This document shows, piece after piece, positions 1 to 64,000 of a DNA stretch of 64,000 nucleotides (positions within the stretch are counted from its first letter, which is position 1; every line of letters starts with the position of its first letter). The DNA lies in the NCBI GenBank assembly GCA_001899235.1, contig MKVR01000018.1, forward strand, positions 1-64,000. Reading direction: 5' to 3'. The notes under the pieces were generated by a model. That model made no database searches and had not been told where the DNA came from. It saw only the letters and a list, made by a program, of their open reading frames with translations. The position numbers and the translations under genes are program-made. This DNA is from Nitrosospira sp. 56-18 (lineage in GTDB: Bacteria > Pseudomonadota > Gammaproteobacteria > Burkholderiales > Nitrosomonadaceae).

Positions 1-117
1 GAGCCACTGCGTTGCGCTCCTTGGCATCGTAGTCCCAGCTACGACCTGCGTCGCGCGCCTTATGATCATCCCGATTTTATCAGCAACGCGCTCAACGAGG
101 ATTTGTTCAGCGCTTCC
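1..117 (-). repeat. MITE copy 1 (truncated by window edge); right TIR ...TTTGTTCAGCGCTTCC
   Basis: Near-identical to the right part of 16343-16688 and to the reverse complement of 3687-3852. Confidence 0.85.
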
Positions 118-248
118 TTAAAAGACATTATCCGATCTTGCGGTCTTGGTTACGAAAGAACTCAACAACCTCCAGCTAAAGCTGGAGGGTTGGGGTTGCG
201 GACTGAAAATCAGGATACGCGTTGGCTGAACAATGCGTCCTGAGCGTG

Positions 249-1127
249 TCACATCAGGTTCAAGGGTATTTTCAGATACGAGACACCGTTCTCTTCGGCT
301 GGGGGTATTTCTCCCGCCCGTACGTTCACCTGAACCGATGGAAACATCAGGATAGGCATGTCGAGTATCGCATCCCGCGCTTCCCGCATGGCTATAAACT
401 CCTTTTCCAATATGCCGTCGCACACATGTATATTGTGGGCACGCTGCTCGGCAACCGTTGTCTCCCAGCGCGGCTGGCGGCTGGGGGGCGGGTAATCATG
501 GCACAGGAACAGTCTGGTCTCCGCAGGCTGCCCAAGCAATTTGCGAATTGACTGGAATAACAACCGGGCGTCCCCTCCCGGGAAATCGGCGCGAGCCGTG
601 CCAAGGTCCGGCATGAAGAGCGTATCTCCGACAAAAATGGCGTCCCCAAACTGATACGATAAATCTGCTGGCGTATGGCCGGGAGTCGAAATCGCTTTTG
701 CGCTCAGTTTGCCGACCCTGAAAGCCTCGTCATCCCCCAGGAGCGAGTCGAAATGTCTCCCGTCTGCAATGAAATCAGGTCCGAGATTGAATATTTCCTT
801 GAAGATCTGCTGTACTAGGGGAATGTCGCGCCCAGCGCCTGTTTTTCCACCCACGCTGCTTTTGAGATAGTGCGCGGAACTCAAATGGTCGGCATGTATA
901 TGTGTCTCCAGTATCCATTCCACCGCCAGGCGCCGGCTTTTTACAAATGACAGGAGTTTCTCGACGGACTGCGCGCTTGTTCTGCCGGACCTGTAATTGT
1001 AATCCAGGACCGGATCGATAATTGCACAGGCCCCGCCAGGCTCATCAAAAACAATATAGCTGATGGTCGAGGTGGCCGGATCGAAGAATGCTTCGATTTG
1101 AGGCTGCATTTGCCTTCTCCCGTTCAT
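249..1127 (-). CDS. MBL-fold metallo-hydrolase (persulfide dioxygenase/glyoxalase II-like)
   Basis: THIHADHLSSA metal-binding motif, TPGHTPADLSY, FVGDTLFMPDLGTARADFPGG. Confidence 0.9.
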   Translation of the reverse strand: MNGRRQMQPQIEAFFDPATSTISYIVFDEPGGACAIIDPVLDYNYRSGRTSAQSVEKLLSFVKSRRLAVEWILETHIHADHLSSAHYLKSSVGGKTGAGRDIPLVQQIFKEIFNLGPDFIADGRHFDSLLGDDEAFRVGKLSAKAISTPGHTPADLSYQFGDAIFVGDTLFMPDLGTARADFPGGDARLLFQSIRKLLGQPAETRLFLCHDYPPPSRQPRWETTVAEQRAHNIHVCDGILEKEFIAMREARDAILDMPILMFPSVQVNVRAGEIPPAEENGVSYLKIPLNLM

Positions 1128-1208
1128 AGTTGAACTCTTGCCATGGGCACGTTATACATTAAGATTATATAGGTATAATTTTTATATATAACAATACTGT
1201 GGACTAGC

Positions 1209-1590
1209 TCTGCGCACCAACCTGCGCTGGTGCTCCGATGGTTTCGAGGTTTCCTGTTGGAACGGGCAAGCAGTGCGAATTATCTTTGCCCTGGATTGCT
1301 GTGCCCGTGAAATCATCAGCCATGTTGCCACTACCAGCGGCACTACTGGCAAGATGGTGCGGGATCTAATGATCGAATCGTTGAGGCTCGCTTCGGGTCG
1401 GTTGCCAGACTTCCTCATGCCGTGGAATGGCTCAGCGACAATGGCAACCCTTGCGGATCACGAGCATCAGCTCGGCGGCACCGACATCAATCCCGGCAGC
1501 GGCCGCAGCAGAAAGCTTTGCAGGTACCATCGTCGTGGGTACAGCCATTTGAGTTGTCATGATGAGTCCTTGGAGCAAAGCGTAACCCGT
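1209..1590 (+). pseudogene. IS3-family (IS2-like) transposase OrfB remnant, frameshifted
   Basis: LRTNLRWCSDGFEVSCWNGQAVRIIFALDCCAREIISHVATTSGTTGKMVRDLMI, then in another frame LPHAVEWLSDNGNP; no intact ORF. Confidence 0.75.
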
Positions 1591-1750
1591 CATTTTCCTG
1601 GTGCCGGATAGATGTTTTTTGATGGATTGCGTTTCACTCCACCCATCCTACCGTTGCTACCGTTGCTTTGTCATGAAGAAATTAATATTGATCCAGAAGA
1701 AGAAACAGGACTTGACCCTCCCGGCGAGGGGCCGCGCCTCGTTGCCCCGA

Positions 1751-2653
1751 TCAGGCTTGCAATTCCGTCAGGTCGGAAAGGGTGTCGTACTCATAATACC
1801 GCTTGTAATCCGTCATATCCCCCGGCGTCACATTGTCCTGGTAGATGCTGTAGAGCGCATCGCCTATCCGGTGAAACTGGAGCGTGTCCGGCGCCGTCAT
1901 GTCCGGGAGGTAGGGGGCGCCGGCATGGCGTTCCTGCCACGCGGCCCAGATTCGATCCACGTTGCAGTGATGCAGGAAGAAAACCGGGTCATTGGGCGAT
2001 GATGACAAAGACATATCTCCGCCCACCCAGACGTGCACGCTGTTATGGATGCGCTCGTTGCCGATCCAGCCTTCCACCAGGTTGCGCAGGCCGCCGGGCG
2101 ACGACGAGTTGAACGGCGAGGTGTCATAGGACGCCTGGTCGCGTATGACCATGCGCACGCCGGTGCGGGAAGGGAGGCTGCCGTCGTTCCCCAGCGCGCG
2201 CTGGAGCGTGCGGTTTGTCCGCCGCATATCTCCGGTTCTTAGATTCATTTCGAGGCGGATCCGCCAGCTCGAACCGGAGAACTGGCCCAGGTTGGCATTG
2301 CTCCATATCGGGGAAGTCGCCGGCTCAGCCAGCTCGGCATCCGCGGTCCAGTCCCAGTAGGGTATGCGAAAATTGTCATCGCCGAGAGCCCGCCGCAAGA
2401 GATTTTCCAGGGTGATCAGGAAATACCGGTGCCAGGGCAGGAAAGCGGGACCGGAATGCGCGGCATTGCGGTCGCTCTGGGTCGGCGGGGTCATCAGCAT
2501 CATGGACTGGTGATGCCAGAAAACGAACGAGTCATAGACGGACAGTCCCTGCTGCCCAGTCCACGGAAACCGGACCGGGTCTTTCAGCCGGGATACGCCG
2601 TCAATGAATTGCCGGGCAGCGGTGGCATCGGTCAGAAAATTGCGCCGGATCAT
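1751..2653 (-). CDS. Tyrosinase family copper protein
   Basis: CuA-like HSGPAFLPWHRYFL and CuB-like DPVFFLHHCNVDRIWAAWQ. Confidence 0.9.
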   Translation of the reverse strand: MIRRNFLTDATAARQFIDGVSRLKDPVRFPWTGQQGLSVYDSFVFWHHQSMMLMTPPTQSDRNAAHSGPAFLPWHRYFLITLENLLRRALGDDNFRIPYWDWTADAELAEPATSPIWSNANLGQFSGSSWRIRLEMNLRTGDMRRTNRTLQRALGNDGSLPSRTGVRMVIRDQASYDTSPFNSSSPGGLRNLVEGWIGNERIHNSVHVWVGGDMSLSSSPNDPVFFLHHCNVDRIWAAWQERHAGAPYLPDMTAPDTLQFHRIGDALYSIYQDNVTPGDMTDYKRYYEYDTLSDLTELQA

Positions 2654-3210
2654 GATTGCTCTCCTTCCCCGGCCTGGCCGTGGCCATGGGCCTGGCCCTG
2701 GTCATGCCCGCTTTGCGCCTCATCCCCGGCATCATCGGAGAAGGCGTCGGGATAAGCGTCCATGACTTGCTTCATCAGGTCGACGGCGGACGCATAGGTG
2801 ACAAAGGGCGTGGCATGGGTATAGACCTGCCCGTCCTCGTCGACCGACAGATGCATGCCCGCAGGCTTTCCATCGACCTCCACCCGGTAGGTGGTAATGA
2901 TCCGGACCTGATGGCCGTTATGCGTGAGTTCACGCACGCTGGTCGCATCATGCATGCCATGCGACGCGACATAGGCGGGAAATTTCTTCTTTATCCAGTC
3001 CGGCTGGGATTGCGCGCCTTCCATGGGCGAGTAGCGTGCCAGGACGGAAGTATCGGGCGTATCGACTGTAGCGGCCGCATTGGTGGTATTGGCTGTGCTG
3101 GCGCTTCCTCCCTTCGAGGCCGGACTTCCACCGCTGCTTCTCCCTTTGGCGTCCGGGCCACCGCCACCTCCGGCGCCCTTTTCATCGGGAGCACTCGCTT
3201 TTTTCATCAT
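2650..3210 (-). CDS. Hypothetical protein with Gly/Ser-rich linker, translationally coupled to tyrosinase
   Basis: 4-bp overlap with tyrosinase start; GGAGG before ATGATG at ~3210 favours an internal start over the 3357 ORF start. Confidence 0.65.
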   Translation of the reverse strand: MMKKASAPDEKGAGGGGGPDAKGRSSGGSPASKGGSASTANTTNAAATVDTPDTSVLARYSPMEGAQSQPDWIKKKFPAYVASHGMHDATSVRELTHNGHQVRIITTYRVEVDGKPAGMHLSVDEDGQVYTHATPFVTYASAVDLMKQVMDAYPDAFSDDAGDEAQSGHDQGQAHGHGQAGEGEQS

Positions 3211-3420
3211 ATCCTCCATAACCATAACGTTGCATAAAACCGGCGAGGAACAGCGCAAGGCCATATCCAGCCAGTTCCACGCCCGGCACCTTCTTTTTAT
3301 AGTAAAGAAAGCGAAAAAAACCAATGCATCCGCGGTAAATTTACCTCCTTCTCGCACCTCCTATTTATGACGGCCCCTGAATGGATTGGATATTCCGCTT
3401 CTCCTCACAAATTCAACCCG

Positions 3421-3480
3421 AATCCGGCAGATGGATAGAGTGGAGTGTGCGGTTTTGAGGGTGCAAGGCAAGGCCGTGAA
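3421..3480 (+). repeat. Dispersed repeat family 2 (AATCCGGCAG...)
   Basis: AATCCGGCAG..GG.TAGAGTGGAGTGTG...GGTGCAAGGCAAGG resembles 4391 and 61245. Confidence 0.6.
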
Positions 3481-3686
3481 GCACAGGGCATAGCCGGCCT
3501 ATGGCCAGGCTTAGCAACGATGCACTTGCGTTTTTTCATGTAAAATCCGAAGGGACGGGACGAATTTCATCCGACCCTTCGTTACTCGCCGCTTACGGAG
3601 ACACACTCCATCGCGGCTCATGCCTCGTGCTGGATGAAATCCGTCGCCGTCGAGGGTGCGAAATAAGGGTTAACAGGCCCTACTAA

Positions 3687-3852
3687 GGAAGCGCTGAACA
3701 AATCCTCGCTGAGCGCGTTGCTGGTAAAATCGGGATGATCATAAGGCGCGCAACGCAGGTCGTAGCCGGGACTACGATTCCAAGGAGCACAACGCGGTGA
3801 GCACCCAATTTTACTGCAACCCTTATGGGGCGGGGCTTTATTCAGCGCTTCC
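3687..3852 (+). repeat. MITE copy 2, 166 bp, complete, IS5-like TIRs, 4-bp CTAA target duplication
   Basis: GGAAGCGCTGAACAAATCC ... TTATTCAGCGCTTCC flanked on both sides by CTAA. Confidence 0.85.
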
Positions 3853-4266
3853 CTAAAAGAATACCCGCGAGGCGACGCCTTTCAGGCGTGCCGTCGTATA
3901 AAAATCGCGCTGCCCACTCGCCGGAACGATCGAAAACTTGTGCAGCGTTGTAATGCCGAAGGTCTGAATGGGCACCGACTGCTCGCCCGGAATATTCACA
4001 TGTGGCAATAGAACGCTGAAAGTAGTCCCGCCGGTATCGACGGTCATACGGATGGTGACACTGACAAGCGTGCCGATTTCGGTTTCGATGCTACGAATCT
4101 CATCGCCACTGAAGCTGAGGGTCTGTTGCAGGTCCTGGTAGCTGAAATGTGGTTTTCCATCTATGCCGCTGGTTGAGTAGGTGACATGGAGATGTTTACC
4201 ACTGAGGTCGTACTGGTTCGGTGTTTGCACTGCAGGCTGATTCGGTTGCATGGTGCCTCCTTTCAT
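3853..4266 (-). CDS. Hypothetical protein sharing a domain with the C-terminus of the 19607-20347 product
   Basis: GTLVSVTIRMTVDTGGTTFSVLLPHVNIPGEQSVPIQTFGIT aligns to GLLVSVALQPNADAGGLDFALLLPPVHLRGQARQAFQTIGIK. Confidence 0.7.
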   Translation of the reverse strand: MKGGTMQPNQPAVQTPNQYDLSGKHLHVTYSTSGIDGKPHFSYQDLQQTLSFSGDEIRSIETEIGTLVSVTIRMTVDTGGTTFSVLLPHVNIPGEQSVPIQTFGITTLHKFSIVPASGQRDFYTTARLKGVASRVFF

Positions 4267-4390
4267 AAAGTGAACCTCTTGGCCGCGACAATAATAGTGC
4301 CGCTGCGCCAGAGAGGTGGCTCATCAAACGCGCAGCGGAATGGTGTTGCCCCTGGCGCTCCCGTTATTAATATAGAATATAGATCATCCT

Positions 4391-4440
4391 GAATCCGGCA
4401 GTTGAACAGGATGGAGTGTTGCAAAAGATCCACCTCTTTT
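4391..4440 (+). repeat. Dispersed repeat family 2 fragment
   Basis: GAATCCGGCAGTTGAACAGGATGGAGTGTTG matches 61245 and 3421 copies. Confidence 0.55.
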
Positions 4441-4531
4441 ACCCTGTTCCCTTGCGGTTCCTGATACAGTCGCAGTATTTCTGGCTCAAAATCACAATCA
4501 AACACTCCACCGCAAGCAGCGGGTATAGGAC

Positions 4532-7500
4532 TTAGGACCGCCCGAGCTCGAACGAAAATCGGGCCACACGCTGCATCCATGGGGCAAATACGGAAAGGGG
4601 CGTATCGGCTGCGATGGGAGTGCGAGCTGCGCCAAGCCGATTATCCAGCCAGTCACGCATGCGGCGCCAGCCGGCGCTATCCCTCAGCGTATCGCTCTGG
4701 ATCATCATATTCATCCGGTTTATCATCCATGCGACATTTGCCGGGGTCTCATCCCGGGGAGCAGAATACAAGCCCTCTTCCATGATCGAAAAAAATTCGT
4801 GGGCGAGCAGGGGCATTCCGGTATCCACCGCGAGCAGGAAAAGCACGGCCTGGTAATCGGCCAGGATATCGTTAGGCTGCAGGAAGGACCGTGCCTCATG
4901 CACGGTGAGACCGGCTTTGATCAGTCGATAGACATTGACAAATCGCTTGAGCGCTCGTGGCGAGCGGCTGAGTATCGGCGCAAGCCTGGCTATGAAATCC
5001 AGCTCTTCCCGAACCGTCTCCAGGCTCTTGAAGGCCGGGTAGACGGCCTTCAAAGCCGCTGCGCTGCTGGCGCTTTCCCCCGTTGGTGCGGAGGCGATAT
5101 CCGGCGACATGGATGGCGCGGCCTGCTGCTGCGCTTGTGCCGACGCCGCCGGAGCACCGGAAGACTTCTCCAGTGAAATGTCCTGGCCCGGAGAGCCTTC
5201 CCGGATCGATGTAGCTTCTTCTTTCCCTGCCGCATCTGCGGCGGGCGCCAGCTCGGCGGATGACTCTCCCTGGGCAGGTTCCTTGATGGATTGGATAGTT
5301 TGCGCAACTTGTTTGAGATCCTCATCCGGTCGCTTGATGCTGGTTTGCAACAAGCCGCGAATCATCCGGTCGCTGGCAGCTGCATCCATCGGCCTCAGCC
5401 AGAATGGTATCTGGAAAATCTTTTCCAGATAATCGTTGGGTGTGGCCGAGCCCAGCAGCAAACCGGCGCTGTCCTCGCCATCCGGCGATTTGCCGCTGAC
5501 ATGGAGCAATTGGTGGTAGCGCGCCTGCAACGAGCGCTTGATCCATCGCGCGTCCACCCCCACCACCACGACGAACAGCGGGAACGCGAGCAGCAAATGC
5601 ACCGCCTGGAGCACTTCGACTACCTTGTTGGGCGGACAGCGGTCCAGGTCGTCGATATAGAGCACGATGCGATTGATGCGCCTGTCCTTGTCCTTTTCCT
5701 CTTCGGCCAGGCTTGCATACCTCTGCTGTCCCTGTGCACGCGGCGATTCCAGCGGGTCTTCAGGCGACAGCGCCCAGTTATCTTCCTCGATGAGGCCGGA
5801 AAGTTTTTCGAAGTCGTCGCGCACCAGCGCGAGCACGCCCAGGTGCTTGCGGTAGTCGCTGCTCGCGGCCCGGTCGGTGATGAAATTGGCCAGCAGCCGC
5901 CCGGCTGTCGCCACTTTGAGTTCGGCGGCCGCCGCGGCTTCCCGCGCTTTTGCTTCTGCATGCTTCTGCTGGGCAGCGTCGAGCGCGGCCGTCAATTCAC
6001 GTAGCTTCTGCTCGGCCTGCGTCACTTTCCGCACATGCTCGGCAGTCTGCGTCGCCATTTCTTCATCGAATTTCTTCTGCGCCGCTTCCGCTTCGCCCAG
6101 CCTTCTGGACATCCACTCCGCCTGTTGTTTGAGCCAGGGCACGCCCGAGCCGATCAATGTCGCCAGGCCGGCGGCATAGGCGTAGATGTCGGCAACGCTC
6201 GACCCCAGCATTTGCAGCACGAAGCGCACCAATATCGTCATCACTGGCACACCCAGAAGGCTGAAGAATAGCCAGACGAACCGCCGGTTCCGGTCCTTCG
6301 CATGCATGAGCGGAGCGAGGAAGCGCTGTCCCCTTCCGAGCACGCCATGGATCTGGCGCAAGGCTCCTTCGAGTTCCACTGCTTTGCTGCCGACCGCGGT
6401 GAGATTGAGTTGCGTGAGCGCATCGAGAACCGGCTGATGGGCACCGGTAAGCAGAAAATCCTTCCCGACGTGCTCGGCGTTCAGCTTTGCGAGCTCCCTG
6501 GTTTTTTCATCGAGATTCCTCTGCGCGTCATCGAGATCGCCCTTGGCGACAGTTGCCGCGGCCTTTGCGCTGTCCACCGCATTGCTCGCCGCCCGTGAAA
6601 GGGCTTTCTCCTCTGCCAGTTTGTTGATCAGTTCCTTCTGCAGGGTTTGACTGACAGAGGTCTCCTTACCCGGATAAAGATTGTCGAGGATATGCTCGAC
6701 CAGGCTTGCCCAGAGGTTACTTTCGACATAATGCCAGGCATTGAATTTGATCTGGACGATATTCTTGTATATCGGCAAGTCCCGCTGCATGCGGTTGGCT
6801 GTGCGCGCTTCCTTCGCCAGTTCATCGATGGCGTTGCGCAACTGCCGCATGAAGAAGGTTTTGCCGGAACCCCATTCGCCGAACAGGCCGATAGATAGCG
6901 GCGGCACGACAGTGCGCGCAGCGATCAGCACGGCGAGCGCGCGCACCTCGTCCTGGATGCCCAGCAGGTCTTCGCCCCCTGCCCGATCGGCACTGAAGCC
7001 GCTGAGGCGGCGTATCTTCTCTGCAGCATGGTCATCATCACCAGCATCCGGGCGCATGGATTTGCCGATGGGCTGTCCAGTTGTACCGATGCTGGCATTC
7101 CACAGCCGCAGGGTGCTGTCCTCACTGCCAGAGACGATGCCATCGGGGCTGAAAGCCACGCTATACACTACATCCCCATGTCCTCGCAGGGGCTCGCCGA
7201 TGGATTCACCGCTTCTGGCATCCCACAGCCGCAGGGTCTTGTCCTCACTGCCGGAGACGATGCGACTGCCATCCGGGCTGAAGGCGACACTCAGCACCCC
7301 TTCCTCATGTCCTCGCAGGGGCTCGCCAATGGGCTTACCGCTTCTGGCATCCCACAGGCGCAGGGTCTTGTCCCTACTGCCGGAGACGATGCGGCTGCCA
7401 TCGGGACTGAAGGCAACACTTGACACCCAATCCGCATGCCCTTGTAGAGGCCTGCTGAGAGGCTCGCCGCGCCTGACGTCCCACAACCGCAGAGTGTAGT

Positions 7501-8629
7501 CCCTACTACCAGAAACGATGCGGCTGCCATCGGGACTGAAGGCAACACTCGATACCACACTCTCATGGCCGCGCAGAGGTATGCCGATGGGCTGCCCCGT
7601 CCTGGCATCCCATAGTCGCAGGGTCTTGTCCACACTACCGGAGACGATGCTACTACCATCGGGGCTAAAGGCTACACTCCACACTCCATCCTCATGTCCG
7701 CGCAAGGGCTCGCCAATGGATTCACCACTTCTAGCATCCCAGAACCGCAGAGTCTTGTCGTGACTTCCCGAAACAATACGGTTGCCATCGGAACTGAAAG
7801 CCACGCTATACACCCAACTCTCATGCCCGCGCAGGGGTACACCGATGGGCTGGCCAGCCGTACCGAAGTTGCCGTCCCACAGCCGCAGTGTCTTGTCCAG
7901 ACTGCCGGAGATGATGCGGCTGCCATCCGGGCTGAAGGCGACACTCAACACTAAATCCTCATGGCCCCGCAGAGGCCCGCCGATGAGTTGGCCTGTTTTG
8001 GCATCCCACAGCCGCAGCGTCTTATCCCCGCTGGCGGAGATGATGCGGCTGCCGCCCGAGCTGACGCCGCTGAGGTGGTGCGGCTTCTCTGTAGCATGAT
8101 CATCATCGCCGACATGCGGGCCGCCCGGATTTTCAGATAAATTCGTGTTCATCGCGGCTGCTGCGCGCGTAATCACGGCATCGGTTATTCGGTCGAGCTC
8201 GCTGTCGCATTGCTCTCGGGGAATCTCGGCAAGCGCGGGAGATTCAGGACCGAGAAGCATCGCGGATTCGAGCCAGTCCAGGGAAAAAACCAGGGGCCGC
8301 AAGTGGATACGAAGCATGCGAAACGTCGAAGCCTCACCCAGAGAAAGCCGGAGCATTCCAGCAAGATCACGAAAATAGGAAGATTTCAGCAAGTCATCGG
8401 AGACGAGGAAGAGCATATACACGGCATCGCGCACCTGCTCGTGTAGTTGTTCCGGACTGCGGATCAGCTCGCCGAGCTTCTCGTTATTCCAGGATTCGAC
8501 TGTCAGACCGGCTGGAAAGAGTTGAGGATTACGCGTTCGGGAGACGAGCCTGCCCTGCAGCCTTTGCTCCCAGGCTTCGTCCTCCTTCGCATAAAACAGG
8601 ATGATTTTCTTGCTGGATGATGGGAGCAT
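4532..8629 (-). CDS. TIR-like / 8x WD40 / KAP-family P-loop NTPase fusion (1365 aa)
   Basis: N-term KKIILFYAKEDEAWEQRL..SDDLLKSSYFRD; repeated VAFSPDGSRIVSGSxDKTLRLWD; Walker A GLFGEWGSGKTFFM, Walker B IVLYIDDLDRCPP, two hydrophobic segments between them. Confidence 0.85.
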   Translation of the reverse strand: MLPSSSKKIILFYAKEDEAWEQRLQGRLVSRTRNPQLFPAGLTVESWNNEKLGELIRSPEQLHEQVRDAVYMLFLVSDDLLKSSYFRDLAGMLRLSLGEASTFRMLRIHLRPLVFSLDWLESAMLLGPESPALAEIPREQCDSELDRITDAVITRAAAAMNTNLSENPGGPHVGDDDHATEKPHHLSGVSSGGSRIISASGDKTLRLWDAKTGQLIGGPLRGHEDLVLSVAFSPDGSRIISGSLDKTLRLWDGNFGTAGQPIGVPLRGHESWVYSVAFSSDGNRIVSGSHDKTLRFWDARSGESIGEPLRGHEDGVWSVAFSPDGSSIVSGSVDKTLRLWDARTGQPIGIPLRGHESVVSSVAFSPDGSRIVSGSRDYTLRLWDVRRGEPLSRPLQGHADWVSSVAFSPDGSRIVSGSRDKTLRLWDARSGKPIGEPLRGHEEGVLSVAFSPDGSRIVSGSEDKTLRLWDARSGESIGEPLRGHGDVVYSVAFSPDGIVSGSEDSTLRLWNASIGTTGQPIGKSMRPDAGDDDHAAEKIRRLSGFSADRAGGEDLLGIQDEVRALAVLIAARTVVPPLSIGLFGEWGSGKTFFMRQLRNAIDELAKEARTANRMQRDLPIYKNIVQIKFNAWHYVESNLWASLVEHILDNLYPGKETSVSQTLQKELINKLAEEKALSRAASNAVDSAKAAATVAKGDLDDAQRNLDEKTRELAKLNAEHVGKDFLLTGAHQPVLDALTQLNLTAVGSKAVELEGALRQIHGVLGRGQRFLAPLMHAKDRNRRFVWLFFSLLGVPVMTILVRFVLQMLGSSVADIYAYAAGLATLIGSGVPWLKQQAEWMSRRLGEAEAAQKKFDEEMATQTAEHVRKVTQAEQKLRELTAALDAAQQKHAEAKAREAAAAAELKVATAGRLLANFITDRAASSDYRKHLGVLALVRDDFEKLSGLIEEDNWALSPEDPLESPRAQGQQRYASLAEEEKDKDRRINRIVLYIDDLDRCPPNKVVEVLQAVHLLLAFPLFVVVVGVDARWIKRSLQARYHQLLHVSGKSPDGEDSAGLLLGSATPNDYLEKIFQIPFWLRPMDAAASDRMIRGLLQTSIKRPDEDLKQVAQTIQSIKEPAQGESSAELAPAADAAGKEEATSIREGSPGQDISLEKSSGAPAASAQAQQQAAPSMSPDIASAPTGESASSAAALKAVYPAFKSLETVREELDFIARLAPILSRSPRALKRFVNVYRLIKAGLTVHEARSFLQPNDILADYQAVLFLLAVDTGMPLLAHEFFSIMEEGLYSAPRDETPANVAWMINRMNMMIQSDTLRDSAGWRRMRDWLDNRLGAARTPIAADTPLSVFAPWMQRVARFSFELGRS
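6992..7055 (-). repeat. Copy A of ~60-bp direct repeat flanking the WD40 block
   Basis: GCTGAGGCGGCGTATCTTCTCTGCAGCATGGTCATCATCACCAGCATCCGGG vs 8061-8125. Confidence 0.8.
7056..8060 (-). repeat. Tandem highly similar WD40 repeat units (eight, last degenerate)
   Basis: Units of ~126-138 bp encoding near-identical VAFSPDGSRIVSGSxDKTLRLWDARxGxPIGxPLRGHExxVxS. Confidence 0.9.
8061..8125 (-). repeat. Copy B of ~60-bp direct repeat flanking the WD40 block
   Basis: GCTGAGGTGGTGCGGCTTCTCTGTAGCATGATCATCATCGCCGACATGCGGG. Confidence 0.8.
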
Positions 8630-8715
8630 GATTTTCTTCCCTGGTATCGGCGCCGCATTCTGGCTGGCTAACCCATCATACTTCAGTAAAGAAGCCAGAA
8701 GGGCCGGCGTACCGT

Positions 8716-8750
8716 GTGCATAAGCACTAAAAAATTCATACTATACTGGA
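8716..8750 (+). promoter_or_regulatory. Candidate divergent promoter: palindrome GTGCATAAGCAC upstream of TATACT
   Basis: 183-bp intergenic region between divergent 8629(-) and 8813(+) genes; TATACT at 8742-8747. Confidence 0.35.
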
Positions 8751-8812
8751 GGTGGCAGCTTTCCCCAATCGCGAGGATAGGCGCCGCTTAATGCTGACCC
8801 GGGATAGATACC

Positions 8813-10798
8813 ATGAAGCCTCACGCTTTCGTTGCGATGCCCTTCGGCAGCAAACCCGGCCCCGATGGGCAGTCGATCGACTTCAACCGCGTCTATGCTG
8901 AATACATTCAGCCTGCATTGGAAATGGCAGGACTGGAAGTCTTCCGCGCAGACGAGGAGCAGCGCGCCGGCGACATCATCACTGACATGTTCCAGGAACT
9001 ATTGATAGCCGATCTCGTGGTGGCTGACCTTACTATCGACAACCCCAATGTCTGGTATGAGCTTGGCGTGCGCCATGCGCTGCGCGCCCGCGGCATGATA
9101 TTGATTTGCGGCGGCCGCATTCCTGCCGCCTTCGATCTTTACACGCAACGCAAGTTACGCTACAGCATCGCAGACGGCGCCGTGGATCCCGCTACGTTGG
9201 AAAGCGACCGGCGCCACCTCACCGAAATGGCCGAGGCAACCATGGAGTCCTGGCACGGCCGCAAGGAAAGCCCGGTCTATCACCTGCTGCCCAACCTGCA
9301 GGAGCCGGACTGGAAGTCGCTGCGTATCGGTGAAGTGCAGGAGTTCTGGCAGCGGCATGATGCCTGGAAAGAACGCGTCCTCCTGGCAGGCAAGGCACGG
9401 TTGATCGGAAATATGCTGGTACTTGCGGACGAGGCCCCGGTGGCGGCCTTTCGCGCGGAGGCGTGGATCGCGGCGGGCACGGCCCTGCGCAAGGCCGAGC
9501 GTTTCGATTTCGCGCTGGAGCAGCTCGAACGCGGCCTGGCGATCGAACCCCGGAACCTTGCAGGCTTGCAGGAAAAGGGAGTCTGCCTGCAACGGCTGGC
9601 GCTTGCCGGAATACCAGCCTACTCCCTGGACAAGGCTCGCGCGCATTATCGCAATGTGCTGGATGAATATCCGGATGACGCCGAAACCTGGGCGCTGCTG
9701 GGCAGGCTGGACAAGGATGCCTGGATTGCCGCATGGCGCCGGCCGGACGCCACGCCGGAGCAAATGAGGGAGGATGCCGCGTATGATGATGCGCTGCTCC
9801 GGTGCGCCATCGAGAGCTATGCCAGCGGTTACCGCCGCAACCCTGCTCATTATTATTCCGGTATCAATGCGCTGACTCTGATGCATCTGTATCGCCATCT
9901 TACCCATGAAGCACGTTATGACAACGATATCGGACTCATGGCCGGCGCAGTCCGTTTTGCGGCCGGGTGCGAACCACGCGAGTCGCTACATTTCTGGTCC
10001 CAGGCCACCCTGGGTGATCTCGAAGTGCTCATGGGCACGCCGGATACGGTCAAGGCCGCCTATAAGGAAACCATCGCGAAAAACGACAAGGATTGGTTCG
10101 CGCTCAATTCCAGCTGCGCGCAATTGCAGCTGCTGAAGGACCTCGGCTTTCGTTCCCAGACTGTCGAGGCCGGCATTGCCACTTTCACGCGCGCGCTGCA
10201 AAAACTGGTCAGGCCCGAGGAGTGCTGGCAGCCACGGCAGGTATTGCTGTTCAGCGGGCACATGATGGACGCGCCCGGCCGCCCTGCTCCGCGCTTTCCT
10301 CCAAAAAAGGAGGATGCGGCCAGGCAGAAGATTGCTGCCGCAATAGAGGACATGGAGGCGGGCTCCGGGGATATCGCGCTGGCCCAGGGCGCAAGCGGCG
10401 GCGATATTCTGTTCCTTGAAGCCTGCCGCGAGCGCGGCACTCGCCTGCAAATGATGCAGCCATTGCCGGAACCCGAATTCATTCAGCGCTCCATCCTGCC
10501 TTCCGCCAACGGCGACAGCTGGCGCAAACGCTATTACGCATTGAAGGAAAACACCGGCAATACGCCGCGCATCATGCCGGATGAGCTTGGCCCTTCGCCC
10601 GGGGATGCGGCTTCCTTTGAGCGCTGCAATCTGTGGCTGCTTTACACCGCGCTCGCCTTTGGAGTGAACAGGGTGCGCTTCATTTGCCTGTGGGACGGCA
10701 GCAAGGGCGATGGCCCCGGAGGCACCGAGCATATGTACAACGAGATCAAGAGCAGGACCGGGCGGGTAACATGGATCAATATCAGCGAACTTGGGTAA
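8813..10798 (+). CDS. Nucleoside deoxyribosyltransferase-like (DRHyd-type) / TPR (TPR-S/TRAFs-binding-like) / SLOG-like C-terminal protein
   Basis: FVAMPFG; IADLVVADLTIDNPNVWYELGVRHAL; helical TPR-like middle; C-term GDIALAQGASGGDILFLEACRERG. Confidence 0.75.
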   Translation: MKPHAFVAMPFGSKPGPDGQSIDFNRVYAEYIQPALEMAGLEVFRADEEQRAGDIITDMFQELLIADLVVADLTIDNPNVWYELGVRHALRARGMILICGGRIPAAFDLYTQRKLRYSIADGAVDPATLESDRRHLTEMAEATMESWHGRKESPVYHLLPNLQEPDWKSLRIGEVQEFWQRHDAWKERVLLAGKARLIGNMLVLADEAPVAAFRAEAWIAAGTALRKAERFDFALEQLERGLAIEPRNLAGLQEKGVCLQRLALAGIPAYSLDKARAHYRNVLDEYPDDAETWALLGRLDKDAWIAAWRRPDATPEQMREDAAYDDALLRCAIESYASGYRRNPAHYYSGINALTLMHLYRHLTHEARYDNDIGLMAGAVRFAAGCEPRESLHFWSQATLGDLEVLMGTPDTVKAAYKETIAKNDKDWFALNSSCAQLQLLKDLGFRSQTVEAGIATFTRALQKLVRPEECWQPRQVLLFSGHMMDAPGRPAPRFPPKKEDAARQKIAAAIEDMEAGSGDIALAQGASGGDILFLEACRERGTRLQMMQPLPEPEFIQRSILPSANGDSWRKRYYALKENTGNTPRIMPDELGPSPGDAASFERCNLWLLYTALAFGVNRVRFICLWDGSKGDGPGGTEHMYNEIKSRTGRVTWINISELG

Positions 10799-10801
10799 AC
10801 C

Positions 10802-11075
10802 ATGCCCAGCATCTTCCTGAGCCATTCGAGCGCGGATGAGCTTCAATCTGAATCCGGCAGCTGACCGCTCATTTCCAGTTCAGGACCATGATCCACAAAG
10901 ACTTTACGTCGTACTCGACATTTATCTAATATGGCGGATTCGCTACAGGGCGGATTCAGGTTGAGGCGGTCGCGTTCAAGCAGTGACTGCTGGATAACGG
11001 CTGGGCGACGCATTCATCGACCTTGCAGACGGCGTGGACAGATGGGAGGAAAATCCCGGGCAAGAGGATCAGGGG
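10802..11075 (+). pseudogene. TIR-domain gene remnant interrupted by repeat family 2
   Basis: ATG 4 bp after the upstream stop: MPSIFLSHSSADEL then repeat; beyond it EAVAFKQ*LLDNGW and, frameshifted, DAFIDLADGVDRWEENPG. Confidence 0.65.
10846..10960 (-). repeat. Dispersed repeat family 2 copy (~115 bp) inside TIR pseudogene
   Basis: CTGAATCCGGCAGCTGACCGCTCATTTCCAGTTCAGGACCATGATCC matches the reverse complement of ~61370-61482. Confidence 0.75.
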
Positions 11076-11085
11076 GAGGAAGGAT

Positions 11086-12462
11086 ATGATGGAAGAATTA
11101 TGGTGGAATATATTGATGAACAAGATGCGGGAAAATACGGTCATCCCGATCATCGGTCCCCGGTTGCTTGTCGGGCCCGACGGCCAGACTTCATTGCAGG
11201 CACAGGTTGCCGCTCGCTTATTGCACGATTGCGGCAAGGATGCCGGCGGGATACAGCTGCCGCCATTCCGCGAACTGAATGAGGCGGTGTCACTGTTAAA
11301 GGGTCAGGTCCCAATGGACGACCTTTATGATTTTGTAAACAACGCCATCAACAGTGTTACCAAAGACACTGGCATACCGAAGCCTCTCCATCAGTTGGCG
11401 CAGATCACGGACTTTCGCCTCTTCGTAACACTCACCATAGACGAGCTTCTTTCACAAAGCCTGAAACAGCACCGGACCGCAGTAAATGAAATCATTCATT
11501 CGCTAACCGGCGAACTACCAAGAGAATTACCGGGCGATTGGCGTCAAAGGCGGGAAGAAGCCCAGCTCTTCTACCTTTTTGGCAAGACGCGGGCAGCGCC
11601 CATGTTTGCCATTCATGATGAAGATATGCTGGAATACGCTCACGATCTCATTGTCAACGGTGAAAAAACTCATAAAAGATTTCTGGATGAATTGCGGTCT
11701 AATAATTTACTGCTGATCGGTTGCAATTTTCCCGAATGGCTAAGCCGGTTCTTCCTTCGCGCTGCCAACCGAACACGGTTATCCGGAAGTGACAGTCTTA
11801 GAAAAGCATGGTTAATCGAGCAGCCGCAACCAGAGGAAGGCTTCACCTGCTTTCTCAATAGCTATGGCGGCGGCACAAAAATCATTTCAGATATATCGCC
11901 AGTTGAGTTTGTCGCTGAATTACACCGCCGCTGGACACAAAAATATGGCGGCAGCAAAACAACCGCCGATTTCGTTGCGAACCCCGTTGCACCCCGCAAG
12001 CCGACATTTTTTATCAGCTATTGCCGACGTACGGATCAGTTCAGCGCCGAGAAACTATACAAGGCGCTTCTCGACATGACGGCCAGCGAGGGCGATGTGT
12101 GGTTCGATCATGATTCCATTGAGCCTGGAGATGATTTCCCGGAGCGTATTCGGGACGGCATTCTCAACTGCCGCTATTTTCTGCCCCTCATCTCGCATAA
12201 GGCCGACGCTCTGGATGAGGCATATTTCTATCGGGAATGGGGAGAGGCAAGTGAAAGAAAGAAAGCAATTCGAGGCAGGCCGTTCATCATCCCGATAATC
12301 GTGGATCAGGACTTTCAACCCACAGCTTATCATCGCGTTCCGTTTGATTGGACGGACATCCAGGATTTCGCCCACGCGCCCGAAGGGCAACCAGACGACA
12401 AACTCAGGAAGAGGCTAACGGATCTGTTGCGTGATGTTCGGCGTGAAGGAAGACTGTCATGA
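11086..12462 (+). CDS. SIR2-like domain + C-terminal TIR domain fusion protein
   Basis: SIR2-like IPIIGPRLLV..FVTLTIDELLSQ..NLLLIGCNFPEWLSRFF; TIR PTFFISYCRRTDQFSAEKLYKALL..VWFDHDSIEPGDDF; strong SD GGGAGGAAGGAT before ATG 11086. Confidence 0.8.
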   Translation: MMEELWWNILMNKMRENTVIPIIGPRLLVGPDGQTSLQAQVAARLLHDCGKDAGGIQLPPFRELNEAVSLLKGQVPMDDLYDFVNNAINSVTKDTGIPKPLHQLAQITDFRLFVTLTIDELLSQSLKQHRTAVNEIIHSLTGELPRELPGDWRQRREEAQLFYLFGKTRAAPMFAIHDEDMLEYAHDLIVNGEKTHKRFLDELRSNNLLLIGCNFPEWLSRFFLRAANRTRLSGSDSLRKAWLIEQPQPEEGFTCFLNSYGGGTKIISDISPVEFVAELHRRWTQKYGGSKTTADFVANPVAPRKPTFFISYCRRTDQFSAEKLYKALLDMTASEGDVWFDHDSIEPGDDFPERIRDGILNCRYFLPLISHKADALDEAYFYREWGEASERKKAIRGRPFIIPIIVDQDFQPTAYHRVPFDWTDIQDFAHAPEGQPDDKLRKRLTDLLRDVRREGRLS

Positions 12463-15400
12463 CTATGCCAGGCAGGAATGACAGCGTTTCCGCATCCAGT
12501 GTTTCCGGATCTTCCGATTCGGAAGCCCTAGCATTGAATTTGCAAAATCCCTGGCCAGGCCCAGCCGCCTACGACGAAGCTTCGAAGGATTTCTTCCATG
12601 GCCGCGGCGAAGAAGCCCAGGAACTCCTCCGGCTCATTCGGCTGGCTCCGCTAACGGTCGTGTATGGAAAGTCGGGCTTGGGTAAAACTTCACTCCTGCA
12701 GGCCGGGCTTTACCCATTGCTGAGGGCCGAGCACTGTCTTCCCGTTCACCTGCGCTTGAATTTCTCCGATGAAAGTACCGTTGCGCCATTTACGCAAACG
12801 ATGCAGCGGCTCATGGAGGAACTCGATGCTGCAAAGGCGGAATATCCCGCGCCAGCGAATGATGAAGGCCTGTGGGAATTTTTGCACCGCAAGGACATGG
12901 AGGTGTGGAGCACGGATAATTTTCCCTTAACGCCGGTACTTGTATTCGATCAGTTTGAAGAACTGTTTTCGCGTAGTGGCGGCAACGTCGAACTGATAAA
13001 GCAGGTCTTCGATGGCCTTGCCAACCTGGTCGAGAATCGCATTCCCGAAAAAATTGCGAGGGACATAACCGGGATCCTCCGGCCGCGGCTGAACCTTCAA
13101 TCCCAGCACTATCGCATCATTCTGTCATTCCGCGAGGATTACTTGCCCGACATCCGGGCATGGGAACAAAAGATACCCTCGTTACTGCGTAATTATTTAC
13201 GGCTGGAGCCGATGTCGCGCGCATGCGCAATCGAGGCGGTCGAGCGCTCGGGTCGCGCCGTGCTCGACAAGGATGCGGCAGAGAGCATTGTCGATTTCGT
13301 GGGAAAACTCGATCACCTGCCGGAAGCTGCCGGCACATCCAGTATGGTCATCGAGCCTGTGCTCCTGAGCTTATGCTGCTCTCAGTTGAATCGGCGCCGA
13401 ACAGCCGGGGGCTTGATCGATAAGGAACTCGTCCTGAATGTGGGTCAAAATATTCTCGATAATTTTTACCAGGATGCTCTCAATGATCCGGAAGTAAAAG
13501 GTCCGCCGGATGCGGCTCTTTTTATCGAAAACCACCTGATCCAGGGCGACCACTTTCGCGGCGACTATCCCAGGGATGAAGCGCTTACTGAACATAAACT
13601 GACTCCCAGACAGCTGTCCGCACTCACTGACCGGCATCGGCTGCTGCGAATCGCTCACCATATGGATACCGCACGGGTGGAATTGATACACGATCGGCTG
13701 GTATCCGTGGTCCGGAAGACGCGAGATGAACGCAGGATGAAGGAGCAACAGCTGGAGCAGGAGCGCCTGGCCAGAAAGGCTCAAGCCGAGCGCGACGAAG
13801 AACATGCCCGCGGCGAAGAATTGCGGCACCAGCGAGATCTGGCCCATCGAAGCCTCAAAGTTGCCCAGCATCGGCGAAATCTTGCAGTGGGCGCGGCTGT
13901 TTTAAGTATTCTCCTTTTCGGGTGGGGATGGCAGCAAAAAAACGAATCTGAAAGGGAGAAGCAGAGAACCGAGGAGGCGACGCAAAAGACCGAGGAAGCG
14001 ATGCAGAAAGCCGAGAAGGCGCAGCAGGGTATGGCTACTGCCATCGCCACATCTCGCCTCGCCGAAGGGCGGTCGAACCTGCCCGTTGGCTCGGAGCCAT
14101 TTAAAGAAATCCTGTCTCAGGGACTTGCAGCCTATCGTTTGAGCGAAAAGGGAATATTGCCAATCAAAGCAGAAAGCCTGGTACTTCTTCACACCCTCCT
14201 GGATATCTACAGTTATTTACGCAAGTTCTTGAGCCTGACTGGCTCAACACCCACGCCGGCGCTTTCTTACAGCCCTGACGGTCAAATACTCGCGGTCGGT
14301 GGCGAGGATGGGATGATCCGTCTGATCGACACGAAAGATTTTAGTGAAACCGGCAAATTGGATTGTAAGCAGCCGCCTACGGAATCGGTGTGGACGCTCG
14401 CATACAATAGCGACGGCACCCGGCTGGCGGCGGGATACGCCCGCATCGATGGAGAAACAGGGCGCGGTCTCGTCTGCGTGTTCGATGTGACACAGCGCCG
14501 GATTGTGCAAAAATGGTCCAGCCAGGATCTCTGGGGCAAACCCAGTAATATCACAAGCGTGGCCTATGGCGGGAAACCTCGAGCCGAATTCGTGATCTCG
14601 GGCGGAAGCGACAGGATGTTGCGGAAACTCAACGTCTCGAGCGGCGCGGTGCAACATATTCCTCATGCACAGGAGGTTGTAGCGGTGGCGGCAAGCTCCG
14701 ACGGCCGTTGGGTCGCGTCGGGGGGCGAGGATGCGATTGTCAGGGTATGGAACGTAGCGGATTTCGATCAAGCCAATCCGCAGCCCAGGGAATTCAAAGG
14801 GCATGATGCATTGATCGAGCGGCTCGTATTCCCTTCTTTCAGCAACTCCATACTCTTATCGACCGGCGATGATGGACGCATCATAGGCTGGAATGTCGAG
14901 GAACGCTGCCGTATCCTGCAGACGAAAAGCCAGGATGTAAAGATAAACGATATTGCCGCTGATCGAGGCGGATTCATAGCCGCTGCGGGCGCAGATGGCA
15001 GCATACTGCTTTTCAAGGTAGATTATCACCATCGTTGCGGAGGTGGATCGCAAGCGGCTTCTTCTCCTCCCGAGTTTGATTTGATCACCGATGGGAGGTT
15101 GGGAAAGCACGGCGGCATGGCTCTCGGAGTGGCATTTAACCCAGAAGGCGATCAAATGGCATCTGCAGGACAGGACGGATCGATACGTATCTGGGGCGAA
15201 AAAACTCCCGGTTTCTCATTTGCCCAGCTGGAGTTGGCGCTCGACCCATCACTGCCTGCGGCGGGCCGCGGCAACATAACCGCTATTGCCATAAGTCCCA
15301 ATGGCGAGCTGATCGCTGCTGGTGATCAAAACGGCAATGTTTATCTCTGGCAGCGGCCGGCGATAAGTCCCCTGCCCGTATCTCTGCCACCGCTTTCGAT

Positions 15401-16328
15401 TTGGCCTGCCCATACAGGAGCAGTCCACGGTCTGGCTTATGTCCAGGCCGGGGGCCGGCCGATTCTCGTTTCGGGTGGCGACGATGGCGTGGTCAAGCGC
15501 TGGGATACAGCTCATAACGCCATCGATATGAAAGACAATGCGGGCCCCATTCGCTCAATTGCAGTGTCACCCGATGGTAAAACGCTTGTAGCGGGCAGCA
15601 AGGATGGCACGGTACGCCTTTGGGATGCTGCGACCGGAGAACGTCAAGGAAAATTCGATGCGCCATCGGAGAACGAGCTGTATGCGGTCGGCTTTAGTAA
15701 TGATGGAAAATATATTGCGGTTGGGGATTTTTCTATAGGTATACGCATACTGGATATTGAAACACCTGGTTCTGAATGGATATTGACGGGACACTCAGAC
15801 TCGGTCATGTCTCTTTCTCGAAGCCAATCGCAATGGCTGCTTTCAGCCGGGCGGGATGGAAGCGTACTTGAATGGGAGTCCTCAGCCCTGGCAAAGTCTC
15901 GAAGCTCCGCCCTGAAGAAGTGGGATAATTTTAATCTTCGCCTGGGGTTCATGAATTCCGTGAAACTGACTTCCATAGATACCAGCAGGGATGGCAAATT
16001 AATCCTCACGGGCGGAAGCGATGGACAGGTTCAATTATGGGATGGCGTCGAATACGTCAGGATTGGTGAACGCTTTTCTGGCCATGAAAACAGGAAAATT
16101 AGCGCAGTGGCACTTGCACCCGACGGGAGCTTCTTCGTAACTGCCGATGCCCCGAACATAACTGCCGATACTTCGAATATTCTGGTCTGGCCTGGGCCAG
16201 CCCGCTGGGCCGAAATCCTTTGTTCCAAAATTGTTCGGAACATGAGTGATAGCCAAAGGCGCGAGCCGATGCCACAGCAGATTGATTATGTGGAGCCATG
16301 CCCAAATTTGCCGAGCAAATCACAGTAA
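12459..16328 (+). CDS. nSTAND-type NTPase with C-terminal WD40 propeller(s)
   Basis: NPWPGPAAYDEASKDFFHGRGEEAQELLRLI, Walker A VVYGKSGLGKTSLLQAGLYP, VLVFDQFEELF; many WD40-like units; 4-bp ATGA overlap with SIR2-TIR. Confidence 0.9.
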   Translation: MTMPGRNDSVSASSVSGSSDSEALALNLQNPWPGPAAYDEASKDFFHGRGEEAQELLRLIRLAPLTVVYGKSGLGKTSLLQAGLYPLLRAEHCLPVHLRLNFSDESTVAPFTQTMQRLMEELDAAKAEYPAPANDEGLWEFLHRKDMEVWSTDNFPLTPVLVFDQFEELFSRSGGNVELIKQVFDGLANLVENRIPEKIARDITGILRPRLNLQSQHYRIILSFREDYLPDIRAWEQKIPSLLRNYLRLEPMSRACAIEAVERSGRAVLDKDAAESIVDFVGKLDHLPEAAGTSSMVIEPVLLSLCCSQLNRRRTAGGLIDKELVLNVGQNILDNFYQDALNDPEVKGPPDAALFIENHLIQGDHFRGDYPRDEALTEHKLTPRQLSALTDRHRLLRIAHHMDTARVELIHDRLVSVVRKTRDERRMKEQQLEQERLARKAQAERDEEHARGEELRHQRDLAHRSLKVAQHRRNLAVGAAVLSILLFGWGWQQKNESEREKQRTEEATQKTEEAMQKAEKAQQGMATAIATSRLAEGRSNLPVGSEPFKEILSQGLAAYRLSEKGILPIKAESLVLLHTLLDIYSYLRKFLSLTGSTPTPALSYSPDGQILAVGGEDGMIRLIDTKDFSETGKLDCKQPPTESVWTLAYNSDGTRLAAGYARIDGETGRGLVCVFDVTQRRIVQKWSSQDLWGKPSNITSVAYGGKPRAEFVISGGSDRMLRKLNVSSGAVQHIPHAQEVVAVAASSDGRWVASGGEDAIVRVWNVADFDQANPQPREFKGHDALIERLVFPSFSNSILLSTGDDGRIIGWNVEERCRILQTKSQDVKINDIAADRGGFIAAAGADGSILLFKVDYHHRCGGGSQAASSPPEFDLITDGRLGKHGGMALGVAFNPEGDQMASAGQDGSIRIWGEKTPGFSFAQLELALDPSLPAAGRGNITAIAISPNGELIAAGDQNGNVYLWQRPAISPLPVSLPPLSIWPAHTGAVHGLAYVQAGGRPILVSGGDDGVVKRWDTAHNAIDMKDNAGPIRSIAVSPDGKTLVAGSKDGTVRLWDAATGERQGKFDAPSENELYAVGFSNDGKYIAVGDFSIGIRILDIETPGSEWILTGHSDSVMSLSRSQSQWLLSAGRDGSVLEWESSALAKSRSSALKKWDNFNLRLGFMNSVKLTSIDTSRDGKLILTGGSDGQVQLWDGVEYVRIGERFSGHENRKISAVALAPDGSFFVTADAPNITADTSNILVWPGPARWAEILCSKIVRNMSDSQRREPMPQQIDYVEPCPNLPSKSQ

Positions 16329-16342
16329 GTTGCACTACTTGA

Positions 16343-16688
16343 GGAAGCGCTGAATAAATCTCCGCTGGCGCGGCGGTGGTTTTGCGGGATGGGATGCGCG
16401 AAAGGCGACGACGCGAATGGTGCGACCGCGCAGGGCGATGCAGTGTCTTCCAAAGGAAGATGCGACCCCGCAGCGGGATGCCTGCGCCCCAACAAACCTG
16501 TGGTGCGGTCGAAGTATCCCCTCCACTGCCCGATCCCCGCTTCGCGGGGACCCCTCGGGCCACGCTCCGGGGAGCCGCTGCGTTGCGCTCCCTGGCATCG
16601 TACTCCCGGCTACGACCTGCGTCGCGCGCCTTATGATCATCCCGATTTTACCAGCAGCGCGCTCAGCGAGGATTTGTTCAGCGCTTCC
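16343..16688 (-). repeat. MITE copy 3, ~346 bp, IS5-like TIRs
   Basis: GGAAGCGCTGAATAAATC ... GATTTGTTCAGCGCTTCC; same core as copies 1 and 2. Confidence 0.85.
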
Positions 16689-17117
16689 TCAATATCCTCT
16701 TCCCCCGCCTGGAAGCATTGATGGATTTTTCTGTCCCGGAGATCGCCCGGATGCATTGGAACCTGCCATACCGGGCGGTCCCTTTTTACCCGGAGGAGCT
16801 GCCCCGCCTGGCTCGCTAGCGGCGCCGCCCAATCCGGGCATACCGCTCGGCATGCCGCCGCCTTCGTTGCCACCGCGCAATTGCTCTCCCGCAGCCGCGC
16901 CAGCGGCTGCACCAGCTCCGGCAGCTCTACCACCAACGATGGTTCCGCCAATAGCAGCCCCGCCGGAAGCAACACCAGCATCAGCGGCGCGAGGGGCTCC
17001 ACCACCGGCGGCTGCTTGCGAGTAAGCAAAACCAACCAATCCGCATATCAAACCTGCGAGTAATGTCATCCTGGATATTCCATCCGAGATAGCCTGATCA
17101 CTCATGGTTTCCTCCAA
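16689..17117 (-). CDS. Gly/Ala-rich hypothetical protein with N-terminal hydrophobic segment
   Basis: MSDQAISDGISRMTLLAGLICGLVGFAYSQAAAGGG...; stop abuts MITE end. Confidence 0.5.
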   Translation of the reverse strand: MEETMSDQAISDGISRMTLLAGLICGLVGFAYSQAAAGGGAPRAADAGVASGGAAIGGTIVGGRAAGAGAAAGAAAGEQLRGGNEGGGMPSGMPGLGGAASEPGGAAPPGKKGPPGMAGSNASGRSPGQKNPSMLPGGGRGY

Positions 17118-17254
17118 TATATTTAATCTGATAAGCTCGCATCACCACGGCGCTTTCTCCTTGACATGGTATCGCTTCCTTAATGAAAAGCCCGGTGGGG
17201 CATACACCGAGATCTTTTTTACACGCAACAACTACTTGTTTTTATGGCTTTGTC

Positions 17255-17535
17255 GGATAGCCTCAGCATGCTGTTCAGAACTGCCGCCGCGCGAATGCAG
17301 TACTTGCAGCGTTACTGGACCCATGCGGGTGAAAAGCGTACGCGACGGTAATCGTTGCGCTAGCCCTGCTGTTTCTGCGAACGTTCATGCCGATCCGCCC
17401 CCAAACTCTCGCTCACCTGCGCCTCCAATATCTGATTGAGTACCCCTTCCACCAGCTTCGCCAGTCCGTCTTCCCATTCAACAATCCTGGCAATAATTCC
17501 TTGCCCACGCTAATATCGTATCCAGTCATCGCTTC
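17255..17535 (-). pseudogene. IS256-family (mutator) transposase N-terminal remnant
   Basis: Reverse strand: LAKLVEGVLNQILEAQVSESLGADRHERSQKQQG*RNDYRR, frameshift, TLFTRMGPVTLQV. Confidence 0.7.
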
Positions 17536-17937
17536 TGCTCCTTCGGTTGATCAACGTCTCAGAACCGTCAATTTACCGAATCGAAGCGGTGGCTGCCCCA
17601 CCAAATATTTACAGCAATTTACGGACTCAATCAAAATAAATAATAATGGAAACATCCCTCTGGTTAATCTTATCTCCAGTGTCGGAGCTTCCTTTTTAGG
17701 TGGAAATGGCGCCATACTAGGCGCCAACAAAAAGGCACTCTGTACGGTAGGGCACTTTGTATAGGGTTAAGTTGTATTAGCTCAGTAATTCTAATACCTG
17801 CTTTTGAATCTGTCACACAGGCGACATGTCACTGTGGCAATATGATTGTGCCCTGTACCCTTGCAGAGCCAGGTCCGATTTTAATCCCTTTCGGATACTG
17901 ATGTTCCCGTTGACATTCATCCCAGTGGGAACTCCTC

Positions 17938-17966
17938 CTTCAACCCGCTTCGGCGGGTTTTCTTTC
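17938..17966 (+). terminator. Rho-independent terminator-like hairpin
   Basis: AACCCGCTTCGGCGGGTTTTCTTTCTTT. Confidence 0.6.
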
Positions 17967-18164
17967 TTTCTCCTCCCCCCTCATTCGAGGGTATTTTGAT
18001 CCATAGAAAATGTAGTGTGGTGAGATAATAAAAGATTCTGAGTCGCCGCTCGTGGTGACGGATTGACCGGGCCGTGAACCGCTATGACCAGCATAACAAC
18101 GGGAAGCATTTATTGACGCCGGCTTGACGATTTTTTGTGAATAACAAGAAAATACGTAAAAACG

Positions 18165-18992
18165 ATGAACCTGATTAAGGGAGACGATGGGCATCTGGCC
18201 AATGATGATATAGGTGAGTGGGCAAAAGAAAAGCATATGTACTTGTTGCGGTACCTTGAAATCTCGCAAGCGGCCAGAAGGCAATTTATAGGAGAACACC
18301 AAGGTGGGGCGGCTTATTTCGACCTCTTCTGCGCAACAGGAAAATCACGAATAAAAACAACAGGAGAGTGGATAGATGGCAGTGCTATAGCAGCTTGGAA
18401 AGCTAGCGTGCAAAGCAAAGCGCCTTTCTCTGGCGTGTATATATCGGATGTCGATGAAGAAAGCCTCGCTGCCTGCACTGCCCGGCTGAAAAAACTCGGC
18501 GCGCCAGTTTTCCCCATTCACGCATCCGCGACCGTAGCCGCGAAAAAGATGGCGTCAGCCGTAAATCCTTGTGGCCTTCATCTCGCATTTGTTGATCCAT
18601 ACAATCTCATATCGCTCGATTTTCGACTGATCAAAGCACTATCCGCACTGCGTCACATCGACCTTTTAATTCATTGCAGCGCCATGGATTTTCAACGAAA
18701 TCTCGATATGAATCTCATATCGGAAAATTCTGATTTCGATGCCTTGGCTCCTGGATGGCGAGAAAATGTCGACACAACGGGTTCACGGGGTAAGATCCGC
18801 GAAAACATATACGAATACTGGAAGCAAAAAGTAGCGGATTTGGGATTTTTTACTTCGACAGATCAGAAACTTGTTACCGGAATAAAAAACCAGCCGCTTT
18901 ATCGCCTGCTGGTCGCCAGTCGGTATCCATTGGCAAATGAGTTTTGGTCAGTTGCGGTAAATCCTCAGGGACAGGGTGAACTAGGATTCTAA
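18165..18992 (+). CDS. Three-Cys-motif partner protein TcmP-like
   Basis: KEKHMYLLRYLEIS..GGAAYFDLFCATGKSRI..GSAIAAWKA..LHLAFVDPYNLISLDF. Confidence 0.75.
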   Translation: MNLIKGDDGHLANDDIGEWAKEKHMYLLRYLEISQAARRQFIGEHQGGAAYFDLFCATGKSRIKTTGEWIDGSAIAAWKASVQSKAPFSGVYISDVDEESLAACTARLKKLGAPVFPIHASATVAAKKMASAVNPCGLHLAFVDPYNLISLDFRLIKALSALRHIDLLIHCSAMDFQRNLDMNLISENSDFDALAPGWRENVDTTGSRGKIRENIYEYWKQKVADLGFFTSTDQKLVTGIKNQPLYRLLVASRYPLANEFWSVAVNPQGQGELGF

Positions 18993-19092
18993 CTGCGAAT
19001 CTGACAATTGCACCTGTCAAATCGGGTAACTGTCGGATGAAGTCGCGACTACTGCAAATCATTGGATTGTGGGCTGCTTTGGTGTGCGCACA

Positions 19093-19545
19093 TCAACCCG
19101 CTTCGCTATTTCCTGTTGTGTCTTTTTGTCTTTCCTTAAATACCTGGGACCAGTCCGCATTTTCTTTCGACATTGCGGATTCGGCTGTCGCTACCAACAG
19201 GTGAAACGCATTGTTTCCATCATAAGGGGCACTCTGGGTAAGATATAAATATTTTTCATGTTTCAAGGTTTCAGCTGTCGCCCGGTATTCAACCCAGTTT
19301 TCCTGAAATTTATACAGTGTGACCAAACCTGCAATTAGCGCTATGGCAACGCCCATTGCTCCCGTGAGGAGCTTGAGCATGTCACTGTCCCCGGCGATAT
19401 GGCTGACCAGAAACGGCAGGGTGACTGAAAAAAGAATCTCGAGAGCGCGCAGCCTTTTGTACCACATCTGATTCCATGAACTTTTGTCGTCATACCATTT
19501 GATCTGGTCATCGAGCCGTTCCTGAAGATATTCCTCTGAAGTCAT
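19093..19545 (-). CDS. SLATT/DUF4231-like two-TM membrane protein
   Basis: EEYLQERLDDQIKWYDDKSSWNQMWYKRLRALEILFSVTLPFLV..GVAIALIAGLVTLYKFQENWVEYRATAETLKHEKYLY. Confidence 0.75.
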   Translation of the reverse strand: MTSEEYLQERLDDQIKWYDDKSSWNQMWYKRLRALEILFSVTLPFLVSHIAGDSDMLKLLTGAMGVAIALIAGLVTLYKFQENWVEYRATAETLKHEKYLYLTQSAPYDGNNAFHLLVATAESAMSKENADWSQVFKERQKDTTGNSEAG

Positions 19546-19606
19546 CACATATCGCTCTATTGTTTTTCTAGAATTTTCTGCTGTGCCACGCGGTATTTCA
19601 TGAAAC

Positions 19607-20347
19607 CTAAAGTATCGGAATATCCTCCGCCACGCCTTCGAGATTGACTGTCTCATAGGCAAGTTCCGCTCCGGATGGATTGATCACCCGCCCCCTGCTG
19701 CGGATCTTGATCCCTATTGTTTGAAACGCCTGCCGCGCCTGGCCGCGGAGATGAACGGGCGGCAGGAGCAGCGCGAAATCGAGGCCGCCGGCATCGGCGT
19801 TGGGTTGAAGCGCCACGGAAACAAGCAAGCCGAGAATATTTTGTTCCTGGCCAATTTCTTCCCCGCGAAATACAAAATGCCCTTCCGGGCCCTGGTACTC
19901 GAAACGGGCATCCGCTGCTGCTTCCACCTCTTCTTCCCCCAGAGAATCGAGCGCGCGCGGATAATATTCGATCCGGGTAGCGCCGCCGTAATCGTCCAGG
20001 ATAAAACGATTGGGCTGGCGGCCGGGCCTGTCCAGATCCAGCTGCGCCGTCTTCGCATTTTGGGACGCGTGAACACGCACACCCTTCACCCCTTCGGGCA
20101 GTTCTTCCCAGGTGTAGATAGCCTGAATGGAAGAGACGATCTGAGGTGCTGGACCTGTGGGAGGATCGGCAACGAAATCGAAATCGTGGATTCCGTCGGG
20201 CGGCGGCTGGACAAAGACATGAGGCCGGAGCTTCGGATCGGTCCAGCCCCCGGTCGGGACGGTTCCCACGGCGGTGATGCGCAATTTCGGCGGGAAGCTT
20301 TCCAGGAGTGCAAGATGGATTTCGGTTATTTCGCGAATTTTCTCCAT
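19607..20347 (-). CDS. Hypothetical protein; C-terminal domain shared with 3853-4266 product
   Basis: See domain alignment; lies 61 bp upstream of SLATT-like gene on same strand. Confidence 0.7.
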   Translation of the reverse strand: MEKIREITEIHLALLESFPPKLRITAVGTVPTGGWTDPKLRPHVFVQPPPDGIHDFDFVADPPTGPAPQIVSSIQAIYTWEELPEGVKGVRVHASQNAKTAQLDLDRPGRQPNRFILDDYGGATRIEYYPRALDSLGEEEVEAAADARFEYQGPEGHFVFRGEEIGQEQNILGLLVSVALQPNADAGGLDFALLLPPVHLRGQARQAFQTIGIKIRSRGRVINPSGAELAYETVNLEGVAEDIPIL

Positions 20348-20360
20348 GGCTTTCTCCCGC

Positions 20361-20400
20361 TGTTATTGGCTGCTATTGGCTGCTATTAACTGTTATTTAC
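20361..20400 (+). repeat. Four 10-bp tandem repeats TGYTATTGGC
   Basis: TGTTATTGGC TGCTATTGGC TGCTATTAAC TGTTATTTAC immediately upstream of the 20347 start codon. Confidence 0.85.
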
Positions 20401-20631
20401 CGCTTGTACCGTGCCGTTCCGTTCAAAATCCGGACTCCGCATTGCGGAGGAGATTTCTCTTCCCCCGGAGCAAATATCAGGAAATGCGTACCAACGCTGC
20501 GCTTGACTCCGCTATCCTTGACCCGCATCCATCTGATTTATAGTTCAGCGAATCGAAAAAGCAAATGGAAGCGAAAAGATGATGCAGGCTTCCGGTTTCG
20601 CCGTCATCTGCCACATGGCGTTGATGCATTG

Positions 20632-21750
20632 CTAAAGAAGGCGATGGCGAAACAGCCAGGCCGCCAGCGGCAGAGTGATCGCCGAAATGATCAGCAGGGG
20701 AATCAGGTCGTGGATGACCGTAAGCAGCCCCACTCCCTCCAGATAGACGCGCTGCACCAGGTCGATGGCAAAGCGCAGCGGATTGATCAGGGTGGCGATC
20801 TGCAGGAATTCAGGCATGTTGCGAACCGGGGTGGCCAGTCCCGAGAGCAGGATCAGTGGCATGATCAGCATGAAAGTGTACAGCATGGCCTGCTGCATGT
20901 TTGCCGAAACCGCCGAGATCGACAGCCCCAGCCCCACGCTGGCCACGGTAAACAGGGTCAGCCCGGTATAGAGCGTGACGAGCGACCCTGCCATGGGTAT
21001 CCTGAACCAGAATAGCGCGACCATCATGACGATGGTCGATTGCGTCAGGCCGATCATGATGGATGGGATGGCTTTGCCTATCATCACTTCCATCGGAGAA
21101 AACGGCGTCACCAGCAGTTGATCGAAAGTGCCGTTTTCGCGTTCGCGCGCGACCGACAAGGCAGACAGCATCAGCGTCTGGATCATGCTGAGCGAGGCGA
21201 TCAACCCGGGCAGCAGGTTCCAGCGGGTTTCGAGGTTGGGATTGTACCAGGCGCGCGATTCGACGGTGATCTGCGGCAAGGGCGGCGCCGCGCCGCTCTG
21301 CAGCGTGGCGTTATACCCTTCGATGATGCCGCCGATATAGGCCGCGGCGGATCCCGCGGTATTGGAGTTGCGCGCATCCAGGATCAGTTGTACCGGCGCC
21401 ATCCCGCCTTCATTCAATTGCTGCTCGAATCGCTGCCCGATCTGGACCACGACCAGGGCCTTTCCCGCATCGATCACATCCGCAATCTCCTTCTGGGTCC
21501 GCAGGGTGGCGGCGCGATGGAACACCCCGCTTCCATCCAGGCGGGCTACGAGCTCGGCCGCATGGATTCCCCCGCTCTGGTCCAGCAGGGCATAGGGCAC
21601 GTTCGTCAGGTCGTAAGTCGCGGCATAACCGAACAGGAAGCTTTCGACCAGGGAGGGAACGATGAGGATTACCCGATTGGCCGGATCCTTGAAGATGGCG
21701 AGCAGTTCTTTACGGCACAGGCTGGCAATGCGGCGCAGGAAATCGAGCAC
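20632..21750 (-). CDS. ABC-2 type transporter permease (YhhJ-like)
   Basis: Start probably GTG at 21750, just after upstream permease stop; GLIASLSMIQTLMLSALSVARERENGTFDQLLVTPFSPMEVMIGK. Confidence 0.85.
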   Translation of the reverse strand: MLDFLRRIASLCRKELLAIFKDPANRVILIVPSLVESFLFGYAATYDLTNVPYALLDQSGGIHAAELVARLDGSGVFHRAATLRTQKEIADVIDAGKALVVVQIGQRFEQQLNEGGMAPVQLILDARNSNTAGSAAAYIGGIIEGYNATLQSGAAPPLPQITVESRAWYNPNLETRWNLLPGLIASLSMIQTLMLSALSVARERENGTFDQLLVTPFSPMEVMIGKAIPSIMIGLTQSTIVMMVALFWFRIPMAGSLVTLYTGLTLFTVASVGLGLSISAVSANMQQAMLYTFMLIMPLILLSGLATPVRNMPEFLQIATLINPLRFAIDLVQRVYLEGVGLLTVIHDLIPLLIISAITLPLAAWLFRHRLL

Positions 21751-21754
21751 GGCG

Positions 21755-23065
21755 TCAATCCAGTCTCTTGCGCGTGACCAGGCGCGCCAGCGCAAGCAAC
21801 GATATGGCGTACGTGGCAAGAATGGCGCAATTCTTGAAGATCAGCGGCCAGACATTGCCTGCCAGATACAGTGTCCTGATCAATTCCATGAAATAGGTCG
21901 CGGGGAGCGCTTTGCCGATCCACTGGATGACCACCGGGACGTTGCGCAGATCGAACATGAATCCGGATAGCATCAGCGCCGGCATGAAGCTGGACAGCAG
22001 CGCGACCTGGCTTGCGAGGAACTGGTTGCGGGTCACTGACGAAATCAGCAAGCCTATTCCCAGCGCCACCAGCAGGTAAAGCATCGAACTGCCCAGCAGA
22101 ATCAGAAGCGACCCGTACATCGGCACCTCAAACAGGAACTGCGCAGCCACCAGACACATCCCCAGGCCGAGCATGCCCATCAGAAAGTACGGAATGATCT
22201 TCGCCAGCAGGATTTCATTGGGCCGCACCGGCGAAACGAACAAGGCTTCCAGCGTGCCGCGCTCCCACTCGCGCGCCATGACCATCGCTGTCAGGAAGGC
22301 GCCCACCAGCGTCATGATCAGCACGATCAGCCCCGGCACGAGGTACCAGGTGCTGGTGTTGGCCGCATTGAACCACATGCGCTCCACCGGCACGACCATC
22401 CCGGTGCGGGAAGCCGCCGCTGCGGCCGGCTCCGCCATTCGCCCCCTTTCGGCCTGGCGCTGCGTCCATTGGCTTAGCGCGAGGTTGAGATAACTGCGGA
22501 TGATGAGCGCCCGGCTGGCCTCGGTTCCATGCACCAGCACCTGGAGGCGCGCATCGCCAGCAGCCAGGTTGCGGGAAAAATCGCTCGGCACGCGCACGAT
22601 GGCGTCCACTTTGCGTTCCAGCATCAGGCGCTCGGTATCGTGCATGGAAATCACCACCACTGGCGAGATATAAGGGGAAAGCTCAAGACCCGCGATGACG
22701 TCCACTGCCATGGGCGAGGGATCTTCCAGCACAACCGCTACCGGCGCGTTCCTGACATCGAGGGAGAGGCCGAAGCCAAAAATAAGGATCAGCACGAGAG
22801 GCAGGCCGATACCAATGGCAAGGCTGCCGGGGTCGCGCAGCAACTGGCGGATCTCCTTGCGGGTGAGTGAAGCCAGGCGCGGCCAGAATCCCGCCAATCC
22901 TCCCGGCCCTCCTGTCCCTCGCGATCCTCCCGCCCCTCCCTCCCGTTTCCGGCTTGCCGATTCCGGCGGGTTGCCGGGCGGCTTTGGCAAAGACAACGCT
23001 CCATTGGACTTGTCATCGGGCTTGCTGCCGGGCCTGCCATCGAGTTTGCTATCGGACTTGTTCAC
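21755..23065 (-). CDS. ABC-2 type transporter permease with Gly-rich N-terminal extension
   Basis: AMVMAREWERGTLEALFVSPVRPNEILLAKIIPYF; GTG at 23065 overlaps upstream stop; remainder of the track ORF is out-of-frame read-through. Confidence 0.85.
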   Translation of the reverse strand: MNKSDSKLDGRPGSKPDDKSNGALSLPKPPGNPPESASRKREGGAGGSRGTGGPGGLAGFWPRLASLTRKEIRQLLRDPGSLAIGIGLPLVLILIFGFGLSLDVRNAPVAVVLEDPSPMAVDVIAGLELSPYISPVVVISMHDTERLMLERKVDAIVRVPSDFSRNLAAGDARLQVLVHGTEASRALIIRSYLNLALSQWTQRQAERGRMAEPAAAAASRTGMVVPVERMWFNAANTSTWYLVPGLIVLIMTLVGAFLTAMVMAREWERGTLEALFVSPVRPNEILLAKIIPYFLMGMLGLGMCLVAAQFLFEVPMYGSLLILLGSSMLYLLVALGIGLLISSVTRNQFLASQVALLSSFMPALMLSGFMFDLRNVPVVIQWIGKALPATYFMELIRTLYLAGNVWPLIFKNCAILATYAISLLALARLVTRKRLD

Positions 23066-24936
23066 CGGACCGCTTCCCTTCGGGGAGTTTCGGCAGGGGT
23101 GCGCCGTGCCCGCTCGACAATGCCGATAAAAGCTTCTTCCATGTCCAGATGGTTGCCTTCTCCTCCCGCCTGCACCCTGACTTCTCGCGGCGTACCCAGT
23201 GCCAGCAGCTTCCCCGCATCCTGGATGACGATGCGGTCGCAATACTCGGCTTCTTCCATGAAATGGGTCGTGATGACGATCGTCGTGCCCACTTCCGACA
23301 GCGCCGTGATGCGCCGCCAGAATTCCCGGCGTTTCATCGGGTCGGTGCCGCTGGTGGGCTCGTCGAGGAAAAGGATCTCGGGCTCGTGCAGCAAGCCCAC
23401 AGCCATTGCCAGCCGCTGCTTGAAGCCGCCGGGCAACTGTCCGCTCGGAGATTTTTCTCTGCCCTGGAGATCGAATTGCTGCATCACGATGGCGATGCGT
23501 TCGCGCAGCCGCGAGCCATGCAACCCGTAGGCGCTGCCGAAGAACTCCAGGTTTTCCATCACGGAGAGATCGCTGTAGAGGGAAAACCTTTGTGAAACAT
23601 AACCTATCTTGCGCCGTGCTGCGGCCCGCGCGCGCAGCAGATTGACGCCAGCCACCTGGAGAAAGCCGCCGCTTGCCGGCAGCAAGCCGCAAAGCATGCG
23701 GAATGTGGTGGTCTTGCCCGCTCCGTTTGGCCCCAGCAGGCCGAAGATTTCTCCCCGCCGCACCGAGAAGGAGACGTGGTCGACCGCGGTGAAATCCCCG
23801 AACCTGCGCACCAGGTCACGCACTTCTATGACGACTTCATCCACTTTTTCCCTGCCTTCGGGTTCATCTTCCGCGGCCATCCGCTCCGGCCCTGCCGTTC
23901 CTTGCGTCCCTTTCACCCTTTCCATTTTTTCGGTTCTTTCCCTGGTTCCGGATTCCGCGTGCGCAGCAGGCCGGTCCATGTCCTGCTGCTTGCGCAGCAA
24001 CACCATGAATCCATCTTCCAGCCGCGCTTCCACCTCCGTTACCGGCGTGCTTTCCAGCAAAGCATCCAGATGCCGCTGATCCGCCGCGGGCTGCCGCACA
24101 AAATGGACCACCCCTCCATGCGGCACCGCATCGATAATACTTCTGGCATCATCGAACAGGCGCGATTGCAGGATGCGCGGCGGCTGGCCCGGCGGTGGCA
24201 CCGCATCGAAGCACAGGCCCCGTGCGCGCTGGCGAATTTCCTCCGGCGTGCCTTCCGCCAGCACCTTGCCCTCGTGTAGCACGAAGACGTGGGCGCAATG
24301 CTCCGCTTCCCCCAGGAAAGCAGTCGTAACCAGAACGGTTAAATGCTCTTCGTCGATCATTTGCTGGACGATATCCCACAACTCGCGGCGCGATAACGGA
24401 TCGACCCCCACTGTGGGCTCATCCAGCAGCAACAGTTCCGGTGAGCGCACCAGGGTGCAGGCCAGCCCCAGCTTCTGCTTCATGCCGCCGGACAATTTAC
24501 CTGCGGGGCGGCGGGTAAAGGAGGCCAGGCCCGTCATCTGGAGCAACCGGGCGTAACGTGCAGCACGCGCGCTGGCAGGCACGCCATGCAGATCGGCATA
24601 AAGATCGAGGTTCTCCTGTACGCTGAGATCTTCATAGAGGCCGAAGCGTTGCGGCATGTATCCGATCCTGTCCTGGATGGTTTGCGGGTCGAGCGCGACA
24701 TCGATACCCAGGACCTCGAGCTGGCCTTCATCGACTTTCAGCAATCCGGCTGTCATTCGCAGCAGTGTCGTCTTTCCCGCTCCATCCGGGCCCACCAGGG
24801 CGGTTAGCGTGCCGGAAGACAAGCGCAGCGAGACATCCGTTACCGCATGGATGATTTTCCCGGTTTCCTTCGCCAAAAAACGCTTGTGAACAGCGCTGGC
24901 GACGAGCGCCGCCGCTTCGTTCATCGTTTCACCCAT
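23062..24936 (-). CDS. Fused double ABC ATP-binding protein (drug/multidrug exporter)
   Basis: Two Walker A (VGPDGAGKTTLL, LGPNGAGKTTTF), two ABC signature regions and Walker B LLLDEPTVGVDP / LFLDEPTSGTDP. Confidence 0.93.
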   Translation of the reverse strand: MGETMNEAAALVASAVHKRFLAKETGKIIHAVTDVSLRLSSGTLTALVGPDGAGKTTLLRMTAGLLKVDEGQLEVLGIDVALDPQTIQDRIGYMPQRFGLYEDLSVQENLDLYADLHGVPASARAARYARLLQMTGLASFTRRPAGKLSGGMKQKLGLACTLVRSPELLLLDEPTVGVDPLSRRELWDIVQQMIDEEHLTVLVTTAFLGEAEHCAHVFVLHEGKVLAEGTPEEIRQRARGLCFDAVPPPGQPPRILQSRLFDDARSIIDAVPHGGVVHFVRQPAADQRHLDALLESTPVTEVEARLEDGFMVLLRKQQDMDRPAAHAESGTRERTEKMERVKGTQGTAGPERMAAEDEPEGREKVDEVVIEVRDLVRRFGDFTAVDHVSFSVRRGEIFGLLGPNGAGKTTTFRMLCGLLPASGGFLQVAGVNLLRARAAARRKIGYVSQRFSLYSDLSVMENLEFFGSAYGLHGSRLRERIAIVMQQFDLQGREKSPSGQLPGGFKQRLAMAVGLLHEPEILFLDEPTSGTDPMKRREFWRRITALSEVGTTIVITTHFMEEAEYCDRIVIQDAGKLLALGTPREVRVQAGGEGNHLDMEEAFIGIVERARRTPAETPRREAVR

Positions 24937-26011
24937 CGCCCGGAGGCTGCCGTGAACCGGCGTTATCCTTCAGGGAAATATACACGGTGGCGGGCATGCC
25001 CAGGCGAAGCCGGTTGGCCGCGTCCTCGACGAAGATGCGGACTTCATACACCAGGCTGGTGCGCAGCTCCTCGGTCTGCACGGTTTTGGGGGTGAATTCG
25101 GCCATGGAGGAAATAAATCCCACCCACCCCGCTATGGATTCGCCTGGGTGGCTGTCAGTCGTGACGCGCGCGCTCATGCCCGGCTTGATGCGCCCCAGAT
25201 CGACCTCGGACACGTAAGCGCGCACCCATTTCGGGTCCGTTATCGCCAGGGCGTAGACCGCCCGTTGCGGGGAAGCCATATCTCCGGGTTCGAGCAGGCG
25301 CGAGCGCACCACGGCATCGATCGGCGCCTTCAACTCGTAAAGGCTGAGCTGGTGCCTGAGAAGGGCAAGATCCGACTGGGACACCAGCAATTGCGCCTCG
25401 GCCTGGGCGATATCCTCCTGGCGGGGGCCGATGAGCGCCAGTTGCAGCGCTTTTTTCTGGTTCTCCAGTTGCGCCAGGGCCGCCCGTTTCCGCGAGCGGG
25501 CGTTATCCAGATCCTGCCGGCTGACCGCCTCGCCCGATTCCTGCTCGATATTCTGCAGACGCTCGAACTGTTGCGAAGCAAAATCCGCATCCGCCTGCGC
25601 GGCAGCCACCTGGGCCCGCGCCTGGGCCACCTCTTCCGGCCGCGTACCGTTTTTCAGCCGCAGCAAGGCCTGCTCCTGCACCTCGATTTGCGCCACCGCC
25701 TGGGCAATCTGCAGCGTCAAAGTGCGGGTGTCCAGGGTTGCCAGCACCTGCCCGGCCCTTACCCGGTCGCCTTCCTGGACACGCATTTCCGCTACCCGCT
25801 CGCTGCCGTTGAAAGCCAGCGAAACCTGGCGGATATCGACATTGCCATACAGCACCAGCGTATCCGCGTCTTTCCGCTCCTGAGTGAAATACCACCCTGC
25901 CAGCAGGGCGGCCGCGATTGCGAATCCCGCAACGGCCAGGATAAGCCGTTTATTCCGGGGCGGCTGAACCGTCGCATCGGGTGAAGCGGTATCCTTGTCC
26001 GCCGGCATCAT
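24929..26011 (-). CDS. HlyD-family membrane fusion/periplasmic adaptor protein
   Basis: N-term TM, VQEGDRVRAGQVLATLDTRTL, coiled coil, LEPGDMASPQRAVYALA. Confidence 0.92.
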   Translation of the reverse strand: MMPADKDTASPDATVQPPRNKRLILAVAGFAIAAALLAGWYFTQERKDADTLVLYGNVDIRQVSLAFNGSERVAEMRVQEGDRVRAGQVLATLDTRTLTLQIAQAVAQIEVQEQALLRLKNGTRPEEVAQARAQVAAAQADADFASQQFERLQNIEQESGEAVSRQDLDNARSRKRAALAQLENQKKALQLALIGPRQEDIAQAEAQLLVSQSDLALLRHQLSLYELKAPIDAVVRSRLLEPGDMASPQRAVYALAITDPKWVRAYVSEVDLGRIKPGMSARVTTDSHPGESIAGWVGFISSMAEFTPKTVQTEELRTSLVYEVRIFVEDAANRLRLGMPATVYISLKDNAGSRQPPGDG

Positions 26012-26040
26012 CGGGCAGCATCGAAACGATTAGTCATCCA

Positions 26041-26460
26041 TCAGTCATCCGAACCGGCGGAAGAGAAGATTGCCGCCGCCGCATCCTCCAGCGATACTAC
26101 CGCAACCGGAAGCGCGGCGACATTGCCGGAAGTGATCGCCCCGGCGAAGAGAATCAGCGCGGATGCCAGATCCAGCGCCTGCTTGAAAACAGCGATACGT
26201 CCGATCGCCGTTTTTGCGTGTTTCACGCTGGATTGGAGGCGTGCCAGGGCAGGCTCGCTATCGGCCAGGACCAGGCCTATCGCCGCGGTATACATGGCGG
26301 ATGCGCTGTTCAGAAGCGCGATTTCCCGCTCATCCAGTTCATCCCATTCACGCCGTGTAAGGCTTCCCTGATGCCCTACGCGCCATTCCCCCAATGCCAC
26401 CGCGGTATCGCGAAGCAGGTTGCCCAGCTCGAAAGCCTCATCCGCACTCAGAGGTTCCAT
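26041..26460 (-). CDS. Hypothetical protein
   Basis: Intact ORF co-directional with exporter operon. Confidence 0.5.
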   Translation of the reverse strand: MEPLSADEAFELGNLLRDTAVALGEWRVGHQGSLTRREWDELDEREIALLNSASAMYTAAIGLVLADSEPALARLQSSVKHAKTAIGRIAVFKQALDLASALILFAGAITSGNVAALPVAVVSLEDAAAAIFSSAGSDD

Positions 26461-26483
26461 GATACTTTTCCTCCTTTTCCTTT

Positions 26484-27380
26484 TTACCGGGAAACATCGA
26501 GCAGGGTTTTATAGGCAGTTCGAAGCGTATTTATGTGGGACTTGAACTGCGGTCCGGTTTCGCCGTGGCCAATGGCGCCGATAGCGTTCCTGTGGTCGTA
26601 CAGGTACTGGTGCCCAGCGGCAATGCCTGACAAGACATTATCATAAGCCCGGGCGCTCCGGATACGGCCATCGGCACGGCTCAATGCTTCCGCCCGAACC
26701 TCCTTCGCCAACGCCATCGCAACCGGCTCCGGGGGATTGTCCGGGGCGAGCATTATGTTGTCATAATAACGCGCGATCAGGGCCGATTCCACCTGCAGGT
26801 CAGCCACGATGCCGTTTTCCACGATTCTGCGTGCTGCCCTGATCACATCCTGAAGCGGCTCATTGCTCCTGCCGATCAACTTCTTCATCTCGTGCTCCCG
26901 GTACCAGACAGTGGCGGAACGGGCAAACAGGGTGGAGAGCGCACCCACGGCCTGTTTTTCATTCGCGTCGAGCATCGACGCCTTGTTGAGGCTGGCGCTG
27001 ACATCGACGAGCGATTTGTCGAAAACCCTCATGTCGCCTGAAGCCAGCGCGTCGAGGCCATGCATGTAATTCGCCAGGGTTTGCTGAAGTAAATCCAGGC
27101 TGGCGTGCTGTGCCTCGCGGCGCGCCTTCATCGACTCCAGGTCGGGGTAAAATTTCGCAGGCTGGTATTGCTTGCGCCGCTCGGGCGCTTCGACATAATC
27201 TCTCGTGATTCCATCGAAGCCTGCGGCATTCCCCGAAAGCGAAGCGAATTTCCTCACCTCGGTGAAGCTGGCGCATCCCGATATTGCGGTGGCAAGGAGC
27301 AGATGCGCCAGAAAGCGCGCCCACCAGCGAAACCTTCTCGCATTATTTGTACTGTAACTCATCTGAAATAAACTACTCAT
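26484..27380 (-). CDS. Hypothetical lipoprotein
   Basis: Lipobox LLLATAISGCAS. Confidence 0.65.
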   Translation of the reverse strand: MSSLFQMSYSTNNARRFRWWARFLAHLLLATAISGCASFTEVRKFASLSGNAAGFDGITRDYVEAPERRKQYQPAKFYPDLESMKARREAQHASLDLLQQTLANYMHGLDALASGDMRVFDKSLVDVSASLNKASMLDANEKQAVGALSTLFARSATVWYREHEMKKLIGRSNEPLQDVIRAARRIVENGIVADLQVESALIARYYDNIMLAPDNPPEPVAMALAKEVRAEALSRADGRIRSARAYDNVLSGIAAGHQYLYDHRNAIGAIGHGETGPQFKSHINTLRTAYKTLLDVSR

Positions 27381-27497
27381 GCGATGAAGCCGGGCTGGAA
27401 GACGGGAGGTCCCCAAAGCCGCCAAAACACGTATAGTAACCCCCGGCTGAGCAATATTGCAGCATCAGGAATAAATAGACGCGCTCATAATTACCCT

Positions 27498-28679
27498 ATG
27501 AAGATAATCACTGCCGCCGCCCTCGCCCTCGCCATTGCGACTGCCGGCTTTCATGCTCCCGCTTCCGCTTCGGAACATATCGTCCTCAATTATATCGGCC
27601 AGCAAATCGTGCCGAACAAAACGCGCTTCAACGGCACGCTCATCGGCGGCTTGTCTTCGCTCGACTATAATCCGGCAACTGATCGTTATCTTGCAATCAG
27701 CGACGACCGGAGCAATGCGCGCTTTTACGAATTGTCGCTTGATCTTGCCCTGTTCCAGCGTTCCGCCACGCCCGGGATGGATGGGGTGAAATTCCATTCG
27801 GTAACCCTGTTACGGGGACCGGACGGAAACAGCTTCGAAAAAAACGGACTTGACCCCGAAGCGCTGCGATTCGATCGCGCCAGCAACCGCATATACTGGA
27901 GCAGCGAAGGCCGGCGCGGCATTTTTGGCTTCACCAATCCTGCCGTGCGCGTGATGAATCCGGACGGCAGCTACGTGAGCGATTTCCCTGTACCCTCCCG
28001 CTACTTCCCCGACGGATCCAATATGGGAATATTTCCGGGAGACAAAGGGATATACAACAACCTCGCCTTCGAAAGCCTGGCAATCTCGCTGGAGGGGCGC
28101 ACGCTCTACACCGCGACGGAAAATGGCCTAGTACAGGATTCGCCGCCTTCCAGCGTCGTCACCGGTTCGCGCGCGCGCATTCTTTCCTTCGACATTGCCA
28201 GCAGCAGGCCTGCCGAGGAGTATATCTATCCTGTGGGGCCGGTGGTATTCGCACCCTCCTCCCTTGGCGGATTCGCCACCAACGGCCTGACCGATTTTAT
28301 TGCCATCGGCGACCGGCAATTCATCACCATCGAGCGTTCATTCACGCTTGGCGCCCTCACTCCAGGGAGTATCGCCACCGGGTTTACCGTCCGGCTGTTT
28401 TATGCGGACGCACGCCACGCTACCGATGTATCAGGCATGGATTCCATCGCAGGGAGGAATATTCAGCTGGTCAGCAAGACGTTGCTTCTGGATCTTTCCA
28501 AGCTAAAAAATATCGATGGTTCGGCGCTCGCAGCGGGCAATATCGAAGGCATTACGTTTGGCCCGATATTCAATGGCAAGCGGACGATCATCCTGGTAGC
28601 CGACAACAATTTCGCGCCAGCCCAGCTTACCCAGTTCATCGCGCTGGAAATCAGTTCGGGCCTGCCGCCCAATCCCTGA
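27498..28679 (+). CDS. Exported esterase-like/phytase-like domain protein
   Basis: Signal peptide MKIITAAALALAIATAGFHAPASA; SSLDYNPATDRYLAISDDRS; NNLAFESLAIS; MDSIAGRN. Confidence 0.75.
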   Translation: MKIITAAALALAIATAGFHAPASASEHIVLNYIGQQIVPNKTRFNGTLIGGLSSLDYNPATDRYLAISDDRSNARFYELSLDLALFQRSATPGMDGVKFHSVTLLRGPDGNSFEKNGLDPEALRFDRASNRIYWSSEGRRGIFGFTNPAVRVMNPDGSYVSDFPVPSRYFPDGSNMGIFPGDKGIYNNLAFESLAISLEGRTLYTATENGLVQDSPPSSVVTGSRARILSFDIASSRPAEEYIYPVGPVVFAPSSLGGFATNGLTDFIAIGDRQFITIERSFTLGALTPGSIATGFTVRLFYADARHATDVSGMDSIAGRNIQLVSKTLLLDLSKLKNIDGSALAAGNIEGITFGPIFNGKRTIILVADNNFAPAQLTQFIALEISSGLPPNP

Positions 28680-28965
28680 ACCGTAACCGCATCCGTATCA
28701 TTCGGCGCAGCTTCGTGGCGAATGAACCAGGCGGGAATCGGTCAAAGAACAAGCGTGCCGGAAGATGCTGTTGCTATTGATCCAGCCGGAAAATACCATG
28801 GACCTCGTTATTCCGGGCCTGACCCGGAATCCAGCGCCAAGCCGGCAACAAGGCCTGCAAACCTGTGGTTCGCGGGGTGCATGCAGCTAAAATAAGGAAG
28901 GAAGTGAATGCAACAAATGAGGATCCGGGAATGACAAGGCTGCCCGGTCAGCACAGCTTCGGTCC

Positions 28966-29286
28966 ATGAAGAAGCTTTGTTCCGCCGCCAACCTGATGGA
29001 GGCGCATATCCTGCTCGACCTTCTCGCACATGCGAACATCGAAGCGCGGCTATTCAACGAGCACGCTCAGGGTGGCGTGGGCGACATCCCTTTCACGCAT
29101 GCGTATCCGGAAGTCTGGATTGCTCGCGAGGATGACCTGCTGCGGGCGCAGGCCGTAGTACGTGCCTATGAAAAATCGCCTGTAGAGACAGGCGTGGTAT
29201 TTTGCCGCACATGCTCCGAGGAAAACCCGGCTAATTTTCAGCTATGCTGGCGGTGCGGAAGCGGACTCGAAAGCGCTTCCAGGTAA
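28966..29286 (+). CDS. DUF2007-like signal-transducing protein with C-terminal zinc ribbon
   Basis: NLMEAHILLDLLAHANIEARLFNEHAQG; CRTCSEENPANFQLCWRCG. Confidence 0.7.
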   Translation: MKKLCSAANLMEAHILLDLLAHANIEARLFNEHAQGGVGDIPFTHAYPEVWIAREDDLLRAQAVVRAYEKSPVETGVVFCRTCSEENPANFQLCWRCGSGLESASR

Positions 29287-29354
29287 ACGGATAAACGGGT
29301 AAACGCTATCTTGGGGCGATGGCGACAGATATTTACGAGCAGCAATTGATAGCC

Positions 29355-29753
29355 TTATTTCTGCTTCGCACCGGCATCGGCCGTACCGGGAGAATGGCTT
29401 TCCGGCGCCTCCGATTCAATGGAGGTGTCCATCTTTTCTCCCGCGCTCCGTTTATCCGGCTGAGGCAATGATTCCCCGGAAGAATCACTGGGGGTTTTCT
29501 TGCTCTTATCCCCGTTCCTGTCCTTATTGTCCCGAATAGGCTCTGGGGGAAAATCCTCGGCCGGCGTGTACCTTTGACCGTACGTTATATTGCCCTGGTC
29601 AGACGGAAACTCTCCCGCGGGCGCACCTCCTTGTCCCATGCCGCCAACCTGGCCGGGTCCGGGAATCTGCGCACCCGTGGAACTCATCAGCCCGCATGCC
29701 GTAAGAGCATACAAACCCGATCGAAGAACAGAAAACACCGAGACAGATTTCAT
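29355..29753 (-). CDS. Hypothetical exported protein
   Basis: MKSVSVFSVLRSGLYALTACGLMSS signal-like; charged tail. Confidence 0.5.
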   Translation of the reverse strand: MKSVSVFSVLRSGLYALTACGLMSSTGAQIPGPGQVGGMGQGGAPAGEFPSDQGNITYGQRYTPAEDFPPEPIRDNKDRNGDKSKKTPSDSSGESLPQPDKRSAGEKMDTSIESEAPESHSPGTADAGAKQK

Positions 29754-30365
29754 CCCATATCCCCTATTTTTGATAATGGTCATGTGGCAGATAATTGCGC
29801 TGACCGCTATAGGAGTCTGTACGCTGGGACACCCATGAATCATTTCTGGATTACTTTTTCCGGTCAGACGGGGCGACATTGCGTTCTGTTTCGCACATTC
29901 ACCATTCCGCTGCTACAAGAGGGAATAGAAGGAGGGAATGAAAAGGGACTAAACCCGGCCATCCTGCTTCCTTAATCCACTCCCATTATGCCCAGTCCGG
30001 CAGCAAGCACAAGGATATATGTACCCCAGAAAACCAGTCCGCTGTTCATGTTTCATCTCCTTGTCGGTAATGTATCGATACTCCCATCGGTAGACGAATT
30101 ACATTGCTGAACTCTCATGCTTCCTCATATTTCCATTTAAGCATGAGGCCAGCCTGGACTAGTTTGCTCCATCATTGTTACACCCGTGCGTTTCTGGGTT
30201 CAAGAATTTACGGGATGGGTCAAGGCGAAAATGACAGCACTAATCAAGCCTTGGAGATCATTTACGTTTCCGTTTCCCTTCGTCAAATTGCCGGTTTGAT
30301 CTTTCCATATTACCGCAGCATATACTGGCATATGCTTTGGAGGCATGGGATTGCTTCTCGAATGC

Positions 30366-30397
30366 AAAAAAAACCCGCCAAAGTGGCGGGTTTGATG
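30366..30397 (-). terminator. Rho-independent terminator for nitrosocyanin gene
   Basis: Reverse strand AAACCCGCCACTTTGGCGGGTTTTTTTT. Confidence 0.85.
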
Positions 30398-30451
30398 GCT
30401 CGCAGGGTGAGGATTTCTCACCGCTGAACCGCTATCCTGCTGCGTGGCTGT

Positions 30452-30865
30452 TTAATCCACTACGTTCAAGGAACCGGGCAAATGAATATTCTTGGGATGG
30501 AGCTGGCACCAGATGGTGAAGGCGCCGGCCTTGTCAGCCTTGAAACTGATGGTCTTGGTCTCTCCTTTCTTGACTACTTCCTTGATTCCATAAGCGTCGA
30601 TGGAAAAACCCTCGCTGATGGGGGATTTGTTCTCAATGGTAATCTTCACGTCGGTCCCCTTCTTGACCGTCAGGGTTTCCGGCTCATTGAGCACATTGAA
30701 AGCACGGATGTTCTTGACTGTCACGCCTTCGACGTTGAGTTCGGGAATATTGGTGTCGTAAGCATTAATCACCACCGTGAATTTTTGTTCGCCTGCCTGG
30801 GCAGCCCCTACCAGCAGCAATCCTGATGCAAGACCCGCTAACAGTGTTTTGGTTATTTTCATCAT
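30452..30865 (-). CDS. ncyA: Nitrosocyanin (red copper protein)
   Basis: [35 protein letters not shown]...[15 protein letters not shown]...[18 protein letters not shown], matches remembered nitrosocyanin of ammonia oxidisers. Confidence 0.93.
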
Positions 30866-31350
30866 TACTCTCCTCTCAAGTTATTGACAATTTAATTAAA
30901 TGGCATTCAGGGACCATTACTCTAGATGGGATGATCGCAGATGTCAATCACGCGTTTCCGTCAAATTCCCGGCTGAGCCAGAGCTCGGTGATTCGATGAA
31001 GCCGGGCTTGATTATATCGGACATATCGGGCAATTCATCGATCCGCATTCCTGCGGATTCTTCTTTTTCATGTGCCGCACACCGGAATGCGCGCGCCATC
31101 CACCTTCCTGACGTCATTGGTTATGGAGCGGGACTGGTTTTAAGAATCCGTGCAGGTAATGCGAAGACAGCAGAAATAGTACCAAGGTCCACTTTTCAAT
31201 AATGCCAAAACCCGTAGGATGAGCATGCGGGCGGATATGACAGAGACCTGCGAGCGGGAAGCGGAACCGCACAATCTAGCCGGATAGATGCGGCAACAAC
31301 GGATCAATTCAAAGAAAGGCTCCGGAAAAAAGGAAAAGGGGAATAGATCG

Positions 31351-31674
31351 ATGAACAAGGATAACGCTTCATTCGCTGCCGGGTTGCTTCTTGCCCTGGC
31401 ACTGGAAATGGCTACGGCCGGGCCGCCTATTCTGATCGACCGTCAGACCGGAAAATATCTCGGCAACCTGAGCAGCAACCCCCATGACCCGGATAGCACC
31501 AGCAACCCTTACGGGAGATATGGCAGCAAATACTCGCCAGACAGCATCAACAACCCCTACGGCCGCTATGGCTCAAAATATTCCCCGGATAGCCCCAACA
31601 ATCCTTATGCTGCCAATCCGCCTGCCATCGTGACCTCGCCTCCGTCAGGAGCCGAAATGCAACCGCCGCAGTGA
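31351..31674 (+). CDS. Small exported protein with NPYGRYGSKYSPDS repeats
   Basis: Signal peptide plus repeats NPYGRYGSKYSPDSIN / NPYGRYGSKYSPDSPN. Confidence 0.65.
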   Translation: MNKDNASFAAGLLLALALEMATAGPPILIDRQTGKYLGNLSSNPHDPDSTSNPYGRYGSKYSPDSINNPYGRYGSKYSPDSPNNPYAANPPAIVTSPPSGAEMQPPQ

Positions 31675-31871
31675 ATTTTGATTGCGACAGTGTCTCGCCC
31701 GCGCGTAACCTGAGGGGTCCGCAAAGCGGAATTGGAGGCCCGGCAATGGCGGCATCCGGCTATCCCGCCGCATACCGTGTACCGGAGCCAAGACATCCAT
31801 ACATCTCACATGACTGATACACTTCCAAGCTGCCTGACAAGAAATCCGCATAATTCCGGGAAGGAGTTAAA

Positions 31872-32420
31872 ATGATCAATGCCAGGCGTAGTTGGCTCTT
31901 GTCAGCAGCATCGGGCCTTGTGCTTGCCACGGCAGCGAGACAACTGTGCGCAACGGACGCAACAATCCCGGGAGATGCGATGGCCGATCATAAACGACTG
32001 CTGCACGAGGCGGTGCGCCTTGCCCAGGACAACCACAAGAAGGGCGGCCGTCCTTTCGGTGCGGTGCTGGCTATCGGCGACAAAGTGGTTGCCACTGGCG
32101 TCAATAACATCATACAGACTCATGACGTCAGCGCGCATGCCGAGATGGAGGCATTGCGAGCGGCTTGCCGTCAGTTGGGACGGCCGGATTTAAAGGGCAG
32201 CGTCGTATATGCCAGCGGCCATCCGTGTCCGATGTGCCTGGCCGCGATGATCATGGCAAAGGTGGATAAAGCTTACTACGCTTTCAGCAACGAGGAAGCA
32301 GCACCCTACGGTTTTTCCAACGCCCCCGTTTACGAGGCCCTGCATCTCCCGCTGCCAACAGCCTTGCCGCTGACACAGCTGGATATCGGGATGGCGCCCG
32401 GACAGCTGTACGGTTCATAG
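31872..32420 (+). CDS. Nucleoside/guanine-type deaminase with N-terminal signal-like segment
   Basis: SAHAEMEAL and HPCPMCLAAM zinc motifs; N-term MINARRSWLLSAASGLVLATAARQLCA. Confidence 0.85.
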   Translation: MINARRSWLLSAASGLVLATAARQLCATDATIPGDAMADHKRLLHEAVRLAQDNHKKGGRPFGAVLAIGDKVVATGVNNIIQTHDVSAHAEMEALRAACRQLGRPDLKGSVVYASGHPCPMCLAAMIMAKVDKAYYAFSNEEAAPYGFSNAPVYEALHLPLPTALPLTQLDIGMAPGQLYGS

Positions 32421-32489
32421 CTGTAAAAACAGCGCTGTGAAGTGCCGTCCCGATTAAGATCGGGAGTGACTTCCTGCCACGGCTTCCTG

Positions 32490-33029
32490 TCAGCAGAGCA
32501 CGATGAGCATGATCAACCCAGGAATGATGCCCAGGATCAACCCGACTACGATGGCGATTACTTCTCCTGTCGAGTAACTGCAGCCGGTCTTGCCCACCTT
32601 CACGCTGGCAGCTTTGTCATTGTCGAGTTTGGCAAGCAGCATGCCGGAAAACTCATCCGCAACCCGGCGGGGTGTGTCGGCAGCTTCGATACGTGAGTAC
32701 ATATCGGTGAGCTGGGCTTCGGCTGAACCCAGGTCATCGCTGAAAGGCGCAATGGAGCGTGCATTCCTGACCGCGTCGATCGCCACGGCCATCGGTGTTA
32801 GTGCGAGGCCATGTGCCTCACTGAGGCTGCCGGCAGCCGCAATCATATTATGCAGGCGAGCGAGTTCCGGATATTGCTCTGACCCAGATGAACACGTAGC
32901 CATGATCAAGCTCGTGCGTTCGGCCGCGGACCAGATACTTGCGGCAGCCGTTCTGGGCAGCGCAAAGACGGCAACCAAGGTTACCGCCAATGTAACCAGC
33001 ATGAGCAAAATCTTCCTGCTTATTATCAT
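32490..33029 (-). CDS. Hypothetical exported/membrane protein
   Basis: N-term signal and C-term hydrophobic segment EVIAIVVGLILGIIPGLIMLIVLC. Confidence 0.55.
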   Translation of the reverse strand: MIISRKILLMLVTLAVTLVAVFALPRTAAASIWSAAERTSLIMATCSSGSEQYPELARLHNMIAAAGSLSEAHGLALTPMAVAIDAVRNARSIAPFSDDLGSAEAQLTDMYSRIEAADTPRRVADEFSGMLLAKLDNDKAASVKVGKTGCSYSTGEVIAIVVGLILGIIPGLIMLIVLC

Positions 33030-33572
33030 GTCATTCCTCCTTTATGGCGCATAAATGTCGAAAGCCATGTGAGAATCAGGTAACGCCAAAGACCTCCCGC
33101 TTGTTCTGAAATCAATGATGAAATAATTCCTCGTGTTTGCATCCCCGCCAGCTTCAAAAAGCTTGGGGGGGATTAGGGGATCTCATCCCTCTTTAGGTCC
33201 GGGTCAAACCATGTATCCCCTGCTTCCGGTGAAGAATGATCAACATCCCATCATGAACCGGCCGCATCAGTATATTGGATACTCGTCTTTCGCAAATCAA
33301 CTATTTTTTGGTGGGTGGCTTCCCAGCATTGATCATTGGTTTTTCTAGCTGATCCCTTTAATGCTCGATGTATCTTCGCCAGTCATGGCTTGGAACCAGC
33401 AGAACGAGAGTCAGCGCATCGTCAAATCAATGATTGCCAAATATGAGCAGGTGAAAAAGTTTCTCCGGTTTTGAAGTCAGGATATGACAAGCGAGAAAAA
33501 CTATGATTATGGCGGAAAAATTCAGAAGGGCGAAAAAACATATGACACTTTCGCTTGTAAGTGCTTGGTTTC

Positions 33573-33587
33573 ATGGAGGCGGGGGTC
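33573..33587 (+). other. attL-like core site ATGGAGGCGGGGGTC
   Basis: Exact 15-bp duplicate of the tRNA-Cys 3' end at 51231-51245. Confidence 0.9.
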
Positions 33588-33821
33588 ACATTCAAACACT
33601 TTATGTAAATAATTGAAAAAAATAGAGAAAAAAGTTAAGTTAAGGAGTACATACCGTAAAAAATACCGTTTACTGAATTAATAATCAATGTGTGTGTGAG
33701 TTTTACTTGGCTGATATTCCGAAATAAGGACAAGGCCATTTAAATCGATTGTAGGGCTTGTGGTGAAGCTTAAGCGGTTTGCTTTGCGTTCAAAAGGAAT
33801 AAAAGCCAGCTCGGGACGGCT

Positions 33822-34352
33822 TTATGGAAGATGGATCTTAGTCAAATCCATAAACATGAGTGAGGAGGTAGTTTCAGTTTTTTCTTCCGTTGTTTCAAAT
33901 AAAGTGAAACCACGGCTTTTATAAAAATCAATTGCTTTAGGTTTTGAGTCAACTACAAGAAAGCGACATCCAATATTATCCATTATCACTTCTTTGGTTA
34001 TCGATATTGAAAATTCAACTAGAGCAATTCCGTATCCCTTTTTCTGGTGGTCTTGGTGAATCGCCAGCCGCGCAATCTTAACGCACGGATAAGCTTTGTA
34101 TTCATACCCTGGAACAGCATGGCCGTTGCTGGGGTCAATATCGATATGACTGCATATTAGAGATATATAACCTAGAACAACAGGATGAGATTGATTCTCT
34201 TCTACCAATACCCAAGTTTTTGTTAGATTTTCTGCATGATATTTCTTGGCATCTTTTTTTAGGAATTTTTTTAATAATTTAAAATCCTCGTGTCCAAGAC
34301 GAAACCGGGTGACAATATCGCCCGGTTCCAGTTTCCTCAATATCACGCTCAA
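33822..34352 (-). CDS. GNAT acetyltransferase, toxin-like (TacT-type TA)
   Basis: VKIARLAIHQDHQKKGYGIALVEFS; follows a small upstream gene. Confidence 0.7.
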   Translation of the reverse strand: MSVILRKLEPGDIVTRFRLGHEDFKLLKKFLKKDAKKYHAENLTKTWVLVEENQSHPVVLGYISLICSHIDIDPSNGHAVPGYEYKAYPCVKIARLAIHQDHQKKGYGIALVEFSISITKEVIMDNIGCRFLVVDSKPKAIDFYKSRGFTLFETTEEKTETTSSLMFMDLTKIHLP

Positions 34353-34357
34353 AAATA

Positions 34358-34543
34358 CTACCTTGATTTTGCATTGATTTTTACAAATCCGTTCCTATTG
34401 TATTCCTGAAGAAGCTTGTGGCCGTTAGCCAATGATTGGCTTGCCTCTTTTTTTGGGCGTCCATATTTAACTTGATTCTTAAATCTTTTCGCGTCCTCAT
34501 CAGTTAGCCGTACTCCACCAAAAATCGATGTATGCACCGACAT
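34358..34543 (-). CDS. Small putative antitoxin
   Basis: 61-aa basic ORF immediately upstream of GNAT gene. Confidence 0.55.
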   Translation of the reverse strand: MSVHTSIFGGVRLTDEDAKRFKNQVKYGRPKKEASQSLANGHKLLQEYNRNGFVKINAKSR

Positions 34544-34810
34544 ATCGCTACCTCCAGATTAATTTATTATTAGCCAGAACAACAAGGCGCTACACACGCC
34601 CATGAAATTGATGTCTTTAATTTATTGTTTTTATTTCTGAGTAAGTTGTTGCAGAAAAAGCTTATTTAGCCTCTTGACTTAAAAAAATGCGTTTGCGCAT
34701 AATTTTGATGGATTGTAGTAGGTAAAGTTCAAGGCGTCTATACAACTTTGGTATTAATTCTCAGGCACTGCGGTATGTAACGACACTATGCGGCTTCCCC
34801 AAAAAGAGGA

Positions 34811-34876
34811 AAACCCCAGGGGCTGGCCCACTAGGGTTTTATCTCTGCCAGCCGCGTAGCTAGGAAGGGAAGTGCG
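34811..34876 (+). other. Structured element copy 1: hairpin followed by GCCAGCCGCGTA...GGAAG
   Basis: AAACCCCAGGGGCTGGCCCACTAGGGTTTTAT..GCCAGCCGCGTAGCTAGGAAGG; similar layout at 44103. Confidence 0.5.
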
Positions 34877-34982
34877 CATGTCAAGACCTCTTCAGAGAAA
34901 GGAGGTTGATCCAATGATTCGGCTTTGCTTATGGAATAGCCTGCTTCCACCGACATTGGGTCATTGATCTTGTTGAGCTATA

Positions 34983-35555
34983 GTGAGGGGAGCGGAGAAC
35001 AATATGGAAAATACCAATAAAAGTAAGTTTGAGCTGACGGTAGAGCTCGTTAAGGCTCTTGCGTGGCCTAGTGTCGTTGTAATTCTACTCTTTGCATTTT
35101 GGGCGCCCTTAGAAAATACTATCAATATCTTGCCTCAGTTAATTGACCGCTCAGACACTATTACAATCGGAAGCGTTGCGATCAAGGTTGGGCGCAAGTT
35201 GAGCGGCCACATAACGCCAGAGGTTAAAAAAGCGCTCAAAAATATAAGCGATAACGGAATTGAACGCTTGCTTGACTTCGAAGAGGATCAGCAAAAGGAA
35301 TACGGGAAGGACCACAAACCTTCCGCGCCTACTTACGAATTAATAAAGCTAAAGCTGCTCATCAGTGAAAAAAAATCTAATACGAACGACGATGAGTTTT
35401 ATGTGTATATGTCTCCTACCGGTATAGAGACGAGAAAGGCCTTACTTTTAGTTATTGCTGAATTCGTCTATCAACTTAAACACGGAAATATAAAGGAATC
35501 GGACTGTAGCGAACAGCAGAAATCCGCCGAAGTTGGGAAGCTTTGCCCTAGCTAA
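34983..35555 (+). CDS. Hypothetical membrane protein
   Basis: N-term TM ALAWPSVVVILLFAFWAPL, followed by a terminator. Confidence 0.6.
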   Translation: MRGAENNMENTNKSKFELTVELVKALAWPSVVVILLFAFWAPLENTINILPQLIDRSDTITIGSVAIKVGRKLSGHITPEVKKALKNISDNGIERLLDFEEDQQKEYGKDHKPSAPTYELIKLKLLISEKKSNTNDDEFYVYMSPTGIETRKALLLVIAEFVYQLKHGNIKESDCSEQQKSAEVGKLCPS

Positions 35556-35563
35556 GATAGAAA

Positions 35564-35592
35564 ATAAAAACCCTCCGGAGCGGGTTTGGGAG
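35564..35592 (+). terminator. Terminator-like hairpin
   Basis: AAAAACCCTCCGGAGCGGGTTTGGGAGTTT. Confidence 0.5.
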
Positions 35593-35609
35593 TTTCACTT
35601 ATTTTTAAA

Positions 35610-36569
35610 TCAGTTTGCTTCCGGCGAGGGCAGAACAGCTGTCGCATATGCAGATATTGCTAATTGAGCAAATGAGGCAGGCAAGGCTTTCTTTCTCACT
35701 GCCCCAGTTACATAGTTCGAGAATTTGCCTTCTCCTATATATACTTCTCGAAACCATCGCCTAAATTCTCCCAAAGCGGACTCTGGATAACACCATGGTT
35801 GTTGAGGATTAGATGCGGCCTGAGGAAAATACTCCGGGTAGTTGTGCTCAAATTTAACCCTTTTTCCCCACTTCGAATCTAAATCATTACTACTCCAATA
35901 ATTTCCCCAGCTTATGCCAACGCTAATGTCAGGCACAAAACTGGAATCAATGTGTACTCCATTTTGTCCCAAGTGGACTATCATGTCGGCTATTTCCTTG
36001 AAGATTCCAAAGTATCCGGCAGGAAGCGCAGAGAATGTAAGAGATACGCGATCATGAAAAATTCTCCAGTGCTCGGGTATCTGATGACTCGGATCATAGC
36101 CAACCTCCTTATAGATGAGGTCATGGAGTCCTTTCCCGGCTAATAGGCGGTAATTTTGTCGCGCTTGGTCAGGGTTCTGCAACTGCGCATCTAAGGCACA
36201 ATACTCCAGGACTGCCAAACAAACATTCTCTGGCCACGCAAAACCCACTGCTCCATCGATCATCAATGGGCCTATAACAGGAGTTTCATACGCAAGGCCG
36301 CGCGAATTCAGAATTTCTTTTATTTTTCTTATTCGAGGTTTATGCGGACTACCATTCCAGTCAGCCAATATTTCAGACATTGCAGAACTACTTACACCGC
36401 AGAGCCTAGCCAGTCCTCTGCCAGACAGGAAAGCCGTTCCATCCGATAACACTCCCATGTCGATACCGTCGCGTTTCACTTGCTTCTCGACTCGCAAGTC
36501 CATGTGGAGCTGTTTCGGGGTGTTCGGCAAAACCGATGTTTCGTTAATCAATTTCTTGTTTTCATTCAT
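35610..36569 (-). CDS. Prophage protein with N-terminal HTH-like segment; large uncharacterised C-terminal domain
   Basis: SGRGLARLCGVSSSAMSEILADW; intact 319-aa ORF. Confidence 0.6.
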   Translation of the reverse strand: MNENKKLINETSVLPNTPKQLHMDLRVEKQVKRDGIDMGVLSDGTAFLSGRGLARLCGVSSSAMSEILADWNGSPHKPRIRKIKEILNSRGLAYETPVIGPLMIDGAVGFAWPENVCLAVLEYCALDAQLQNPDQARQNYRLLAGKGLHDLIYKEVGYDPSHQIPEHWRIFHDRVSLTFSALPAGYFGIFKEIADMIVHLGQNGVHIDSSFVPDISVGISWGNYWSSNDLDSKWGKRVKFEHNYPEYFPQAASNPQQPWCYPESALGEFRRWFREVYIGEGKFSNYVTGAVRKKALPASFAQLAISAYATAVLPSPEAN

Positions 36570-36662
36570 ATTTCACCCGTTCGGCAATTAATGATTTATT
36601 GGCGCCCTGTTCTGACCAATAACGGCATGATCGAGCTTTACTTTACCCCCGCTTCACTCCCT

Positions 36663-37127
36663 TTACCCTCTCAAACTCAGATACTTGCGAAATTTTTCTC
36701 TTGCTATATCAACCTGATTGGAAAACCAGAGCTGCTCATCTAGCATTTCTGCCACGTGGATCTGGAGATCATAATCTGGCGGAGCATTTCCACGGGCGAA
36801 GATTTCTTCATTATTCAAAAGAAGGCGGAGATTTACTCCGCGACGGTGAATCTCATAAATATAAGTTGGAATATCGGTATCAAATAGAAATTCTGCTTGG
36901 GATGCGGACGATTCGAAATCGGAAAGCTCATCACCGGTTAGACTTAATCCGTCCGCACCCTTCTGAATAATCTTCTTTACCACCTCATAAATGTGAATTC
37001 TCCTATCGTATAAATCTAATTTTAACTTTTGCTGATTGATTTTCCATTGTAGAACCGAAACTCCGACTGCAGCACCTCCAATAATCACAGTAGATAAGGC
37101 ACTCCAAATGCTATTGCAGTCACTCAT
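36663..37127 (-). CDS. Hypothetical membrane-anchored protein
   Basis: N-term TM; overlaps next ORF by 4 bp. Confidence 0.5.
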   Translation of the reverse strand: MSDCNSIWSALSTVIIGGAAVGVSVLQWKINQQKLKLDLYDRRIHIYEVVKKIIQKGADGLSLTGDELSDFESSASQAEFLFDTDIPTYIYEIHRRGVNLRLLLNNEEIFARGNAPPDYDLQIHVAEMLDEQLWFSNQVDIAREKFRKYLSLRG

Positions 37128-37828
37128 TGGATCGGCGCAAGCAAATGCTTCCCGTTTTTGTACTGCTCATACCGGTTCACTGCGCGATCAACCCGCCACC
37201 ACATGAACGCTTCTGTCGGGAGTGAGCTGGCCTGAGCGATATGCGCTGCTTCTTCCACTGGCGTTTCAGGGTCCATCCATATCCTTGCATCCTCTGGCTC
37301 TAGCACCACTGGCCTGCGGTCATGAACATCAACCATTCCCCCTTCGGCATCAGCGGTCACAATCACCACGCCTGTTTCTACCGTTTGATGCGGCATGTAG
37401 TGATTCCACTCTATCCAGTTTGTTAGTGCCGCCATGAAAACAGGTTCATCCACAATGCGGGTAATAAACCACGGCTGCTTCTTGCCATTCTCAACCGTCC
37501 ACTCATACCAGCCTTCAGAGGGAACTATCACTCGGCCTGAGCGAAACATGTGCCTAAAATAACGCCCGGTAAGAGCCTTCTCGATTCGCGCATTTATCCA
37601 AGGTTTCCTCTTCTCTTCGATTTCCTTCGGCGTGCAGTATCCCCATCGCAAATCTGTCACTCTCGGACGCGAGCCACGCATATCCATTATCCGAATGGGC
37701 GCACCGGGACAGATGTTGTACTGGGGTATCGAATCGCCGCCAACCCATGCTGGCGCGTAGCTGACGTCCCATCCAATCTTTCGGGCGTAGTTTTTCCTGA
37801 AATCAGTTTGGATGATGCGGCCACACAT
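37124..37828 (-). CDS. SRAP-domain protein (YedK/HMCES family)
   Basis: MCGRI N-terminal catalytic Cys2; INARIEKAL; RVIVPSEGWYEW; VDVHDRRPVVL. Confidence 0.93.
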   Translation of the reverse strand: MCGRIIQTDFRKNYARKIGWDVSYAPAWVGGDSIPQYNICPGAPIRIMDMRGSRPRVTDLRWGYCTPKEIEEKRKPWINARIEKALTGRYFRHMFRSGRVIVPSEGWYEWTVENGKKQPWFITRIVDEPVFMAALTNWIEWNHYMPHQTVETGVVIVTADAEGGMVDVHDRRPVVLEPEDARIWMDPETPVEEAAHIAQASSLPTEAFMWWRVDRAVNRYEQYKNGKHLLAPIQ

Positions 37829-37853
37829 CGTCTAGAAGGGGGTCGTCATATCG

Positions 37854-38132
37854 TCATTCAACCTTCCGGTCACGGTCATCAATCTCTTTTGCCTTGCTCT
37901 CTATATCAGATTGAGTGCGGCCTAGTGTCTCCGCAAGCTGCCTTAGGGAGGTCTTCTGGCTAAGCAGATTTTTTAGCCGCTGAAGTTGCTCCTCTGTCCA
38001 GGGCGTACCGTAATTACGCGGCGTTTCTCTTCTATCGGATGTTTCTCGCCGTTCACCCTCTCTCCGTTCTGGTTCGCCCGAGGGAGTATCGCTTTTCCGT
38101 TTATCCTTTTTCATCCGTCCTCCGGTTATCAA
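37854..38132 (-). CDS. Small highly charged hypothetical protein
   Basis: Intact ORF, 4-bp overlap with downstream neighbour's frame. Confidence 0.45.
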   Translation of the reverse strand: MITGGRMKKDKRKSDTPSGEPERREGERRETSDRRETPRNYGTPWTEEQLQRLKNLLSQKTSLRQLAETLGRTQSDIESKAKEIDDRDRKVE

Positions 38133-38407
38133 TGCTCCACCTTCTCCACATCCTCGATGACTGTTCCCAGCATGCCCACTAGTGTCTCCATGCCATCGAT
38201 CACCAACTCGGCCTGCTCGTCGTTTATGTCATCGGTAACGATCATCGACAGATGATCTTCCAGTGGCAGTTCACCATACCGTCGCTTGTAATGCGCCACA
38301 TTCATGGCGAGCAACCTAGCGCACTCAGCAATATCCTCCTTCTCGGTAACCTCAACCAGTTGGTCGACGAGAATCATGTACTGCTGTAGTTTCTGTAGAT
38401 CAGGCAT
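38129..38407 (-). CDS. Hypothetical protein
   Basis: ATG at 38407 overlaps SNase stop. Confidence 0.5.
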   Translation of the reverse strand: MPDLQKLQQYMILVDQLVEVTEKEDIAECARLLAMNVAHYKRRYGELPLEDHLSMIVTDDINDEQAELVIDGMETLVGMLGTVIEDVEKVEH

Positions 38408-38849
38408 AGCGCATCGTGGGGTTCGAAATCTGCCGTAGTCTTTTCCGCCATTCCCATGGTGGAATAGGAGAGGACTCAGACCATAGGCCACGTTTGAAGC
38501 GGCGCGCCTCGTGCTGAAGTACGAATAAATTGTGATCCTTGGCATATTGCCGATATACCCATGCCATGCCACGGTTTACCTGCTCGGCATTGGCGTCAAC
38601 ACCATCGCAACTCACTCTGGCAACGGTACGCCCGTAGCGGTCCTTCACCCTTGGTTTTATTTTTGCCTTTTTTCCGAAGCAGAGATCGGAAAGGGATTGC
38701 TTGGATTTGGCTCCGAACGGCTGCCGCTTTTCTGGTGCATCGATCTCGGCGAGCCGAATCTTTACCTGTTGCTTATCCTCTTTCAGGACGGTGAGAGTGT
38801 CGCCATCAGAGATGCCGATTACCGTGGCAAGGAAAAGAGCAGATAGCAT
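38400..38849 (-). CDS. Thermonuclease (SNase-like) family protein
   Basis: GISDGDTLTVL, KIRLAEIDAPEKRQPFG, DRYGRTVARV. Confidence 0.88.
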   Translation of the reverse strand: MLSALFLATVIGISDGDTLTVLKEDKQQVKIRLAEIDAPEKRQPFGAKSKQSLSDLCFGKKAKIKPRVKDRYGRTVARVSCDGVDANAEQVNRGMAWVYRQYAKDHNLFVLQHEARRFKRGLWSESSPIPPWEWRKRLRQISNPTMRYA

Positions 38850-38894
38850 TTCAAGTAGAAATTAAATACTCCAACAGATGGCGTGGGAAGTCCC

Positions 38895-39422
38895 TCACCG
38901 ATCTTGACGCCGAATGATCTCCTTTTCAATTTCCCCGGCCATTTCTTCAAGTGATTTATCTTCATCAATTAGCAATTGGCTGCCCACACGAGCCCCCAGA
39001 ACAGATCCTAAAGGTGCCAATATTACCGAACCAATGACAGCCCCAACTCCAATGCCCGGCTCTAATATTTTTTTTACATGTTTTGTACCCAAGCCTTCCC
39101 TAAAGTCTATCCATTGATATTGGCTTAATTCCCCCGGCAAAACAGTATAGTCTAATAGGATTGGCAAAATATCCTTGTCTTGAAGAACAGCTTGCGACCA
39201 CTCTTTCTTAACGTTTTCCGATTTGTTAGCATGCTCGCACCAAAATAACACTACCAAATCAGTTTTTGCTAAAGCATTGTCGATTTCGCTTTTCCATTTT
39301 TTGCCAGGAGGAATACTGTCAATATCGTGAAAGACGAATGAGGCATTAATTCGGAGCAGCGCAACTATCGGCCTAATAAGGTCAATGTCAGTGCGGCTAT
39401 ATGAAACAAAAATATTCGTCAT
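38895..39422 (-). CDS. TIR-domain protein with C-terminal glycine-rich hydrophobic segment
   Basis: MTNIFVSYSRTDIDLIRPIVALL..DIDSIPPGKKW; PGIGVGAVIGSVILAPLGSVLGARVG. Confidence 0.82.
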   Translation of the reverse strand: MTNIFVSYSRTDIDLIRPIVALLRINASFVFHDIDSIPPGKKWKSEIDNALAKTDLVVLFWCEHANKSENVKKEWSQAVLQDKDILPILLDYTVLPGELSQYQWIDFREGLGTKHVKKILEPGIGVGAVIGSVILAPLGSVLGARVGSQLLIDEDKSLEEMAGEIEKEIIRRQDR

Positions 39423-39562
39423 ACAAGTGCACCGGATGAATATTTGAGGTTCGAGTGGTACGCACGTTACTTGAAACTCCGGCATTTCACCATCTGCAAT
39501 GTCGGACAAGCATCGAGAGCGTGCGAAAAAGGCTAGGTGGGCTTGACTAGGCTATTGATGTG

Positions 39563-39745
39563 TTAAATCTCTGCTATCACACTGACGCTTGCGACGGTCT
39601 CAGATGATCCTATACAGTGGTGATGGACAAGATCAATACTCTGTACACCAATACCATATCTCGATTCAAATGCTCTGAGCTTCTCCAGAATAGCATTCTC
39701 AAGTTCTGCCTTGGCTGTCTGTACATCGATGACCGTGTCAGGCAT
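39563..39745 (-). CDS. Small hypothetical protein
   Basis: 60-aa ORF, phage-like context. Confidence 0.4.
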   Translation of the reverse strand: MPDTVIDVQTAKAELENAILEKLRAFESRYGIGVQSIDLVHHHCIGSSETVASVSVIAEI

Positions 39746-39944
39746 TTTACTCCCACAGGTTACTTTGCTCTAATCTAAAATCCTTTGGATATGAGACAGG
39801 CCAGCATTATCTCGCCCGGTGATTGTGCCGCCAGGTGCGTTACCTTTTACCTTCAAGGATTAGAACTTACAGTGCGCGTATTAGAATATTAATTAAGAAT
39901 TTAGAGGGGAGGTGGTTGATAAGTTTGAGCCGAGCCATTTGCCT

Positions 39945-41156
39945 TCACCGTGATTCTACTTGCCATCTAGGCCTAGAGACGCCGTCTCGGGGATCTGTAA
40001 TTAGCTCATCCCATCGACTTGGTCTATCGGAACTACTCGCCCCCATATCTGTACCACCTCCAAAAATAACAGGTGCCCCGCCAAGAATAAGCAAAGCAGC
40101 AGCTGCGGCAGCTGCTGATGATGCATTTGAGCCTTCCTCTTGCCCGCGATACTTTATCAGCCAGTTGTTAAAGTCAACCATATCAGGCGCAAGTTTAATT
40201 AGCTGGCTTTCGGATGCTTTTCTTATTAGAGACATTCCATCTGCCCGCTTTTCAACGCTAAAAGCAATCCAATATTTAATACCACTACCGCTACCAGTTT
40301 TAGTTTTGGCCTCACGCCAAAGTGTTGTACCATCTCCTAATAGATTAAACTCATAGCTCCAATTGTCCTTTCCAAATGCATTGGTTTTATTATGCAGAGC
40401 CAGGATAACTAGACTTGTACCTGAATCGAGATATTGATTTAGAGCAACCGTTCCTGTCCCTACGCCATTTTTTATTGTCCTTTCAACCTCATTCGCAAGA
40501 ATAAAAATTCCTTCAGGGTTTTGTATAGCCACAATACCTAGATCATCAATATTACTGAGTTTTACAGAAACATCTTGAATTTCCCTGGCTAATAGAGAAC
40601 CTTCAGAGCCATCGAATTGCGAAGCCATAGAACGGCCAATTTGGCGGGCTCTTTCTGTTTTAGCTGCCTCGGATGCTTTTGTTTGAGTATTAAATTTGCC
40701 TTTTAAGCAACTTTTTCCAATCTTGCTAAATGTCTCAGGTAGAAGGCTTTCATCATCGGCAGTGCGTCCGTCGCCAAATGAATAAAAGTAAGCGCCCTGT
40801 TCTACATTTTGCTGCAAAGCGCGGTACATTATTTGTTCCCACTGTGCACGAAAAGGAAAACCTCCCGCGTACCACTGACCAATAACTACCCCACAATTGG
40901 TTTGCGCACTTACCGCTTCATCGGGAAAATCAACAATCCAATAGGGATTCATGTAACCCATGGGATCTTGCGTGCGCATTGCCGCTTTTATGTTGCTGAG
41001 GGCGTTATTTACGTCACCTCGTGCCTTAAATACAACCATGACCATATCGTTTCTAGAACGATACTCTGACATCTTTTTCTCAAATAAAACTAAGACGGGA
41101 TCGGCTTGCAAAGTAGATGAGAATAAGAGTATTGCGACGGCAAGGATTTTCCTCAT
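39945..41156 (-). CDS. Exported hypothetical protein with C-terminal Ala-rich hydrophobic segment
   Basis: Signal MRKILAVAILLFSSTLQA at internal ATG 41156. Confidence 0.6.
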   Translation of the reverse strand: MRKILAVAILLFSSTLQADPVLVLFEKKMSEYRSRNDMVMVVFKARGDVNNALSNIKAAMRTQDPMGYMNPYWIVDFPDEAVSAQTNCGVVIGQWYAGGFPFRAQWEQIMYRALQQNVEQGAYFYSFGDGRTADDESLLPETFSKIGKSCLKGKFNTQTKASEAAKTERARQIGRSMASQFDGSEGSLLAREIQDVSVKLSNIDDLGIVAIQNPEGIFILANEVERTIKNGVGTGTVALNQYLDSGTSLVILALHNKTNAFGKDNWSYEFNLLGDGTTLWREAKTKTGSGSGIKYWIAFSVEKRADGMSLIRKASESQLIKLAPDMVDFNNWLIKYRGQEEGSNASSAAAAAAALLILGGAPVIFGGGTDMGASSSDRPSRWDELITDPRDGVSRPRWQVESR

Positions 41157-41319
41157 GTTCCTCCTGGCAAGGGACAAGGCACTTAGAGTTTCTTCGGATG
41201 TATCGGACAGGATGCGGTTGTGGATTGGACGAATCCTACGCGACTTTATCTTGTGTCTTTTGTCGGCAAGGTATTTTAGTCGGTTTAGTTCTTCTGGAAT
41301 GAGAATGTGCAAAGATTCT

Positions 41320-41646
41320 TCAGCCAGCCCTCCAATGATGCCGCGGGTCCAGGGGATAACCTTTAACATCACAGCCGATAATCCGGCCTGACTTCTCTAA
41401 CCGTTGCTTGTAGCTGTTGTGGCAATGCCGGCATAAGGAGGCATGATTCGATTTATCCCAAAACAGATCCTGATCGCCGCGGTGCGGCTTGATGTGATCC
41501 ACCACAGACGCTATTTTTCGGCATTTAACGCAGTAGGGATGGCTGAGTAGGTACCCTGCCCTGTACTTCTGCCAAGCACTACCATAGCCTCGCTGTGCGG
41601 ATGTGGCTCTCAATTTATGCTTCTCTGAAACTTCTTGCTGAGCCAT
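41320..41646 (-). CDS. HNH endonuclease (phage-type)
   Basis: CVKCRKIASVVDHIKPHRGDQDLFWDKSNHASLCRHCHNSYK. Confidence 0.85.
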   Translation of the reverse strand: MAQQEVSEKHKLRATSAQRGYGSAWQKYRAGYLLSHPYCVKCRKIASVVDHIKPHRGDQDLFWDKSNHASLCRHCHNSYKQRLEKSGRIIGCDVKGYPLDPRHHWRAG

Positions 41647-42194
41647 ATTTGGGGATTGGCGATGAGGTCTGTTAGGTAGTCAAGTCCTGTATCAGTAGGA
41701 TATCTACTCTTCTGTTGCGCCGCGTTAAGTCTTAATCCCGGCTGGCGCTTTAATCCGTATGCGCTGGTCTCACACTTCAGAGTAATCCCGCCTTCTTCCC
41801 CATCAACACTGATCGCCATGGTATCCATGATCCCGCGCCAGCAGACTACCGGAGTGCCCACCAGCTGGAATGACTCGTTAAGTGGCACAAAGTGCATCTT
41901 TGCGTTCCTGCCACGGTATTGCTCAACATCCCCCACCGCCAGGGCAAGGACGGAATTTTGAGCTACGTTGAGCGTGAAGGTTAAGCTCTTTGACTCAACT
42001 CCTTCTGATTCTTCTATAGGACTAATTGCCCCCATACTTCCCAGACCGATCCATTCATGGCCTCCCCAGGTGATGGAAACGTTAGCTGTGCAAAGGTATT
42101 GCGTTGAATCACGGAACTCCAACTCGACAAAATAAACTATCCGCGTTACCGGCTTCTCTAGTTCGGTCTGTTGATGCGAGGATAAGGTTGTCAT
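41610..42194 (-). CDS. Phage tail-associated protein (DUF2163-like)
   Basis: YFVELEFRDSTQYLCTANVSITWGGHEWIGLG; located in tail module. Confidence 0.5.
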   Translation of the reverse strand: MTTLSSHQQTELEKPVTRIVYFVELEFRDSTQYLCTANVSITWGGHEWIGLGSMGAISPIEESEGVESKSLTFTLNVAQNSVLALAVGDVEQYRGRNAKMHFVPLNESFQLVGTPVVCWRGIMDTMAISVDGEEGGITLKCETSAYGLKRQPGLRLNAAQQKSRYPTDTGLDYLTDLIANPQIWLSKKFQRSIN

Positions 42195-42682
42195 AATGAC
42201 CCTTTGCTTGATGGGTACCGGAATGACCACTCAGTCTTGGAGTTCACGTTTTTTACTATGAGTTCGCCGGTGGAGATGATATCCATGCCGATAATCACAT
42301 CCCACCATACGTCCTTGCCTGGATTCTTTAAAACGACAGGCAGTTCATGGAAGGTAATCTTGTCGGGAAGAGTGAGGTTTATTACATAGGCTTCGCTCGG
42401 TTCATATCCGTCTACGCCTTGTATAAGTATCGGCCTTATGCGCCTCATCGGCTTCAGGCCGCATGCTTCCACGGCGCGGGGGGTTATTACTGAGCCAGTC
42501 GCTCCGGTATCCCAAAGGGCTTTAAATTCAGTTTTGGGGTAATCAGGAATTCCATTGGCGGGATCGAATGGCTTGGAGATATAACAAGGAGTATCCAAGT
42601 AGGTCAACAAACCGTGTTCAGATTTGGCAATAAAGCTTCTATTCGCTAGCATGGTATTAGCAGAGTCCTTGTATTTGCTCAT
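42191..42682 (-). CDS. Retropepsin-like aspartic protease
   Basis: FKALWDTGATGSVITPRAVEACGL (DTGATGS) and WDVIIGMDII. Confidence 0.75.
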   Translation of the reverse strand: MSKYKDSANTMLANRSFIAKSEHGLLTYLDTPCYISKPFDPANGIPDYPKTEFKALWDTGATGSVITPRAVEACGLKPMRRIRPILIQGVDGYEPSEAYVINLTLPDKITFHELPVVLKNPGKDVWWDVIIGMDIISTGELIVKNVNSKTEWSFRYPSSKGSL

Positions 42683-43721
42683 CACAGACATTCGCGGCTG
42701 TGATGATGTTAGAGAGAGGGATATCGGATGCGGGAACATTGCACATTGGAGATGTGAGGTAATCATAAATCGCTAAAGCAGGGTTAGTGCTGTACGCCGT
42801 CATTCCGGTTCTTGGATCGTAGAGCTTGCGCCCTTTCATCAGGACCGCTATGTCCGGCAAGCCACCTTGGAACTCGGCTTGCCGCAAGTCCAACCTTATG
42901 ACGGTATAAGTAAGTCCGCGAAGAACAGCAGTGTCCTTCCACTTCGCTCCGCACTCAGCCAGCAGGGATGCGTCAGCCGGATCATCAGGAGTGCCGAGAT
43001 GCTTCTTTACACGTACTTGTGAGGTGTTGCGCGTGTATTGATAGGTGACGCTGTAATGGTCAAAGGTAAAGGTGAAACCGAGAGGCAAACCAGGAGGAAG
43101 GGCACCTGTCACGGTTATCGTGTTGCCTACTCTGGTATAAGTTACCTCGCCGCTTAGCGGCAAGATTCCTTCAGCATTCCCGATACTCCCACGTCCGTAC
43201 GCAATAACCTTGACCGAGCTGCTAGGCGTGTGCGCGAGAGTGAAAGGCGAAGTGGGAAAGGTCTCCGTTATGTTCTCGGTTGCCGTCGAGTAGTAATCTC
43301 CGCTGGTAACAAATCCATCCTCATCCAATAGGCCAAGCGGTTTGTTATTGATATAAACCTCGTCAATGGATTCAGATTCGCCAGCAGCATGAACACAGAC
43401 TAGATGCTTGAATTCCTCATTGCTGCCGCTTACGAGCATGGCTACTACATCAGCCCCTACCTTGGCCTTTCCATAAACGTAACGCTGTGGCGCATCCGTA
43501 GCAACCCGCGTGATGGTGCGGTCTTGCAGGGAGTTAAGGAAATCTTCCCTAGCCCTTGCAGCTTGTCTCTTCGCTTTTTTTGCTGCGGCTTTCTGGGCTA
43601 CAGCGCCATATACCGTTGTCCCGATAGTCAGCGCAATGGAAGCTACCGTGAACGCTATCTGAGTCGCGGTCATTGCGGCAATTTCAGCGCCAATGATTGC
43701 TATTACTGGCGGCATGTCCAC
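42657..43721 (-). CDS. Phage tail tip/host specificity J-like protein, C-terminally truncated
   Basis: Membrane-like N-term, YVYGKAKVGADVV, LPDIAVLMKGRKLYDPRTGMTAYSTNPALAIYDYLTS, ends ANVCDEQIQGLC*. Confidence 0.75.
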   Translation of the reverse strand: MDMPPVIAIIGAEIAAMTATQIAFTVASIALTIGTTVYGAVAQKAAAKKAKRQAARAREDFLNSLQDRTITRVATDAPQRYVYGKAKVGADVVAMLVSGSNEEFKHLVCVHAAGESESIDEVYINNKPLGLLDEDGFVTSGDYYSTATENITETFPTSPFTLAHTPSSSVKVIAYGRGSIGNAEGILPLSGEVTYTRVGNTITVTGALPPGLPLGFTFTFDHYSVTYQYTRNTSQVRVKKHLGTPDDPADASLLAECGAKWKDTAVLRGLTYTVIRLDLRQAEFQGGLPDIAVLMKGRKLYDPRTGMTAYSTNPALAIYDYLTSPMCNVPASDIPLSNIITAANVCDEQIQGLC

Positions 43722-44068
43722 GCCTCCTTTGCTACAGTGCGGTCAGTAAATACGAGGCCATCCAAACCGACCGAAACGATATGCCTGCCACTGAACAGGT
43801 GTGCCGTGCCTCGATAGATCGTCAAATCTCCGTCTTGCGCCAGGTTAGGATTTATCTGTTTCAGGTTGCTTTGGAGCAAAGCTGTGAGACCGCCCAGGTC
43901 TTTCAGTTTCTTCCTTGCCTGTCTCGCACTGCTCCAAGGCTTGTGTTCGGTTAGGTAATCACGTCCTGTCTTGATGCGTACCCATTCCCCTATGAAGGTG
44001 CAACAGTCGTTTTCTCCCCACTTGAAGGGCTTGTTGGCATGAAGAGAGATATATTCGAAGAGCATCAT
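43703..44068 (-). CDS. Phage tail-module protein (DUF6950/NlpC-like)
   Basis: FKWGENDCCTFIGEWV..GDLTIYRGTAHLFSGRHIVSV. Confidence 0.6.
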   Translation of the reverse strand: MMLFEYISLHANKPFKWGENDCCTFIGEWVRIKTGRDYLTEHKPWSSARQARKKLKDLGGLTALLQSNLKQINPNLAQDGDLTIYRGTAHLFSGRHIVSVGLDGLVFTDRTVAKEAWTCRQ

Positions 44069-44102
44069 TGGAATTTAAATAGCCTTTGAATTGTGAGAAG
44101 TA

Positions 44103-44165
44103 AAAACCCCCAACTTTTCGGGTCGGGGGTTCTTGTTTTCGCCAGCCGCGTAACCAAAGGAAAGC
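44103..44165 (+). other. Structured element copy 2: hairpin followed by GCCAGCCGCGTA...GGAAAG
   Basis: AAAACCCCCAACTTTTCGGGTCGGGGGTTCTTGTTTTCGCCAGCCGCGTAACC. Confidence 0.5.
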
Positions 44166-44226
44166 TACCGCTGGCTATCGGGGTTCCTTTTGAGCTATGC
44201 GCGACTCGCCGATTGATACGCATCCC

Positions 44227-44859
44227 TTACGCCAGCGCTATCAAAACATCAGCCCTACCTTTCTCCGGTAGCTCGCTCTGGTCAATAAAACCTTCTTTGC
44301 ATGCCTCCGTGAGGTAGCGATAGGCACGGGAGTTTCTGTCCTTCAGCGATCCCAATTCCAGGATGTTCATGGGTATAAGGCTGCCTACTGCGAAACCTGC
44401 AAGAGACAATCCTTCCCGCAAATCTGCTTCAGCAGTTAACGCCTCGTCCAGTTCCTTGAGCTTTGCGACAACCTTACGGACGTTTTCATGGTGTATTGGC
44501 CGTAACCGCTCCACCGCTTCAAAAGATGCCGCAGACCGCTTATCCATGAGTGCCTGTTCCTGCAGTCGAATAGCAGCCTTGATGACTGAAATCCGCGTGG
44601 TCAGCTCCCGATAACCCTCCATCAGTTTTGCTTCATCGGTAATTTTAGGACTTGACCCGTCGTCCAGCATCTTCTCTGCTGCTTCTTCAATAGGATCACG
44701 CTGCGGGTGTCCTTTTCCAAAATGCATATCAAGCAGAATTGCGTCTCTCTTTCCTTCCGCCTCGGCCAGTTGAAGCCGTAGATCAGCTAATTTTTTGCTT
44801 GCAGCGGCATATTCCTTGTTGTCTGAAAGTTTCGGTAGTACAAAGGATTTCTTGCTCAT
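44227..44859 (-). CDS. Hypothetical phage protein, coiled coil
   Basis: Intact ORF following TerS-like gene. Confidence 0.55.
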   Translation of the reverse strand: MSKKSFVLPKLSDNKEYAAASKKLADLRLQLAEAEGKRDAILLDMHFGKGHPQRDPIEEAAEKMLDDGSSPKITDEAKLMEGYRELTTRISVIKAAIRLQEQALMDKRSAASFEAVERLRPIHHENVRKVVAKLKELDEALTAEADLREGLSLAGFAVGSLIPMNILELGSLKDRNSRAYRYLTEACKEGFIDQSELPEKGRADVLIALA

Positions 44860-44908
44860 CAGTATATTTCCTTAGGGTTAAAAAATGGTGTTTTGCGAAT
44901 TGAATGCA

Positions 44909-45331
44909 TTATTTGCCTTCATCCCATGGACGAACGCCGGATGCCTTGCCAGCCATTACCGCAGCAGTAGCCGGGGTATAACGTGATTGCTGAGTGAGCC
45001 TGAGTTTTGTTGCAAAAGTCTGGATAAGCCGGGATTGGCGCTCGATCATGATGTGAAGCCGATTCAGTCTCTTCAGATCGGCATCCGGCTCCATCAACGT
45101 TGCCTCTATCGCGTCAGATTGCGATGTCAGGATTTCATGAGAGACAATGGATTTGACGTAACCCAAAAGCAATGCGGAATTAGCCGCATCGAACCAGGCG
45201 GCAGGCTTTGAAGAAACGATTTCGCTCCAAAGCTCCTTTTGCCGACTTGTCAGACGCTTTGGTGCCAATAGACGCGCATCCATCGGTTTATTGGGAACTA
45301 CGGTCAGGCTTGCTGAGGATTTTTTAGCCAT
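44909..45331 (-). CDS. Phage terminase small subunit-like (P27 family)
   Basis: RLTSRQKELWSEIVSSKPAAWFDAANSALLLGYVKSIVSHEIL. Confidence 0.7.
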   Translation of the reverse strand: MAKKSSASLTVVPNKPMDARLLAPKRLTSRQKELWSEIVSSKPAAWFDAANSALLLGYVKSIVSHEILTSQSDAIEATLMEPDADLKRLNRLHIMIERQSRLIQTFATKLRLTQQSRYTPATAAVMAGKASGVRPWDEGK

Positions 45332-45423
45332 GAAAAAAGGGCAAAATGTAACGATTTATGAAAGAAAGGCCATCAGAGCGGTTTCGGGGAATGGGGTGGA
45401 AAGAATGAATGCCCCCTACCTCC

Positions 45424-45654
45424 TTACAGGGCAAGGGATAGCCTCTTTTCATTCCTGCTTTGTCCTCCCTGTCCCAGGGCAAGGGCAAGCCTTATTTCAT
45501 TTCTCCTTTTTTGCTTGCCTCCCTGTTGAAGTGTCAGCCTCCTCTTTGCTATTAATGAGGGATCATCACCGGGAAGAGGCCCGTTGTTCATGATGCTGCC
45601 CCTGACCTTGTTCATGAACCAGTCGCCGTACCAGTCGCCGTATTGGCTTCTCAT
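45424..45654 (-). CDS. Small protein with internal ~20-aa duplication
   Basis: GGKQKRRNEIRLALALGQ / GGQSRNEKRLSLAL; start close to preceding stop. Confidence 0.45.
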   Translation of the reverse strand: MRSQYGDWYGDWFMNKVRGSIMNNGPLPGDDPSLIAKRRLTLQQGGKQKRRNEIRLALALGQGGQSRNEKRLSLAL

Positions 45655-45667
45655 CGCTCATTTCCTC

Positions 45668-45841
45668 TTAATGGTTATTCAGGGTACGCTTGGGCACTGG
45701 GATTTCCCGCTGCCCAGTCTTCTTTGCAAATACGCTCAGGTTCTTTTCCAGGTTCTTGAGCCGTTCATCGTTTGCCTTTTTAAACTCAGTAAACGCCTTG
45801 CCTTGGTCCAAAACCAGGTTCTTTATTTCGTCGCTGTTCAT
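45668..45841 (-). CDS. 57-aa protein resembling the N-terminal delta region of HK97-type major capsid protein
   Basis: MNSDEIKNLVLDQGKAFTEFKKANDERLKNLEKN...; not in supplied ORF track. Confidence 0.5.
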   Translation of the reverse strand: MNSDEIKNLVLDQGKAFTEFKKANDERLKNLEKNLSVFAKKTGQREIPVPKRTLNNH

Positions 45842-46003
45842 ATGCTAAAGTCCTTATACGATGTCAAAGTAATACTCATGAAACAAGTATAGGAGAATGA
45901 TATCAAACGGAATTCCCGGTATAGCGGCATCCGGGAAAAGAGTGATTGAAAAAATATTGAGGTAGATAACGATGCCCAGCCACACCGTTATCTGTAGGGA
46001 GGA

Positions 46004-46378
46004 TTACCGCAGCTCTTTCTTGCACCAACTCAGTTTGTTCCTGATGCTCTTGAACGTGAGTTGCTGGCGGCCTGTGCGGGGGTGGTGGTATGTGACGAGC
46101 TCCCATACCCTATCGACCTTCTCTATCGGGCTTGCTTCCTCGCCGTACATATCGCGGCGAGCAGCCTCCATCCCCAGTTCATGCAAGAGCAGGTCAAAGG
46201 TAACAGGGCCTTCTATCGTGGGAATTAGCTTGAGAAGATAGTTCTTTAAGAAACCGGGCTTCTTCCCGATGTTCTGCTGCTGTTGAAATGAGAGTCCCAG
46301 CCTAACCAGGGCAAGAACCTCTTCACGCTCGGGGCTTGGGGGCAATGTGGTCTCGACATAGTGGGTGAGATTCATCAC
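46004..46378 (-). CDS. Hypothetical phage protein
   Basis: Intact ORF in element operon. Confidence 0.5.
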   Translation of the reverse strand: MMNLTHYVETTLPPSPEREEVLALVRLGLSFQQQQNIGKKPGFLKNYLLKLIPTIEGPVTFDLLLHELGMEAARRDMYGEEASPIEKVDRVWELVTYHHPRTGRQQLTFKSIRNKLSWCKKELR

Positions 46379-46707
46379 TTACTCTGACCCCCGGCTACAT
46401 GTCGCGGTCAATTGACGGCAATCTGATTTTATATCTGATATCAGAGAGGAATCACAGCACGGTTCGTGCTCAAAGCGTGGACGATTCGTGCATTCGCATT
46501 GCTTTGGGAATGCGTTCGGATTGCTAGCAACGTGCTTGCAACTCGCTTGCAAGTTTTTGGAATGCTTCTTTACATACTTCAGGGAGTTGGAGATTTCGAC
46601 AGGCAATCGTGAGAGCAACGTTGAGCAATCATCAGGGCAACGTCCGTTCAACAGGTGTTCAGCAAACGTTGAGCAACGCCGGTAATCCGAATGATGGGCT
46701 AGAGCAA

Positions 46708-47163
46708 TCATGCTGCCTCCCTTTCCTGTTCGTCGGGAAGCTCTACAATGCGCTCATTCTCATCATAGAATGCACTTAGAGCCACTTCATCTGAAAACGC
46801 GTCTACGGGGCTATAACGCTCAATTGCGTCGATTATTGCCATTCCGTCATATTTAGCCAGGGGAATAGCTAGATCGAACGTAGCCAGACCGTCAATTGTT
46901 ACCTGAACCAGTACAGGATCAGTAGTCGCGTCAGTGACAGTAACGGTGTAACGCGGATGCAACGTTACGTCACGTTTCGTTAACGTTTCGTGGGGCGTTA
47001 CGGGCCGTTTCAGTTCGGCAAGGATCGCTGCCTTGTTTTCCTTGATGATCCCGATCCAGCGTTTAATGACTTCCTGATCACCGTCTATCTTGATGTTGTC
47101 TCCAACAATAGATAAGGTCAGACCGTCAGATGTTGCTGTGTCTACGATGGCCTGGGCTTTCAT
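46708..47163 (-). CDS. Hypothetical phage protein
   Basis: Start overlaps stop of upstream gene (47160). Confidence 0.55.
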   Translation of the reverse strand: MKAQAIVDTATSDGLTLSIVGDNIKIDGDQEVIKRWIGIIKENKAAILAELKRPVTPHETLTKRDVTLHPRYTVTVTDATTDPVLVQVTIDGLATFDLAIPLAKYDGMAIIDAIERYSPVDAFSDEVALSAFYDENERIVELPDEQEREAA

Positions 47164-47741
47164 ACGATGGCACTCCCCTGATTGCTTGCTGCCTCATATT
47201 CTGTTAACCAGGCATCATGAGATTCTTCCTTCTCTAATGACTGGGTTTGACTTGTCTGTACTTGACTTAGCTTTACTAAGGAGCCGGACTTGACCTGACG
47301 GGATAGCTGCGGCTTAGTCGTCGGCATACCTGACGGGTCAGTTGTCGGGTTAGCCGAATCTCCTTTATCTGTAAGGTTCTTGCCGTTTTTCTTCTTCCCG
47401 TTGGTGATAGCGGCACCGCGTTTTCCCCCGGTTACTTTTGCTTCTCTGATCTCTTCAAGGTATTTTCTGTAGTCTTCCAGTTCTGGGCAAAAAATAGCCC
47501 CGTCAGCCTCTTTAAAGTAAGCAATCACAGCAGGCAGAGAGTCATCTATAAGCTGCTCAGTGACCCCTAAAACCTTTGCAAGCAAATCATGCCTAGCTGG
47601 CAGTCTTAAGTTAACCCAGCACTCATTGCGCATAGACCACAGAAGACCCCGTTCCTGCATGGACATGGTTCGGTAGGGTATTCTCGCCATCCACGCCGCA
47701 GCGTATTCTTGATATGCCGGAGCTTCACGATTTTGGCTCAT
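47160..47741 (-). CDS. Putative replication-associated phage protein (DUF1376-like)
   Basis: ARIPYRTMSMQERGLLWSMRNECWVNLRLPARHDLLAKVLG..YLEEIREAKVTGGKRGA. Confidence 0.5.
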   Translation of the reverse strand: MSQNREAPAYQEYAAAWMARIPYRTMSMQERGLLWSMRNECWVNLRLPARHDLLAKVLGVTEQLIDDSLPAVIAYFKEADGAIFCPELEDYRKYLEEIREAKVTGGKRGAAITNGKKKNGKNLTDKGDSANPTTDPSGMPTTKPQLSRQVKSGSLVKLSQVQTSQTQSLEKEESHDAWLTEYEAASNQGSAIV

Positions 47742-47809
47742 AGCACCCCCGAAAGTGATTTGCTTTGCGGGAAATGTGCGCTACAATCTGCTTTGAGTTG
47801 TGTTTCAAA

Positions 47810-47842
47810 TGACGCCATGGGGCCAACCATGGCGTTTTCTTT
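47810..47842 (+). terminator. Hairpin followed by T-rich tract
   Basis: ACGCCATGGGGCCAACCATGGCGTTTTCTTTT. Confidence 0.55.
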
Positions 47843-47853
47843 TCTAGGGTTCA

Positions 47854-48048
47854 TCACACCCCCCTTTTTGCTTCGGCCCACGACTCTATTTCCGAAATTT
47901 TCCAAGCAGTAACCCTGCCTGATAGTTTCACCGGTTTTGGGAAAGTAGGGTCTTCTTTCAGCCATCTCCACAGTGTCGGCACAGAAACAGCCAAATGTGG
48001 CGCCAGATTCTTCGCTCTAATGTATTGACCTATTGGCCATTTATTCAT
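47854..48048 (-). CDS. AlpA-like transcriptional regulator/excisionase
   Basis: YIRAKNLAPHLAVSVPTLWRWLKEDPTFPKPVKLSGRVTAWKISEIESWAEAK. Confidence 0.8.
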   Translation of the reverse strand: MNKWPIGQYIRAKNLAPHLAVSVPTLWRWLKEDPTFPKPVKLSGRVTAWKISEIESWAEAKRGV

Positions 48049-48189
48049 TAATTACTCCTAATTATTCGTATTGCATTAAAACAGGCTTGGTAAGCCTGAG
48101 CCATTTAGTGATACCTGATACCTATAAAAACGTGCTGATATCAGATAAGATCACTATCATGATGATAAGTTCTTGTTTATAATAAGTAA

Positions 48190-48219
48190 ATACCGGTATA
48201 CTGGCATACCGTATACGGT
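48190..48219. promoter_or_regulatory. Two palindromes ATACCGGTAT and ACCGTATACGGT upstream of AlpA-like gene
   Basis: Both are perfect palindromes. Confidence 0.55.
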
Positions 48220-48235
48220 TTGCGAGTAAAGCGTA

Positions 48236-48817
48236 TTAAATCTCTTTTAACCAGTCCTCCCTAATAGTCCTTGATGACCTTTTTACGCCGAATTTTTCTA
48301 ATATCCGTTTGACATACGCGTTTGCAAATGTGGTTTTGTTGTTTCGGTATTTGGTTTTATGTATTACCCATTCCTCACGAATCCACTTCTTTATTTCCAA
48401 GTCTTTCTCGTGCCGCTTTTGTGCCATATCTTTACCATGATCAGACCTTAATGCAGCTTTAAGCGGAGCAATGGCAACATCCACTGAAGGAGCAAAAATA
48501 GCGTCTTGAGACAATTCCAGCATTAACTCAAGAAACTCACTTGCCCCCTTGGACGACTTAACTCGTTCATCATCCGTTGAGTCCTCTAATATTTCACATA
48601 GACGAATCCAGCCGTCTGAATCGGGACAAGCTTCTATTTTTCGACGCAGTTCATCAAACTTTGCCCGTTGCTCAGCTTGTAGCTGCCTTATTTCTTCGGT
48701 TACTGGCACAAACTTGGCCGTAACTGTACATACCAACTGCCCGTTTTCTTTTTTGAATCTATTTAATGAACGAAAACTTACCTCTCCCCCTCTGTTTGGT
48801 TTCTTGGGATCGGTCAT
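48236..48817 (-). CDS. Hypothetical protein
   Basis: Intact 193-aa ORF. Confidence 0.5.
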   Translation of the reverse strand: MTDPKKPNRGGEVSFRSLNRFKKENGQLVCTVTAKFVPVTEEIRQLQAEQRAKFDELRRKIEACPDSDGWIRLCEILEDSTDDERVKSSKGASEFLELMLELSQDAIFAPSVDVAIAPLKAALRSDHGKDMAQKRHEKDLEIKKWIREEWVIHKTKYRNNKTTFANAYVKRILEKFGVKRSSRTIREDWLKEI

Positions 48818-48930
48818 GTCATGCTCCTTCTAGCGCTATCCTTCAATAAGATGCCACCCCAGGCGGTGAAGGTTTCCGCTTTTCGCTTGGCCGAGCTAGG
48901 GATGGCTTGAACCGAAGTGGTTATTTCTGG

Positions 48931-49194
48931 TTACGCTATTTTTCGTAACGATTCGTTATCTACTGCCTCATCTCCAATTGCACTCATAATCACGCTATTA
49001 AGCTGTTTTATTCGCTTTGTAACACCACGAGTCGCAAACGCTACTTCTTCATGTTCGCCATCAAGCGCACTGATTATCAATACCGCCAATGCGTCAATCT
49101 CCCAGGTAGCGCGTAATACAATCATGCTGCGCTCGTTATCGAGTAACATTGTTTTATTACCTTGACTCATGATGAGCCTCCTCCCGGTATTCAT
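48931..49194 (-). CDS. Small hypothetical protein
   Basis: Overlapping small-ORF operon. Confidence 0.45.
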   Translation of the reverse strand: MNTGRRLIMSQGNKTMLLDNERSMIVLRATWEIDALAVLIISALDGEHEEVAFATRGVTKRIKQLNSVIMSAIGDEAVDNESLRKIA

Positions 49195-49420
49195 CCACGA
49201 TAGAGGAAGCTCTCTTGATGCGGTCCATCATGTCGTGCATCACGATATGAAAACCGTATTGCTCTTGGTCTTGTAATCCGCCACCTTCCACATCCGACGA
49301 ATTACCTCTTCCGATTGTTCCGGCGACAAACATTGCTGTCGCATACGCCTCATCCAGCAGATCGATAGCGTTGCACAGCTTATTGGAATCGGGATTTATA
49401 TTTATGGGTTCGCGTTTCAT
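49157..49420 (-). CDS. Small hypothetical protein
   Basis: 4-bp overlap with 49417 ORF. Confidence 0.5.
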   Translation of the reverse strand: MKREPININPDSNKLCNAIDLLDEAYATAMFVAGTIGRGNSSDVEGGGLQDQEQYGFHIVMHDMMDRIKRASSIVDEYREEAHHESR

Positions 49421-49779
49421 GCCGATTCTCCTTTAACCAAGGAAAGCCGCGTATCAGCCAGCAAAGCGCCCAGAAAATTGCGGAATTCCTTATCAGACGA
49501 GGTAACGAGGTCTGCGGAAATCAATATCCGTATCCTGCCTTCCTTCAGCCTGGAGAGCTTGATAAAGTGTGGCTCGTCTTTCCTTACGCATGAGCGTACA
49601 CCTTTGCCCGGATATCGCATCCACTCCGGGACAAGACCCGACTTACGGATTGCCTCTTCAGTATCTTCAAAGGCATAGGTCAGACCGGCAAGGGAATCCC
49701 ATAAATCTATGGGAATGAGATTTCGTATTGGCCTTAAAGCGGATTTGCGAGAAACTGCTGTAGAATTGGCGTTAGCCAT
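49417..49779 (-). CDS. Small hypothetical protein
   Basis: Intact ORF upstream of the above. Confidence 0.5.
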   Translation of the reverse strand: MANANSTAVSRKSALRPIRNLIPIDLWDSLAGLTYAFEDTEEAIRKSGLVPEWMRYPGKGVRSCVRKDEPHFIKLSRLKEGRIRILISADLVTSSDKEFRNFLGALLADTRLSLVKGESA

Positions 49780-49868
49780 GATGCGTACCTCCTTAGTAGG
49801 TTGCGTTGTGGTTAGGGACGTTTTGGTGTTGGTAGCACCTTGCGTCCCGCTTTATTGCCTGAAGTCCG

Positions 49869-51119
49869 TCAGGCCACGGTGTTACTCCTTTCAGCCTTGA
49901 GTTGGTCCAAATAATCAGCCCAGGCTTGCATCATTTCTCTGCGTTTCGGTAGGTGCTCAGCATAGTTGTATGCTGCGCTAACCTTGTTACGTTCGGCATG
50001 AGCTAGCTGCCTCTCAATCGCCTCATGAGGCCATCCCTGCTCGTGTAGGATCGTTGATGCCATGCTCCTGAACCCATGCCCTGTCATTTCGTCTTTATCG
50101 TAACCTAGACGCCTTAGAGCAGCGTTAATGGTGTTTTCACTCATCGGCCTTGAGTAGCTTCTTACGCCAGGGAAAACGTATCTCCCCTCCCCTGTATGCG
50201 GTTGCAGTTCTCGCAGGATTTCTAACGCTTGAGTAGCTAGAGGCACTAGGTGAACAGACTTCATTTTCATCTTGCCAGCAGCAATACGCCACTCAGCTTT
50301 GTCGAAGTCAATCTCTGCCCACTCAGCGTGTCTAAGCTCGCCAGGACGCACGAAAAGGAGCGGGGCAAGCCTGAGGGCTAGCTGCGTGATAAAAGAGCCA
50401 CTATAGCCCTCTATAGCGTTTAATAAATCCCTTACTTTTCTGGGGTCTGTAATGCTTGCGTGATGTTTTTCTTTAACTGGTGTTAGCGCACCTTTAAGCA
50501 CTAAGCTGAGGTCTGCTTGCGCCCTTCCTGTAGCTATTCCGTACCGAAATATCCGACCGCTTATTGCCATCGCCCTATGTGCGGTTTCTATGTTCCCGCG
50601 AATCTCTATCTTTTGGAGAGCGCCTAAAAAGTCAGCTGCGCTTACTTGAGCTATAGGGGTATTTCCGATAGCAGGGAAGATATTCCGCTCCAACAATCTC
50701 GTAATTCGCTGAGTGCTTTTAGGAGTCCATTTCTTTGCCTGCTTCGCTAGCCACTCACGCGATACCGCCTCAAAAGTGTTTGCTGCAAGCTCCTTTTCTT
50801 TGCGCTTATCCGCCTGCTTGATTGCGCTAGGATCGCTCCCGCTTGCTATGAGCTTTCGCGCTTTGTCTAGACCGTCTCTCGCAGCTGCCAGGGACGTGAC
50901 AGGATAAACGCCAAATGCCAGCGTCTTACGCTTACGCTGGAAGCGATAGTCATACCGCCAATACTTGCCCACATGATTTACGAGCAAATAAAGCCCATCT
51001 CGATCAGCCAACTTATATGGCTTATCGGAGGGCTTGGCGTTTCGTATAGCGGGATCAGAAAGAGGCATGACGGTATCTAAATCTGACGGTAGCTCATCTA
51101 CCGCCAAAGATACCGCCAC
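49869..51119 (-). CDS. Tyrosine recombinase/integrase (P4-type with DUF4102-like arm-binding domain)
   Basis: LSDPAIRNAKPSDKPYKLADRDGLYLLV; RPGELRHAEW; MTGHGFRSMASTILHEQGW; HAERNKVSAAYNYAEHLPKRREMMQAWADYL. Confidence 0.95.
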   Translation of the reverse strand: MAVSLAVDELPSDLDTVMPLSDPAIRNAKPSDKPYKLADRDGLYLLVNHVGKYWRYDYRFQRKRKTLAFGVYPVTSLAAARDGLDKARKLIASGSDPSAIKQADKRKEKELAANTFEAVSREWLAKQAKKWTPKSTQRITRLLERNIFPAIGNTPIAQVSAADFLGALQKIEIRGNIETAHRAMAISGRIFRYGIATGRAQADLSLVLKGALTPVKEKHHASITDPRKVRDLLNAIEGYSGSFITQLALRLAPLLFVRPGELRHAEWAEIDFDKAEWRIAAGKMKMKSVHLVPLATQALEILRELQPHTGEGRYVFPGVRSYSRPMSENTINAALRRLGYDKDEMTGHGFRSMASTILHEQGWPHEAIERQLAHAERNKVSAAYNYAEHLPKRREMMQAWADYLDQLKAERSNTVA

Positions 51120-51132
51120 TTAAGACGGTATG
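51067..51132. promoter_or_regulatory. Cluster of five (A/G)(A/C)CGGTA(T/G)-type motifs at integrase 5' end/attR
   Basis: GACGGTATC, GACGGTAG, CTACCGCC, ATACCGCC, GACGGTAT within ~65 bp. Confidence 0.5.
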
Positions 51133-51230
51133 TCAAGAGATTTCTTGAGACGTTCTGATATGACTAATCAGCTAGGAATGGCGTAGTTATTAGGCTTTTG
51201 CTACGTTGTGAGACCTACTGATATGCTGTA

Positions 51231-51245
51231 ATGGAGGCGGGGGTC
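51231..51245 (+). other. attR-like core site within tRNA-Cys 3' end
   Basis: ATGGAGGCGGGGGTC identical to 33573-33587. Confidence 0.9.
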
Positions 51246-51305
51246 GGAATCGAACCGGCGTAGACGGCTTTGCAGGCCGCTGCATGACCACTCTGCCACC
51301 CCGCC
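51232..51305 (-). tRNA. tRNA-Cys (anticodon GCA)
   Basis: GGCGGGGTGGCAGAGTGGTCATGCAGCGGCCTGCAAAGCCGTCTACGCCGGTTCGATTCCGACCCCGCCTCCA folds as cloverleaf. Confidence 0.95.
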
Positions 51306-51437
51306 ATGCTTGCGCAACCCGAATGGTTCGCGCGTCGATGCGCCAGGCTATGGGCGCAAACTAAAAAGGGAAAACGGATTGGCGTGAGGCGATAATCGGG
51401 GTATGCCTCATGCGAAAAATCCATTTTCCCACGATAC

Positions 51438-51512
51438 TGGAGCGGGAAACGAGGCTCGAACTCGCGACCCCAACCTTGGCAAGGTTGTGCTCTACCACTG
51501 AGCTATTCCCGC
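51438..51512 (-). tRNA. tRNA-Gly (anticodon GCC)
   Basis: GCGGGAATAGCTCAGTGGTAGAGCACAACCTTGCCAAGGTTGGGGTCGCGAGTTCGAGCCTCGTTTCCCGCTCCA. Confidence 0.95.
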
Positions 51513-51594
51513 AAATACAATGGCGGCATTATAAGGACGGCGCCATGTTTGGTCAAGAAAGGCCAGGTTCGGGTGGGCACTTTGGCATTTTCCC

Positions 51595-52164
51595 TCACCC
51601 GTGCTTCAATGCCTGGGGGATGGCCACCTTCAGGTAATAACCCATCGACCACAGCGTCAATACCGCCGCAAGGTAGATCAGCCAGGTTCCGACGGCATGG
51701 GCATTGAAATCCTCGCCGATCTTGTCATGGTAAAGCAGCAATGGAATGGCCACCATCTGCGATGTGGTTTTCAGCTTGCCGAGGAAAGACACGGCCATGC
51801 TCTTGCCTCTTCCAATCTGCGCCATCCACTCGCGCAGGGCCGATATGGTGATTTCCCTGCCAATGATGATGAATGCTATCAGCGCATCCAGCCTGCTCAG
51901 GTAAACCAGCACGATGAGCGCCGCCGTGACCATCAGCTTGTCCGCCACGGGATCGAGAAATGCGCCGAAAGCGGAGGTCTGCTGAAGGACCCGCGCGAGG
52001 TAGCCATCCAGCCAGTCGGTAATTGCCGCGACGGTAAAGATGATGGTGGCAATCAGATTCTGGTCGGATTGGGATAACCAGCTGGGTGGAAAGTAGAAAA
52101 TTCCCACGAACAGCGGGATTGCCACGATGCGCATCCAGGTCAGTACGTTGGGGAGATTGAAGGG
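51595..52164 (-). CDS. pgsA: CDP-diacylglycerol--glycerol-3-phosphate 3-phosphatidyltransferase
   Basis: CDP-alcohol phosphotransferase motif DWLDGYLARVLQQTSAFGAFLDPVADKL. Confidence 0.93.
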   Translation of the reverse strand, partial: PFNLPNVLTWMRIVAIPLFVGIFYFPPSWLSQSDQNLIATIIFTVAAITDWLDGYLARVLQQTSAFGAFLDPVADKLMVTAALIVLVYLSRLDALIAFIIIGREITISALREWMAQIGRGKSMAVSFLGKLKTTSQMVAIPLLLYHDKIGEDFNAHAVGTWLIYLAAVLTLWSMGYYLKVAIPQALKHG

Positions 52165-52436
52165 CATGAGGTCGCCTACGCCATCGGAACGGCAATCCGG
52201 TAAATTCATCGTGCAAACTCAGCTTCACGGCTGGCAGGCCATCCTGCGCCCGGCGCTATTTCCGGGCTTCATGGCTTCCCGAAAATATCCGGAACGCATG
52301 AATTCTTCGCAGCCAGTCCCCGCATCGGGTGGAGTGATTCTGGGACATCCCAAACGGCACAGCCTGCCGCTGGGCACGATCAATCCCGTTTTATGCGCTT
52401 CATGGGCTCAAGCCTTAAGCAAATTCAACGGCGAAT

Positions 52437-54257
52437 TCAGTGCAGTTCCCTATAGATCTTCTCCGCCAGCGCACGGCTGATGCCCTCGGCCTGCTGTAAT
52501 TCTTCCACGCTCGCGGTGAGCACGCCTTTCAGCCCGCCGAACCGGGAGAGAAGGCTCTGGCGGCGCTTGGCGCCGACACCTCCGATTTTTTCCAGGCTGG
52601 ACCGGGTGCGCGCCTTGCCCAGCTTGGCGCGATGTCCATAAATTGCAAAACGGTGCGCCTCGTCCCTGATCTGCTGTATCAGGTGCAATCCGGGGTGGTC
52701 CGTGGATAATTGTAACGGCTTTTCAATCTCCGGGAAAATCAATTGTTCCAGTCCGGGCTTGCGTTCTTCGCCTTTTGCCACGCCCAGCAGGCAGGCATCG
52801 TTCAGCCCAAGTTCGACCAATACCTCCTGCGCGGCGCTGACCTGGCCTCGGCCGCCGTCGATCAGGATGAGATCGGGAAGGCTGCCTTCGCCCTCGGCAA
52901 TCTTGTGATAGCGCCGTAAAAACACATTCCGCATGGCGGCATAATCGTCTCCCGGCGTGATCCCCGCGATGTTGTAGCGGCGGTATTCACTGTTGCGCAT
53001 GGCGAAATTGTCGTACACCACGCAGGATGCGATGGTCGCTTCGCCTTGCGTGTGGCTGACGTCGAAACATTCGATCCGCCCGATTCCAGGCATGTTCAGG
53101 GCCTGTTGCAGGGCCTGCAGGCGCTCCTCCTGGCTGGCCTGGCGGCTCAGCATCTGTTCCAGTGCGAGCCGCGCGTTTTCCATTGCCATCCCCAGCCATA
53201 CACGCCGTTCCCCGATGGGATTGCAACTAATCAGAACCTTGCGCCCCGATTGCTCGCCGAGCAGGTTTTGCAGGGCTTCCCGCTGGATCTTTTCGCCCAC
53301 GACGATGACATGCGGCACGCTGCGATTGAGATAATGCTGCGCCAGAAAAGCTTCCACCGCGGCGGATGGCTCGTAGCCTTCCGCATTCTGCGGAAAAAAA
53401 CTTTTATCGCCAAGGTGGCGCCCGCCCCTGACCATGGCGAGGTTGACGCAGAGCCGGCCCCTGCCGCCACTTTCGGCGACACAGGCTACTACGTCGGCAT
53501 CCAGCGCCCTGCCGTTATCGACAAACTGTTTTTCCCGGATTTTCCTCAGCGCCTGGATCTGGTCGCGAAACAGCGCGGCCTGCTCATACTCCTGGGATTG
53601 CGCCGCCTCCTGCATTTTTCTGGAGAGGCTTTGCAGCACTTCAGTCTGCTTGCCTTCCAGGAAAAGCCTGGCGTCCCGCGCATCGTCCCGGTAAGCGTCT
53701 TCCTCGACGAGATCGACGCAAGGCCCGCTGCAGCGCTTGATCTGGTAAAGCAGGCACGGCCTGGTACGATTGCTGAATACGCTGTCTTCGCAGGTACGGA
53801 TGCGAAACACCTTTTGCAGCAACTGCATGCTCTCCCGCACCATGCCCGCGTTGGGGAAAGGTCCGAAATAATGATTTTTTTTATCCAGCGGGCCGCGATG
53901 GAAGCCCAGGCGGGGGAAACGGTGTGCGCTCAGCATCAGGTAGGGATAGGATTTATCATCCCTGAACAGGATGTTATAGCGAGGTCCCAGGCTCTTTATG
54001 AGATTGTTTTCGAGCAGCAGCGCCTCGGCCTCGGATCGGGTGACGGTCGTTTCGACCCCGGCGATTTGCGATACCATCAACTGCGTGCGAGGCCCCAGCC
54101 CGTTTTTCTGAAAATACGAGGAAACGCGCTTCTTCAGGTCGATCGCCTTGCCGACATAGATCACTTCGCCCGTGGCATTGAGCATGCGGTAGACCCCCGG
54201 CTGGGAAGGCAGACTGGAGCAGAATTCCTTGCTGTCGAAAGCGGATGCTGCCGGCAA
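52437..54257 (-). CDS. uvrC: Excinuclease ABC subunit C
   Basis: GIY-YIG N-term [41 protein letters not shown]-term HhH. Confidence 0.97.
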
Positions 54258-54262
54258 TGAAG

Positions 54263-54451
54263 CTATTCCTCCTCGCCTAGCAGATTGCCGGCAATCGCCC
54301 AGTTTCCGTCCGGCAGTTCGTCGAAAGCGATATAGGTATAGGACTTAGGCTTGTGGGCGACTCTTTCGAGGGTATCGGTAATCTCCGTGGCGATCTGCTT
54401 CTTCTGGTCGCGGCTGAGCGTGCCAGCAATACGAATGTTCACATAAGGCAT
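54263..54451 (-). CDS. 4-oxalocrotonate tautomerase-family protein
   Basis: [35 protein letters not shown]. Confidence 0.8.
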
Positions 54452-54540
54452 GGTTGATCCTCCCTTTTTCTTTATGTTTCTATCGTTTCCATCTCGATCT
54501 TCAATCCCTGCCCCGCCTTTGCCTTCTTACTCCGCCTACC

Positions 54541-55236
54541 CTACCTCGCGGCCAGATCCGCGCAAATCTTCACGAACACCTGCTCGAACATTTCCGCCGT
54601 CAGGCGGCGGGTCTGGGTATTGTAGCGGCTGCAATGGTAGCTGTCATATAACCGCATTTCGCGCCCGGAATCGGGCGAGCCCGGCCTGCCGGCAACCGGA
54701 CTCGGAGCCTCGCCAGCCATCTTGTACACCGCGCCGTGCTCGAAGAGATAATCCTTCAATTTGAGGTCGAGTGCGCGCAGTACCGCCTGATGGGCTATCG
54801 CCCCGAGAGCCAGGATCGCGGCGCCATCCTCTTTCCGGAACCCGGCGATCTCGGCGGCGAGAAAGGAATTGCAACTGCGTATTTCCGAAGGCTCCGGCTT
54901 GTTTTGCGGAGGCAGGCACTTCACGGCGTTGGTGATGCGGCAATCCATGAGTCGCAGATTGTCGTCAGGGGAATCGGAACCCGCATGGCTCGCAAATCCA
55001 AATTTGTGCAGGGTCCGGTATAGCAATATGCCGGCAAAATCTCCGGTGAAGGGCCTGCCGGTCCGGTTCGCTCCATGCATGCCCGGCGCCAGCCCGACGA
55101 TGAGAAGCCGAGCAGCGGCATCGCCAAAGGGGGCGACCGGGCGGGCATGATAAGACGGGTAGCGCGCCTTTACTTCGTCCAGGTGGCCCGCAAGGCGCGG
55201 GCATTGGCGGCAGTCCGCCGAGAATGAGGATTGCAT
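54541..55236 (-). CDS. Uracil-DNA glycosylase superfamily protein (UDG family 5-like)
   Basis: LLIVGLAPGMHGANRTGRPFTGDFAGILLYRTL; NAVKCLPPQNKPEPSE; YHCSRYNTQTRRLT. Confidence 0.85.
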   Translation of the reverse strand: MQSSFSADCRQCPRLAGHLDEVKARYPSYHARPVAPFGDAAARLLIVGLAPGMHGANRTGRPFTGDFAGILLYRTLHKFGFASHAGSDSPDDNLRLMDCRITNAVKCLPPQNKPEPSEIRSCNSFLAAEIAGFRKEDGAAILALGAIAHQAVLRALDLKLKDYLFEHGAVYKMAGEAPSPVAGRPGSPDSGREMRLYDSYHCSRYNTQTRRLTAEMFEQVFVKICADLAAR

Positions 55237-55300
55237 GAGATGGCAGCCGGCCTTTTAGTGTAGAATGCGCGCTTTTTGACCCACTGGAACTGGAAAAACA

Positions 55301-55867
55301 ATGGCTAAAGTGCTTGCAACAGAAATCCGCGTCGGCAACTTGATCGAGTGGGACAAGCGCATCTGGCGCGTGCTCAAATGTTACCACGTTCACGTGGGCG
55401 GCCGGGGTGGCGCCTTTATGCAGGTGGAAATGAAGGACATCGAGGCGGGCACCAAGACCAACCAGCGCATACGCACCGAAGACAAGGTGGAGCGCGCGTT
55501 CGTCGAACCACGGGACATGACCTTCCTATACCAGGATGGCAGCAACTTCGTTTTCATGGATAAGGAAAACTACGAGCAGCTCAACCTGTCACAGGAATTT
55601 CTCGAAGGGCAATACGAATACCTGCTGCCCAACACCGATATCCAGGTCAACTTCCATAACGACCGTGCGATCGGGGTGCAGCTTCCCGCGAGTGTGGTAT
55701 TGACCATTACCGATACCGAGCCCAATCTCAAGGGCGCCACCGCCACCAGTTCCTACAAGCCGGCCAAGCTGGAGACCGGGCTGGTCGTCATGGTTCCACC
55801 CTTCGTGCTGCAAGGCGAGAAGATCAAGATCAATACCGATAGCGGCGAATACATCGAACGCATGTAG
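55301..55867 (+). CDS. efp: Elongation factor P
   Basis: ATEIRVGNLIEWDKRIWRVLKCYHVHVGGRGGAFMQVEMKD..ATATSSYKPAKLETGLVVMVPPFV..DSGEYIERM. Confidence 0.95.
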   Translation: MAKVLATEIRVGNLIEWDKRIWRVLKCYHVHVGGRGGAFMQVEMKDIEAGTKTNQRIRTEDKVERAFVEPRDMTFLYQDGSNFVFMDKENYEQLNLSQEFLEGQYEYLLPNTDIQVNFHNDRAIGVQLPASVVLTITDTEPNLKGATATSSYKPAKLETGLVVMVPPFVLQGEKIKINTDSGEYIERM

Positions 55868-55912
55868 GAAGGCGGATAACGCGCTATCCCGATGCTCCGG
55901 TCCCGGCCGGCT

Positions 55913-57235
55913 TTAAAAATTTAACTGCGTGCGGAAGGAGATCACGGAAGGCGTGTCGGTACGGTTTGGCGTACCCGGCCCGGCATTTCCGATAGCGTTT
56001 TCGGTAAGATAATAATTGAGCATGAGCCGCACGCCTTTCCGCACGTACCAGTTGAGGCCCAGTGTCAATACCTGGGTTCGGCATTTGGACGTGCCGGTGC
56101 CGCAAGGATCCGCGGCCAGGCTTTGATCCTTGTTTTCGATTGCGTCATAACGCGCGGCAATCTCGACTGCTCCCCACTTTCCAAGTGGCTTAGGCTTGCG
56201 GAAAACACCAAGCTCTTTCTGATAAATTGTCCGCTCGCCGGTTACAAACCAACTGGCCTGCACGTAATAGGCCTGCACGTGGGAATCCTTCTGCGCACCC
56301 GCCAGCAGGTGAGTATTGTCGAGCTTCACTGCCGCATATTCCCCCTGTAATGTGACCGGACCCAGCGCATAAGCTGCTTCCAGTGAAAGTGTAGACTGGC
56401 TTCTGTTACCGGATGGCCCCATTGCTGCGCCAGCGACACCATAGGATTGAGTAAAACCCTGGCGGCCACCATAAACGTCGACCACCTTGGCAACAAGTGA
56501 TCCGGCGGTTGGCGTATCTCTGCTGTAAGACAAGCCGAAATGGAGCGTATCGCCTTCCCTCGCGCGAGGCACCCAGTATAACCGGCCGCCATAGCTCGAA
56601 CCCGCTATGGGCATGCCGATACGTGTGAGACTCATGATATCGACGGCATAACCAAGCTGATCCGCGAAAACACCTTGATAACCCACCCCCATGAGCCATT
56701 GACGCCCCGAATAAATGCCGGCGGCTGAGTTCGAAGGGCGCTCCATCATGGTAATCTCATTTGAAGAGGTCAGTTCCTCCATGCTGCGATGAGCCTTGAA
56801 CTGGCCGACTGTCAATCGTCCCGGGCCGAGCCCGATCGAAGCCCAGACCCGGAGAAGACCGCTGGGAGTAAGTCCGTTAGCAAAATTATTCTGTACTATG
56901 TAATTCAGGTCATAATATTTGCCCGAGATATCAAGCCAACCCCGGCGAAAATCGAAGCTGTTTTGCGGTCCATCACCTATCTGGCTGCCAAAAGCCGGAT
57001 ATGAGGGATTGGGTTTATCGTCGTTGAACGAATTCAGGTCAAGATGGGCGCGGCCACCGAGAACCATTTCAAAGTTCCCGTCGTCGCTCCTGATTCTGGG
57101 GCTGATGCCTTTGGTATAGATATTGAATGCGTAAAGCGGACTACTACTGGCGCCCACGAACAAGATTAGGAAACCGTATCCGAGATATTGATGTATCAAT
57201 CTGAGTAGTGAATTGAACTCGTTCTCTGATCTCAT
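55913..57235 (-). CDS. Phosphate-selective porin O/P family outer membrane protein
   Basis: FDFRRGWLDISGKYYDLNYIVQNNF; C-terminal Phe-ending beta strand SFRTQLNF. Confidence 0.8.
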   Translation of the reverse strand: MRSENEFNSLLRLIHQYLGYGFLILFVGASSSPLYAFNIYTKGISPRIRSDDGNFEMVLGGRAHLDLNSFNDDKPNPSYPAFGSQIGDGPQNSFDFRRGWLDISGKYYDLNYIVQNNFANGLTPSGLLRVWASIGLGPGRLTVGQFKAHRSMEELTSSNEITMMERPSNSAAGIYSGRQWLMGVGYQGVFADQLGYAVDIMSLTRIGMPIAGSSYGGRLYWVPRAREGDTLHFGLSYSRDTPTAGSLVAKVVDVYGGRQGFTQSYGVAGAAMGPSGNRSQSTLSLEAAYALGPVTLQGEYAAVKLDNTHLLAGAQKDSHVQAYYVQASWFVTGERTIYQKELGVFRKPKPLGKWGAVEIAARYDAIENKDQSLAADPCGTGTSKCRTQVLTLGLNWYVRKGVRLMLNYYLTENAIGNAGPGTPNRTDTPSVISFRTQLNF

Positions 57236-57403
57236 TGTATTTTGTCGAATTCCCCGCCGCCCGGAATGAAGCGCCGCGCCATCGAGGCGGACCGAAAAAC
57301 GATCCCCACCTCATCCGTGTGCTAGCGCACTGAACAACCGGGAAGAGCGAAGTATTATCGTTGCCACAGCGGATGTCGCTGGGCCGATAAAAAGGGGGTA
57401 ATC

Positions 57404-57745
57404 GTGAAATTTTCTCCAATAGTATCAGTAAAATCATTAATGTTAGCCAGCGTGCTGACTTTCGGCGCCGCGGGAATGGCGCATGCGCAGGGTTACGGCC
57501 AGGGAGACTCCATGCAGCAGCCCAGCGGTTCCACGTCATCGGGCACTTCAGGAGGGGGGTCCGATTATGGTTATGGCACAAGGAGCTCGGCTGGCTCGGG
57601 CCAGTCCAGCCGGTATGACGGCAGCCGGACGAGTGGAAGCGGATACGGAGATTCGTCCAAGAGCTCGGGCACCTATCAGGATATGCAGTTGTACGGCGAC
57701 GACGGCAGCGGCGGAACCGGTCCAAAACTCAAGGGCCGGTACTAA
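57404..57745 (+). CDS. Small exported Gly/Ser/Tyr-rich protein
   Basis: Signal peptide ..SLMLASVLTFGAAGMAHAQG. Confidence 0.65.
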   Translation: MKFSPIVSVKSLMLASVLTFGAAGMAHAQGYGQGDSMQQPSGSTSSGTSGGGSDYGYGTRSSAGSGQSSRYDGSRTSGSGYGDSSKSSGTYQDMQLYGDDGSGGTGPKLKGRY

Positions 57746-58028
57746 ACCTTGTGTCCGGGGGTTCCAGGGGTGCGCCTGGGACTCCCTTACCTCCTTTCTC
57801 CTCCTTCGCCTTTTTTCCACACCTTCCTTTCCATTTCCTGATCAGGCCAGGTCTTCCTCTGGTTCCTTTCAAACGCCGAGCTCGGATTACAGCATCTCCT
57901 CTTCCGCCGCTCCATATAAACCGGGTGTCCCTGCGCCCGGCTCCCGTTTTTAAATGTCATATCGCCAAACACCGGATTGGTGTGATACCGCACTGAAGAG
58001 GCAGCTGCGGCTGCGTATTCTTTTGATA

Positions 58029-58042
58029 CAGCAATATTGCTG
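58029..58042. promoter_or_regulatory. 14-bp perfect palindrome CAGCAATATTGCTG
   Basis: Lies 20 bp upstream of ATG 58062. Confidence 0.4.
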
Positions 58043-58061
58043 GATCAAAAAAGGAACAGTC

Positions 58062-58436
58062 ATGAAATTCTCATCTACTTCAACCGTACGCTCATCGGCC
58101 TCTGCGCTGGTCCTTGCCGGTACCGTTCTCCTGGGGATTTCCGGCATTGCGAATGCTCAATACGGCGGCACCTCCGGGCAGACCAAGGAAAATCCCGCCG
58201 GCTACAGCGGCAGCGACAAGGGCAAGGAAACCGGTTCCAAAAAAGGAGGCCAGAAAGAAAAATATTATGGCATGCAAAAAGACAAGGAGGAGATGGATAC
58301 CGGATATGTAGATCAGAAGAAGCGGGTTGACCGGAGCAAGGATGCTGTGTCGCCACCGGATTTTCCCCGGGATAAAGAGGGAAAACCCATAAAGGATCTG
58401 AAGGACGAGCAAGGCGGTTCCATCGGCCCAAACTGA
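58062..58436 (+). CDS. Small exported charged hypothetical protein
   Basis: Signal peptide ..ASALVLAGTVLLGISGIANAQ. Confidence 0.6.
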   Translation: MKFSSTSTVRSSASALVLAGTVLLGISGIANAQYGGTSGQTKENPAGYSGSDKGKETGSKKGGQKEKYYGMQKDKEEMDTGYVDQKKRVDRSKDAVSPPDFPRDKEGKPIKDLKDEQGGSIGPN

Positions 58437-58578
58437 TCCCGCAGTACCGCAGCCAGAGGAATTTGCTGCAGAGATTCGGAAAGCAATCTGAAAGCAACCT
58501 TCCGGATCTCCATCGCGTTCAGGTCGGCCCGGCGTAATTTGGGGTGGATCCTGTTTTGAATGACAGCGGCCTCAAAAA

Positions 58579-59304
58579 ATGAGATTGTTGTTTTATCGTG
58601 CTATTGATGGCCTACTTTCCGTGCTGCCCTTGATTCACACTTTCCCGGCGAGATGCCTGAGCCGGATTTTGCTGCTTGGCGGGTTATTTTTCGCCAGCAT
58701 ACCTGTTCCAGCCCAGGACCAGGGCTACGCCCAGGCAACAGGGCAGGCCGTGAATATCGCCATTGGCAGCCACAGCGGCACGCCGGACAAAAGCTTGCTG
58801 CGTTCGGTGCGGAAGCTGATAGGTGACGCTATCAGCAGCAATGCCATCGATACGTTCTATACCTATATTCCCAGGGCGGGGAGTCCTGCCTCGATGGAAT
58901 TCGGCTTGTCAGCCTGCGCGGAAGCCGGATTCATGGCGGCCGAAGGGAAGTTTGACGACCTGGTCATGCAGCTTCGGTTCCTTCAGGCAAGGCCGGGCAC
59001 TTCCATCCGGGTGGAATTGTCCGACCGGTGTACGCCGCCCGAACCGGTCGAACCGGTGGAGTGCGGCGGAATACTGGGTATCCTATGCCCAGGCGGGCAG
59101 TATTGCGAAAAGAACACAGGCCAGTGCAAGGCACCCGATGCGAAGGGAGTTTGCAAGCCTATACCGGCTGCCTGCGAAAAGAAACTCGCACCCGTTTGCG
59201 GTTGTAACGGCCAAACCTATGACAATCCATGCGAGGCAAGGCGCGCAGGCATCTCGCTCGACCACTATGGCAAATGCAAACCTCCGGAAGAGCTGGCAAG
59301 ATGA
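58579..59304 (+). CDS. Exported protein with C-terminal Kazal-type protease-inhibitor-like domain
   Basis: PVCGCNGQTYDNPCEARRAGISLDHYGKC. Confidence 0.85.
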   Translation: MRLLFYRAIDGLLSVLPLIHTFPARCLSRILLLGGLFFASIPVPAQDQGYAQATGQAVNIAIGSHSGTPDKSLLRSVRKLIGDAISSNAIDTFYTYIPRAGSPASMEFGLSACAEAGFMAAEGKFDDLVMQLRFLQARPGTSIRVELSDRCTPPEPVEPVECGGILGILCPGGQYCEKNTGQCKAPDAKGVCKPIPAACEKKLAPVCGCNGQTYDNPCEARRAGISLDHYGKCKPPEELAR

Positions 59305-59321
59305 TCATGCCGTTGCCCGTT

Positions 59322-59765
59322 TTATCTTTCGGGTACGCGGTTTATGAGCAGCCAGTAAAAACCTGCATTTGAAGCCACTTCCAGAAATTGCTCGAATTCG
59401 ACCGGCTTGACGAGATAACTGTTCACCCCCAGCTTGTAGCTTTCAACGATATCATGGTCCTCATTAGATGAAGTCATCACCACCACGGGGACGGATTTCA
59501 GGTTCTCATCTTCCTTGACGCGGCGCAGCACCTCGATGCCGTCCACTTTCGGCATCTTGAGATCGAGCAGGATCAGCTTGGGTTGAGCCTGGGGCCGATC
59601 TGCATGCAGGCCCGTGCAAAATAGAAATTCAAGCGCCTCTGCCCCATCTTTCAACCAGATCAGGTGGTTGGCCAGGTTGTTTTTCTTCAGCGCCCGGATC
59701 GTCAGTTCGGCATCGCTGGGGTTGTCTTCCACCAGGACAATTTCCACTAATTCATTTTGATTCAT
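59322..59765 (-). CDS. CheY-like response regulator (Rcp1-type)
   Basis: [50 protein letters not shown]. Confidence 0.93.
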
Positions 59766-59805
59766 CGTTTAACCCTGTTGATTATTGGTTTATTCGCACG
59801 CTCGC

Positions 59806-61209
59806 TCACTCTCGCCCGTCGCCGCGCGGGAGCTCAAAAAAGAAAGTTGCTCCCTGATCCACCACGCCTTCAGCCCACACCCGCCCATTGTGCCGTATGA
59901 CGATGCGCTGGACGATGGCAAGACCCACGCCGGTTCCTGGAAACTCGTCATCGCGGTGCAGCCGGTGAAAAATGCCGAACAGTTTGTCATAGTAACGCAT
60001 GTCGAAGCCGACGCCGTTGTCCTTGACATAGTAAACATGGTTAGCGCTGCCCTGCTGCTCCGTATTGCCAATAGTGCCTACTTCGATGCAGGCGGAGGCG
60101 GCATGCCCCGTAAACTTTATCGCGTTGGCAAGGAGGTTGATCCATACCTGCCGTATAAGGACCGGATCTCCCAGTGCTGGCGGCAACGGGTGGATGATGA
60201 TCTGCATGGATCGATCCTTCGATTCGTTTTGCAGATCTTCCTTGACGGCCTCGGCCAGGGCAGTCATATCGATCCTTGCCGCGGCGACAGGTTTGCGGCC
60301 CAATCGGGAAAATGCCAGCAGATCGTCGATAAGCGAGCCCATCCTGTTGCTGTTATCCCTTATCACCTTGAGCAGGCGGCGGCCTTCATCATCCAGCTTA
60401 TCCGCATAATCTTCATTGAGGATGCGCGAAAACCCGTTTATTGCCCGCAGGGGCGCACGCAAATCATGCGATACGGTATAGCTGAAACTCTCCAGTTCCT
60501 TGTTTGCGGCCTGCTCCGCCTCGGCAACCAGCCGGAAATGACGCTCGCTCTCAGCAAGAGCCTCCTGGGCGGCTCTGCGCTGTCTCACCTCCTTATTTAA
60601 AAAATAGAAGACCAGGGTTAGCATGACAAAACTGGCAAAGCTGCCAGCAATGAGAGTCCTGGCAAGCCGATCCGTGCTGTTCTTGAATTTCTGCGAGCGC
60701 TCGGCAAGCAGTTTTTTCTCGGCATCCTGAACTACTTCTGTAATGTACTTGAATTTTTCCCAATTCAGGCCGGGAGCAAAAGGCACGGCCGGATCGACAT
60801 ATTGCCCGCTCTTTTTTTGCGCCATGTAGCCCCTTATCAAGGAGATATCCTGCTTCAACAGAAGCGATACGGCCTTGATCCTTTCGTTTTGCTGCATGTT
60901 GTCCTTGGTCAATGATTCCAGGGAGGCAATTTTGGACGGTATCGCCTTTATTGATTCCTCATAAATACGCAAATCGATTTCATTTCCCGCCGTCAGATAA
61001 TTTCGCCACGCCGTACGCGTGCTCAAATACAACGTGGTCAGTTCTTCAATCTCAAGATTGACCTGCTGTGCATGTTCCACCCAGAGCCAGTTATCGTACG
61101 CCCGCGTATGTGCCTTGTAGGAAATGAAAGTAAGAAAGGACAGGAAGCTGAGCGCGATCCAGAAAATGGCCGAAACGCCATGTTTTTTCAGTCTGCTGAT
61201 AATCGTCAT
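59806..61209 (-). CDS. Sensor histidine kinase with CHASE3-like N-terminal domain
   Basis: H-box FSYTVSHDLRAPLRAINGFSRIL; N-box; DNGVGFDMRYYDKLFGIFHRLHRDDEFPGTGVGLAIVQRIV. Confidence 0.92.
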   Translation of the reverse strand: MTIISRLKKHGVSAIFWIALSFLSFLTFISYKAHTRAYDNWLWVEHAQQVNLEIEELTTLYLSTRTAWRNYLTAGNEIDLRIYEESIKAIPSKIASLESLTKDNMQQNERIKAVSLLLKQDISLIRGYMAQKKSGQYVDPAVPFAPGLNWEKFKYITEVVQDAEKKLLAERSQKFKNSTDRLARTLIAGSFASFVMLTLVFYFLNKEVRQRRAAQEALAESERHFRLVAEAEQAANKELESFSYTVSHDLRAPLRAINGFSRILNEDYADKLDDEGRRLLKVIRDNSNRMGSLIDDLLAFSRLGRKPVAAARIDMTALAEAVKEDLQNESKDRSMQIIIHPLPPALGDPVLIRQVWINLLANAIKFTGHAASACIEVGTIGNTEQQGSANHVYYVKDNGVGFDMRYYDKLFGIFHRLHRDDEFPGTGVGLAIVQRIVIRHNGRVWAEGVVDQGATFFFELPRGDGRE

Positions 61210-61244
61210 GAGGTAGCAAGGCAGGGCCGGAGGGATGTCATCCT

Positions 61245-61482
61245 AAATCCGGCAGTTGGACGGGGTGGAGCGTGTGATTTTTGGCGTGCAGGGCAAGGTG
61301 CTGCGACGCGGAATGGCTATTCCATTCCAGGGAGTTGCAACGCAGCCATGTGCCGCAAAAATCGCGCAATCCGTCCTGTAGCGAACTCACCATGGCGATG
61401 AACATCAAGTACCGCGAATAGTCTTTATGGATCATGGCTCTAAACTGGAAATGAGCGGTCAGCTGCCGGATTCAGGATCATG
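61245..61482 (+). repeat. Dispersed repeat family 2, full-length copy with inverted termini
   Basis: Starts AAATCCGGCAG, ends CTGCCGGATTCAGGATCATG; shares both halves with 3421, 4391 and 10846 copies. Confidence 0.75.
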
Positions 61483-61625
61483 AGTATAAGGGCAAATCAA
61501 AAAGTGATTAAACATGATGGACAATTCCGCGGAAAGCTGTCGAAAGTTACAGGTGGGCATTCCCGGATAAATCCAACTGGAACCTTTCCCGGGCAATGCG
61601 ATGGCGGCTCCGCCCCGGTCGCCGT

Positions 61626-62528
61626 TTACCCGGTGAAATCATTTTCGACCTCGTGGATGACACGCGGTTCGCGCAGACGCGCGGCGGTAATTCCTGCCAG
61701 CACAATCAGACTCATGCCAACTAGTGCCAGTGCCGTAACGGGGTCATCGAGCAGCAGCACGCCATACAGGAATGCCCAGACGATGCCGAGATACTGCAAG
61801 CTGGCGTTGACAAGCATGTTGCCGGTGCGATAAGCCCGGGTCAACAGGAACTGCGCCAGGGTCGCGAGTATGCCGACAGCAAGCAGCACTCCCACTCCAT
61901 GCAGTGTATGGGCATGCCATCCGCCTGACAGTGTAGCTGCCAGTCCCCCGCCTGCGATACTGCCCATGGAAAAATAAAATACCACGCGGCCATCGGGCTC
62001 CCCTGCCCGGCCAAGTGCGGAGACCTGCAAATAAGCCATGGCGGCGAACAACCCCGATATCAACCCCATCAGGCCTCCCCATAGCTGATCCCCGGCCATG
62101 ACCGGCTGGAGCACGCATACCACCCCGGCAAAGCCGGCCAGCACGGTTACCAGCAGCCAGCCGTTGACGCGGCTCGTGCCCAGCAGGAAAGCGCCGCCGA
62201 GAAGCAGCAGCGCCATCCAGATCGGCGACATGTAGTTCAGCGTCATCGCCGTGGCGAGCGGCAATTCCGCTATGGCGTAAAACCAGAGGCCGAGCGAACT
62301 GACCCCGGTCAAACTGCGCCAGAAATGCAATACCGGCACATTCGTATGAAGGGTTCCGCCTTGCTTGTGCGCCAGGAATGCCATCATCAGCGCGCCCACG
62401 ACACCCCGGTAAAACACCATTTCACCAGTGCTGTATTGGATGGAGGCCAGCTTGACGCAAAGAGTCATGGTCGCGAAAAGCAGAGTCGCGCCAACCATCG
62501 ATGTGGTGGCGCTCATATTTTGTTTCAT
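61626..62528 (-). CDS. DMT-family (EamA/RhaT) transporter
   Basis: Ten hydrophobic segments; FYRGVVGALMMAFLAHKQGG; ATAMTLNYMSPIWMALL. Confidence 0.85.
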   Translation of the reverse strand: MKQNMSATTSMVGATLLFATMTLCVKLASIQYSTGEMVFYRGVVGALMMAFLAHKQGGTLHTNVPVLHFWRSLTGVSSLGLWFYAIAELPLATAMTLNYMSPIWMALLLLGGAFLLGTSRVNGWLLVTVLAGFAGVVCVLQPVMAGDQLWGGLMGLISGLFAAMAYLQVSALGRAGEPDGRVVFYFSMGSIAGGGLAATLSGGWHAHTLHGVGVLLAVGILATLAQFLLTRAYRTGNMLVNASLQYLGIVWAFLYGVLLLDDPVTALALVGMSLIVLAGITAARLREPRVIHEVENDFTG

Positions 62529-62717
62529 GCCGTTTTATGCTCTTTCATGTTCCTCCGTGCCTGCCCTGCCGGTCAGATCCATATGTTCATCCCGGATTGG
62601 AATCCTATCCACTTTTTCCGATAAACAAATCACTTTATATTCTTTTTCAAATAGTTTCCTCCCACGTACTATACCTGTAACGATTTACCATGACCTGTAA
62701 TAACAGGACAGAACAAT

Positions 62718-63530
62718 ATGGAACGAATGAGAATGAACCAACCCTTGACCACCACGTTATCCCCCATACCGCTCTATACCCAGATCAAGGATATATTGCG
62801 CGAGCGCATTCTCGACGGCACCTACAAGCCCCATGAGCGCTTGCCGTCTGAAAGCGGGATGAGCAATATATTTGGCGCCAGCCGCATTACGGTAAGGCAG
62901 GCCTTGAGCGACCTGCAAAATGAAGGATTGATTTTCCGGATCCCCGGCAAGGGAACGTTCGTTGCCAAAGCCAAGGCGTTTCAGCAATTGATGCAACTGG
63001 AAGGGTTCGCGGAGGCGATGTTGCGTATGGGTTATGAAATCTACAACAAGGTGACCAGCCACAAATCGGTTGCCGCATCCCTTGCCGTTGCCCAAAAGCT
63101 CGCGCTTGAGCCAGGGGTGCCAGTAACGGAAATCAAACGGGTGCGCCATCTGAACCGGGAGCCGCTATCGATGGAAGTCACTTACCTGCCGGAGGAGATA
63201 GGCGAACGCCTGCGCAACATCGATCTTCCCAACCGCGATATTTTCCTGGTGCTGGAAAATGACTATGGCATCGCTCTAGGGCATGCGGATCTGCAGATCG
63301 ATGCCATGCTGGCCGATCACAATCTGGCGAACCTGCTGAAGATGGAAGAAGGTTCCCCGGTATTGCGCATGGAGCGGCTCACGCATACCGCCGCAGGCAA
63401 GCCCCTGGATTTCGAGTATCTGTATTTCCGCGGCGACGCATTTCAATATCGCCTGAGAATATCGCGGCAGGCTGCCAGCACCTCCGCATCCGGCGCATGC
63501 GAAACGGCCGAAAGTCGCACGGCAAAATAG
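62718..63530 (+). CDS. GntR-family transcriptional regulator with UTRA domain
   Basis: PLYTQIKDILRERILDGTYKPHERLPSESGMSNIFGASRITVRQALSDLQNEGLIFRIPGKGTFVA. Confidence 0.93.
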   Translation: MERMRMNQPLTTTLSPIPLYTQIKDILRERILDGTYKPHERLPSESGMSNIFGASRITVRQALSDLQNEGLIFRIPGKGTFVAKAKAFQQLMQLEGFAEAMLRMGYEIYNKVTSHKSVAASLAVAQKLALEPGVPVTEIKRVRHLNREPLSMEVTYLPEEIGERLRNIDLPNRDIFLVLENDYGIALGHADLQIDAMLADHNLANLLKMEEGSPVLRMERLTHTAAGKPLDFEYLYFRGDAFQYRLRISRQAASTSASGACETAESRTAK

Positions 63531-63569
63531 CCCTCACAGCCCATACAGCGGTTTTTAACAGGACAGCCC

Positions 63570-64000
63570 ATGCAATCCCATACCCGGACAGTCGATGTAC
63601 TTGTCATAGGAGGCGGCACCGCCGGTCCCATGGCGGCTGTGAAGGCCAGGGAAGCCAACCCCGAGTTGCGCGTGCTCCTGCTGGAAAAAGCCAATGTCAA
63701 GCGCAGCGGCGCCATCTCCATGGGCATGGACGGCCTCAACAATGCCGTGGTGCCAGGCCATGCCACGCCGGAACAGTATGTCAGGGAAATCACAATCGCC
63801 AACGACGGGATCGTCAACCAGAGAACGCTGATGGCCTATGCCCGCAACAGTTTTTCGATGATCGAGGAGCTGGACCGATGGGGCGTCAGATTCGAAAAGG
63901 ATGAAACCGGCGATTATGCGATGCGCAAGGTTCATCACATGGGAACGTATGTGCTTCCCATGCCGGAAGGCCACGATATCAAGCGCGTGCTGTACAGGCG
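63570..64000 (+). CDS. FAD-dependent fumarate reductase/succinate dehydrogenase flavoprotein-like (runs off window)
   Basis: VDVLVIGGGTAGPMAAVKAREANPELRVLLLEKANVKRSGAISMGMDGLNNAVVPG. Confidence 0.8.
   Translation, partial: MQSHTRTVDVLVIGGGTAGPMAAVKAREANPELRVLLLEKANVKRSGAISMGMDGLNNAVVPGHATPEQYVREITIANDGIVNQRTLMAYARNSFSMIEELDRWGVRFEKDETGDYAMRKVHHMGTYVLPMPEGHDIKRVLYR

What the first reader, a model, noticed from the sequence alone, without database searches (positions are those of the whole stretch)
3853..16328. Candidate novel multi-gene conflict system: TIR-like/WD40/KAP | NDT-like/TPR/SLOG-like | (psi)TIR | SIR2-like/TIR | nSTAND/WD40
Sequence shows four large intact genes whose domains (TIR, SIR2, SLOG-like, NDT-like, KAP and STAND NTPases, WD40) are almost all known parts of NAD+/nucleotide-centred prokaryotic immunity. 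Three genes, plus a TIR pseudogene, run on + with tight spacing (3-nt gap, 4-bp overlap). The KAP fusion is transcribed divergently from a 183-bp shared intergenic region. Families such as Avs/bNACHT-like STANDs, TIR and SIR2 NADases and KAP NTPases are established. I do not recognise this combination as a named system. That it works as one anti-phage unit is inference.
Basis: partly seen in the sequence, partly recalled or inferred. Interest (0 to 1): 0.88.

Follow-up and report, generated by a model that had tools for sequence, protein, structure and literature searches.

The report
STAND-gated TIR module with swappable SLOG partner

Summary
The genes are real and intact, and the domain calls are mostly right. 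They do not form one five-part system. (1) SIR2-like/TIR (P3) plus nSTAND1/WD40 (P4) is a fixed two-gene module. In 78 of 79 related loci (Pseudomonadota, Verrucomicrobiota, Nitrospirota) the STAND gene follows P3 directly; the exception is cut by a contig end. P3 and STAND distances correlate at 0.87, while the STAND C-terminus swaps freely (WD40, TPR, other). The TIR glutamate is invariant (52/52), but the SIR2-like domain lacks the catalytic Asn and His. (2) P2 (NDT-like/TPR-S/SLOG-like) is a real but optional third partner. P2-type proteins recur beside the module in four flavours, including SLOG-SLATT and TPR-S-SLOG-cyclase, far above background. P2-P3(-P4) order recurs in a Nitrospira and a Paraburkholderia. 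(3) The pseudo-TIR appears to be the remnant of P2's former partner: congeners carry P2 followed by a TIR-STAND-WD40 gene. (4) The KAP gene (P1) has no close relative and no recurrent link. Most likely mechanism: STAND sensing activates TIR cleavage of NAD+, with an ADP-ribose-type signal read by the SLOG/TPR-S partner, a Thoeris-like relay under STAND control. The activity steps are inferred, and no phage phenotype was tested.

The parts
11086..12462 (+). P3: degenerate SIR2-like domain + TIR domain (458 aa); predicted NADase/signal-making effector
   Evidence: Pfam SIR2_2 and TIR_2; 415 relatives in genome contigs; TIR Glu384 52/52, SIR2 His replaced by F/L 52/52, Asn by T/S 52/52; model pLDDT 85.9, best fold matches ThsA, KomC, DSR2, Avs5
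12459..16328 (+). P4: nSTAND1 NTPase + WD40 propeller(s); predicted sensor/assembly platform
   Evidence: PF20703 E 3.5e-24, WD40; Walker A GKSGLGKT and Walker B VLVFDQ present; follows P3 in 78/79 related loci
8813..10798 (+). P2: NDT/DrHyd-like + TPR-S + SLOG-like (661 aa); optional third component
   Evidence: PF20308 E 9.5e-16; P2-type proteins recur beside P3-P4; dN/dS about 0.1 against congeners, with dS near saturation
10802..11085 (+). TIR pseudogene stub: probable relic of the TIR-STAND-WD40 gene that follows P2 in congeners
   Evidence: 24/30 nt identity to the start of the L198 gene at the same distance after P2; frames broken
4532..8629 (-). P1: weakly TIR-like N-terminus + 7-8 near-identical WD40 repeats + KAP NTPase; neighbour, not part of the recurring unit
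   Evidence: domains; Walker A/B present; repeat array 7085-8053; no close relatives in 250 genomes; not found at the 79 P3 loci
3853..4580 (-). two short overlapping ORFs downstream of P1, no recognised family; significance unknown

Best explanation
P3-P4 is a two-gene STAND-gated TIR module: the P4 WD40 C-terminus recognises an invader cue, the nSTAND1 NTPase assembles, and it switches on the TIR of P3, which cleaves NAD+. The P3 SIR2-like domain has lost its catalytic residues and most likely acts as a scaffold or NAD/ADP-ribose-binding regulator. P2 is a recurrent optional third component. Its SLOG/TPR-S domains read an ADP-ribose-type product and turn it into a second output (its own NDT-like domain here; a SLATT membrane effector, cyclase-like domain or neighbouring patatin elsewhere). 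In this genus P2 formerly had a fused TIR-STAND-WD40 partner, whose stub is the pseudo-TIR; the split P3-P4 pair now occupies that place. P1 is a separate gene. Shown: the pairing, sensor swapping, residue conservation, P2 recurrence and the congener partner. Inferred: the replacement history, sensing, NAD+ cleavage, the messenger and defence.
For: nSTAND1 gene directly after P3 in 78/79 loci. P3-STAND distance Spearman 0.87 against a permutation maximum of 0.08; C-terminus unrelated between the window and L076/L077 while P3 is 54-56% and STAND 64% identical, with WD40, TPR or no known domain. TIR Glu384 invariant and aligned with SPARTA E77 (E77A is a catalytic mutant in PMC10474274). SIR2 motifs FTTNFD/KLHGD read VTLTID/YLFGK; N112 and H152 are needed in ThsA (PMC7272460). 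P2-type genes at 34/83 loci at E<1e-4, about 20 of the stronger ones directly adjacent to the module; TPR-S background is 11 matches in 120 genomes, so about 0.03 are expected in the 1.2 Mb examined. Partner presence needs 16 changes on the P3 tree, so the association arose or was lost many times. P2-P3-P4-patatin in Nitrospira L077; NDT/TPR-S-P3-STAND on a Paraburkholderia megaplasmid L183. Congener partner and relic. SLOG domains as sensors of variant cADPR and SLATT as a predicted ADPr-regulated membrane effector: PMC9503650.
Against: No activity data. P2-type partners are absent within the flanks held at most P3 loci, so P3-P4 can probably work alone. In the window no SLATT, cyclase or patatin remains, so P2's output is unclear. 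SLOG and NDT assignments in P2 are weak by sequence, and the Foldseek search with the P2 model returned only TPR superhelices among its best matches. NAD+ depletion without any messenger would fit P3-P4 equally well.
Confidence: 0.55

Rival explanations
1. P3-P4 is a complete two-component NAD+-depletion abortive-infection system, and P2 (with its lost TIR-STAND-WD40 partner) is a separate system that happens to sit beside it in a defence island.
For: P2 exists without P3-P4 beside patatin (L052, L053, L054, L059) or TIR genes (L057); most P3-P4 pairs have no P2-type neighbour in the flanks held; P2 is in 3 of 21 congeners, P3 in 1.
Against: P2-type proteins beside P3-P4 are hundreds of times more frequent than background, lie mostly in the directly adjacent position, and appear in flavours that follow P3 clades.
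Confidence: 0.3
2. One reading: all five elements, including the divergent KAP fusion, work as one system.
For: Proximity, divergent 183-bp spacing, shared WD40 type.
Against: No P1 relative near any of 79 P3 loci; no close P1 relative in 250 genomes; the WD40 arrays of P1 resemble those of several other genes, which suggests module shuffling; no sigma-70-like promoter pair in the shared region.
Confidence: 0.05
3. The SIR2-like domain is still the NADase and the TIR domain only oligomerises, as an assembly domain.
For: The fold is closest to SIR2 NADases (ThsA, KomC, DSR2, Avs5); assembly through TIR domains is known.
Against: The Asn and His positions essential in ThsA and DSR2 are T/S and F/L in 52/52 homologues, whereas the TIR catalytic Glu is 52/52.
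Confidence: 0.1

Closest known systems
Thoeris (ThsB TIR + ThsA SIR2-SLOG)
   Same: TIR, SIR2 and SLOG domains combined; P3 fold best matches ThsA; expected TIR-to-SLOG signalling logic
   Different: TIR and SIR2 are fused in one protein, SIR2 is degenerate, SLOG lies on a separate TPR-S protein, and a STAND ATPase gates the system; ThsB and Thoeris models match far below cut-off
Avs5 (SIR2-STAND) and other Avs/bNACHT STAND defences
   Same: STAND ATPase with an exchangeable C-terminal sensor controlling a SIR2/TIR-class effector
   Different: effector encoded by a separate upstream gene; nSTAND1 clade with WD40/TPR sensors; no Avs model match in PADLOC
TPR-S and SLOG-SLATT conflict systems (predicted by Burroughs and Aravind; that paper was not available here)
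   Same: P2 carries TPR-S over the Pfam cut-off; partners elsewhere are SLOG-SLATT or patatin
   Different: constant coupling to a SIR2-TIR/nSTAND1 pair; whether that paper lists this coupling could not be checked
SPARTA/SPARSA (TIR- or SIR2-APAZ with short Argonaute)
   Same: TIR domain related in sequence, catalytic Glu aligned
   Different: no Argonaute or APAZ found; gated by STAND
QatABCD (KAP NTPase)
   Same: P1 KAP domain resembles QatA (E 7e-15)
   Different: no QatB/C/D found among the neighbouring ORFs examined; P1 has WD40 and TIR-like parts

Membership tests
Thoeris | ThsB-type TIR protein over family cut-off | tested here: not met
   NCBIfam Thoeris_type3_ThcB4 21.5 bits against cut-off 220; PADLOC ThsB E 7.9e-5 on 49 residues
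Thoeris | ThsA with catalytic SIR2 (Asn, His) fused to SLOG | tested here: not met
   SIR2 Asn and His replaced in 52/52; SLOG-like domain lies in P2, not P3
Thoeris | TIR-made cADPR isomer activates the partner | not testable with these tools
   needs biochemistry
Avs / STAND defence | STAND NTPase with intact Walker A/B and variable C-terminal sensor | tested here: met
Avs / STAND defence | effector domain fused to the STAND protein, Avs model match | tested here: not met
   effector on separate gene P3; no Avs model match
TPR-S proteins (PF20308) | TPR-S domain over the curated cut-off | tested here: met
   P2 58.7 bits against 27.6
TIR NADases | catalytic glutamate conserved | tested here: met
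   Glu384 52/52, aligned with SPARTA E77
TIR NADases | NAD+ cleavage | not testable with these tools
   no assay
SIR2 NADases (DSR, SIR2-APAZ) | catalytic Asn and His | tested here: not met
   T/S and F/L
SIR2 NADases (DSR, SIR2-APAZ) | SIR2 fold | tested here: met
   Pfam SIR2_2 over cut-off; Foldseek ThsA/KomC/DSR2
QatABCD | KAP ATPase with QatB, QatC and QatD neighbours | tested here: inconclusive
   KAP present; no Qat partner recognised among the neighbours examined, but not every ORF was scanned against PADLOC

The most novel reading that the evidence does not exclude
A widespread, unnamed family of modular immune systems in which a STAND ATPase with a swappable sensor switches on a pseudo-sirtuin/TIR enzyme that makes an NAD+-derived messenger, read by a swappable SLOG/TPR-S third protein carrying different outputs (SLATT membrane effector, cyclase-like, NDT-like or a neighbouring patatin): a bacterial NLR-to-TIR-messenger relay resembling plant TIR-NLR signalling in outline.
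Probability: 0.4. Interest if true: 0.75.

Novelty: new variant of a known kind. Interest (0 to 1): 0.6.

Why it matters
If right, it joins three defence ideas in one locus family: STAND receptors with exchangeable sensors, TIR-made nucleotide signals, and SLOG/TPR-S receivers with exchangeable outputs. It also offers a fixed effector-receptor pair, with several hundred P3 relatives found, in which the sensor has been swapped naturally: a good system for asking what bacterial STAND sensors see. The conserved loss of SIR2 catalysis beside an invariant TIR glutamate predicts which domain works, and is easy to test by mutation.

Tried and rejected
Viral contigs: no P3 relative and one weak P2 match, so no evidence of phage carriage. 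Plasmids: one P3 locus only, on a megaplasmid. KAP part of P1 searched in 250 genomes: only distant KAP domains, so P1 was dropped from the unit. P2 structure: the whole-protein fold search was swamped by TPR superhelices, so NDT and SLOG were not confirmed by fold. Profile alignment of the P3 SIR2 part to canonical SIR2 proteins was weak; the motif reading rests on Pfam SIR2_2 coordinates and visible motifs. Apparent neighbour cluster 2 is antisense reading frames over P3, rejected. A first pass that found the STAND gene in only 43 of 79 loci came from a start-codon artefact in my script and was corrected. L124 and L070 appear to be the same contig (same length, identical P3) and should not be counted twice. 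The key paper on TPR-S systems was not held, so prior description of this exact combination cannot be excluded.
Full report
What is there. P1 (4532-8629, -) is a weakly TIR-like N-terminus, seven to eight near-identical WD40 repeats and a KAP NTPase with intact Walker motifs. P2 (8813-10798, +) has an NDT-like N-terminus, TPR-S and a SLOG-like C-terminus. P3 is SIR2-like plus TIR; its true start is probably ATG 11086. P4 (12459-16328, +) is nSTAND1 plus WD40, overlapping P3 by 4 bp. Between P2 and P3 lies a short broken TIR stub.

P3 and P4 form a fixed pair. A scan of one genome for each of 84,980 species with a P3 alignment found 415 relatives; 79 loci were kept, from Pseudomonadota, Verrucomicrobiota (Opitutae) and Nitrospirota. 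In 78 of them an nSTAND1 gene begins directly after P3 on the same strand; the other ends 99 nt after P3. The two proteins have diverged together (Spearman 0.87, permutation maximum 0.08), while the STAND C-terminus is replaced freely: the closest relatives of the window's P3 (L076, L077) carry TPR-type C-termini with no similarity to the window's WD40. WD40 was detected in 32 of the 79. This is the expected anatomy of a receptor with an exchangeable sensor and a constant effector.

Which domain is the enzyme. In 52 aligned homologues the TIR glutamate (Glu384) is invariant and aligns with Glu77 of SPARTA, a catalytic mutant site in PMC10474274. The SIR2-like domain, although its fold matches ThsA, KomC, DSR2 and Avs5 (model pLDDT 85.9), lacks the Asn and His that ThsA and DSR2 need (PMC7272460, PMC10973363): those positions are Thr/Ser and Phe/Leu in all 52. 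The sirtuin part is therefore predicted to be a binding or scaffold domain and the TIR the NADase. This is inference from sequence.

The third partner. Apart from P3 and nSTAND, the notable recurrent positional neighbours at these loci are proteins built from P2's domains, in four flavours: NDT-TPR-S-SLOG (window, L077, L093); NDT-TPR-S (L082, L099, L102, L183); TPR-S-SLOG with a guanylate-cyclase-like domain (L113, L119, L120, L136, L147); and SLOG-SLATT 2TM proteins (L116, L117, L118, L123, L130, L137, L138, L145, L148 and others). A seven-locus family of 162-190 aa proteins just upstream of P3 (cluster 6) was not followed up. About 20 of the stronger P2-type genes are directly adjacent (upstream on either strand, or just after the STAND gene) and about six lie elsewhere within 9 kb. 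TPR-S occurs 11 times in 120 genomes of the order, so about 0.03 would be expected in the 1.2 Mb examined; ten or so were seen, four of them confirmed with the same Pfam model. On the P3 tree partner presence needs 16 changes, and flavour follows clade: repeated gain or loss, not one inherited accident. In a Nitrospira genome (L077) the order is P2, P3, STAND, patatin, DUF4062-like; on a Paraburkholderia megaplasmid (L183) it is NDT/TPR-S, P3, STAND.

P2's other life and the pseudogene. P2 homologues elsewhere in the order sit next to a CapV/CBASS-like patatin (L052, L053, L054, L059) or TIR proteins (L057). In two congeners P2 is followed about 4 nt later by a TIR-STAND-WD40 gene, intact in L198 and broken in L199. 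The window's stub begins at the same place and its first 30 nt match that gene 24/30. The simplest history, which is inference: P2's fused TIR-STAND-WD40 partner decayed and the split SIR2-TIR/nSTAND-WD40 pair now occupies its place. P2 shows dN/dS near 0.1 against congeners, with dS close to saturation.

P1 is a bystander on present evidence. Its KAP part has no relative closer than 35% over 117 aa in 250 genomes of the order, and nothing like it occurs at the 79 P3 loci. Its WD40 repeats resemble those of several STAND genes, which I read as module shuffling.

How it probably works. STAND-WD40 senses, assembles and switches on the TIR; NAD+ falls and/or an ADP-ribose-type signal is made; the SLOG/TPR-S partner reads it and delivers a second output. 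SLOG as a sensor of variant cADPR and SLATT as a predicted ADPr-regulated membrane effector are stated in PMC9503650. The pairing, swapping, residue conservation and partner recurrence are shown here; sensing, catalysis, messenger and defence are inferred.

Comparison with the known. It works like a STAND-gated Thoeris but is not a member of Thoeris: ThsB and ThsA features were tested and not met. It has STAND-receptor features but no fused effector and no Avs model match. The DUF4062 system Swarozyc (PMC13174449) and Avs5 are neighbours in concept only. No PADLOC or NCBIfam model names P2, P3 or P4 over a curated cut-off. The library held no paper using the term SIR2-TIR, but the main paper on TPR-S systems was not available, so prior description cannot be excluded. 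Hence: new variant of a known kind.

Noticed in passing
window 38895-39509 (-): A second, strong TIR gene in the window (TIR_2 E 8e-22, also ThsB_TIR over its cut-off), in a low-GC stretch; possible separate Thoeris-like or orphan TIR.
   Followed up: partly
window 33000-51500: Low-GC stretch (0.41-0.50) ending in a phage-type integrase (49869-51119) beside tRNA-Cys and tRNA-Gly, with SRAP at 37124-37828: probably an integrated element.
   Followed up: partly
L063, L065 and genomes G026, G039, G049, G118: TPR-S occurs inside giant open frames of about 1,880-1,900 aa; at L063 and L065 a stand-alone gene for the P2 C-terminal (SLOG-like) domain lies nearby, as if P2 were split.
   Followed up: no
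L077:15385-16728: A DUF4062-like gene (by eye; TIR-like NADase family of the Swarozyc system) directly after P2-P3-P4-patatin in Nitrospira.
   Followed up: no
L119, L120, L136, L147, L113: TPR-S-SLOG proteins with a C-terminal guanylate-cyclase-like domain beside SIR2-TIR/nSTAND pairs: cyclic-nucleotide chemistry joined to an NAD-type system.
   Followed up: partly
L199:11865-12890: A different TIR-like protein (341 aa) divergent from P2 in a congener, echoing the divergent TIR-like P1 in the window.
   Followed up: no
cluster 6 (L071, L096 and five others): A small 162-190 aa protein, with an N-terminus resembling a secretion signal, encoded just upstream of P3 in seven related loci; role unknown.
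   Followed up: no
window 18165-18992 (+): 275-aa intact ORF with no Pfam match downstream of the locus.
   Followed up: no
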